IMG/VR virus record: IMGVR_UViG_3300024265_000177
Location: 1 to 27,744 of that record
DNA length: 27,744 bases
Reading direction: 5' to 3' (one strand)
DNA from: a virus
Position numbers and translations under genes: made by a program
Part shown: positions 1 to 27,744 of the stretch, piece after piece
Position numbering within the stretch: position 1 is the stretch's first letter
Layout of the letters: each line of letters starts with the position of its first letter
The notes under the pieces: model-generated
What the model saw: the letters and a program-made list of their open reading frames with translations, nothing else
Told to the model about the DNA's origin: nothing
Database searches by the model: none

Positions 1-1292
1 TTAACCTCAGACGAACTGAACCTTCCGGTCATAGCCGTACTCTGATTAAACTTACAGTGTATTGTTCCTATCTCTCTACCAGCAGGTGAGAAATGTACGT
101 CTAGACAGTCGTTGATAAAGTGATCATAGTAAGTAGAGATCATCTTCGAGAGTTGCCTGTACTTTAGAATCAGTGGTGGTAGTAACTCTCGCTTATTCAG
201 CTTATGTTTCCGTACAGTTTTCCTGACAGCTCTATAGAACTTATCTCCTGACCATCCTTCTTCTCCTGAGTCTCGAATGACATCCACTAGCGGATCTGAC
301 ACATAGCGGATCATCGCGTATTCGTCGAAGGCCCAGTTACCTCCCCCTGTCTTACCACCTGTCTTGTGATTCTTCTTTGGTTTCGTCTTATACTTTAATG
401 GGATTCCTAGCTTCTCGAAAGCTGCCGGTAACTGTAAAGCACTACTACCAGGATTAAACTCATCCACAGTCACAGATATCATGTCGCCCTTCTTCTTCTT
501 CTCGAAGGTAAGAGGACATATCAGTTTATCCAAATCAGCTTTGATCCTATCCAAGGTAACTTGGGCTTCAGCCTTTAACTCTCTAGCTCGGGTTATGTCG
601 ATTAACACTCCCGTGCTTTCCATGTCAAGACAGACAAAGAGTAAATGCCGTTCTGTTTCGTAAAGCTCATTACAGATACGGCGAGCTCGAGGATAAAGTA
701 CTCCAAAGATTTCCAATGTAGCTTCAGTATCCCACCTGACTCTGTCCTTGACTAGACTGAGAGGGGCATCTCTGAAGTTTGGAGATCGTCCATGCTCTTT
801 GATAAAGCTTCGCTTGTTAGCTTTTAACCAGTACTCGATCTCATCTTTATCTTCGGTTGTCCAGCCAAGATGTTTCTTGGCCAGGAACCTTAGATTGTGC
901 CTCTTCTCTACTGAGTCCAGTACCTTGGATAGAATCATTGTACAATGGATGTCGGATTTAAGATTGAGAACATCGAGACCTTCGAAGGAGAGCATCTTCA
1001 AATCGAACTTAGCATTCTGAAATACAATATGCTTAGTAGGATCATTCATTAGTCGCTTCAACCAACGAAGGTTCCGAGGATTCTTGAGCATGAAGCCCCA
1101 CTCGCCTTTACTAGTTTTGTAACTCCAACAAAAGATACGAGCTCCAGCGGCGTTTCCAAACTTATCTCTAACGCCATTGGAGTACGGATTTAAACCCGTA
1201 GTCTCGGTATCGATTGCAACTACGTTACCTTCTAGACAAGGTAAGGGCGGGAGCAATCTAGATCGTTTATTCTTAGTACGTTTATTCCGCAT
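1..1292 (-). CDS. Family A DNA polymerase, N-terminal part (cut by window edge)
   Basis: This is the phage replicative DNA polymerase; 430 residues are visible and the reading frame is open to the window edge. A 3'-5' exonuclease domain comes first: AIDTETTG (about residues 26-33) is Exo I, NAKFDLKML (93-101) is Exo II, and RWDTEATLEIF (186-196) occupies the Exo III position, although the usual Tyr four residues before its Asp is Arg. The polymerase domain begins with LKYRQLSKM and reaches FNQSTAMTGRFSSSEV, the stretch just before motif A in T7/Pol I enzymes; the palm and fingers lie beyond the edge. The ATG at 1292 overlaps the end of the deaminase gene by 61 bases and has only a weak AGAAAG upstream, so the start is less certain than the identity. 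Confidence 0.93.
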   Translation of the reverse strand, partial: MRNKRTKNKRSRLLPPLPCLEGNVVAIDTETTGLNPYSNGVRDKFGNAAGARIFCWSYKTSKGEWGFMLKNPRNLRWLKRLMNDPTKHIVFQNAKFDLKMLSFEGLDVLNLKSDIHCTMILSKVLDSVEKRHNLRFLAKKHLGWTTEDKDEIEYWLKANKRSFIKEHGRSPNFRDAPLSLVKDRVRWDTEATLEIFGVLYPRARRICNELYETERHLLFVCLDMESTGVLIDITRARELKAEAQVTLDRIKADLDKLICPLTFEKKKKGDMISVTVDEFNPGSSALQLPAAFEKLGIPLKYKTKPKKNHKTGGKTGGGNWAFDEYAMIRYVSDPLVDVIRDSGEEGWSGDKFYRAVRKTVRKHKLNKRELLPPLILKYRQLSKMISTYYDHFINDCLDVHFSPAGREIGTIHCKFNQSTAMTGRFSSSEV

Positions 1293-1681
1293 GCTTGTAA
1301 TCTTTCTAAACCAGCTTTATTCCGATAGTCCTGATAATAAAAAACCTTGGTGATGTTGCTTTGAGCGATAAGAGTAGCACAGGTTTCACATGGAGCCATT
1401 GTCACGAACATAATCTTGTTAGGTATTCGTCCATCTACCATAGCAATCGCGTTGGCCTCAGCATGCAGGCAACCACAATTACCTTTCTCGTTACGACAAG
1501 CTTCGTTACCAAGTTGCTTAGGTGGACCGTTGTAGCCTGTGGCCAGAGTTACTCTCATATCTTCGGTAGTGATCACACAACCCACAGCTCGATTGTCCTG
1601 CTTACACAAAGCTCGACTGGCCCAATCTAAAGCAAACCGCATATAGATAACTCTACGCTTAGGTCTATTCTCATTAAACAT
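1232..1681 (-). CDS. dCMP deaminase
   Basis: A zinc-dependent deoxycytidylate deaminase that would turn dCMP into dUMP, feeding the thymidylate synthase next door. In the 149-residue protein, CLHAEANAI (catalytic HAE at 73-75) and APCETC (two zinc-binding Cys, 98 and 101) form the cytidine-deaminase active site. GYNGPPKQLGNEAC (about 49-62) matches the loop of phage dCMP deaminases that carries extra Cys residues. An upstream start would add 42 residues lying inside thyX. The ATG at 1681 is preferred because AAGAAGGGAG lies just before it and the family homology starts there. In a phage suspected of using modified dCMP, this enzyme competes for the same substrate. Confidence 0.93.
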   Translation of the reverse strand: MFNENRPKRRVIYMRFALDWASRALCKQDNRAVGCVITTEDMRVTLATGYNGPPKQLGNEACRNEKGNCGCLHAEANAIAMVDGRIPNKIMFVTMAPCETCATLIAQSNITKVFYYQDYRNKAGLERLQACGINVLRINDLDCSRPYLV

Positions 1682-1697
1682 CTCGTATACTCCCTTC

Positions 1698-2702
1698 TTA
1701 AAAGTGATTAGATAACCAGGGAACTTTTTTCTGCATATCAGCCAGTACCTTGTTAGCAACTTCCTGCATTTGAGGATGAGGAGCTGAGGCCGCGTACAGA
1801 AGACCATCCGTCAGTTTGTCCTCTGGTGTTCCAGCAGGAGTACATCTCATCGTAAAGAAATGATCCCAGTGGCGAAGGTTACCAGTGATTACAATTTCGG
1901 TCATAAGACTGTTTGGTAGTACTGACCGTGCTTGCTGTGGAGTCCATCCTTGTTCTAGAAGATGTATATAACCACACTCAGCAATCTGCATATTGAATAG
2001 CCAGTAATCTTCTGGCCCTTCCAAACTACTGATAGCAGCATCATCTGTCTCGCATGAGGCTTCACCTGGCTCGAAGTTTATCCAAGGAGGTATAATAAAG
2101 GTCACGCCACCTTTATAGTTGCAGTACCTTGTACTTACTTGTGCGTAACTGAATGGTCTATGCCGGACGATCTCGTGAGTTACACCACGATCACAGGTAA
2201 TCCGATAAGAGAAGTACTGATGGGCGATCTGCTCTTCCTTAGTTAACTCTCCGGTATAAACATTTGCCATACCATTCCTTCTGTGCAAAGGCAGGTCTTG
2301 AAAACCTGTGAATATAAGAGGAACTACATCGCCACCGACTAACGCTATCGAGTTTCTGATGTGCATATCAACTCCAACATCTGCACAGATATCTCTAAGA
2401 GCTCGTACATTTCCTGAAAGGAGACATCCATGTGCTCCCTGAGTAAGAGAGATGTGATTCCTGTGAGGATCTTGTAACAGGACTAACCTTTCATATAGAA
2501 AGGTACCAATACTTAAAACAAGGTTAGCATGTTCGATCATAGCGTGATGTTTCCTGTTCAACAACATCTGAACGAACTTTGGCGCTGATTCTTCCGTGAT
2601 GTTGTCTTCGCTTTTGTAACAGGTTCGACCTGCTCTTTCAATTACTACCAGCGGATCACCAGTGCAATCGAGTCTTTCAACTTTTGGTTTTAGCAGTTCC
2701 AT
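1698..2702 (-). CDS. thyX: Flavin-dependent thymidylate synthase ThyX
   Basis: Makes dTMP from dUMP using methylene-tetrahydrofolate, FAD and NADPH. The ThyX signature RHR-x7-S is present as RHRPFSYAQVS at residues 180-190. The C-terminal signature QQARSVLPNSLMTEIVITG followed by NLRHWDHFF (about 256-283) matches the substrate- and flavin-binding segment. At 334 residues it is longer than the roughly 220-250 of many bacterial ThyX proteins. The extra length includes a Cys/Asp/Glu-rich insert near 211-235. It lies between the dCMP deaminase and a ThyA-fold protein. The presence of an intact ThyX means the ThyA-fold neighbour is probably not needed for ordinary dTMP synthesis. Confidence 0.96.
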   Translation of the reverse strand: MELLKPKVERLDCTGDPLVVIERAGRTCYKSEDNITEESAPKFVQMLLNRKHHAMIEHANLVLSIGTFLYERLVLLQDPHRNHISLTQGAHGCLLSGNVRALRDICADVGVDMHIRNSIALVGGDVVPLIFTGFQDLPLHRRNGMANVYTGELTKEEQIAHQYFSYRITCDRGVTHEIVRHRPFSYAQVSTRYCNYKGGVTFIIPPWINFEPGEASCETDDAAISSLEGPEDYWLFNMQIAECGYIHLLEQGWTPQQARSVLPNSLMTEIVITGNLRHWDHFFTMRCTPAGTPEDKLTDGLLYAASAPHPQMQEVANKVLADMQKKVPWLSNHF

Positions 2703-2704
2703 TT

Positions 2705-3493
2705 TTAAAATATACCCCTTTCTTTAAGGTCCTTTTGATAGGCGTGGAACGAGCCGGCAAAGTAAGTCAGCATGCCCATCTCCAAGCCAAGTTGATCTGC
2801 GAACCAATCCTGCATTAACGCAGCAAGACAGATATCCACAGCGAAGTGTGTAAGGAAGTCACAGGAGCGCATCGTGTAAATCAGATCGACTCTTCCTTTA
2901 CGAACCATGATCTGATAGTACATACTGCAAGGGATTCGACCTCCACCACCTTTGTTAGCCAGGTCAGCGCTACTGTCAACCTGATTGACTGAACGACCGG
3001 GTACAAAAGTAATCTGACCAGCAGCTTCAGGACAGATATTGCTATGGATATTTAGAATACCCTGACGGGACTCAGGATTATGCCTTAGCTCATCCAGGAT
3101 ATCAAATATCTGCGGAGCCAGTCGTTCACTGTAGGTATAGGCGAACTTACCATCGTGCAGAAACTCATCCCATATATTCTTTCGATTTACATAGGCCAGA
3201 CCTGGATTAGTGGCTGTACCAGAAACTCGATCTCTGAGTTCGGCCAGTACATAGGTCAGAACATCTCCGCCCTTCTCTTTGAAGAAGTATTCCATAACTC
3301 GTTTAGCCATCTCTGCATCCCACTTCCAATTGACAAGCTTGAAAGCGTAGCCCTGCATCTCCTTCGTCAAATAATCGGGATCATTCCGAATGTCCTTGTC
3401 CTGCATTGTTTGGGGATGGACCTCGATGCCCATCTCCATGAGGTCTCGTTCGGTTTCCCGAATCGCCTCATATAAATTAGTATAGATCCTCAT
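2705..3493 (-). CDS. Thymidylate-synthase-fold pyrimidine nucleotide C5-transferase, probably dCMP-specific
   Basis: A 262-residue ThyA-superfamily protein. NIWDEF (106-111) matches the TS segment IWDEW. IPCSMYYQ (187-194) holds the catalytic Cys189. The phosphate-binding Arg-Ser is at 209-210. FHAY (249-252) keeps the His and Tyr that contact the sugar. Aligned on RSCD, the Asn of thymidylate synthase that reads uracil (E. coli Asn177) is Asp220 here (AVDI instead of FNI). In T4 dCMP hydroxymethylase this position is Asp, and Asn-to-Asp in L. casei TS switches preference to dCMP; that is established knowledge. The inference is that it adds a hydroxymethyl or methyl group to dCMP. The sequence cannot tell which. 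Its ATG overlaps the stop of the DUF4326 gene, so translation is coupled. Confidence 0.88.
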   Translation of the reverse strand: MRIYTNLYEAIRETERDLMEMGIEVHPQTMQDKDIRNDPDYLTKEMQGYAFKLVNWKWDAEMAKRVMEYFFKEKGGDVLTYVLAELRDRVSGTATNPGLAYVNRKNIWDEFLHDGKFAYTYSERLAPQIFDILDELRHNPESRQGILNIHSNICPEAAGQITFVPGRSVNQVDSSADLANKGGGGRIPCSMYYQIMVRKGRVDLIYTMRSCDFLTHFAVDICLAALMQDWFADQLGLEMGMLTYFAGSFHAYQKDLKERGIF

Positions 3494-3777
3494 TCTGTTT
3501 TTGCTCCTTTCTCTAAGTACTCTACTATTATATCACCATGACAAGCTTTAGGTTTACACCAACACCCAAGCAAGCATCCCTTTAATTTATGAACCGCCGC
3601 TTTGAAAGCCGGGTCTGACTTAAGTCTTGCATAAAAATATACCCTATACTTCTTGATTGATTCCTCTCGGGAATATCGACTAAGAGGGAAGCGACTTCCA
3701 AATATAGTAGTACGATCAATCTTTACTATTATCGGAGACCTACATCTTTTAAGATGAACTACCTTAGTCTTTTTCAT
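3490..3777 (-). CDS. DUF4326 domain protein
   Basis: A 95-residue protein that matches DUF4326 as I know it. The N-terminal strand VVHLKRCRSPIIVKIDR is followed by IFGSRFPLSRYSREESIKKYRVYF and ends in LKGCLLGCWCKPKACHGDII (about 66-85). The closing Cys-Trp-Cys-Lys-Pro...Cys-His pattern is the hallmark of the family and suggests a metal- or nucleotide-binding pocket. The biochemical role is not known. The gene overlaps both neighbours by four bases (ATGA) and sits between the two thymidylate-synthase-like genes, so it is co-translated with them. A role in nucleotide handling is a guess from position only. Confidence 0.8.
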   Translation of the reverse strand: MKKTKVVHLKRCRSPIIVKIDRTTIFGSRFPLSRYSREESIKKYRVYFYARLKSDPAFKAAVHKLKGCLLGCWCKPKACHGDIIVEYLEKGAKTE

Positions 3778-4565
3778 AGCTCTATATCTTTCAGTGTAAA
3801 AGATTTTGGATAAACACCTTTTGGTTTAAGCTTGCCCCTATAGTAGAACCACTTCTCAATATAACGTTTGGCAGGACCGTACTTAGCTTCATCTAGCATT
3901 TTCATACCAGATTTTGCATAGTGGTATAGGAACCTTCTTCTGTAGACTCCTGCAACTCTTTGCCATGGAAGCGGAGCTCGTTCGAAGGCAGTCTTCGTCT
4001 TTTTGTGCAGGCTCTTCAGCTTAGTCATCAATCGTTTGTTCAGGAAGATGACCTGCATAGATCTCAGATAACTTACCTGGAGGTCTACAACGTACCATCT
4101 GAACTTGATCTTGCTGGGATCACCAATCTTCTCAGCTATCTTGTAGGCCAGGGCGAGATCGAAGAACGACATATAACCGGCGTAACAAGTTCTACTGAGT
4201 AAGGTAAGGGTGTTATTGCAGTAAGTTACACTGAGCAGACAGTTCCCGTACTGATGGTTGAGCCTCTTACCAGCAATCGACTTAAACAACATAGAAGCAC
4301 TACACTGGTTGCCTAACTTCCTGGTCACATTAATAAAAGCTTCTAACCTATCTTGATCAACGTACTGATTCACCAGCCTTGTCCAGCGGGATTTAGAGAA
4401 CCCAGTTTCCTTTCCTAGGTTTACGTTATATTCGCAGGTCTTGGCCCTGAACAGCATATTGAATCTGTGGTAGGCATTGGACTTACCAGTACCTTCGTCA
4501 TCCTCTAACAGAGATGGCAGTAGATTCTTGGCCAGCATAGTTAAGTTTGGATATGATTTATTCAT
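3774..4565 (-). CDS. Divergent thymidylate-synthase-like protein (tentative)
   Basis: No confident family match; 263 residues, pI probably high. The middle resembles the TS core. GNCLLSVTY puts a Cys at 109 where TS has its catalytic Cys. LTLLSRT puts Arg at 125, and FFDLALAY puts Asp at 136, exactly 11 residues after the Arg. That is the spacing between the phosphate-binding Arg and the base-reading Asn/Asp in TS. WYVVDLQVSY (157-166) sits about where TS has GGDTHLY. The Cys-to-Arg distance is 16 rather than 20, so a hairpin would be shorter. The C-terminus is basic and unmatched. The ATG at 4565 overlaps the upstream stop (TAATG) and has GGAG upstream; a TTG eight codons earlier is less likely. 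It lies two genes from the probable dCMP enzyme. Confidence 0.55.
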   Translation of the reverse strand: MNKSYPNLTMLAKNLLPSLLEDDEGTGKSNAYHRFNMLFRAKTCEYNVNLGKETGFSKSRWTRLVNQYVDQDRLEAFINVTRKLGNQCSASMLFKSIAGKRLNHQYGNCLLSVTYCNNTLTLLSRTCYAGYMSFFDLALAYKIAEKIGDPSKIKFRWYVVDLQVSYLRSMQVIFLNKRLMTKLKSLHKKTKTAFERAPLPWQRVAGVYRRRFLYHYAKSGMKMLDEAKYGPAKRYIEKWFYYRGKLKPKGVYPKSFTLKDIEL

Positions 4566-5239
4566 TAGTAGTTCGTCTCCTGTCTCCAAGTATTAACGGT
4601 GTGTTTCCTGGTATACAGCACGTATACATCAGCCAGGGAGAAGCCCATCTCGTTCCACATTATTGCGAAGTCCTTCCAAGCCACAAGAAGCTTCTGTTGG
4701 AACCTGGTCTTGTCCGTAGGCATCTGAGTTTGTTTCCAGGGTTTGTTCTTCAAGGTGTTAGCAGCTAGACCCAGACTAAAGATTACTTCTGCCACAAGTA
4801 ACCTGACATCGAAGTCATCGTTGATATTGAAGAGAACAGGTTCAGCAAAGATATTGGATAGCACATCAGAGATCTCGTTCTCGTTCATCTCTGCTATGAT
4901 TGAAGCTTCGACCAGGAAGTGCAGAGCGTCAGCCAACTCCTCAAAGAAGTGCCTCAGGTCAGCATTGTTTTCCCACCGACCTTTCCAATTAGCAATGGTC
5001 TCATCATTAGGAATAACCTCCATAGCTTCACAGAGTTCCTCAGTAGTGCGCCAGAACATATCCTTGAGAATATACTGAACAGCACTGTCATCAATGTTCC
5101 AAGGAGGATCTGGATATTTAATCCCATTGGCTACTTCGATGGAATGGTACTTTGTCATCAGAGTTCTCTGAAGAGCAAAAATCCTTATGACTGGATCGCC
5201 AGGTATTTCAACTTGATCTGTTACGTCGTCGATATTCAC
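4565..5239 (-). CDS. All-alpha NTP pyrophosphatase, dUTPase-2/dCTPase type
   Basis: A 224-residue helical protein of the dimeric dUTPase/MazG superfamily. These enzymes hydrolyse dUTP or dCTP to the monophosphate plus pyrophosphate. Metal-binding motifs are visible: TEELCEAME (66-74) and FFEELADALHFLVEA (98-112, E100-E101-x2-D104), with NWKGRW between them as in the family. T4 uses a related fold (gp56) to remove dCTP so that only modified cytosine enters its DNA, which would fit this gene's position next to a probable dCMP-modifying enzyme. Whether the substrate here is dUTP, dCTP or both is open. The start is GTG at 5239 with AAAGGAG upstream, overlapping the TSCPD stop (GTGA). Confidence 0.82.
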   Translation of the reverse strand: MNIDDVTDQVEIPGDPVIRIFALQRTLMTKYHSIEVANGIKYPDPPWNIDDSAVQYILKDMFWRTTEELCEAMEVIPNDETIANWKGRWENNADLRHFFEELADALHFLVEASIIAEMNENEISDVLSNIFAEPVLFNINDDFDVRLLVAEVIFSLGLAANTLKNKPWKQTQMPTDKTRFQQKLLVAWKDFAIMWNEMGFSLADVYVLYTRKHTVNTWRQETNY

Positions 5240-5589
5240 TTGATCAACTCCTTTCTTATCTCGATAACTTCATCGATACTTTTAGTAATCCCGTCGACCA
5301 ATGAGCTAGCCTCATCATCTCTAGGATCAAATATAGTTTGCAAGTACTTCTTTCCAAGTACCTCCCAAGGTACACTGTACTGTAGAGCTACACTAATCGT
5401 GATAGCAAGTGCGTCTATCAGTCCAGCTATGGTAGAACCTTCCTTGGCGATCTTAATAAAAATCTCACCTGGGTCAGCCGTGTCCTTAAAGAAGTTCACA
5501 GTAGCGTAATACTCCATGTTAGCTACTTGTCCTTTTTGAGTTATACCTACCCGAGTTTTTTCTAGCTTTCTTCTTTGAGCCGTATGCAT
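5236..5589 (-). CDS. Stand-alone TSCPD domain protein (RNR C-terminal domain-like)
   Basis: A 117-residue protein that matches the C-terminal TSCPD region of B12-dependent (class II) ribonucleotide reductases. RRKLEKTR at 6-13 corresponds to the RRKLPxTR entry motif of that region. PGEIFIKIAKEGSTIAGLID (40-59) and SVALQYSVPWEVL follow as in NrdJ-type proteins. The reductase barrel is missing, and no reductase gene is visible in this window. The homology begins right at the first residues, which supports the ATG at 5589 rather than the internal ATG at 5517. It may regulate or assist a host or phage reductase encoded elsewhere. The string STIAGLIDA is part of the RNR match and has no connection with homing endonucleases. 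Confidence 0.82.
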   Translation of the reverse strand: MHTAQRRKLEKTRVGITQKGQVANMEYYATVNFFKDTADPGEIFIKIAKEGSTIAGLIDALAITISVALQYSVPWEVLGKKYLQTIFDPRDDEASSLVDGITKSIDEVIEIRKELIK

Positions 5590-6026
5590 TTTACACTATC
5601 CACTTTCTTTAATCTTTTTAACTCATCTTTTAGTTTTAACCTTGTTTTAAGATTCTTATTCGAGACAGCTTTCTGTTTTGCTTTTTGATTAGCCCCCTTT
5701 CTTTCGCCAGGACCTAAGATCAAGTTAGCCAGTTTTATGATTACTTCTAGCTCTTTTCGTTTTGTCCGAGAGTAGGGTAGCATTAGAAGAGCAAATTCAA
5801 TAACCCTTTCTTTTCCCTCAATATGTAATTGATAGATAGGCTTTGGTCCAACCTTCTGAATTCGACCATAGCCTAAGACATATCTAATATGATAAAGAAC
5901 CTTAGATCTTTTCTGGCTAATAGATAATCTAGGATTGCAATACTTTGAACCTTTTGCACAAGCATTGCCCTCACCATCAAAGAATCCTGCTATGTAAGCA
6001 GCATCAATTTTGGAAACCTTCTTCAT
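5562..6026 (-). CDS. LAGLIDADG homing endonuclease (free-standing, single motif)
   Basis: A 154-residue protein with one LAGLIDADG-type helix, AAYIAGFFDGEGN at residues 9-21. The final Asp/Glu of that helix would coordinate the catalytic metal. ISQKRSKVLYHIRYVLGYGRI follows the usual beta-strand and spacer order (SQK...LxxIxxxLGxG). One motif implies a homodimer cutting a near-palindromic site. The lysine-rich tail (about 110-140) would add DNA contacts. It is not inside a visible intron or intein. It sits between Nmad1 and the TSCPD gene and overlaps them by 4 and 28 bases, so it is embedded in the operon. This looks like a mobile gene that has invaded the nucleotide cluster. Confidence 0.88.
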   Translation of the reverse strand: MKKVSKIDAAYIAGFFDGEGNACAKGSKYCNPRLSISQKRSKVLYHIRYVLGYGRIQKVGPKPIYQLHIEGKERVIEFALLMLPYSRTKRKELEVIIKLANLILGPGERKGANQKAKQKAVSNKNLKTRLKLKDELKRLKKVDSVKCIRLKEES

Positions 6027-6487
6027 TCTGCAAGCCTTTGTGTTAAAAGATATCCTAGAATACAGTAACCAAGGCTGTCTTTGAGTGTGTCCTGCATCGA
6101 TTCATCTCCGAGATCAATCGCATCATCACCCTTGATGTTTTCTATCCGGCCTACCTTAGAAGTCAAGCGAACAAGAATTCCTAGTTCTTTCCAGACCTCC
6201 AGTGGCTTTACTCCATACGCCTTGTGCTTCTTTAACAGGAACTTGGCAAAGGTCATTCGGTTGAAGCGATGGTCAGTCAGTATTTCACTGGTCACAAATC
6301 CGGCTTGTAAGAAAAGAGTTTCCCAGTCTACCACCTCATTGGCTAACACTCTAAGCCGAGCCACATTGATTATGCTCTGCAGCATCTCCAACCATGATTG
6401 GCTTTTGTGCTTCTCGACCTTTGCCTTCTCGATCTGTTGTATGACCCTGAAAACATCACAAGGTTCTTGCATTAATAGTGCTTCCAT
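6023..6487 (-). CDS. Nmad1 / DUF1599 nucleotide-modification-associated protein
   Basis: A 154-residue protein. Its second half fits DUF1599, named nucleotide modification associated domain 1: FLLKKHKAYG (83-92), GILVRLTSKVGRIENI (103-118), then DESMQDTLKDSLGYCILGYL (128-147), which corresponds to the family's ESxxDTLxDLANYA helix. The acidic residues resemble those of all-alpha NTP pyrophosphatases. The family is found in phages with modified bases, but its reaction is not established as far as I know. The ATG at 6487 has AAGGAG seven bases before it. A longer reading frame reaching 6553 would run into the end of the primase gene and is rejected. It strengthens the case for DNA base modification in this phage. 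Confidence 0.75.
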   Translation of the reverse strand: MEALLMQEPCDVFRVIQQIEKAKVEKHKSQSWLEMLQSIINVARLRVLANEVVDWETLFLQAGFVTSEILTDHRFNRMTFAKFLLKKHKAYGVKPLEVWKELGILVRLTSKVGRIENIKGDDAIDLGDESMQDTLKDSLGYCILGYLLTQRLAE

Positions 6488-6497
6488 TTCGTTCTCC

Positions 6498-9332
6498 TTA
6501 CTGTTTAGATAAAGTTTTCTGTCTCTTACGCAGCTGTTTAGTAAAGCCTGCATTTTTTATGTACCAACCGGTACCTTCGATTCTAGCTAAGCATCTGTGC
6601 TGAACCAACTCTCCTATCAAGGATTTGGCAGTGGCAGGATCTCCCACATAGTCGGCCAGAGTATCAGAGTTAATCCGATGCATCTCTAGCAGACCTGTAA
6701 CTGTTGCCAGCTCGTCAGAGCTCAGCATCTTTATACTATTGTTAACTTCCTTAGGTTCGTTAACCTGGGAGGCAGCAGCTGTTGTCTGACTGAACAAGTT
6801 ATAGGCCATACTTGGTTTGTTATAAAATGATTTTAGAATCTCAGTAGCACAGTTAACATGCTTAGAGGTGATGATCAACTTCTCAAAGGATTTGTCTGTA
6901 CTAAAAACTCTAGCCGCAACTGCTGCACTAACCTTGGCTATTTTAATACGTATATTCTCAGCTTGTACTAATGGAATAACTGGAGAGTAGGTATTGCCAA
7001 ATTCTACTGACTTCTCGATTATCTTTGTGGTAGCCTTATCAGTGAAGGTAATCTGACTTGGAGATCTAGACCAAGCCCACAAGATCAAAGCTTGACAAAG
7101 CTCAGCAGGAAATTTATCTTTATCCTTGGTATCGTATATTGCCGGAGCGTTTATAACTTCACTAGGTACCTCGTTCGAAGCTACAGTCAGAACAGCATCA
7201 AACCTACTGACATCCTCTACTGCTCCAATTAGTTCCTTGACGGCCTCAATTCCAGTATTGTAGGTAGCCATCGATCTTCCACTTCGAGGATTAGCCAACC
7301 ATATTATTCGAGTGTTGGCCTGTGTAGTCTCACGGATGATCTTAACTATCTCTGCTACTCCCTCTGACCTAATCCTGCTAAGACGACCAATCTCTTTTGT
7401 CTCAAGGCTCGAGGCTTCATCTATAACGACGAGACGTCTATGGTTGAGAGGAAGTAATCCCCACGTAATCCTCCAGTTGTTTCCTAACTGTTGTAACCCT
7501 CCTACCAATCCAGCAAAGCTACAATTATCACCCGAGGCAATCTCTCCTAGTTTATAATACTTACTGAGTCTCTCGGTGACATATCCTTTACCACAACGAG
7601 TATCTCCCAAGACTAATACGTCCAGCATACCCCTGTGTACAAACTCCTTGTTAAACCAAAAAGACGGAACTGAGTGGAAGGCCAAATCTATCATCATGTG
7701 CAAGTCAGGACGATCGAGTATCTTGGTTATGTTCCGAGACTGCCAATCAGCTATGCTCTGCATCTTAGCCAGGTAACTTATTTTCTTTGGTCTGAATATG
7801 GTCAGCTTCTTACGAAGCTCAGTACTTAGTTCAAAGGTTTCGATCTCGTCCTGGACAGGCTTAGCTTTATCGAATAGGTAAATAACGTGTTGGTCTTTCG
7901 GAGAGTTGGTCATTGATCCTTCAAAGCGGTAAGCCTTGTTAGCTCGTAAACCATGTCCAATATAGTAAGCAGCTCTTACAACATATTCTTTGGACTCAGA
8001 ATCTAAAGTTGGAATAAGCATGACGTGCTCTACGTTAAAGGTCTTGAGGTAATCGACCTTACCTTTACAATTCTGAGTATTAGTAATCCCAATTCGATTT
8101 AGTAATCTTCTTCTGGTAGTATCGTACGGAGTATCTAACATCCGAAGAACAATAGTGTTATCCAACTCTAGGTCATAATCTCTAAATCCTTTATCACTGT
8201 TCGCGATAGGACAATCATCACAGCTATCACTACAACTAACTCTGAACTTTTTGGGCAATAGATAAGGAGCGTGATCTTTTCCGGTGATCAAAGCTTCGAT
8301 TGAGATTCTCTGTCCAAACCAATCTGCTTTACTTGCTTGATCTAAGGAAACTTCTATAGCTTCATCCTGCGGAGTAATTAACTCGTCAGGATTGTCGACT
8401 AAGGTTTTAGCCTTGGCGGTCCATCTTTCCCAGGCTTCTTTTTTACGCATCATAGGTTTCTTGGTAACATAGTCAGTAGTATCTTTACCATACTTCTTGG
8501 GAACTTCCAGCTGTCGTATACTCTTGGCCAGATTTAGAAGTTGTTTACATACTCTCTTGGCTCCCTCTTTACCTGGCTCATCATTGTCGTAGACAATTAT
8601 TACATCTCTTCCCCTGAACAATTCGTTATACTGACTAGGCCAGGTCTTAGCTCCAGAGGATGAGGTGACTGCGTATAAGCCCATACAGAGCAAAACAAAC
8701 ATGTCCCATTCACCTTCACAGATATAGATAGGTTCGTCCTCAGGAGCTTCCATCAAAACCTTCAGAGGATATAACATTGTAGGACTGCCGTATGATCGTG
8801 GTTCATTCTTGGAGGTGAAGTTGATTACCTTGGCTTTGGCTTTTGGATTGCACATCCGGGCACTGACGCATAATCCGAATTCGTTGTAGACAGGCAGTAT
8901 AATCCTATTACCATTCCAGCCAATCTTATGTTGTATGATTTTAGCTTTGGATAAATGCCTTTTGCGAAGATACCGCATAACGCTAGGAGTCTGATATAAC
9001 TTCCTAACCCATTTGCGTATCTGACTATCAGGAATGATGGGATGAATGAACTTGTGAAAAATAGAGCGGGCGGCTTCTCCATCAGAATACTCTTCGTATG
9101 CTGCTTGAAAAGAAACGATGGAGTTGCCGCCCTGTTCGTCCGATGCACAGAAAGAATACCATGCTCCTGTATCTCTGTTAATGGAAAGACTAGGTATTGT
9201 CTCCTCAACGAATGGGGACTTTACTTTTGTCTCGTCACTCCCAGTAGGCCAAGTAATATCAGGAAAAATTGACCGATAGTACTCTTCAGGACTAACATTC
9301 TTTTTTATGTATCTGACTAACGAAGTAATCAT
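6498..9332 (-). CDS. Primase-helicase: Toprim primase fused to MCM-like AAA+ helicase
   Basis: A 944-residue replication protein. At the N-terminus, KSPFVEETIPSLSINRDTGAWYSF (38-61, given in outline) follows the CHC2 primase zinc domain but has lost most zinc ligands. A Toprim domain follows: CEGEWD (E207) and YDNDEPGKEG (D249, D251). Residues 366-510 resemble an OB-fold region with CSDSCDDCP (367-375) as a possible zinc loop. The AAA+ domain has Walker A GDTRCGKG (576-583), Walker B VVIDE (635-639), sensor-1 WLANPRSGR (678-686) and arginine finger SRFD (709-712). The NPxxGR and SRFD signatures point to MCM rather than to DnaB/T7 gp4. The C-terminus (about 870-930) reads as a winged helix, as in MCM proteins. 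It would prime and unwind DNA at the phage fork. Confidence 0.85.
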   Translation of the reverse strand: MITSLVRYIKKNVSPEEYYRSIFPDITWPTGSDETKVKSPFVEETIPSLSINRDTGAWYSFCASDEQGGNSIVSFQAAYEEYSDGEAARSIFHKFIHPIIPDSQIRKWVRKLYQTPSVMRYLRKRHLSKAKIIQHKIGWNGNRIILPVYNEFGLCVSARMCNPKAKAKVINFTSKNEPRSYGSPTMLYPLKVLMEAPEDEPIYICEGEWDMFVLLCMGLYAVTSSSGAKTWPSQYNELFRGRDVIIVYDNDEPGKEGAKRVCKQLLNLAKSIRQLEVPKKYGKDTTDYVTKKPMMRKKEAWERWTAKAKTLVDNPDELITPQDEAIEVSLDQASKADWFGQRISIEALITGKDHAPYLLPKKFRVSCSDSCDDCPIANSDKGFRDYDLELDNTIVLRMLDTPYDTTRRRLLNRIGITNTQNCKGKVDYLKTFNVEHVMLIPTLDSESKEYVVRAAYYIGHGLRANKAYRFEGSMTNSPKDQHVIYLFDKAKPVQDEIETFELSTELRKKLTIFRPKKISYLAKMQSIADWQSRNITKILDRPDLHMMIDLAFHSVPSFWFNKEFVHRGMLDVLVLGDTRCGKGYVTERLSKYYKLGEIASGDNCSFAGLVGGLQQLGNNWRITWGLLPLNHRRLVVIDEASSLETKEIGRLSRIRSEGVAEIVKIIRETTQANTRIIWLANPRSGRSMATYNTGIEAVKELIGAVEDVSRFDAVLTVASNEVPSEVINAPAIYDTKDKDKFPAELCQALILWAWSRSPSQITFTDKATTKIIEKSVEFGNTYSPVIPLVQAENIRIKIAKVSAAVAARVFSTDKSFEKLIITSKHVNCATEILKSFYNKPSMAYNLFSQTTAAASQVNEPKEVNNSIKMLSSDELATVTGLLEMHRINSDTLADYVGDPATAKSLIGELVQHRCLARIEGTGWYIKNAGFTKQLRKRQKTLSKQ

Positions 9333-9335
9333 AGA

Positions 9336-10592
9336 TTAATCTTCCTCTATTGCCGCCTTGATCGCTTTGAGTAAAGCAGCAGGGTTCTTGAACTTACCAC
9401 TCAGACCTGAGTAGTCGCCGATCTCACAAAGTAGTTTGGCCGAGCTGTCGAAGTCGTCAGGAGCAAAGCTGTATTCCTTTGCCAGCTTGTTGGTCTCCTT
9501 AACTTCAGCAGAACTGAGCTTCTTGCTCTTCAGTTCACAGGGAGGAACTTCCTCTTCCTCTTCACCTTCTTCTTCGGCCTCTTCTTCAGCTTCCTCTTCC
9601 TTGAGGTCGTCGATGTCGATTACCTGCTTGTCACCGTCGTCAAACGTGACGTTAGCATTCTCGTCATCGATCTTTGTGATCTTACCGGCGTAGTCCTTAC
9701 CGTCGATATCAACTAAGCAGCGGTCGCCCTTAGCCCAAGCTTCACCTTCTTCTTCGGCCTCTTCCTCTTCGGCCTCTGCTTCAGGTTCTTCCTCGGTCTC
9801 TTCCTCTTCGGCCTCTGCTTCAGGTTCTTCCTCGGTCTCTTCGGCTTCCTCTTCCTTGAGATCGTCCAAGGCAATTTCCTGCTCGTCGCCATCATCAAAC
9901 TTAACGAGGGCGTCATCGTCGCCTTTGAGCTTCTTGATCTTACCAGGATAATCCTTGCCGTCAATGTCTACGACACAACGATCACCTTTAGCCCAGTCCT
10001 CGCCTTCCTCTTCGGATTCGGCTTCGGTCTCTTCGGCATCAGGTTCAACGCTATCCTCAGTAGCCACGGCATCTTCATCGAGTTCATCCTCGACCTCGTC
10101 AGAATCCAAAGCCTTAATGATGCGGCTGTTCTGCTGCTCAACCATGTCACCATCAGAATTCTTTTTCTTCTTAGTTGCCAGACGTACAACAGCGTAGGTA
10201 GGTCCTTCTACCATCTCTTCCAACGTTGCCAACAGTTTCTTCTTGGTGCTTGGCTCTTCGTAACCGAGGCGAGCTAGGCTGCCTTTGAAGTAGGCCAAAG
10301 CATCTTCGGTATTGAGACCCTGATGGATAAAGATATGACGACCTTTATTGTCGCCCGATACAATAATCCATTCCCAAGAGCACTGCAAACGTCCGCTAGA
10401 CTTAGCGTTGTTGATGTTGGCACCAACTAACTTAGAAGGATAGCTGCCGTCGGGAGTTTCGTCGAAGGTATAAGCGTCGACGCCTTCCCAGGATTCTTCA
10501 AACACAGAATCCAGCTGTTCATTTACTGAGCCCAGCCCGTGCTCATCTTTGGCTTTAGCCTTTTTTGACTTTGCGCTTTTTTTTCTTGCCAT
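9336..10592 (-). CDS. Probable single-stranded DNA-binding protein with two Tudor-like repeats
   Basis: A 418-residue protein. Residues about 38-160 (YTFDETPDGSYPSKLVGANI, then SGRLQCSWEWIIVSG and GRHIFIHQGL) resemble DUF669-like phage ssDNA-binding proteins. Two near-identical modules follow, residues 200-245 and 286-331, each starting WAKGDRC and containing DIDGKDYxGKI and KFDDGD/TFDDGD. They read as small Tudor/SH3-like barrels. Strongly acidic linkers join them, one built from a perfect 39-base tandem repeat. The C-terminus is a short acidic helix ending EED, reminiscent of protein-recruiting SSB tails. The N-terminus is lysine-rich. The ATG at 10592 with AAAGGGG upstream is chosen over a start 15 codons earlier. 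It lies beside the Sak4-like gene; Sak4 recombinases work with a partner SSB. Confidence 0.68.
   Translation of the reverse strand: MARKKSAKSKKAKAKDEHGLGSVNEQLDSVFEESWEGVDAYTFDETPDGSYPSKLVGANINNAKSSGRLQCSWEWIIVSGDNKGRHIFIHQGLNTEDALAYFKGSLARLGYEEPSTKKKLLATLEEMVEGPTYAVVRLATKKKKNSDGDMVEQQNSRIIKALDSDEVEDELDEDAVATEDSVEPDAEETEAESEEEGEDWAKGDRCVVDIDGKDYPGKIKKLKGDDDALVKFDDGDEQEIALDDLKEEEAEETEEEPEAEAEEEETEEEPEAEAEEEEAEEEGEAWAKGDRCLVDIDGKDYAGKITKIDDENANVTFDDGDKQVIDIDDLKEEEAEEEAEEEGEEEEEVPPCELKSKKLSSAEVKETNKLAKEYSFAPDDFDSSAKLLCEIGDYSGLSGKFKNPAALLKAIKAAIEED
9761..9838. repeat. Perfect 39-bp tandem duplication in the acidic linker
   Basis: Two adjacent identical 39-base units, 9761-9799 and 9800-9838, encode two copies of a 13-residue acidic unit containing TEEEPEAEAEEE. 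Being perfect at the DNA level, the copy number is probably recent and may vary between strains. Confidence 0.95.
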
Positions 10593-11397
10593 GTTTCTTG
10601 GCCCCTTTCTTAAAAGTTTCGGCGAAAGCTTCGCCATTCAATAATTCAAAACCATCAACTGGTTTTCTACGACCTGTTCTATCTTTAGCATAGATAGATT
10701 CTAAACACTTAGTACGAATAGTGCGGACTTGTTTACGCTTACCTCCTTCCCGCATAATTTTGAATCCGCAGTAACCAACAATATCACAAACTGGAACTAA
10801 CACTTTACTGGCTGACTTACCTATGTCAGGCATTGTACGTTCAGTCTCCATGACCGAAGTCCTAATAGTCGTAATCCGCTCGTGGCAGATAAGCGCTACT
10901 CCAACGTTAATCTTCAACAACCTTTGCAGAATGGTCCAGATACCTTTCTTATAGGCCTTCCAACCCTTGGCGAAACCTACATCGCCCAGAGCTTCAATAC
11001 CTAATTGATCGCAGGTATACTCCTCGACCATAAGACAGATGTCGTTAACATGGTCTAGACAGACAAGGTCGTAAGCAAGAGTACCGGCTTTAAACTCGGA
11101 CTCTAGTTTCTTTACAATCGCATCTAACTGCTCATAGTTATGAGCTTCTAACCTACGAGCTGATAGGTAACGAGTTCCTCGGTCTGTACTGATAAAGAAA
11201 ACTTGATCAGCCAAACTGTCGATGAACATTGTCTTGCCCACACCTGGAGGACCGTACACCATGATGATATGGTCAAAGATGGTCTGAGCTATTACTGACC
11301 TATCTGTTGGTAAGACAATCTCACTTTTTCTTTTGGCCTTTACCTTTACTGCCTTTTTTGACGACTTTGCCTTTGCCTTTTTTCTTTTTGGTGGCAT
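10555..11397 (-). CDS. Sak4-like RecA-fold recombination ATPase
   Basis: A 280-residue P-loop protein. Walker A is GPPGVGKT (49-56) and Walker B is DLVCLDHVND (110-119). Further downstream, NVGVALICHE is a sensor-like strand, as in the AAA_24/Sak4 family of phage single-strand annealing and recombination proteins. The order FFISTDRGTRYLSARR after Walker A also fits that family. It lies between a PD-(D/E)XK nuclease and a probable SSB, the usual partners. Both ends are lysine-rich: MPPKRKKAKAKSSKK at the start and KKHGKKKKRKVKKG at the end. The ATG at 11397 has GGAGGAT upstream. A start 16 codons earlier is rejected because homology and the ribosome site favour the shorter form. Confidence 0.82.
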   Translation of the reverse strand: MPPKRKKAKAKSSKKAVKVKAKRKSEIVLPTDRSVIAQTIFDHIIMVYGPPGVGKTMFIDSLADQVFFISTDRGTRYLSARRLEAHNYEQLDAIVKKLESEFKAGTLAYDLVCLDHVNDICLMVEEYTCDQLGIEALGDVGFAKGWKAYKKGIWTILQRLLKINVGVALICHERITTIRTSVMETERTMPDIGKSASKVLVPVCDIVGYCGFKIMREGGKRKQVRTIRTKCLESIYAKDRTGRRKPVDGFELLNGEAFAETFKKGAKKHGKKKKRKVKKG

Positions 11398-12388
11398 GTT
11401 TTTTATCCTCCGGATTATATTGAGAATATAGTTGACCTGTTCCACGATCTAAACACTCGTTGCAAAGAGGAAAGAATTCACAGGTCTTAAAGAATTCTCC
11501 ACAATTATGATCTGCCTCTGGCCACTCCTGTGGATCAAGAGGATCGTCCATCCTGCTAAGTAACCATTCATACTCAGCATTAGTTGTTTCTAAGCTGTAT
11601 ACGAAGTTAGCTATCTCAGCTTTAGTAAAGGTAAGAGTTTCACGATGGAAGTAGAACTCAGGCCTGTTCATATAGTCTAGCTGTATACGGTCAGAAAAAT
11701 CCTTAAGCGACTCGCTTGACTTTCTCCTCAGCTTACACTTCTTAATCATATTGTAAGTAACCTGCTTAGGATTAAGGTTTAGTCCTCTCCTAGTTCCTAA
11801 CAGATAACTTCGCAGCTGTCCATCCATCGGCAGAGCTTCTATAAAAGCTCCGTCAAGCTTGCTGATGATCTTATGGTCTAGAACTCGTTGTTTACCATCA
11901 ATGATGGGCAGCAGGTCTATCTTACCTCTGTAGTCAAAGGGGCCCATATTAATATCAAACCACGCCTCAACTCCGGTCTTCCTGTTGATCTTCCATTTCT
12001 TTCGGTCACTAGCATAGTTACTAGCGTAGCCCATCAGCATACCCGTGACAGTATCTAATAAGATCATCAGGTTATCGTAGTCATCCTGATTATAGAAACG
12101 AGAGTTACCTTCGATCCTGGCTTTAGTTTCTTTGACGATTCTCGCAGCCACTTTGCTCATTCGTACTTTTGGAAAGCGATACCACAATTCTAGTCCTTCG
12201 TGTCCAGCACTACTGATGACCAACGGAGCGGCTTCTCTTCGAGACCTTAATCTAAACAACTTAGTCCAGAAGAACTTACGCTTACATTTCCTAAAAAGCT
12301 TTTGGGTGGAATATGACCAACCAAATCTCTTAGGAATACGGGGAGGCTTTGGGAATGGATTTTCTACTATTAACAATGAATTTGCCAT
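11321..12388 (-). CDS. PD-(D/E)XK nuclease, Cas4/RecB-like
   Basis: A 355-residue exonuclease of the RecB-nuclease superfamily. WSYSTQKLFRKCKRKFF (24-40) is the entry helix and contains the first candidate iron-sulfur Cys (35). Active-site elements follow: GVEAWF (139-144), YRGKIDLLP (153-161, Asp158), VLDHKI (169-174, Asp171 and Lys173) and QLRSYLLG (191-198). The C-terminal CEFFPLCNEC region supplies three further Cys, the layout of Cas4/AddB 4Fe-4S nucleases. It probably resects DNA ends for the Sak4-like annealase encoded next. The extreme tail is almost pure Lys/Gly and is encoded in 77 bases that also encode the N-terminus of that neighbour. AAAGGAG precedes the ATG. Confidence 0.85.
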   Translation of the reverse strand: MANSLLIVENPFPKPPRIPKRFGWSYSTQKLFRKCKRKFFWTKLFRLRSRREAAPLVISSAGHEGLELWYRFPKVRMSKVAARIVKETKARIEGNSRFYNQDDYDNLMILLDTVTGMLMGYASNYASDRKKWKINRKTGVEAWFDINMGPFDYRGKIDLLPIIDGKQRVLDHKIISKLDGAFIEALPMDGQLRSYLLGTRRGLNLNPKQVTYNMIKKCKLRRKSSESLKDFSDRIQLDYMNRPEFYFHRETLTFTKAEIANFVYSLETTNAEYEWLLSRMDDPLDPQEWPEADHNCGEFFKTCEFFPLCNECLDRGTGQLYSQYNPEDKKHATKKKKGKGKVVKKGSKGKGQKKK

Positions 12389-12440
12389 CTTGCCTTACTC
12401 CTTTCTTTTCGATTAATTTTTAATTATATGATAAGTTATT

Positions 12441-13859
12441 TCATTTGTAAGCTGTCAAATTGAGAATGCGAGAAAGCGAATCTCCCATGTTAATCCTGGC
12501 CGTTATATAGTCAGCCAGGGAGATATTCTGCATGAGAGCTTCTAATATAGTAATATCGATAGAATCTTCTGAGACAAAATCCCAGTAAGTTATACACTCA
12601 AATCCTTCTGAACCTTTCCGACGTATTCTCTTTTCAGATTGCTGACGCGATACCACTCTAGAAGAGTTAGAGAAGTATACTGCCGTATCAGCTACGACTA
12701 ACTCGTTCATTCCAACTCCAGCATCTACCTGTCCAACGAATAGCTTAACAGATTTATCTTCAGCAAATCTTTCACGAGCTTCAATCTTTTGGTCAGGATC
12801 TAATCTACCACTGAATGTGACTGATTTGATACCCAGGTTCTTAGCTTCCGAAGCTATCTTAAAAATCTCAGCAGTATGAGCACACCATATAACAAGCTTC
12901 TCTTTGTTTTTGAAATAGTCTTCTGAGACAAGAAACTCTTTCAGCAAATCTAGCTTAGGAGACTTCATCCAAATAGGTCTATGATTTTCATCGTAGATAA
13001 AACCTGAAGCGATCTGTCTATACTTAATGCACTGCGATATTACCTGATTAAGTTCTATGATGGGTCTACCAGGGATTACCACATCAAAGTCTGACATGAT
13101 CTTTCTATACAGGTGTCGCTGCTGTCCAGACATCCGAACTGATTTAGTCAATCGACGAACAGGAGGAAGGTTAAGTACGTCATCCTCATGAACGTAGAAG
13201 GACATCCTACTAAGTTTACTAGCGATAAGATCCTTGGCGTTATGCTTCAGATACCATCCAGGACCTGATTGGATATAATATCTCTTTTTAAACTTCCACC
13301 AGTTGTTACCGAACGTTCTACCATTATCTACGAATAAGGACTGCGTGTAAACGTCGCCAGGAGTATTTGTGATAGGCGTTCCTGTCATAGCTATTCTATG
13401 AGGGATATGCCTAGTAGCTGCTATCACCTTTTTAGTTCGCTTAGCTTTCCACCTTTTAATAGTATGCGATTCATCAGCGGCAGTAACCTTCCAGAGCATG
13501 CTCCTAATCCAACGGAAGATCCTGGCATTCCTAACCTGTCCGTATGTTATGATCGCCCAGCGTGGATCAAGAGGCAGTTCCTGTCTAGTATTCTGTAGTG
13601 CGAATACCTCACTTCCAGGAACTCCTTCTAGGGCTAACTCTTTCTGCCAAGTAAAGTAATCATCTCTCCTGCAGATTATCAGGGCAGGTAAACGGAATCT
13701 AGCATATCTGGCAACCACTAAGGTCTTACCAGTTCCGCAAGCCATGTACAGACCGACACAACCATTCATCTTTTTTAAGAAGTTAGTAGCCCTTACCTGA
13801 TGAGGCATAAACTTTCTAAACGGATGTACTCTTCTAACCTGTACTTGCTGTACTGTCAT
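12441..13859 (-). CDS. SNF2/superfamily 2 helicase
   Basis: A 472-residue ATP-dependent DNA translocase. In order: a Q-like start MPHQVRATNFL (18-28), motif I MACGTGKT (39-46), motif Ia ALIICRRD, motif II ADESH (128-132), motif III IAMTGTPITNTP (156-167), and a second RecA domain with LVIWCAHT, TFSGRLD, LFVGQVDAGVGMNE (motif V) and SRQQSEKRIRRKG (motif VI with both arginines). It matches the phage SNF2-like helicases found with Sak4 and PD-(D/E)XK genes, so replication fork remodelling or recombination is the likely role. It overlaps the upstream gene by four bases (ATGA). A 52-base A+T-rich gap separates it from the nuclease gene downstream. Confidence 0.92.
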   Translation of the reverse strand: MTVQQVQVRRVHPFRKFMPHQVRATNFLKKMNGCVGLYMACGTGKTLVVARYARFRLPALIICRRDDYFTWQKELALEGVPGSEVFALQNTRQELPLDPRWAIITYGQVRNARIFRWIRSMLWKVTAADESHTIKRWKAKRTKKVIAATRHIPHRIAMTGTPITNTPGDVYTQSLFVDNGRTFGNNWWKFKKRYYIQSGPGWYLKHNAKDLIASKLSRMSFYVHEDDVLNLPPVRRLTKSVRMSGQQRHLYRKIMSDFDVVIPGRPIIELNQVISQCIKYRQIASGFIYDENHRPIWMKSPKLDLLKEFLVSEDYFKNKEKLVIWCAHTAEIFKIASEAKNLGIKSVTFSGRLDPDQKIEARERFAEDKSVKLFVGQVDAGVGMNELVVADTAVYFSNSSRVVSRQQSEKRIRRKGSEGFECITYWDFVSEDSIDITILEALMQNISLADYITARINMGDSLSRILNLTAYK

Positions 13860-14095
13860 AGAATGCCTTCTTCAACGAAACATGTTCTTTTGAGATGGGA
13901 GTCATTCCACGTGTCAATAAAATCTAAAGCACACTTCTGACAACAGAAAGATTGTGGAGAGACATCGAGCTGTGCATCCTCAAAGAATGCAAGGCCCATA
14001 GCGTGTCCTACAAATCTTCCAAACTCAGGCGAACGAATATAGAACGTAACCATTGCGATCATATAGTAGTGGTCTTTCGTGTAAACTTCGGACAT
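13856..14095 (-). CDS. Hypothetical protein with CxxC
   Basis: A 79-residue protein of unknown family. SFCCQKCALDFIDTW (about 49-63) contains a Cys-Cys-x2-Cys cluster, and a further Cys near the end (TCFVEEG) could complete a small zinc site. The N-terminal half is hydrophobic and aromatic. It overlaps the upstream pyrophosphohydrolase gene by 37 bases and the helicase gene by four. An internal ATG at 14062 would remove most of the upstream overlap, so the start is uncertain. Confidence 0.6.
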   Translation of the reverse strand: MSEVYTKDHYYMIAMVTFYIRSPEFGRFVGHAMGLAFFEDAQLDVSPQSFCCQKCALDFIDTWNDSHLKRTCFVEEGIL

Positions 14096-14562
14096 AGTTT
14101 ACCAGCAGCGGACTTGCAATGGATAGAAGCATAGTACTGGCATTGCCGACAGATGTAACCATCCTCAACTCCCTGAGCGTTATCTCGGCCTTCTAGAAGC
14201 CAGCTCAAATCTACAGGTTCATAGGTGGCAGGTTTAAGAACCTTACCTCCGGCATCTTTTATCAGACTGCCATCTTTACAGACCTTAGTCATATTCGACC
14301 TGTGGATCTGGGCGAAGACCTCGTCTATTGGTAAGCCCATCTCAGCAGCTATACCAAAGGTAACGTAGAGGAGGTCTCCAACACCGTCGGCAGCTTTGAT
14401 CAGGTCCTTCTCTCGAAGCGCATCACCTAGTTCGCCTGCCTCTGAAACTATGAGAGTTATCCTTCTCAGCGCATCTTCGGCGGTAATCAAGGTAGGGTGA
14501 GGGGCGATAGGTACCTTGAACGCAGTATGAAATTCCAGCATCATTTCTTCGTAATCATACAT
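14059..14562 (-). CDS. HisE/MazG-like nucleotide pyrophosphohydrolase with C-terminal zinc knuckle
   Basis: A 167-residue protein of the phosphoribosyl-ATP pyrophosphohydrolase-like branch of all-alpha NTP pyrophosphatases. The start MLEFHTAF with PIAPHPTLI is typical of the phage branch. The metal-binding helices are IVSEAGELGDAL (38-49) and AADGVGDLLYVTFG (57-70), and HRSNMTK (87-93) is the conserved closing motif. After the domain, ICRQCQ...HC...LCPKF (137-160) gives C-x2-C-x7-C-x7-C, a probable small zinc fold that is not part of the core family. The nucleotide substrate is unknown; nucleotide-pool cleansing is likely. AAGGAG lies upstream of the ATG. Confidence 0.82.
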   Translation of the reverse strand: MYDYEEMMLEFHTAFKVPIAPHPTLITAEDALRRITLIVSEAGELGDALREKDLIKAADGVGDLLYVTFGIAAEMGLPIDEVFAQIHRSNMTKVCKDGSLIKDAGGKVLKPATYEPVDLSWLLEGRDNAQGVEDGYICRQCQYYASIHCKSAAGKLCPKFTRKTTTI

Positions 14563-14799
14563 CTATTCGATCTCCTTAACATCGGCTGCCCATAAGTTTA
14601 CGGGTTGTAGCGGTTCATTAAAAGTACTCTGACACAGACAGACCATACCACCTGCTGCGATTATCTTCTTCTCTTCCTCGGTGGGTTTCCAAACGCTGGT
14701 TACTCGACCATCAGGATCTTTGAAGACAGGCAGCGGTATATACTGTGGTTGATCTTCTGCAAAGGTTTCGTTCATTGACTCAAATTTTATAGGGTCCAT
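14563..14799 (-). CDS. Conserved phage hypothetical protein
   Basis: A 78-residue protein. The segment YIPLPVFKDPDGRVTSVWKP followed by TEEEKKIIAAGGMVCLCQ and NEPLQPV resembles short phage proteins of the form YIPLP...W.LTEEE...GG...L..LTF..PLQPV, seen in many genomes. Function is unknown. It has AAAGGAG before the ATG and ends just before the pyrophosphohydrolase start, so the two are expected to be co-translated. Confidence 0.7.
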   Translation of the reverse strand: MDPIKFESMNETFAEDQPQYIPLPVFKDPDGRVTSVWKPTEEEKKIIAAGGMVCLCQSTFNEPLQPVNLWAADVKEIE

Positions 14800-14811
14800 C
14801 TTGAATCTCCT

Positions 14812-14976
14812 TTACTTTGTGATATAGTCCATAACAGATATGATAAGTAGTCCTATCACGCTGCCACATATTATTATTGTTAATAGGGCAAGAGCCCCAC
14901 CCATGAGTATATCGCGAGGAGCATCTCTCCAGGCCTTATCTAACTCTTCTCGTCTCTTCCAATAGTCTTCATTCAT
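14812..14976 (-). CDS. Small single-span membrane protein
   Basis: A 54-residue protein. A charged N-terminal part (MNEDYWKRREELDKAW) precedes a long hydrophobic stretch from about residue 24 to 49 (LMGGALALLTIIICGSVIGL and on), then a short basic end. This predicts an N-in, single transmembrane helix. Its ATG overlaps the stop of the SLOG gene as ATGA, which argues that it is a real, translationally coupled gene. Function is unknown. Confidence 0.72.
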   Translation of the reverse strand: MNEDYWKRREELDKAWRDAPRDILMGGALALLTIIICGSVIGLLIISVMDYITK

Positions 14977-15329
14977 ACTAAAATTACTCTCCCTTCTGGA
15001 TAGAATCCTCTAAACTTATAAACGGTATCTTCAGTCCCACCTGTTCGATCGCCGGACACACAGGCTATCAGGACATCAGAATCTTCAGCTATATTTGTGT
15101 TCCTTGAAAATCCAGCGTGCCTACCTATTGACCAGTCTGGTTTATGAACTAGAATAGGTATCTCGTGTTGAGAAGCTATTATCTCAGCAAATCTGTCGCC
15201 ACCTTTAGGACAGCCTCCACTGACAATAGTATCGCCATCTTCATAAACGTCAAAGAAAGCATCCTCAACACGTATTAGGTCTTTAGTAGTATTCCTTCTC
15301 CTAGACCCAACTATACCTATCCTTGTCAT
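14973..15329 (-). CDS. SLOG-superfamily (YspA/DUF2493-like) protein
   Basis: A 118-residue Rossmann-like protein. RIGIVGSRRRN (3-13) is the first strand and loop, DTIVSGGCPKGGDRFAEIIA (33-52) is the glycine-rich ligand loop with Asp-Arg/Ala, and GFSRNTNIAEDSDVLIA (73-89) is the closing helix-strand, all as in YspA/DprA-like SLOG proteins. This fold binds nucleotide-derived ligands. In defence systems SLOG domains sense nucleotide messengers, and in phages their role is little studied. It is followed four bases overlapped by a small membrane protein and preceded by HTH and NADAR genes. No catalytic claim is made. Confidence 0.8.
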   Translation of the reverse strand: MTRIGIVGSRRRNTTKDLIRVEDAFFDVYEDGDTIVSGGCPKGGDRFAEIIASQHEIPILVHKPDWSIGRHAGFSRNTNIAEDSDVLIACVSGDRTGGTEDTVYKFRGFYPEGRVILV

Positions 15330-15799
15330 TCGTCATAATCCTCAAGAACTTTACCTGTAGCATGTTTCCAGTAGTCGTCGATTAACTCGTTAGACAGTCC
15401 TGGCAGACCTACCAATTCTCTGGGGTCATCAGTGTCCCTAGCTATCAGAGCGTTGATAACCTTAATATGCTGGATCTTCTTAGGAGGAGACCACTTATCA
15501 GTAAGCCTATACTTGAGAGGGAATAGCACGAACTTCTCCAAGTGATACCGAACACCTCCGACTGAGTAACCAAACTTAGCTACCAGATCTCTAGTCGTGG
15601 TATCGTAGGTATAAGCTCTAGCTACATCGAAAGAAAAATCGTTGGCTGTAACTTCAAAGGATGCCAGCTTATATTTCTTCATGTAGTTATGGACCGTAGC
15701 TTCAGTTACCTTAAGGAGGAAAGCCATCCTCTTTATTGAATCTGCTTTTCCATGAGCCTTAACAATAGCACTCTTTACATGTATTGATTTTCTTCCCAT
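15326..15799 (-). CDS. Helix-turn-helix protein, function unknown
   Basis: A 157-residue protein. IKRMAFLLKVTEATVHNYMK (about 22-41) reads as a helix-turn-helix. A second possible one is DLVAKFGYSVGGVRYHLEKF (71-90). Together they suggest sequence-specific DNA binding, for example as a phage regulator. No known family is recognised. It overlaps the SLOG gene by four bases and touches the NADAR gene, so the three genes form one translational unit. Confidence 0.65.
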   Translation of the reverse strand: MGRKSIHVKSAIVKAHGKADSIKRMAFLLKVTEATVHNYMKKYKLASFEVTANDFSFDVARAYTYDTTTRDLVAKFGYSVGGVRYHLEKFVLFPLKYRLTDKWSPPKKIQHIKVINALIARDTDDPRELVGLPGLSNELIDDYWKHATGKVLEDYDE

Positions 15800-16245
15800 T
15801 ATAACGTTCTCCTAACTCTCATTAAAATTCTGCCCAGCATATTGTGGGCTTGTACATCTTTACATTTAGGACAAGTACATCTGCCCCAATAGTTATCGTG
15901 CCAATAATTACCTTCGATTAAGATCGCGTTCCCTGTCGCCTTAAGTTCCTTGGCCAGATGTGAATTCTGTTTGAACTTAGCCATAACAACTAAGAGCATG
16001 ATCATATCCTTGACCTCCTCCCAGTCAGGGCGTAGATCCACCTCTTGTCCTATCCTCTTAGCTTTGTCAGGGAATGGCGTCTTCCTTATCTGATACTTAT
16101 CGCTAGGGTTGTCTGTCTTAAGCGCCTGGTACAGATGCTCAGCTGTGCGATAGTATTCTCCTTGATGGAAGATACCACTCTCTGCAAAATTACTGAGAAA
16201 CCTATAGTGATTCTTGAAGATAGTTATTTTCTTATACTTCCCCAT
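15799..16245 (-). CDS. NADAR family protein (YbiA/RibX-like N-glycosidase)
   Basis: A 148-residue protein with the NADAR/YbiA layout. FLSNFAESG (16-24) is followed by YYRTAEHLYQALKT (31-44), then NAILIEGNYWHDNYWGRC (about 106-123), CPKCKD and HNMLGRILMRVR near the end. Members of this family cleave N-glycosidic bonds in riboflavin intermediates. Others remove ADP-ribose from guanine, including in DNA. A phage copy could undo host ADP-ribosylation or handle NAD-derived molecules, but the sequence alone does not decide. The CTCPKC pair of Cys after the WGRC motif is common in this family. Confidence 0.88.
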   Translation of the reverse strand: MGKYKKITIFKNHYRFLSNFAESGIFHQGEYYRTAEHLYQALKTDNPSDKYQIRKTPFPDKAKRIGQEVDLRPDWEEVKDMIMLLVVMAKFKQNSHLAKELKATGNAILIEGNYWHDNYWGRCTCPKCKDVQAHNMLGRILMRVRRTL

Positions 16246-16633
16246 TATTGAACCACCCTATAGCTTCGTTTTCAGTCATAACACTCATTATCCCAGTTGA
16301 GCCATCGAACCACACTCCAACTTTGCACTTGTCGGCCAGATAGCCCATCGCATCTAAGACGGTCTCAGTAGGAACTTCGTCAGGATCAAGCTTCTCAGTA
16401 CAGCTTCCAGCGATAGCTATAAAAGCTTCGTGATCAATCCGGTCAGGAGGCAGCACTGATAACGCAAGGTGGTATAACACATAGCCAGGATTGGTAGGGC
16501 TTATATCTACAACACCACCTGCGAATAGATCCAGCCCGTCGAGTCCTTTCTTAGGTAGTCTAAGTAACGCTTGTTTTGGACAGACAGCAGCTATACCTGC
16601 CAATTTTAATAATTCTCTTCTATTCATTAACAT
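16232..16633 (-). CDS. Unknown protein with a twin-arginine-like leader
   Basis: A 133-residue protein of no recognised family. It begins MLMNRRELLKLAGIAAVCPK. The RRELLKLAG element, basic then hydrophobic, closely resembles bacterial Tat signal peptides (RRxFLK), though the hydrophobic part is short and no clear AxA cleavage site follows. The rest is mixed alpha/beta with several Asp/Glu, for example DPDEVPTETVLDAMGYLADK. AAGGAG eight bases before the ATG at 16633 supports that start. The gene overlaps both neighbours. A cytoplasmic protein whose N-terminus merely mimics a Tat leader is equally possible. Confidence 0.62.
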   Translation of the reverse strand: MLMNRRELLKLAGIAAVCPKQALLRLPKKGLDGLDLFAGGVVDISPTNPGYVLYHLALSVLPPDRIDHEAFIAIAGSCTEKLDPDEVPTETVLDAMGYLADKCKVGVWFDGSTGIMSVMTENEAIGWFNNGEV

Positions 16634-17129
16634 ATTTAGATCTCCTTTTTCTTACAGATTTACGAATTCGGGTTCCCGCCAACAATACTTGATAAGTCTT
16701 TGTTACAGGGGGCCATTCCAGTTCATGGCCAATGTCCAACATAGTTTTCGTAACGTTCACTCCACAAGCTTCAGGACAGGAGATGACCATAAGGTCTTTG
16801 TCTTTATGTTCCTGTAAAAACTCGACAGAGATATAGTATAATTGTTTCCTAGCGGTAGGCTGCCAATATAAACAGCACTCAACCTGACGCTTACTCCAGT
16901 CAGGATGGGCCTCCCTCATCCTATCGCAATGCGCTGCCAAGTCAAAGACGTTCCAGATCGCCCAAACAGGTTTAGATAGATCAAAGAGTTTATTGATCAT
17001 AGGTACCTGAGGAGGACAGCCTGCTTTCTTACCAAAATTGGGACAGCCTTTACGATGTCCAGGATAAGGCTTAAAGCATAGCTTCCTTAGCCGTCGATCA
17101 ATAGTTATGTTGACCTTAGAGTAGTTCAA
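16620..17129 (-). CDS. Cysteine-rich predicted metal-binding protein (DUF2284-like)
   Basis: A 169-residue protein. LCFKPYPGHRKGCPNFGKKA with GCPPQVP (17-43) is a compact Cys cluster resembling the C..Y...CPP pattern of DUF2284-type metal-binding proteins. More Cys occur at CDRM, ECCLYW and SCPEACGVNV. FDLAAHCDRMREAHPDWSKR and CLYWQPTARK are other recognisable blocks shared by phage homologues as I remember them. Function is unknown. The start is TTG at 17129, overlapping the upstream stop as TTGA, so translation depends on the preceding gene. The C-terminus is basic (RIRKSVRKRRSKYVNE). Confidence 0.65.
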   Translation of the reverse strand: MNYSKVNITIDRRLRKLCFKPYPGHRKGCPNFGKKAGCPPQVPMINKLFDLSKPVWAIWNVFDLAAHCDRMREAHPDWSKRQVECCLYWQPTARKQLYYISVEFLQEHKDKDLMVISCPEACGVNVTKTMLDIGHELEWPPVTKTYQVLLAGTRIRKSVRKRRSKYVNE

Positions 17130-17362
17130 CAGGGCGACTTTCTTGAGCGGTCTTTCATTATACCGACACGACGGATATAACTAATACCTGAGCGATGCTT
17201 CTCTATGGTATTAGTACGAATACGTAACTTACACTCAGGGCATTTCCCTCCGATGGGCTTTAATGAATCGGCCCTAGCGATGGCCTTGACTTTATCTCTG
17301 TCCTGCTTAGACTGCTTACGAGCAGCCCTCTTTGCAGCGAATTTGTTTTGTCCTTTGGACAT
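17126..17362 (-). CDS. Small basic protein with CxxC
   Basis: A 78-residue, strongly basic protein. The first 30 residues are rich in Lys, Arg and Ala (MSKGQNKFAAKRAARKQSKQ). GGKCPECKLRIRT (38-50) supplies a Cys-x2-Cys. No family is recognised; nucleic-acid binding is plausible. AAAGAGTAAGGCA stands directly before the ATG, one of several near-identical leaders in this arm. Confidence 0.6.
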   Translation of the reverse strand: MSKGQNKFAAKRAARKQSKQDRDKVKAIARADSLKPIGGKCPECKLRIRTNTIEKHRSGISYIRRVGIMKDRSRKSPC

Positions 17363-17378
17363 TGCCTTACTCTTTTCA

Positions 17379-17627
17379 TTAAAGTTGGTTCAAAGCTCTT
17401 TCACGGTCGAGCTCTTCAAGTTCTTTTTCCATTATAGACTCCATCTGTTTTATACGGATATGCCGCAAAACAGGGACCATGTTTGGATCTGTAAATATTC
17501 TCAGAAACGATTGCACCTTTTGTTCGGTAGTTCTGACCGGTCTAGGTTCAGGAGCACATCCTATTAACACTAATGAAGCTATTGCCAAGATAAGGGCAAT
17601 TACAATAATGGTATATACATCTTTCAT
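17379..17627 (-). CDS. Putative phage lipoprotein
   Basis: An 82-residue protein starting MKDVYTIIVIALILAIASLV and continuing to LIGCAPEP. The LIGC lipobox puts the lipidated Cys near residue 24. The predicted mature part is about 60 residues, with Pro/Arg at its start and a charged helix (ESIMEKELEELDRERALNQL) at its end. This suits an envelope-anchored phage protein such as an outer-membrane spanin subunit or a superinfection-exclusion lipoprotein, but neither can be assigned. AAAGGAG precedes the ATG at 17627. A reading frame starting 31 codons earlier is rejected because it would hide the signal peptide. Confidence 0.7.
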   Translation of the reverse strand: MKDVYTIIVIALILAIASLVLIGCAPEPRPVRTTEQKVQSFLRIFTDPNMVPVLRHIRIKQMESIMEKELEELDRERALNQL

Positions 17628-17640
17628 TTTATAACTCCTT

Positions 17641-17898
17641 TTACCAAGTGTCAGTTTCAAAATCAATTCCTTCGCCTTCTTCCCATTCGCCAGTATCGGT
17701 ATTGCCAGTAGCCTCACCATACTCTGAAACGAGTCCCTCTTCGGTTATAATACCCTCACCAGCCAGCTCGGCCAGAACTGACAGATACCACAGATCATCC
17801 GTGGCCAGAACGCAGGTATTGAAATCATCATCAATCTCACGTTCACTCCATCTGTACATTATATCTGTCTTGATATTTATAGTATCGTTCCTGGACAT
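17641..17898 (-). CDS. Small acidic hypothetical protein
   Basis: An 85-residue protein of unknown family, strongly acidic toward the end (GEATGNTDTGEWEEGEGIDF). The middle, DLWYLSVLAELAGEGIITEE, looks like a short helix pair. Its start overlaps the stop of the gene before it and GGTAGA lies upstream. Acidic phage proteins of this size sometimes mimic DNA, but nothing specific supports that here. Confidence 0.55.
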   Translation of the reverse strand: MSRNDTINIKTDIMYRWSEREIDDDFNTCVLATDDLWYLSVLAELAGEGIITEEGLVSEYGEATGNTDTGEWEEGEGIDFETDTW

Positions 17899-18095
17899 TA
17901 GTCTACCTTTGCTTTTTGTCCTGTGATCAACTTCCAGTTAACTATGGCAGGAGCCACGATCTGTCTGCTGGTTATCTGTCCATCTACTTGGAAAACCATG
18001 CTTTGGATCTCTCCTAAGTATTTAACAAAGTCAGGATGTAGTTGACTCTGTTCACAATTCAACATTGCTGCTGCTGTTCTTAACATAAATTCCAT
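17898..18095 (-). CDS. Small hypothetical protein
   Basis: A 65-residue protein of unknown family (MEFMLRTAAAMLNCEQSQLH at the start). GGAGGTACACGATA, the end of the preceding small gene, provides a strong ribosome site, and the start overlaps that gene's stop as TAATG. No motif is recognised. Confidence 0.58.
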   Translation of the reverse strand: MEFMLRTAAAMLNCEQSQLHPDFVKYLGEIQSMVFQVDGQITSRQIVAPAIVNWKLITGQKAKVD

Positions 18096-18196
18096 TATCG
18101 TGTACCTCCTGGAGGTTTGCCGAAACGAATTCTTAAATATATTGCACCGAGCAATAAAAAGAACCGTAATCGTAGTATCATTAACTTTCTAAGCAT
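18095..18196 (-). CDS. Very small hydrophobic peptide gene
   Basis: A 33-residue reading frame: a short basic start, hydrophobic LRFFLLLGAIYL, then a basic, glycine-rich end KPPGGTR. It begins with TAATG overlapping the lysine-rich gene upstream and ends with TAATG overlapping the next gene. These exact junctions on both sides are the main evidence that it is translated. It may be a small membrane peptide. It may also serve mainly to carry the GGAGGT ribosome site of the next gene. Confidence 0.45.
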   Translation of the reverse strand: MLRKLMILRLRFFLLLGAIYLRIRFGKPPGGTR

Positions 18197-18636
18197 TATC
18201 GAGTGCCACCGCTATGTCCTAATTTTCTTAACTGCCTGCGGAGCTTACGTTTCTCCGCCGGATCTGTTTCTTTCTTTAGCTTCTTGGTTAGGTTACTAAC
18301 CTGGGCATTCTCTTGGTCTCTGATATTCAGGACCTTCTTTTTAGAGTACTTCTTCTTCTTAGAATAGGTCTTCTTCTTGGACTTGACCTTCTTCTCCTTT
18401 TTAGGAGTAGGCATCTTGATACCAAATAGGTCGGCTAGCTCTACAAGGTCTGAGGTTCCGAATAGGTATTCTCTTAGCTCATCCAGTTTCTCAACCATCA
18501 TCTCGACAGTATTGGCATACGTGTCTTTTGGCATGACGCCCATCCGAGCTGCCACCTCTGCTCTGGCATGTTCTTCCACTAGTTTATACAACCATTGGAA
18601 GTCACGCGTCTTCATTGTCTTAGGATCTCGTTTCAT
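18196..18636 (-). CDS. Lysine-rich hypothetical protein
   Basis: A 146-residue protein. The N-terminal half (about 1-75) is a helical, mixed-charge domain including TVEMMVEKLDELREYLFG. The second half is very basic: KKEKKVKSKKKTYSKKKKYS (about 79-98), then KKLKKETDPAEKRKLRRQLR. The YSKKKKYSKK pattern resembles the lysine-rich tags of the small terminase and resolvase in this window. DNA or RNA binding is likely; the family is not recognised. It ends GGTR like the small peptide after it. Confidence 0.6.
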   Translation of the reverse strand: MKRDPKTMKTRDFQWLYKLVEEHARAEVAARMGVMPKDTYANTVEMMVEKLDELREYLFGTSDLVELADLFGIKMPTPKKEKKVKSKKKTYSKKKKYSKKKVLNIRDQENAQVSNLTKKLKKETDPAEKRKLRRQLRKLGHSGGTR

Positions 18637-18872
18637 CCAAATACTCTTTCCGGTAGTTGGTAGTAAAGTTCATATCCACATTCAGAGCAGAGATACTCTT
18701 CTTCGTGGTCTTGATTAATACTCCACTTTCCACTGCCTTTAGCTTTACAACGATGGCAACGGTCACCCCAATATATAGCCGAGGCCATTCTGATAAAGAA
18801 TACTCCGGTTGCCAGGATTATAAGGAGTAGGATAAAGGCCCACTCTGCATTTTCAATTATCCACTGGTTCAT
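18633..18872 (-). CDS. Membrane-anchored zinc-ribbon protein
   Basis: A 79-residue protein with one predicted transmembrane segment (WAFILLLIILATGVFFI, about 11-27). It is followed by a zinc ribbon made of CHRC (39-42) and CSEC (62-65), a C-x2-C...C-x2-C pair. The ribbon would probably be cytoplasmic or periplasmic depending on orientation, which is unclear. Function is unknown. It is joined to the lysine-rich gene by an ATGA overlap. Confidence 0.65.
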   Translation of the reverse strand: MNQWIIENAEWAFILLLIILATGVFFIRMASAIYWGDRCHRCKAKGSGKWSINQDHEEEYLCSECGYELYYQLPERVFG

Positions 18873-19017
18873 CTTCGTTCTCTCCGAATACCTTTTTGTA
18901 TAAACGGGTTATGACTAGGCCGATTGGATAAAAGGCTTTGTCGACTATTTTTAACCGTCTCTCAATACTGAAGAGCCAGATAATGATTAGTATGTTAAAC
19001 AGAATTTGATACCGCAT
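18853..19017 (-). CDS. Small membrane protein
   Basis: A 54-residue protein. A hydrophobic helix (ILFNILIIIWLF) near the start is followed by a basic, amphipathic stretch and an acidic end (GENEDEPVDN). The ATG at 19017 is chosen because GGAG lies seven bases upstream. Alternatives in the same frame at 19044 and 19086 lack a good ribosome site. A different-frame 21-residue reading frame (19060 to 18995) has CCAGGAG upstream and overlaps this start, so it could be a coupled leader peptide. Confidence 0.5.
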   Translation of the reverse strand: MRYQILFNILIIIWLFSIERRLKIVDKAFYPIGLVITRLYKKVFGENEDEPVDN

Positions 19018-19107
19018 TCGCTTTCTCCAAAATTTTGAGTTCATCTTTTCTGAATTGCATAATAGGTGCTCCTGGAACTTGGACATAATAAGGATTTGGG
19101 GTGCAGG

Positions 19108-19512
19108 TTACTTACGTTGACCATCTGCTCCTAGCTTGAGGATCTTTACTTTATCAGTTATCTTAGGAAATTGGTTTGGTTTGATCTCAATTGCAGTATC
19201 TATCTGAGCATTGATACGAGAGACTAATTCAGGACAGCCTGGACAGTCAACCTTTTCGAGGTATTGTTTGAGGTCCTTTAACAATCCATTAATTTCATTC
19301 TCGAGTCCAGGGTCCCAGAAATGAAACCTGAGCGATACGTCATGAGGTTTTCCATCGGAGGTATTAACGTTCACCCCTAGCAGACCAAGCTCATTTAGCC
19401 GATGCTCTGTCCCAAGCAGTATCTCGGCCTCTGTTACTTCTTCTAACTGTCTCTTTGATAAGCCAGATGAATCAGTAGTTATAATCACCTTTGATAATAT
19501 TGTGGTCTTCAT
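19108..19512 (-). CDS. Hypothetical protein
   Basis: A 134-residue protein with no family recognised. Features: an N-terminal strand-rich part (TTILSKVIITTDSS), a middle part with HDVSLRFHFWDPG, and one CPGC pair (about 90-93). It looks like a compact alpha/beta cytoplasmic protein. AAAGGAGTAAGGCA directly before the ATG is the extended ribosome-site leader shared with other genes in this arm. Confidence 0.6.
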   Translation of the reverse strand: MKTTILSKVIITTDSSGLSKRQLEEVTEAEILLGTEHRLNELGLLGVNVNTSDGKPHDVSLRFHFWDPGLENEINGLLKDLKQYLEKVDCPGCPELVSRINAQIDTAIEIKPNQFPKITDKVKILKLGADGQRK

Positions 19513-19524
19513 TGCCTTACTCCT

Positions 19525-20064
19525 TTAGTTTGGTAGTTCTTCAATTAACGTTCGCCCACTTGGTAAAGTATAAGTCCGGTAGTACCTAGCAGGGGCTCTT
19601 TGATAAGTACCATTATAGACATTGTTTTCTTTTACGCAGCCTGATATAAAGAGATTGAGAAGACAGGCCATGATTAAGAGCAAGGGTACATGCATAGGAG
19701 TTCTCATTATACGACGAGCTCTAGATTTACCTCTCTTAGATTCGGGAGTTTCTTTCTTTTTAGCCTTCCGTCTCTTGGTTAGGTTTTTACCATCAATCAG
19801 TTTTCCTTTGTCATCTGGATAGTAGCCCTCAACCACTCTGACATAATGGGCACCAAGACATTGACCCATAAAACGTCTAGCCGATGTAATGGCAGTAGAC
19901 TTATGCTTATAGCCCCAGTTAGCTCCTCTGCAGCGGCCATTGAAACTCCGGCAGATAAAGTCTCCTCTGCTATTCTCCAATACCCAGTAGTGTCTAGTTC
20001 GATCTCGGTCCTGAGATATAGACGAGGGTAAGGTCCTCTGTAATATTCTGAGTGTATAGTTCAT
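19525..20064 (-). CDS. Hypothetical protein with internal lipobox-like segment
   Basis: A 179-residue reading frame that seems to have two parts. Residues 1-85 look like a soluble domain with HYWVLENSRGDFICRSFNGR and AITSARRFMG. Residues 95-120 are very basic. From Met120 the sequence reads as a complete lipoprotein: MRTPMHVPLLLIMACLLNLF then ISGC, and a 35-residue Tyr-rich tail. As a full-length protein the hydrophobic segment is a transmembrane helix. If translation also starts at Met120 (position 19707) or Met124, a 56-60-residue lipoprotein results. No strong ribosome site precedes the internal ATGs. ATGA overlap links it to the upstream gene. Confidence 0.58.
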   Translation of the reverse strand: MNYTLRILQRTLPSSISQDRDRTRHYWVLENSRGDFICRSFNGRCRGANWGYKHKSTAITSARRFMGQCLGAHYVRVVEGYYPDDKGKLIDGKNLTKRRKAKKKETPESKRGKSRARRIMRTPMHVPLLLIMACLLNLFISGCVKENNVYNGTYQRAPARYYRTYTLPSGRTLIEELPN

Positions 20065-20405
20065 TTGGTCACCTCATCATATCCTGGGTGTTTCAGATCT
20101 CTGCATAGTTCACATAACTGGGGATGAGCAACTCCAGCCAATACCATAGCTCCACAATCGGGGCAGTGATACATACCTAATGGCTGTCCTTTTAGATCCT
20201 CAGGTTTTTCTTGGCAGGGAGCATCGAACAGCTCATTGACCTGAGCATAACATCTGCCACATATCATACCTGTAGGGTTTGGATGTACAGGACCGGCATC
20301 ATGGAAATGACTAGGAAATTTATAAGCTTTATGAAAACGATCAAGAAGCTTTAGAGCTTTCTGACGTAGCCACCATGTTTTCAGTAGTTCAATTAACTTG
20401 TTCAT
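20061..20405 (-). CDS. Zinc-ribbon-rich hypothetical protein
   Basis: A 114-residue protein with two or three Cys pairs: CGRC (about 49-52), CPDC (81-84) and CELC (98-101). The block LGMYHCPDCGAMVLAGVAHP resembles short phage zinc-ribbon proteins of unknown role. The N-terminus is a basic helix (LLKTWWLRQKALKLLDRFHK). Linked by four-base overlaps to both neighbours, it is part of the same leftward operon. Confidence 0.65.
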   Translation of the reverse strand: MNKLIELLKTWWLRQKALKLLDRFHKAYKFPSHFHDAGPVHPNPTGMICGRCYAQVNELFDAPCQEKPEDLKGQPLGMYHCPDCGAMVLAGVAHPQLCELCRDLKHPGYDEVTK

Positions 20406-20629
20406 TTTGGTTTCCTCTCTGCCTGTTTCTTATAGGCTAATACTTCAACTTCTGATTCTTTGAAGCCCATGTTGGGAAGGCCACATCCTGTAAAGGTAAC
20501 TTGGATAGGCATGTTACTTCTAGGATGTAAGCTTACTACCTTTCCCACCTTGCCGTAATACCTGGCAAGCATAGGCTTCTTATCCGTTACCTTTATCCAG
20601 TCTTCTTGTTTTATTTCTTGTCCAGCCAT
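20402..20629 (-). CDS. Small SH3/KOW-like hypothetical protein
   Basis: A 75-residue protein. ARYYGKVGKVVSLHPRSNMP followed by IQVTFTG and SEVEVLAYKKQ gives the alternating strands and the Gly-Lys-Val-Gly turn of a small KOW/SH3-like barrel. The family is not otherwise recognised. AAGGAAATAG upstream of the ATG is a moderate ribosome site. Confidence 0.55.
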   Translation of the reverse strand: MAGQEIKQEDWIKVTDKKPMLARYYGKVGKVVSLHPRSNMPIQVTFTGCGLPNMGFKESEVEVLAYKKQAERKPK

Positions 20630-20633
20630 GATA

Positions 20634-20930
20634 CTATTTCCTTATATAAGGATTGTCCTCTTTCTTTTTTTCGGCGGTGAATTCCCCCGCTATTTCCCAT
20701 AGAGCCTGAAGGATCTTGAATATGAAGGCCAAAACGAATACACCTATTATACCAGCGAATAATCCTTTGGGCCACGCCATATACCATAGACAGATGGGAT
20801 CGTCTCCATGACAGTTCTGTGGTCTGAGTTGACAGAACCAAGTACCTATCTTATATGGTAATATTCCCAGAAAGAAAGTTATACCACTTAAGATGGCGAT
20901 AAAATTTAATAGTCGTAATTCCTTATTCAT
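20634..20930 (-). CDS. Two-span membrane protein
   Basis: A 98-residue protein with two predicted transmembrane helices (about 9-27, FIAILSGITFFLGILPY; and 57-76, GLFAGIIGVFVLAFIFKILQ). A Cys-containing loop (CQLRPQNCHGDDPICLW) lies between them, and the acidic-basic cytoplasmic tail ends KKKEDNPYIRK. Size and topology would suit a holin or another inner-membrane phage protein, but its location in the early-looking arm gives no support for lysis. AAAGGAGAGCAAGGCAA precedes the ATG. Confidence 0.65.
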   Translation of the reverse strand: MNKELRLLNFIAILSGITFFLGILPYKIGTWFCQLRPQNCHGDDPICLWYMAWPKGLFAGIIGVFVLAFIFKILQALWEIAGEFTAEKKKEDNPYIRK

Positions 20931-20942
20931 TTGCCTTGCTCT

Positions 20943-20961
20943 CCTTTATATACTCGTTTTT
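20943..20961 (-). promoter_or_regulatory. Leader element, copy A (19 bp, repeated at 21150-21168)
   Basis: On the minus strand this reads AAAAACGAGTATATAAAGG, immediately upstream of the ribosome site of the two-span membrane protein gene. A run of 12 A (T on the plus strand, 20957-20968) extends it. The same 19 bases occur upstream of the next gene. It could be an early promoter with a TATATA -10 or a translational leader. Confidence 0.5.
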
Positions 20962-20980
20962 TTTTTTTAATCTTCGCTTT

Positions 20981-21136
20981 TTAAGTGTTCGAACTCGTCT
21001 TTGGTTTTATGCTCAGCAAAGGCATATCGTCGATGATCTTAAGTGCTGTATTAACAGAATCTAATTCATCCTTTAATTCTTTTCTGTAGGTATACAAAAT
21101 ACATATAGCCTGATCTTTCATAGATTCTTGACTCAT
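20981..21136 (-). CDS. Small hypothetical protein, first gene of the leftward arm
   Basis: A 51-residue helical, mixed-charge protein (MSQESMKDQAICILYTYRKE at the start, then LKDELDSVNTALKIIDD). GGTAAGGAG lies just before the ATG at 21136, which argues that it is real although short. It would be the first gene transcribed leftward from the control region. No family is recognised; early-expressed small phage proteins often act on host functions, but there is no direct evidence here. Confidence 0.6.
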   Translation of the reverse strand: MSQESMKDQAICILYTYRKELKDELDSVNTALKIIDDMPLLSIKPKTSSNT

Positions 21137-21149
21137 GTTTCTCTCCTTA

Positions 21150-21168
21150 CCTTTATATACTCGTTTTT
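21150..21168 (-). promoter_or_regulatory. Leader element, copy B (19 bp, repeated at 20943-20961)
   Basis: A perfect copy of the 19 bases described for 20943-20961, placed upstream of the 51-residue gene and directly after a small hairpin. Having the element before two successive genes suggests a shared regulatory role. Confidence 0.5.
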
Positions 21169-21183
21169 ACACCTTTTTGGTGT
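21169..21183 (-). other. Small hairpin at the predicted 5' end of the leftward transcript
   Basis: The bases form ACACC-(5-base loop)-GGTGT, a perfect five-base-pair stem. It would lie at or near the first bases of a transcript made from the leftward promoter at 21192-21220. A stem at the 5' end can protect mRNA; that role is inferred only from position. Confidence 0.4.
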
Positions 21184-21191
21184 CCATCCGT

Positions 21192-21220
21192 AGTATACCA
21201 TAAGGGATTAAATATATCAG
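21192..21220 (-). promoter_or_regulatory. Candidate leftward sigma-70-type promoter
   Basis: On the minus strand: -35 CTGATA (21220-21215), a 17-base spacer, and -10 TATACT (21197-21192). Matches to consensus are four of six and five of six. It points at the 51-residue gene and the whole leftward arm. The region is A+T-rich, so chance matches are possible. Confidence 0.45.
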
Positions 21221-21284
21221 GATTAATTTATTTATTTTGTGAGTTGAGCGTATATATAGGATATTAAGCTATATAACGGTATAC

Positions 21285-21293
21285 AATGCAATT
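21285..21293 (+). promoter_or_regulatory. AATGCAATT motif, copy 1
   Basis: First of three AATGCAATT copies in the control region (others at 21434-21442 and, inverted, at 21584-21592). It lies between the leftward promoter and the A+T-rich tract. A binding site for a phage regulator or initiator is possible. Confidence 0.4.
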
Positions 21294-21360
21294 GTCCTCT
21301 TCCTCTTAGGTGGATGGGAAGGCTAAGTTAACCCCCTATATGTTATTATTATACTGCTCA

Positions 21361-21420
21361 TCTTATAATATAAATAAATAAATAAAATAGATATATAATA
21401 TATATATATATAATATATAG
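21361..21420. other. Extremely A+T-rich tract
   Basis: Sixty bases with three G or C, made of TAAA repeats followed by alternating TA. It could be a DNA-unwinding element of an origin or an UP-element-like stretch for nearby promoters. Confidence 0.5.
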
Positions 21421-21433
21421 ACTTATGAAGAGA

Positions 21434-21442
21434 AATGCAATT
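21434..21442 (+). promoter_or_regulatory. AATGCAATT motif, copy 2
   Basis: Second copy, just after the A+T-rich tract and five bases beyond a GACTTATGAA direct repeat. The same two elements come together again at 21575-21592, with the motif inverted there. Confidence 0.4.
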
Positions 21443-21488
21443 ACCTGTTTCTAGAGGTGTTTTCTAATGTAATTCTTTTACATTGACC

Positions 21489-21571
21489 AAAAACCTCCGT
21501 ACACCTTCGTTCGACCAAACTTCCTCTTCAGGATAAACGTAGTACCACAATTCACCGTACGAAGGTTTTTT
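21489..21571. repeat. Inverted repeat in the control region
   Basis: The arm at 21489-21502 (AAAAACCTCCGTAC) pairs with GTACGAAGGTTTTT starting at 21557, with one mismatch and a 54-base loop. A second short arm ACCTTCGT (21503-21510) can pair perfectly with the same right arm. The two pairings exclude each other. The right arm ends in a T run, as in a terminator. This could be a switchable RNA structure, an origin cruciform or a boundary terminator. Confidence 0.5.
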
Positions 21572-21572
21572 G

Positions 21573-21601
21573 CTGACTTATGAAATTGCATTACATATAA
21601 T
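21573..21601 (+). promoter_or_regulatory. Candidate rightward promoter with internal operator-like site
   Basis: -35 CTGACT (21573-21578), 17-base spacer, -10 TATAAT (21596-21601, perfect consensus). It would start a transcript near 21608 and drive the resolvase, terminase and structural genes. The inverted AATGCAATT copy (21584-21592) lies inside the spacer, where a bound protein would block or remodel RNA polymerase. Confidence 0.6.
21584..21592 (-). promoter_or_regulatory. AATGCAATT motif, copy 3 (inverted, inside promoter)
   Basis: Reads AATTGCATT on the plus strand. Position inside the spacer of the rightward promoter makes this the best operator candidate of the three copies. Confidence 0.45.
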
Positions 21602-21652
21602 GAGCTTAAATAGGAAATAAGGTAAAAGGAGCAAAAAACAGGAGTTTTTAGT

Positions 21653-22201
21653 ATGCCACCTAAATATAAGAAAAAGAAACAAGTAATTAAAAAGCTACTA
21701 GCCATAGATCCTGGTACTGAAAACCTAGGATGGGCCATATTTAACGTAGCAGGTAGATTGCATAACAAAGGAGCACAGCTTGCTGTCCGAGAATACAAGT
21801 ATATGGATAGTGGAGTATTTCAGATAAAGAATAAATCCCTTGACTGGATGCAACGTATGGACTTGCTCCTTATAGATGTCCAGAAGATACTCCAGGATAT
21901 ACCTATTGACGTAGTAGTAATTGAGGAACCTGCGATCTTTATAGGTACTGCAAAAGGAGAAGGTGCAAACAACTCAGGGTCTGTCCTGAAGCTTACTGCA
22001 GTAGTGCATAGTATAAGGTCAATGGCGAAAAGGATGGGTTGCAAAGTACACCTATTGGGGGTACGTAAATGGAAAGGGAACACTAAGAAGGAAGACACCC
22101 AACGTCGTATTAACAGAAGCTTTGGTATAAACATCACTCAGCCCGATCAAGCTGATGCAGTAGGAGTAGGCCGATATTTCCTGATGAATCTCAACAAGTA
22201 A
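21653..22201 (+). CDS. RuvC-like Holliday junction resolvase
   Basis: A 182-residue RNase H-fold nuclease. LLAIDPGTENLGWAIF (15-30) carries the first catalytic Asp (19). VVVIEEPAIF (87-96) supplies the central Glu, and QPDQADAVGVGRYFL (163-177) the C-terminal acidic pair, as in RuvC-type phage resolvases. It would resolve branched DNA before packaging. The 14 residues before the domain are a lysine-rich tag, MPPKYKKKKQVIKK, almost repeated on the small terminase. AGGAG lies eight bases upstream of the ATG. It is the first gene of the rightward arm. Confidence 0.88.
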   Translation: MPPKYKKKKQVIKKLLAIDPGTENLGWAIFNVAGRLHNKGAQLAVREYKYMDSGVFQIKNKSLDWMQRMDLLLIDVQKILQDIPIDVVVIEEPAIFIGTAKGEGANNSGSVLKLTAVVHSIRSMAKRMGCKVHLLGVRKWKGNTKKEDTQRRINRSFGINITQPDQADAVGVGRYFLMNLNK

Positions 22202-22230
22202 TGAGATTGTCAAAAATAATCACATTTTTT
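22202..22230 (+). terminator. Weak terminator-like hairpin after the resolvase gene
   Basis: TGAGATT (22202-22208) pairs with AATCACA (22218-22224) with one mismatch, then six T follow. The stem is A+T-rich and weak, so it may only reduce read-through. Confidence 0.35.
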
Positions 22231-22302
22231 GCTACATGCCTATACCATAGGCTACCATACCATGGACACACCATATCCAATACCGTAGAATAAGGAGGAA
22301 TT

Positions 22303-22392
22303 GTGCCTGCTAAAGTGCTGCATGTCGTATATATTATGCATGTAAACAACTCGAGGATAAAAGGAAATGGGATAAAAGGTTTGGGTAATTAA
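22303..22392 (+). CDS. Possible 29-residue leader peptide
   Basis: A GTG-initiated reading frame with AAGGAGGAA directly before it, one of the strongest ribosome sites in the window. The peptide (MPAKVLHVVYIMHVNNSRIK, then GNGIKGLGN) is basic and of no known family. It stops 18 bases before the ATG of the small terminase. It could be a small protein or a leader coupling translation to the terminase gene. The preceding stretch 22231-22290 holds short inverted repeats (CCTATACCATAGG, CCATACCATGG) and no gene. Confidence 0.4.
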   Translation: MPAKVLHVVYIMHVNNSRIKGNGIKGLGN

Positions 22393-22410
22393 TTGTTAGG
22401 GTATCGGGAT

Positions 22411-22806
22411 ATGCCTCCTAAGTATAAGTCAAAAAGAAAATATAGCAAGAAGGCCAAATTCAAGAAGGAAGTACTAACAGATAGTACTCCAGCAAGGGAT
22501 GATAAAGGCCATCTTCTCCCAGGACATACTGCCAATCGCAATGGTCGTCCTAAGGGGAGTAAGAACAAGTATTCCATAAAGGAATTAATGGATGCTATCA
22601 AAGAGGTCGAACTTGAGACAGGTGAATCCTTACTCAAGGTCTTTGTTATGAAGGGATATGCAGATAAAACAGTAATGATCGCTTTAATGAAGAAATTACT
22701 TCCTGACCTTAAATCGATCGAAGGAGTTATGGCGAATTTCGAAGCATCTATGGAAGACGAAGTTGCAAAGAGCATACAAGAGGAATTATTGCAGAGGTAT
22801 AAATAG
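22411..22806 (+). CDS. Small terminase subunit-like DNA-binding protein
   Basis: A 131-residue protein. The N-terminus is a lysine-rich tag (MPPKYKSKRKYSKKAKFKK). GHTANRNGRPKGSKNKYSIK (38-57) is the NxxGRPKGSKNK block common at the start of small-terminase-like and DUF5681-type proteins. A helical remainder (LMDAIKEVELETGESLLKVF and LMKKLLPDLKSIEG) follows. Such proteins recognise phage DNA and hand it to the large subunit. Placement a few genes before the large terminase supports the call; the sequence match alone is moderate. A TTG six codons upstream is an alternative start, directly after the leader peptide stop. Confidence 0.65.
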   Translation: MPPKYKSKRKYSKKAKFKKEVLTDSTPARDDKGHLLPGHTANRNGRPKGSKNKYSIKELMDAIKEVELETGESLLKVFVMKGYADKTVMIALMKKLLPDLKSIEGVMANFEASMEDEVAKSIQEELLQRYK

Positions 22807-24173
22807 TGCTTATTGAAACCGTACATCACGATTACATTGCAGGCTATGTTGCTAATCAGCATATTGATTGGACGAATGCTACTCAGGATATACTCACAAC
22901 TGGTGATCTTACTTTGGGTGATGGGGCTACTATTGGTATTGTTTCTGACGATGATTTACTTACGCTTACTTCTGATAATCTTACTATAGCTGGTTCGTTA
23001 GATTGTGGTTTGCTCACAAATGCAGGTGCTTGGACTTGGACAGGGAACACGACCGCTGACTGGAGCGATGCTCCTAAAGTTATAGATATCCAAGACTCAG
23101 GGGGTGTTGTGTTTAGAAACGGTGGTGGAAGCTTACTAGAACTTATACCTGCTGTGCCAATCTTATTCTTTGGTAACATCACGGGTAACCCCGCTTATAG
23201 TTTCCGTGGCTCTGGTCTTACCACGCTAGGTGGGAACTTATTAGTAAACGGTGGGAATATTGGAATAACTGCTGACACAGACATTATCGTTCTGTCAGAC
23301 GCTAACAAAGTCTTTATCGATCAGGACATCATAATCAAAGCGGGTTCTTTCACTTCTTTGTCTGATGCTATAAGTTTTGGAAACGAGAATTTGAGTACTA
23401 CCGGTAATATGGCTGCAAGCACTTATTCTAATATTAATATAGTAGCCCCAGAAGCTATCTTAACTTTAAGAAGCACTGGTACGTATTCCACAATAATTTT
23501 TGATCGAGGAAATTCAGATAATTTTGAGTTTAGAATGCGTAGTGAGGGAACATTTTTCAGGGTAAGTAATTCTGAAGATAATGGCTCATCATGGCAAGAG
23601 ATGTTTACCTTAGGCAGATTTACTACAGACCCGCTACTTACACTAACCGGTAGACGACCAACTATTAAAACAAATCTTGTTGATACGTCTGGAACTGGTA
23701 TCTCAGTATCATTCTTTGACCCATATATAACTAATAATAACACAACTATAAATGCTGGCAGATTTGCCTTTTTTGGTTCGCTCAATCAGGGTGGAACTCC
23801 ATCAGTGACGTACTGGTACATAGACCCGCGATCAACACCAAGTCATTTGGCTCCCATATTTAAATTGAGCACAAACGGGTTAGGTATAGGGCTTGCTTCA
23901 ACAACATCTCCATCTAATCCTTTACAAGTTAATGGCATCACACAATTAGGCGATGGTGGAGTAGCGAATTACACACAGATATCATCAACAGGAAATATAA
24001 CGCAAATGGGTTCAGCAACTGCGGTACTTTTGCAATTAGAAGTAACGAATAATGTTGGTTTTTTTGGGACAACTCCAGTCTCTCAGAACCAACTGCAAAC
24101 AGGGGTTGGAGCTTCAGTTGATAACGTGATAACAGAGTTACAGAGACTAGGTTTAGTTAGGCAGGCTGCATAA
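22806..24173 (+). CDS. Tail-fibre-like structural protein
   Basis: A 455-residue beta-rich protein. Repeated short strands such as LTTGDLTLGDGATIGIVSDD, LTLTSDNLTIAGSLDCG and LGGNLLVNGGNIGIT are typical of phage fibre and metagenomic fibre-like proteins that form trimeric beta structures. Near the end, NNVGFFGTTPVSQNQLQTGV is followed by a short helix INxLQRLGL-like sequence (VITELQRLGLVRQ) that is a common C-terminal tip of such proteins. It probably contacts the host or decorates the capsid. Start is GTG at 22806, overlapping the small terminase stop. It lies between small and large terminase, an unusual place for a fibre. Confidence 0.68.
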   Translation: MLIETVHHDYIAGYVANQHIDWTNATQDILTTGDLTLGDGATIGIVSDDDLLTLTSDNLTIAGSLDCGLLTNAGAWTWTGNTTADWSDAPKVIDIQDSGGVVFRNGGGSLLELIPAVPILFFGNITGNPAYSFRGSGLTTLGGNLLVNGGNIGITADTDIIVLSDANKVFIDQDIIIKAGSFTSLSDAISFGNENLSTTGNMAASTYSNINIVAPEAILTLRSTGTYSTIIFDRGNSDNFEFRMRSEGTFFRVSNSEDNGSSWQEMFTLGRFTTDPLLTLTGRRPTIKTNLVDTSGTGISVSFFDPYITNNNTTINAGRFAFFGSLNQGGTPSVTYWYIDPRSTPSHLAPIFKLSTNGLGIGLASTTSPSNPLQVNGITQLGDGGVANYTQISSTGNITQMGSATAVLLQLEVTNNVGFFGTTPVSQNQLQTGVGASVDNVITELQRLGLVRQAA

Positions 24174-24418
24174 TGGCTGATATAATTATTTCAAAAACAA
24201 TACAAAATGTTAACGTAGAGAAGGCATCTGCGGGTTTTTTAAAAGAGCATCCAATTCCCCAAATAGATGATCCTGATAATCCGGGAATACTAATTAATGC
24301 TTACACTGTGAAAGAGTGGTTTACAAAGGTCATCTTTGCTTATGGTGATCGTGAAATAAAGCATGGATTAAAACGTTTGGCTGACGAAGACAATGAATAT
24401 ACAAGTGTATTTGAATGA
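24173..24418 (+). CDS. Small hypothetical protein of the structural cassette
   Basis: An 81-residue protein with no recognised family. ADIIISKTIQNVNVEKASAG at the start is beta-like, and AYTVKEWFTKVIFAYGDREI is helical. It overlaps the fibre-like gene stop (TAATG) and is followed closely by two more small structural-type genes. A role as fibre accessory or connector is a guess from position. Confidence 0.6.
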   Translation: MADIIISKTIQNVNVEKASAGFLKEHPIPQIDDPDNPGILINAYTVKEWFTKVIFAYGDREIKHGLKRLADEDNEYTSVFE

Positions 24419-24431
24419 AAGGAAACAAGTA

Positions 24432-24770
24432 ATGAACATTAATTTTAAAGAAATGTTGCTAACACTAAAAGGTGAGCCGTTAGAAAAGCTCGTCAAAAAA
24501 GAAACCGATGAAGTACCTGTTCCTGTAGCATTATCTTTAGGTGAAGCTTGTGCCGATGCTTTACTTGGGATGACTGACTCAGACCGAAAAGAATCAGGCA
24601 CAGACAAGTTTAAAAGATGGCAACTCGCTAGTAAGATTCTTGAAGCAGAAAAGATCGAACTCACTGCTGAAGATGTGACGCTGATTAAAGATCGCGTTGG
24701 TAAAGTGTATGGTCCAATATCCGTTGGTCCTATTTATAACTTGTTAGAAGGCAAACCACAGAATGGCTAA
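24432..24770 (+). CDS. Conserved phage hypothetical protein
   Basis: A 112-residue helical protein. DKFKRWQLASKILEAEKIEL followed by TAEDVTLIKDRVGKVYGPI and VGPIYNLLEG resembles short phage proteins with the pattern K..R..LA.KI...L..ED...IK..I.K.Y.P...G....LLE that often lie among structural genes. Function is not known to me. GAAAGGAAAC upstream of the ATG at 24432 supports this start rather than the one at 24393, which overlaps the previous gene. Confidence 0.7.
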   Translation: MNINFKEMLLTLKGEPLEKLVKKETDEVPVPVALSLGEACADALLGMTDSDRKESGTDKFKRWQLASKILEAEKIELTAEDVTLIKDRVGKVYGPISVGPIYNLLEGKPQNG

Positions 24771-25854
24771 TGAAATTGCCATAGTCTATCCAGTATCTGG
24801 ATTAGCAACTGTAACGATTGCTATCTATAAACCTGATTTAACTATCAGGGATGGACAGACTGCAGAAGCTCTTTCTGACAGTGGTCATCTTAATCTATAT
24901 GGCAATACCGATGCTATCACTGTAGTAGCAGGTGACATAATCAAACCTGCTGTCGCTGGAGTTAACTTTGGAAACGGCGGTATATATAAGGAAGCTGAGA
25001 ACGACGTTTGGGATGCATTGCTAACTGCCTCAAATCATAATGTTCCAACCTCTGCTGGAAGAAGGTTACGTACTATGGCAGCTCATGTTATTAGAAATGA
25101 ACTTGCCAGAGGTCCAGGAACAGGTAATAATCAAATTCAATTTGATGTTGATGCTTCTGCAGTTAATGGCTCTTACGATCCCGGCAGAGTATGCATCATT
25201 GCAGGAACAGGTGTTGGTCAAAGTAGATTAATCTATCAATACAGAGGAAGTGACAAAGTAGCAACAGTCGACCGAAACTGGAAAGTTAATCCTGCCGATG
25301 ATAGCGAATTCATTATTATAAGTGATCCTGGTAGAGAACACGTCAATGAAGGACTTGCTCAAAGCGCAACAGCTAATACAATTAAACTTAATGAACTGGC
25401 TTCTGATGAGGATGATGTATATCGAAACCAGATGGTGTTCATTCGGTCCGGCAAAGGTGAAGATCAAGTTAAGAGAATAATTGGTTATGATGGTACAACA
25501 AAAATTGCAACGTTACCTGTTAGTGATGATTGGGCTGTTATTCCAGATTCAACTTCGGCATACGTTATGCTACCACTGGTCTGTGTTGAAACTCAAGCTA
25601 TAAAAGGAACAGAGCTTACTGCTAAGACAGGAGAGAACTTCGAAACCTTCTTTAACAATGGCGGTCGAACAAGTGAATTGATAATGGATCTACTTAACGC
25701 GAATAAGATTATCAACACTGACACTACTCCCTGGCAACTAGAGTATAAGCATAAGACAACTGGAGATATACTGCTTATTCAGAAGATGACAAATACTGAG
25801 GCTGAGAATATCCGTAGTATTAACAATGTTCTTGGAGGCCTTACTGCACCATAA
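24763..25854 (+). CDS. Phage structural protein with a duplicated beta domain
   Basis: A 363-residue protein. An N-terminal beta region (about 1-70, IAIVYPVSGLATVTIAIYKP) and a helix (YKEAENDVWDALLTASNHNV) are followed by two related beta modules. One holds RVCIIAGTGVGQSRLIYQY, DKVATVDRNWKVNP and DDSEFIII. The other holds NQMVFIRSGKGEDQVKRIIG, TKIATLPVSDDWAVIP and STSAYVMLP. Both follow I.I..G.G..Q.R.I..Y.G..K.ATV...W...P. The modules appear in tail or baseplate proteins of many phages. The end, LEYKHKTTGDILLIQKMTNT, is also common in such proteins. It overlaps the previous gene by eight bases. Confidence 0.68.
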   Translation: MANEIAIVYPVSGLATVTIAIYKPDLTIRDGQTAEALSDSGHLNLYGNTDAITVVAGDIIKPAVAGVNFGNGGIYKEAENDVWDALLTASNHNVPTSAGRRLRTMAAHVIRNELARGPGTGNNQIQFDVDASAVNGSYDPGRVCIIAGTGVGQSRLIYQYRGSDKVATVDRNWKVNPADDSEFIIISDPGREHVNEGLAQSATANTIKLNELASDEDDVYRNQMVFIRSGKGEDQVKRIIGYDGTTKIATLPVSDDWAVIPDSTSAYVMLPLVCVETQAIKGTELTAKTGENFETFFNNGGRTSELIMDLLNANKIINTDTTPWQLEYKHKTTGDILLIQKMTNTEAENIRSINNVLGGLTAP

Positions 25855-25885
25855 CATTAACTGAAGTTTTTTGGAGGATAGTCCG

Positions 25886-26086
25886 ATGTCCAAGAAACAA
25901 GAAGTTGAAACGGAAATAATCGCTATAGAGTTTTATCGCCAAGTCCATATAGACTGGATAAGGTTCTTAGCAATAAATAATAACTTTGATGATTCACTCG
26001 TTGGAGATATAAGTTATCATCAAACCCTAATTAATAGTTACGATGATGATCTGGATATATTAAGGGAATTTCTTTTACAATGCTAA
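25886..26086 (+). CDS. Small acidic hypothetical protein
   Basis: A 66-residue protein (MSKKQEVETEIIAIEFYRQV at the start), helical and acidic toward the end (NSYDDDLDILREFLLQC). TTGGAGG lies eight bases before the ATG at 25886. It overlaps the large terminase gene by seven bases, so it is co-translated with it. The family is not recognised. Confidence 0.62.
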   Translation: MSKKQEVETEIIAIEFYRQVHIDWIRFLAINNNFDDSLVGDISYHQTLINSYDDDLDILREFLLQC

Positions 26087-27381
26087 CGACTACGCAAATT
26101 AAATGGTTAGGACCTAAATTGGCCCTATACAAACCTTTGGAAGACGATAGCACACAGAGTGATTTCCATAAGTCCAACGCTGACATCAAATGGTTCTTTG
26201 GTGGGAACCAGTCAGGTAAGACTCATACTAATATGGTTGACCTGGCTCAAGTTGTTTTAAACATCCATCCATTTAAGAAGATTAATAAAGGAACGCATTG
26301 GTGTTGTATCGAATCCTGGGAACAGGTCCGTGATATCCTCTGGGCTGATAACCTAGAACAGCTTATTCCTAAACACCATATAGCCAACATCGTTTATGGC
26401 CAAGATAAGGTTCCTAGAAAGGTCTTCTTAAAGAATGGACACAAGATCGAGTTCAAGGCCTTCAATCAGGGAAGAGAATTATTCCAGGGTAGAGCTATTG
26501 ACTCCTGTTACTGTGATGAACAATGCCATCATGATTTTGTTGGTATATTCGACGAGATCCAGGCAAGGCTATTAGTAAAGGAAGGTTATATCTCTTGGTC
26601 TATGACGCCTGTTCTTCCACAGCCTGAACTAGAAGAGCGAATCGAAGATCTGCCTGACACAGATGAAGTGTTCTATGCTAATCTGAATTCTAACCGAAAG
26701 AGTCGAGGCGGTTATATCGCAGATGACAGAATAGATAAGCTCATCGCTAGTTGGCCTGCTGAAACACAGACGACTAGAATCGAAGGTAAGTTCGCATCCT
26801 TCCATGGAGCAGTGTACAGTACGTTTAGTAGACAGGTCCATGTTATTAAACCATTCCCGATACCTGAGGGATGGGGCTTATATAGAGGATTCGACTTTGG
26901 CTTCACTAATCCTTTCTGCTGTCTATGGATGGCAAAGGATAAGGACGAGAACTGGTACGTCTTTAGAGAATACTATAAAGCCAGGACTGGTATACAAGAA
27001 CATATCAGTACGGTCAAACGACTTAGTGGTAAAGAGCAGTACTTAGTTAACTGGGCAGATCCTGAAAATGCAGAGAACAGATCTGATATGAGGAAGGCTG
27101 GTATTGTAACCAGGTGTGCTCATAAAGATATCGCTCGAGGTATTGAGTTGGTTCAATCTAAGCTAAAGATCAAAGAGAATAAGAAGCCGAGCCTGTTTAT
27201 CTTTAACACCTGTAGGAATACGGCTCGAGAGTTTCCTTCTTATCATTATCCGAAGGGAACTAAGAAAAATAATCCTGCTGATATACCGGTAGGTAAAGAC
27301 GACCATACTTTGGACGTTGTTAGATATGTTGTCTATTCAACCGATGGCAAAAGAAAGAAGGGCAGCGTAAGAGCTGCATAG
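26080..27381 (+). CDS. terL: Terminase large subunit
   Basis: A 433-residue packaging motor. The ATPase domain has Walker A FFGGNQSGKTH (39-49) and Walker B with the catalytic Glu at SCYCDE (142-147). The motor coupling motif ISWSMTPV (171-178) follows. The RNase H-like nuclease domain begins at YRGFDFGFTNP (268-278, first catalytic Asp272), continues with NWADPENAEN, and ends with KDDHTLDVVRYVVY, the C-terminal acidic pair. It cuts concatemeric DNA and pumps it into the prohead. It is the clearest evidence that the window is a tailed phage. Confidence 0.96.
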   Translation: MLTTTQIKWLGPKLALYKPLEDDSTQSDFHKSNADIKWFFGGNQSGKTHTNMVDLAQVVLNIHPFKKINKGTHWCCIESWEQVRDILWADNLEQLIPKHHIANIVYGQDKVPRKVFLKNGHKIEFKAFNQGRELFQGRAIDSCYCDEQCHHDFVGIFDEIQARLLVKEGYISWSMTPVLPQPELEERIEDLPDTDEVFYANLNSNRKSRGGYIADDRIDKLIASWPAETQTTRIEGKFASFHGAVYSTFSRQVHVIKPFPIPEGWGLYRGFDFGFTNPFCCLWMAKDKDENWYVFREYYKARTGIQEHISTVKRLSGKEQYLVNWADPENAENRSDMRKAGIVTRCAHKDIARGIELVQSKLKIKENKKPSLFIFNTCRNTAREFPSYHYPKGTKKNNPADIPVGKDDHTLDVVRYVVYSTDGKRKKGSVRAA

Positions 27382-27394
27382 AAAGGAGTAACCA

Positions 27395-27514
27395 ATGGGA
27401 ATGGAAGAAGGAAATATTCCAGGAACATTCGAAGGACAGTTTGACTGGTGGGACAATATGTCAGATAAAGAAAAAGAAGAATATTTTAAAGGAGAATCAA
27501 AAGATGGAAACTAA
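27395..27514 (+). CDS. Small acidic hypothetical protein
   Basis: A 39-residue protein (MGMEEGNIPGTFEGQFDWWD, then NMSDKEKEEYFKGESKDGN), strongly acidic. AAAGGAG lies six to seven bases before the ATG. It overlaps the following gene's start. No family is recognised; its size and position after terL suggest a packaging-associated small protein at most. Confidence 0.55.
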   Translation: MGMEEGNIPGTFEGQFDWWDNMSDKEKEEYFKGESKDGN

Positions 27515-27744
27515 AAGTGTTAATATTGCAGTAATGTTAAAAAGTGGACAACAGATTCTAGTAGGTTTCGATGAACTGTCTGCTCCGAAGATGGCAAGAA
27601 AAATGCGAGAGGATATCTGGGGTCCCAATCCAAATAAGTCCTTCTGTATTCAAGACTATGCAGAAGATAAAGATCCAAACGCATACATGGTTGTCGATAC
27701 TGAGTTGATTGCTCTGGTTACTATCATCGAGCTAAAGAGTCAGA
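27504..27744 (+). CDS. Hypothetical protein, 3' end beyond the window
   Basis: Eighty residues are visible before the window ends. It starts METKSVNIAVMLKSGQQILV; the repeated strands and IALVTIIELK near the cut suggest a small beta barrel. AAAGGAGAATCAAAAG precedes the ATG, which overlaps the previous gene by 11 bases in another frame. The family is not recognised. Confidence 0.6.
   Translation, partial: METKSVNIAVMLKSGQQILVGFDELSAPKMARKMREDIWGPNPNKSFCIQDYAEDKDPNAYMVVDTELIALVTIIELKSQ

Follow-up and report, generated by a model that had tools for sequence, protein, structure and literature searches.

The gene at positions 2705-3493 of the DNA analysed here (the window, a 27,744-nt stretch that is a 27.7-kb virus record obtained via IMG/VR and probably a fragment) is predicted to encode a member of the thymidylate synthase (TS) superfamily that is directed to dCMP, uses methylene-tetrahydrofolate and carries out the first step of a cytosine-modification pathway of two enzymes, a reading that residue conservation and structure prediction make fairly probable. 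In its family, Arg186 and Tyr119 stand at positions that are decisive in T4 dCMP hydroxymethylase (dCH), the TS features are missing and the folate-binding Asp212 is invariant. The family thus appears to be dCMP-directed and of folate type while carrying the signature of neither TS nor hydroxymethylase, and it is therefore called by a separate name, the R-class.

The R-class protein and its probable substrate

The open reading frame that a sequence-only reading of this DNA had assigned to the gene is real and is read from the minus strand; several stops interrupt the plus strand, and the frame overlaps or abuts its neighbours like the genes of a phage operon. Cys189, Arg209 and Asp220 are also where that reading had placed them (RSCDFLTHFAVD), with the aspartate at Arg+11.

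2705..3493, minus strand: R-class ThyA-fold enzyme, predicted to be dCMP-directed, 262 aa (assigned by Pfam PF00303, family conservation, AF2 and Foldseek)
2834-2836: its D220 codon
2867-2869: its R209 codon
2927-2929: its C189 codon
2936-2938: its R186 codon
3137-3139: its Y119 codon

The protein matches Pfam Thymidylat_synt (PF00303, E=2.2e-12) and PHROG 160 (thymidylate synthases, E=5.5e-25). It falls under every NCBIfam thymidylate synthase equivalog cut-off (43.4 bits at best vs a cut-off of 174.55), and its top NCBIfam match, TIGR03283 (short methanogen thymidylate synthases), is far under cut-off. An AF2 model made from 70 family sequences (pLDDT 93.2, pTM 0.90), with rows from database records left out of the AF2 input alignments, predicts a TS-superfamily fold with high confidence. 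Foldseek comparison of this model with the PDB gave the CMP hydroxymethylase MilA (5b6d, 5jnh) as the best match, with AfhB, a phage dCMP hydroxylase (TMt 0.75-0.76), and many TS also among the matches. Side-chain positions discussed here are taken from alignment and not from model coordinates.

A profile-guided scan of viral contigs recovered 534 relatives, 80 of which were kept, and the family alignment comprises 92 members; three further relatives from a search of a genome collection are all in metagenome-assembled archaeal or bacterial genomes. D220, C189, R209, S210, D212, Y121, R143, R186 and H250 are kept in 92/92 members, D212 being the equivalent of the folate-binding aspartate (T4 D171, E. 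coli D169), and E85 is kept in 84/92, with His in its place in four distant members. The catalytic set of T4 dCH (Cys, Glu60, Tyr96, Asp171, His216/Tyr218) is accordingly matched in the window protein by C189, E85, Y121, D212, H250 and Y252. E. coli ThyA shares the fold, Cys146, Arg166, Asp169, Tyr94 and His207/Tyr209 with the R-class but differs from it at Asn177 (Asp in the R-class) and Leu143 (Arg) and in having a C-terminal lid.

The Arg+11 spacing of the aspartate is the same in T4 gp42 (RSNDVVFGFRND), whereas E. coli ThyA reads RSCDVFLGLPFN, and alignment with both proteins places D220, with no gap, opposite T4 D179 and E. coli N177. This bears out the earlier statement that the T4 enzyme has Asp here; the other precedent then invoked, an Asn-to-Asp L. 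casei TS that prefers dCMP, has a counterpart in PDB 1njc, the structure of L. casei TS N229D with dCMP. Five dUMP hydroxymethylases used as controls, from SPO1, M6, PaMx11, ViI and W-14, have Asn at the D220-equivalent site. We take these phages to have hydroxymethyluracil-derived DNA; for SPO1 such DNA is also mentioned in PMC6400193. The pattern of the SPO1, M6, ViI and W-14 type, a base-site Asn with Asp at Cys-3, is replaced in the window protein by Asp220 and Arg186, so that a dUMP hydroxymethylase is ruled out by both residues, and a plain TS with a chance Asp is ruled out by the presence of that Asp in the whole family.

Published work points the same way. The cytosine-type enzymes MilA, BcmA and T4 dCH have Asp and the uracil enzymes Asn (PMC5175136), and Yang et al. 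2021 (PMC8670742) report that Asp177 TS homologues are enriched on metagenome contigs with modified cytosine. The cytosine-selecting role of Asp at position 177 is thus, in essence, already published. Because D220 is family-wide, against Asn in the controls, and because Asp has been read as cytosine-selecting in print, the case for dCMP is good: the R-class family very probably acts on dCMP and not dUMP, as the sequence-only reading had proposed, a proposal with which 1njc also agrees. MilA shares the cytosine-selecting aspartate (its Asp186) but has Lys133 and Ala176 for ribose where the R-class has the deoxyribose-type Arg143 and Ser210. The homologues found by MetaGPA (PMC8670742) resemble the R-class in their viral metagenome origin, in Asp177 and in a non-His residue at position 147 (here Ser190); the passages of that study considered here describe neither an Arg at Cys-3 nor a ThyA-fold partner, and the second enzyme that it validated is a carbamoyltransferase.

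The site around Arg186 and the likely product

T4 gp42 (PDB 1B5E, 6A9A) has in common with the R-class the fold, the Cys, Arg168/Ser169, Asp171, Asp179, Tyr96, Glu60, His216/Tyr218 and the absence of the TS lid. It differs at Asp145 (Arg186 in the R-class), Ser94 (Tyr119), Gly175 (His216) and Arg124 (Gln144), and only the R-class is accompanied by a ThyA-fold paralogue. The first two differences concern the chemistry itself: in T4 dCH, Asp145 at Cys-3 holds the water that becomes the hydroxyl and also positions Ser94, the D145N mutant is inactive, and D/E at Cys-3 together with S/T-x-Y (S/T two before Tyr) has been proposed as the hydroxymethylase signature (PMC6400193). Neither part is found in the R-class, in which Arg186 occupies the Asp145 place in 92/92 members and Tyr119, lying before Tyr121, the Ser94 place (88 Y, 4 H), whereas 55/55 distinct gp42-like sequences have Asp and Ser at these places. 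The reading as a straight T4-type hydroxymethylase was not adopted because these two signature residues fail.

Judged by these residues, the earlier claim that the product is 5-hydroxymethyl- or 5-methyl-dCMP goes too far. For the hydroxymethyl compound, the enzyme would have to activate water by Tyr119, Arg186 or a displaced acid to serve as a functional dCMP hydroxymethylase like T4 gp42. This is a possible but not a probable reading. Almost every substrate residue of T4 dCH is present, the lid is absent as in that enzyme, a CMP hydroxymethylase is the best fold match, and DNA with 5hmC derivatives is the known outcome for phages with Asp177 homologues (PMC8670742); however, the invariant Arg and the Tyr or His stand at the very positions of Asp145 and Ser94, and in T4 dCH even D145N is dead.

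For the methyl compound, the TS features are missing: Arg186 replaces Leu143, Asp220 replaces Asn177, and the protein stops 10 residues past the equivalent of E. coli Tyr209, so that the C-terminal lid of ThyA is lacking. With neither lid nor Leu143, 5-methyl-dCMP by TS-type hydride transfer is unlikely. A 5-methyl product with the hydride taken from folate or another donor, for which the conversion of canonical TS into a dCMP methylase by Asn-to-Asp (Liu and Santi 1992, as cited in PMC8670742) is a precedent, is quite improbable given these two losses and the Phe at the Trp83 position of TS.

A flavin-dependent dCMP hydroxylase like AfhB of phage HY126 (PDB 9iqu, 9iqc; the entry titles name a riboflavin-dependent monooxygenase with FAD) would be a third alternative. 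The AfhB chains are the closest match in a sequence-profile search of the PDB with the R-class family (E 2.8e-19), AfhB is a top fold match as well, and both proteins have a short ThyA fold with Asp at Arg+11. Yet AfhB reads RSQN, with Asn for the folate-binding Asp169, where the R-class family has an invariant RSxD, and the invariance of D212 points to folate rather than flavin chemistry, which leaves little room for an AfhB-like activity. A literature search found no paper on HY126 AfhB.

Alternatively, the exocyclic methylene might be trapped by a nucleophile other than water, such as an amine, a thiol or a carboxylate bound by Arg186, to give a 5-(X-methyl)-dCMP. The Arg186/Tyr119 shell, which is invariant in the family and lies by alignment at the substrate-water site of T4 dCH, would suit such a reaction, but none of the cassette genes could be recognised as making a nucleophile of this kind, and we consider this outcome unlikely.

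The gene cassette and the second ThyA-fold paralogue

The genes that flank the R-class gene are as follows.

3..1292, minus strand: next cassette gene, an open reading frame truncated where the contig stops, homologous to the polymerase gene found after the deaminase in annotated relatives
1232..1681, minus strand: dCMP deaminase, intact (Pfam E 2e-18, phrog_174 E 6.9e-36; HAE and PCxxC zinc motifs; start picked by homologue length)
1698..2702, minus strand: ThyX, FAD-dependent thymidylate synthase, 334 aa with an internal insertion (Pfam Thy1 E 1.3e-39)
3490..3777, minus strand: DUF4326 protein, between partner and ThyA-like gene (PF14216 E 7.8e-19)
3774..4565, minus strand: partner, a diverged ThyA-fold paralogue, phrog_13667 (function unknown), with C109, R125 and D136 (= R+11) as core residues
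4565..5239, minus strand: all-alpha NTP pyrophosphatase (dUTPase_2, PF08761 E 5.1e-10)
5236..5589, minus strand: TSCPD-domain protein of the cassette (PF12637 E 2.6e-7)

With local variations, phages of Gordonia, Mycobacterium, Streptomyces, Pseudomonas and other hosts share a gene order of dNMP kinase, NTP pyrophosphatase, partner, ThyA, dCMP deaminase and PolA. The truncated frame at 3..1292 is 95.8% identical to its equivalent in G001, and relatives annotate DNA polymerase I there. ThyX was taken to be intact in the sequence-only reading, and indeed it passes NCBIfam TIGR02170 thyX (105 bits, cut-off 87.9) and keeps the RHRxxSx4SxR motif (RHRPFSYAQVSTR), so that thymidylate is covered. A dNMP kinase could not be recognised in the window or in the relatives G001 and G002, and several relatives lack ThyX; the host may supply these activities where they are missing. 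T4 gp56 dCTPase matches the same Pfam model as the window pyrophosphatase (E 2e-5), and the T4 genome and the window thus have a dCTPase-type gene in common. PF00383 and PF01503, with which the MetaGPA homologues co-occur (PMC8670742), are both present in the window.

Other genes of the region vary. The DUF4326 gene is inconstant in relatives, where a UDG-superfamily frame (GEAPG motif) replaces or accompanies it between the partner and the ThyA-like gene (G002 50424-51008, G003 3058-3612, G004 12723-13304, and at the further loci L002 7237-7794 and L004 7419-7997). Within the nucleotide-metabolism operon, the window has a LAGLIDADG/HNH-type homing endonuclease-like frame (5562-6026, minus strand). 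A 944-aa protein (6498-9332, minus strand) joins a Toprim primase-like part to an MCM-type P-loop helicase part, which are two frames in G001. A NADAR-domain protein (15799-16245, minus strand) and a YspA-like SLOG protein (14973-15329, minus strand) belong to protein types that are frequently linked with nucleotide-based phage-host conflict.

That PHROG 13667 is a ThyA-fold paralogue is new here and was missed by the earlier reading. In partner alignments of 84-95 rows, the Cys and the Asp at Arg+11 occur without exception (95/95) and the Arg in 91/95; these three residues form the core of a TS active site of the cytosine type. Profile comparison of the partner with the ThyA family was not significant from a small alignment and became so once the alignments were deeper (hhalign E 1.1e-5, with reversed or shuffled controls at 0.15-0.5; 7.7e-5 in a second comparison). 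The leading PDB matches of the partner's AF2 model (pLDDT 88.4) are all of the TS superfamily, with AfhB first (Foldseek E 7.3e-6; TM-scores about 0.4-0.58), and the partner profile had no match in the PDB by sequence. The partner is without the sugar-binding His207/Tyr209, the folate Asp169 (variable residues stand instead) and the arginines that one TS subunit contributes to the site of the other, and the loss of the His/Tyr and folate Asp suggests that it may be non-catalytic. From these alignments and the model, it appears to be a paralogue of ThyA fold that either does another job or plays a supporting part. Cultured isolates also have the gene (Muddy gp47, KimJongPhill gp77, GTE2 orf39).

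Some phages have two paralogues of the partner kind (G003 6887-7735, G004 10499-11359, L074, L133, L232 4882-5391), and Pseudomonas phage Almagne has an extra short one. Separately, several proteins of one genome that are otherwise unrelated share a module of about 40 residues ending in LRKLGHxGG. This module, which in G003 and G004 even lies within the second ThyA-fold paralogue, is possibly a shared nucleic-acid-binding or packaging tag. Frames with this module are at the following positions.

Window: 18196-18636, minus strand
G001: 16287-17858, 48637-49041, 49031-50305, 50587-51558
G002: 26066-28351, 45658-46407
G003: 9442-10221, 29289-32504, 6887-7735
G004: 6331-7176, 10499-11359

The partner lies within 4 kb in 51/80 IMG/VR R-class loci, a C5-methyltransferase homologue in 17/80 and neither in 12/80, and the two are never together (0/80, Fisher p 5e-10). 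The 17 methyltransferase loci were counted with a C5-specific profile and include L077, which has ordinary ENV motifs and a downstream position; a count of 19 from a neighbour cluster was discarded because a fusion had led single linkage to draw in N4/N6-methyltransferases. Of the 17 rows, 13 belong to one clade, and kinship explains part of the exclusion, but on the ThyA tree the two states need at least 3 changes, so that the exclusion reaches beyond one lineage. Most of the methyltransferase homologues have HPxCG for PPCQ and DNLPK for ENV. Such non-canonical motifs IV and VI are seen beside the ThyA-like gene at L078, L084, L085, L097, L108, L112, L113, L115, L119, L120, L128, L135 and L143.

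In phage records, the partner is near the R-class gene in 9/9 (Almagne, Polewnik, GTE2, LS06-2018-MD02, Muddy, KimJongPhill, MW202455, MW202777, DP SC_6) and was not found in phage G or nattely, which have Asp at Cys-3, or in RHph_I1_6, which is of TS type. The partner profile found nothing in 31 records of gp42, dUMP-hydroxymethylase/hydroxymethyluracil or TS type (0/31), a uniformly empty search that shows little alone, and the same profile gave one weak match in a search of the whole contigs of 25 partner-less records.

These distributions also bear on whether the two proteins form an obligate heterodimer in which each completes the active site of the other. In TS, the active site includes arginines supplied by the opposite subunit, and the partner lacks those arginines while keeping the Cys, Arg and Asp. 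Against this, an unrelated fold takes the place of the partner in 17 loci and 12 have neither, and an obligate heterodimer seems a poor prospect.

A proposed pathway and its meaning

We therefore return to our preferred reading, that of a dCMP-directed, folate-using first enzyme in a two-enzyme pathway. Cys189 would attack C6 of dCMP, Asp220 would read N3/N4 of cytosine, and Glu85 and Asp212 would position and activate CH2-THF, so that a C5 exocyclic methylene forms. This methylene would then be quenched at the site rebuilt around Arg186/Tyr119, and not by Asp-activated water as in T4 or by a folate hydride as in TS. The 5-substituted dCMP would be phosphorylated and built into phage DNA, after which the second protein of ThyA fold, replaced by the C5-methyltransferase homologue in other phages, would act on the cytosine or on its new substituent. 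ThyX and dCMP deaminase would serve thymidylate, and the NTP pyrophosphatase would remove dCTP.

More speculatively, the pathway might modify cytosine through two covalent Cys-C6 reactions, one after the other. First, the R-class ThyA would add a one-carbon group to dCMP; then phrog_13667, or elsewhere the divergent C5-methyltransferase with altered Cys/ENV motifs, would re-open the position and exchange or extend the substituent, giving a cytosine derivative that has yet to be described. Because a Cys activates C6 of cytosine in both, this second job could be shared by two unrelated folds. We offer this idea tentatively, as one that is rather doubtful. A C5-methyltransferase homologue is used for cytosine hypermodification, as the partner-replacing homologue may be, in CmoX, a phage DNA cytosine C5-carboxymethyltransferase (PMC12783734); CmoX carries an SPPC motif and acts together with CmoA, whereas the partner-replacing homologues mostly have HPxCG and DNLPK and lie beside an R-class ThyA gene.

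A literature search found no paper on the DNA chemistry of GTE2 or Muddy, and to our knowledge no activity or DNA chemistry is known for any R-class member. From their gene content, R-class phages probably carry modified cytosine. This gene, annotated as thymidylate synthase, is present in hundreds of viral loci (one scan recovered 534) and in cultured phages, Muddy and GTE2 among them, and R-class genes occur in easily grown phages. If the reading is true, many such phages would have modified cytosine for which we found no measurement in the literature, produced by an enzyme class with the signature of neither TS nor hydroxymethylase and by a second enzyme that has no functional annotation. 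It would then bear on how R-class phages escape restriction, and could give new cytosine-labelling enzymes.

Follow-up and report, generated by a model that had tools for sequence, protein, structure and literature searches.

T7 gp4, the well-studied case, combines a Toprim primase with a lagging-strand RecA-type ring; passages of PMC12593628 describe the lagging strand as threaded through this ring, call gp4 unique for holding both activities in a single polypeptide, and have CMG travelling 3'-5' on the leading strand, N-tier first. MCM helicases are already known from phages (PMC5862659), where the described ones carry archaeo-eukaryotic primases (AEPs); parts of PMC4538821 describe such AEP-MCM fusions in Bacillus prophages, among them BcMCM of a B. 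cereus prophage, a 3'-5' helicase. Proteins that join a Toprim primase to MCM are already in public databases as a phage family, and it is the fusion itself for which we found no description in the open-licence literature. One candidate for an earlier description, Zblingviridae (PMC11267871), was set aside because the 'MCM' that matched there belongs to an author's name.

The window analyzed here is a stretch of viral DNA of 27,744 nucleotides (IMG/VR record IMGVR_UViG_3300024265_000177). To judge from its sequence and predicted structure, the product of its gene at 6498-9332 is almost certainly a DnaG-type Toprim primase (residues 1-313) followed by a complete MCM subunit (residues 320-926). 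An earlier note on this DNA had proposed a Toprim primase and an MCM-type AAA+ helicase in one chain, as is borne out by Pfam, PDB sequence searches, hhalign and AlphaFold2 models; it had also called the combination unusual, which is apt against textbook phages, but not for a widespread phage family with AEP-MCM fusions already known (PMC4538821). The gene and its parts are as follows:

6498-9332, minus strand: Toprim-MCM primase-helicase gene, 944 aa, ATG start
9048-9332, minus strand: CHC2-type primase zinc-ribbon domain, residues 1-95; fold kept, most ligands gone (S39, V42, S60)
8394-9047, minus strand: DnaG/gp4-type RNA polymerase domain with Toprim, residues 96-313 (E206, E208, D249, D251, K168)
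7833-8375, minus strand: MCM N-terminal OB-type tier, residues 320-500; structure match from model residue 320-322 on, and model strands
8067-8234, minus strand: second conserved Cys set, residues 367-422 (C367, C371, C374, C422), from column conservation
7143-7775, minus strand: MCM AAA+ module, residues 520-730, from Pfam MCM (562-718), structure matches and hhalign
7584-7607, minus strand: Walker A GDTRCGKG, residues 576-583; final residue Gly, not Ser/Thr
7461-7502, minus strand: helix-2-insert beta-hairpin, residues 611-624 (611-616/619-624), from the AlphaFold2 model
7416-7433, minus strand: Walker B LVVIDE, residues 634-639, from the 60-sequence alignment
7320-7358, minus strand: presensor-1 beta-hairpin, residues 659-671 (659-663/667-671), Lys664 at the tip, from the model
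7275-7292, minus strand: sensor 1 NPRSGR, residues 681-686; N and P in 60/60
7197-7208, minus strand: SRFD arginine finger, residues 709-712; R and D invariant, in part because the scan demanded the motif
6555-6713, minus strand: C-terminal winged helix, about residues 874-926, from the model; hhalign to archaeal MCM extends to residue 926

Domain identity of the two halves

In the helicase half, Pfam recognizes MCM (PF00493) over residues 562-718 (33.9 bits, cut-off 23.3, E 2.2e-8), PHROGs assigns residues 322-858 to a family of 'unknown function' (phrog_18685, E 3.5e-70), and phmmer against the PDB reaches MCM2 at E 8.6e-6. In a PDB profile search (best 60 of 75 matches), the helicase region finds only MCM and the primase region only DnaG and T7 gp4, the latter over its primase part only. 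When the family is aligned by hhalign to six archaeal and archaeal-virus MCMs, the match (99.2%, E 1.8e-19) spans residues 459-926, from the end of the N-tier through the winged helix. The AlphaFold2 model of the full protein, built from 60 aligned sequences, has a mean pLDDT of 90.8 and a pTM of 0.65, so that where the primase sits with respect to the ring is poorly predicted; searched with it against the PDB, Foldseek (rank 1, E 1.8e-23) and VIA-align (top 6mii_E, Z 30.7, rmsd 6.2 over 463 residues, 15% identity, model residues 322-851) each list 50 matches, all of them MCM chains. Among the matches listed by VIA-align, solved MCMs share 13-18% identity at an rmsd of 3-8 Å, which makes the geometry between the tiers uncertain.

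A best match to MCM rather than to D5/SF3, DUF927 or RecA-type helicases had been anticipated by the earlier note, together with a presensor insert; the former is what both structure searches return, and the latter is present as the hairpin at 659-663/667-671. Indeed, the model has both hairpins that are inserts of the MCM clade, helix-2 and presensor-1 (residue 664 is K in 45/60 sequences), and the winged helix expected of MCM is found by model and hhalign alike. The MCM N-terminal OB/zinc tier (residues 320-500), absent from that first description, is also in the protein; its cysteines C367, C371, C374 and C422 are Cys in 57, 58, 57 and 58 of the 60 rows, respectively, and by this conservation likely mark a putative MCM-NTD zinc site.

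That the motor is instead a D5/SF3, DUF927, DUF3987 or RecA-type helicase with a superficial likeness to MCM is hardly credible: it could draw on weak BFVD matches (E 1e-8 to 1e-7) to a DUF3987 protein (E 1.3e-8) and MoxR-like proteins, but these are far weaker than the PDB matches to MCM, and the structure and hhalign matches to MCM cover N-tier, motor and winged helix. D5/SF3, DUF927, DUF3987, VapE and DnaB_C were all rejected as readings, since Pfam gives no match to any of them in the protein at E 1 and no such chain is among the PDB matches listed.

In the primase half, Pfam recognizes Toprim_2 over residues 203-288 (31.7 bits, cut-off 22.1, E 2e-7), with the CHC2 zinc finger below cut-off (12.5 vs 24.9); PHROGs returns primase families for the N-terminal half, and phmmer against the PDB finds DnaG weakly (E 0.006). 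For residues 1-318 modeled on their own (pLDDT 95.5), the match to Aquifex primase runs the full length (Z 20.5), at an rmsd of 13.3 that presumably reflects domain orientation; further matches are B. subtilis DnaG at Z 19.7 and T7 gp4 at Z 18.6, and Twinkle is also among them. The RNA polymerase part has the fold of DnaG and gp4 (Z 16-20), and the zinc ribbon (residues 1-95) matches the DnaG zinc-binding domain 1d0q_A at Z 10.2. The AEP primase domain PF01896, which is present in L103 and L104, was not found in the protein by Pfam.

Relatives and primase exchange

By tblastn, 206 of 50,697 phage records match the protein. Query coverage reaches 80% or more in 45, and all of these stay below 60% identity; the well-covered relatives comprise Bacillus BSP7/BSTP phages, the Microbacterium Krampus group, Weizmannia Youna2, a Manatee Spring metagenome phage, and others. 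The majority of the weaker matches listed cover the primase half only; the helicase half alone, used as query, finds 50 phage records. Relatives are encoded in 308 of 364 scanned IMG/VR stretches, the best 80 of which were carried forward, and in 2 of 114 GTDB genomes. In seven scanned relatives Pfam finds MCM over cut-off four times and Toprim_2 five times; at E 0.01, PF00493 matches all ten relative records (six over cut-off), but these record matches prove little by themselves because all 14 control genomes, bacteria included, match too. The 96% identical relative, carried by the 56.8-kb record G001, is the gene of L001/L011 (one contig); a singleton or an assembly artefact is ruled out by it and the many others. 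Its reading frame is broken near residue 651-661, so that L001 (6001-8840) has two overlapping ORFs of 661 and 288 aa in place of one gene; the break was left uncorrected. Against L011, dN/dS across the first 651 codons is 0.034, which shows purifying selection on the gene. Public records label these proteins mostly 'DNA primase' or 'DNA primase/helicase' (among the matches listed). Many stop at 'DNA primase', and PHROGs has 'unknown function' for the helicase half, which in this large family now gains a name.

The helicase half of the window protein also finds gp46 of Bacillus phage vB_BboS-125 (E 1e-58 over 98%) and a protein of the B. velezensis plasmid p3 (E 1e-53 over 86%); in both, the front half contains PF01896 (archaeo-eukaryotic primase) and the PriL-like PF04104. 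In the reverse search, the helicase half of vB_BboS-125 finds BSP7 at E 1e-59, and haloarchaeal virus MCMs at E 1e-6 at best; because it thus favors Toprim-MCM phages far above haloarchaeal virus MCMs, Toprim-MCMs and AEP-MCMs are, on this comparison of sequences, one phage MCM lineage paired with two unrelated primases. Quick trees, in which AEP-MCMs are sampled by one lineage (three rows, BcMCM left out), nest them within the Toprim-MCMs (SH-aLRT 99 and 95); by an AU test, a single Toprim-MCM clade remains acceptable (p 0.647), and a primase exchange is therefore claimed without direction.

Catalytic residues and clade-specific losses

Across the 60 aligned sequences, G207, E208, D249, D251, K582, E639, N681 and P682 are invariant, as are E706, D707, R710 and D712; the invariance of these four comes in part from the collection scan, which had their motif as a requirement. 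The window protein has the Toprim EGE motif (206-208) together with D249 and D251; the two aspartates were correctly named in the earlier note, whose 'E207' is off by one (Glu occupies 206 and 208, Gly 207), and the Walker A, Walker B, NPxxGR sensor, SRFD finger and winged-helix-like end that it listed were all located in the protein. E206, which corresponds to the Glu in the EG motif of DnaG-type primases, is E in 49/60 sequences and A or G in the other 11, the window not among them; since E208 is never lost, this suggests that E208 can act as metal ligand. The A/G substitutions occur in L040, L042, L043, L046, L049, L054, L063, L069, L072, L077 and L083, and fall into several clades.

The zinc domain is degraded, as had been noticed from the sequence at the outset: the CHC2 ligand columns C39, H42 and C60 are each kept in 54/60 sequences; in the window these positions are S39, V42 and S60. 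The ligands are lost in the window clade (five rows) and separately in L024; they are also missing from Twinkle-like relatives. With two such losses, E206 missing in 11 relatives and Twinkle among the structural matches, the Toprim half in the window's clade might make no primers and act as an arm with a structural or DNA-binding function, like that of metazoan Twinkle, primers coming from host DnaG or transcripts; however, the window keeps E206, E208, D249, D251 and K168, with E208 and both aspartates in 60/60 sequences, and the Toprim part has a dN/dS of 0.053 against L011. We consider such an arm unlikely; by its retained residues, the primase is probably active in this clade.

Walker A ends in S in 34, T in 16 and G in 10 of the 60 sequences. 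The ten GKG rows form a single clade (SH-aLRT 99) and GKG occurs nowhere else among the 60; the clade comprises the window (7584-7607, minus strand), L002, L003, L010, L012, L014, L017, L020, L034 and L088. The Ser/Thr at this position is the usual holder of Mg, a general P-loop trait that is not specific to MCM, and we read the Gly as a clade-specific loss, one that makes a normal ATPase less certain and leaves the kinship with MCM untouched. Its presence in all ten rows could also mean that the ATPase of this clade is weak or regulatory, the ring not being the main unwinding motor there; this is improbable, as K582, D638-E639, N681, R710 and R795 are retained, constraint is strongest in the covered AAA+ part (dN/dS 0.019 over 132 codons), and the G001 record, with its 96% identical gene, has no DnaB_C match.

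Replication module and predicted fork

The gene starts 3 bases beyond the end of an SSB-like gene, with AGAGGAAG directly upstream, and lies on the same strand as its neighbors, in the order SNF2 helicase, PD-(D/E)XK exonuclease, Sak4, SSB-like protein and Toprim-MCM:

12441-13859, minus strand: SNF2-type helicase, from Pfam and PHROGs; same replication module
11321-12388, minus strand: PD-(D/E)XK (Cas4-like) exonuclease, from Pfam and PHROGs; same module
10555-11445, minus strand: Sak4-like recombinase ATPase (PHROG 124, E 3.1e-39); same module
9336-10637, minus strand: SSB-like protein with acidic tail (weak DUF669); same module
6023-6487, minus strand: gene coupled to the Toprim-MCM stop (TAAGGAGAACGAAATG); weak PHROG 1485

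Single-sequence phmmer searches of the 51 loci with at least 6.5 kb upstream find the SNF2 gene near 37 relatives, the exonuclease near 13, Sak4 near 13 and the SSB-like gene near 10, the three lower counts possibly owing to sequence divergence; isolate phages have a comparable gene order by annotation. A short way downstream of the Toprim-MCM gene, on the same strand, lie nucleotide-supply genes.

Several further features of the window were observed. The long acidic tail of the SSB-like protein is accompanied by two Tudor-like repeats (weak Pfam matches). A free-standing LAGLIDADG/HNH-type endonuclease gene (5562-6026, minus strand) lies two genes past the primase-helicase. The gene for ThyX adjoins one for a thymidylate synthase of the ThyA type, or for a hydroxymethylase-like enzyme (1698-2702 and 2705-3493, minus strand), beside a deaminase gene, a cluster that may point to modified bases. 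A basic N-terminal tag, MPPK[YR]K, recurs in three unrelated ORFs (22393-22806, plus strand; the RuvC-like 21653-22201, plus strand; the Sak4-like 10555-11445, minus strand), and a peptide around 'LRK[LM]GHxGG', with basic EKR/ERR residues ahead of it, recurs at the end of or within several proteins that are unrelated to one another, a Mu-F-like head protein included (window 18196-18636, minus strand; L101 4626-5039, 5011-6303 and 6570-7556, plus strand; L102 16290-17864, minus strand). The protein at 15799-16245 (minus strand) belongs to the NADAR family (NCBIfam TIGR02464 over cut-off, with a weaker match to the anti-phage NADAR model). The window has no tRNA and no Rfam match.

None of ten relative records, G001 included, has a DnaB_C match; seven, G001 among them, have a family A polymerase, which was not found in the other three, and Krampus and Wollypog have genes annotated as DnaE-like. 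From G001, the window's own polymerase would be expected at or past its left end. With DnaB_C lacking in these ten records, family A polymerase in seven and the module conserved, a replicative role is very likely. The Sak4, exonuclease and SNF2 genes of the operon could point instead to recombination or origin opening, with the helicase of the moving fork supplied by the host; against this stand the primase fusion, the phage polymerase genes in most relatives and the nucleotide-supply genes a short way downstream on the same strand, and we regard it as quite improbable.

As an overall explanation, the protein is thus likely the single-chain replicative primase-helicase of a tailed phage. Because of its kinship with BcMCM (3'-5') and CMG (3'-5', NTD first), its polarity would, by analogy, probably be 3'-5'. 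Six chains would form an MCM-type ring around one strand and, driven by ATP hydrolysis, move 3'-5' on the leading-strand template, the N-tier leading as in CMG. Archaeal MCMs carry domain A on the N-tier; here, six Toprim domains would hang off this tier and, given the inferred polarity, sit at the front of the ring close to the excluded lagging strand, which they would prime. The primers would be extended by the family A phage polymerase, and three other products of the operon (SSB-like protein, Sak4 and exonuclease) would assist fork and recombination. We offer only tentatively, at somewhat short of even chances, the whole combination of a Toprim primase on the ring front, a eukaryote-like fork geometry, MCM as a platform for exchangeable primases (Toprim, AEP), and one clade with a Walker A that lacks the Mg-binding hydroxyl.

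Set beside known systems, archaeal and archaeal-virus MCMs have N-tier, AAA+ and winged helix as in the phage protein, but carry no primase in the six aligned and are separated from phage MCMs by a long branch. The AEP-MCMs gp46 of vB_BboS-125 and the plasmid p3 protein share the MCM half, N-tier cysteines C367, C374 and C422 included; in these, as in BcMCM, the primase is archaeo-eukaryotic, not Toprim. BSP7/BSTP, the Krampus group, Wollypog, Youna2, API480 and ctIqW946 have the same architecture and belong to the same family (23-30% identity in the five aligned), but have Ser/Thr in Walker A and mostly keep the primase zinc ligands; the family's cultured hosts include Bacillus subtilis and Microbacterium foliorum. 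T7 gp4 and Twinkle likewise join an N-terminal Toprim primase to a ring helicase in a single chain, but their helicase has the RecA fold and here the same type of primase is tied to an MCM AAA+ helicase, whose relatives run on the opposite strand and in the opposite direction to the gp4 ring. The Toprim-MCMs thus allow one to ask which of the two, helicase or primase, dictates fork geometry; the geometry predicted for them is the mirror image of that of T7 gp4.
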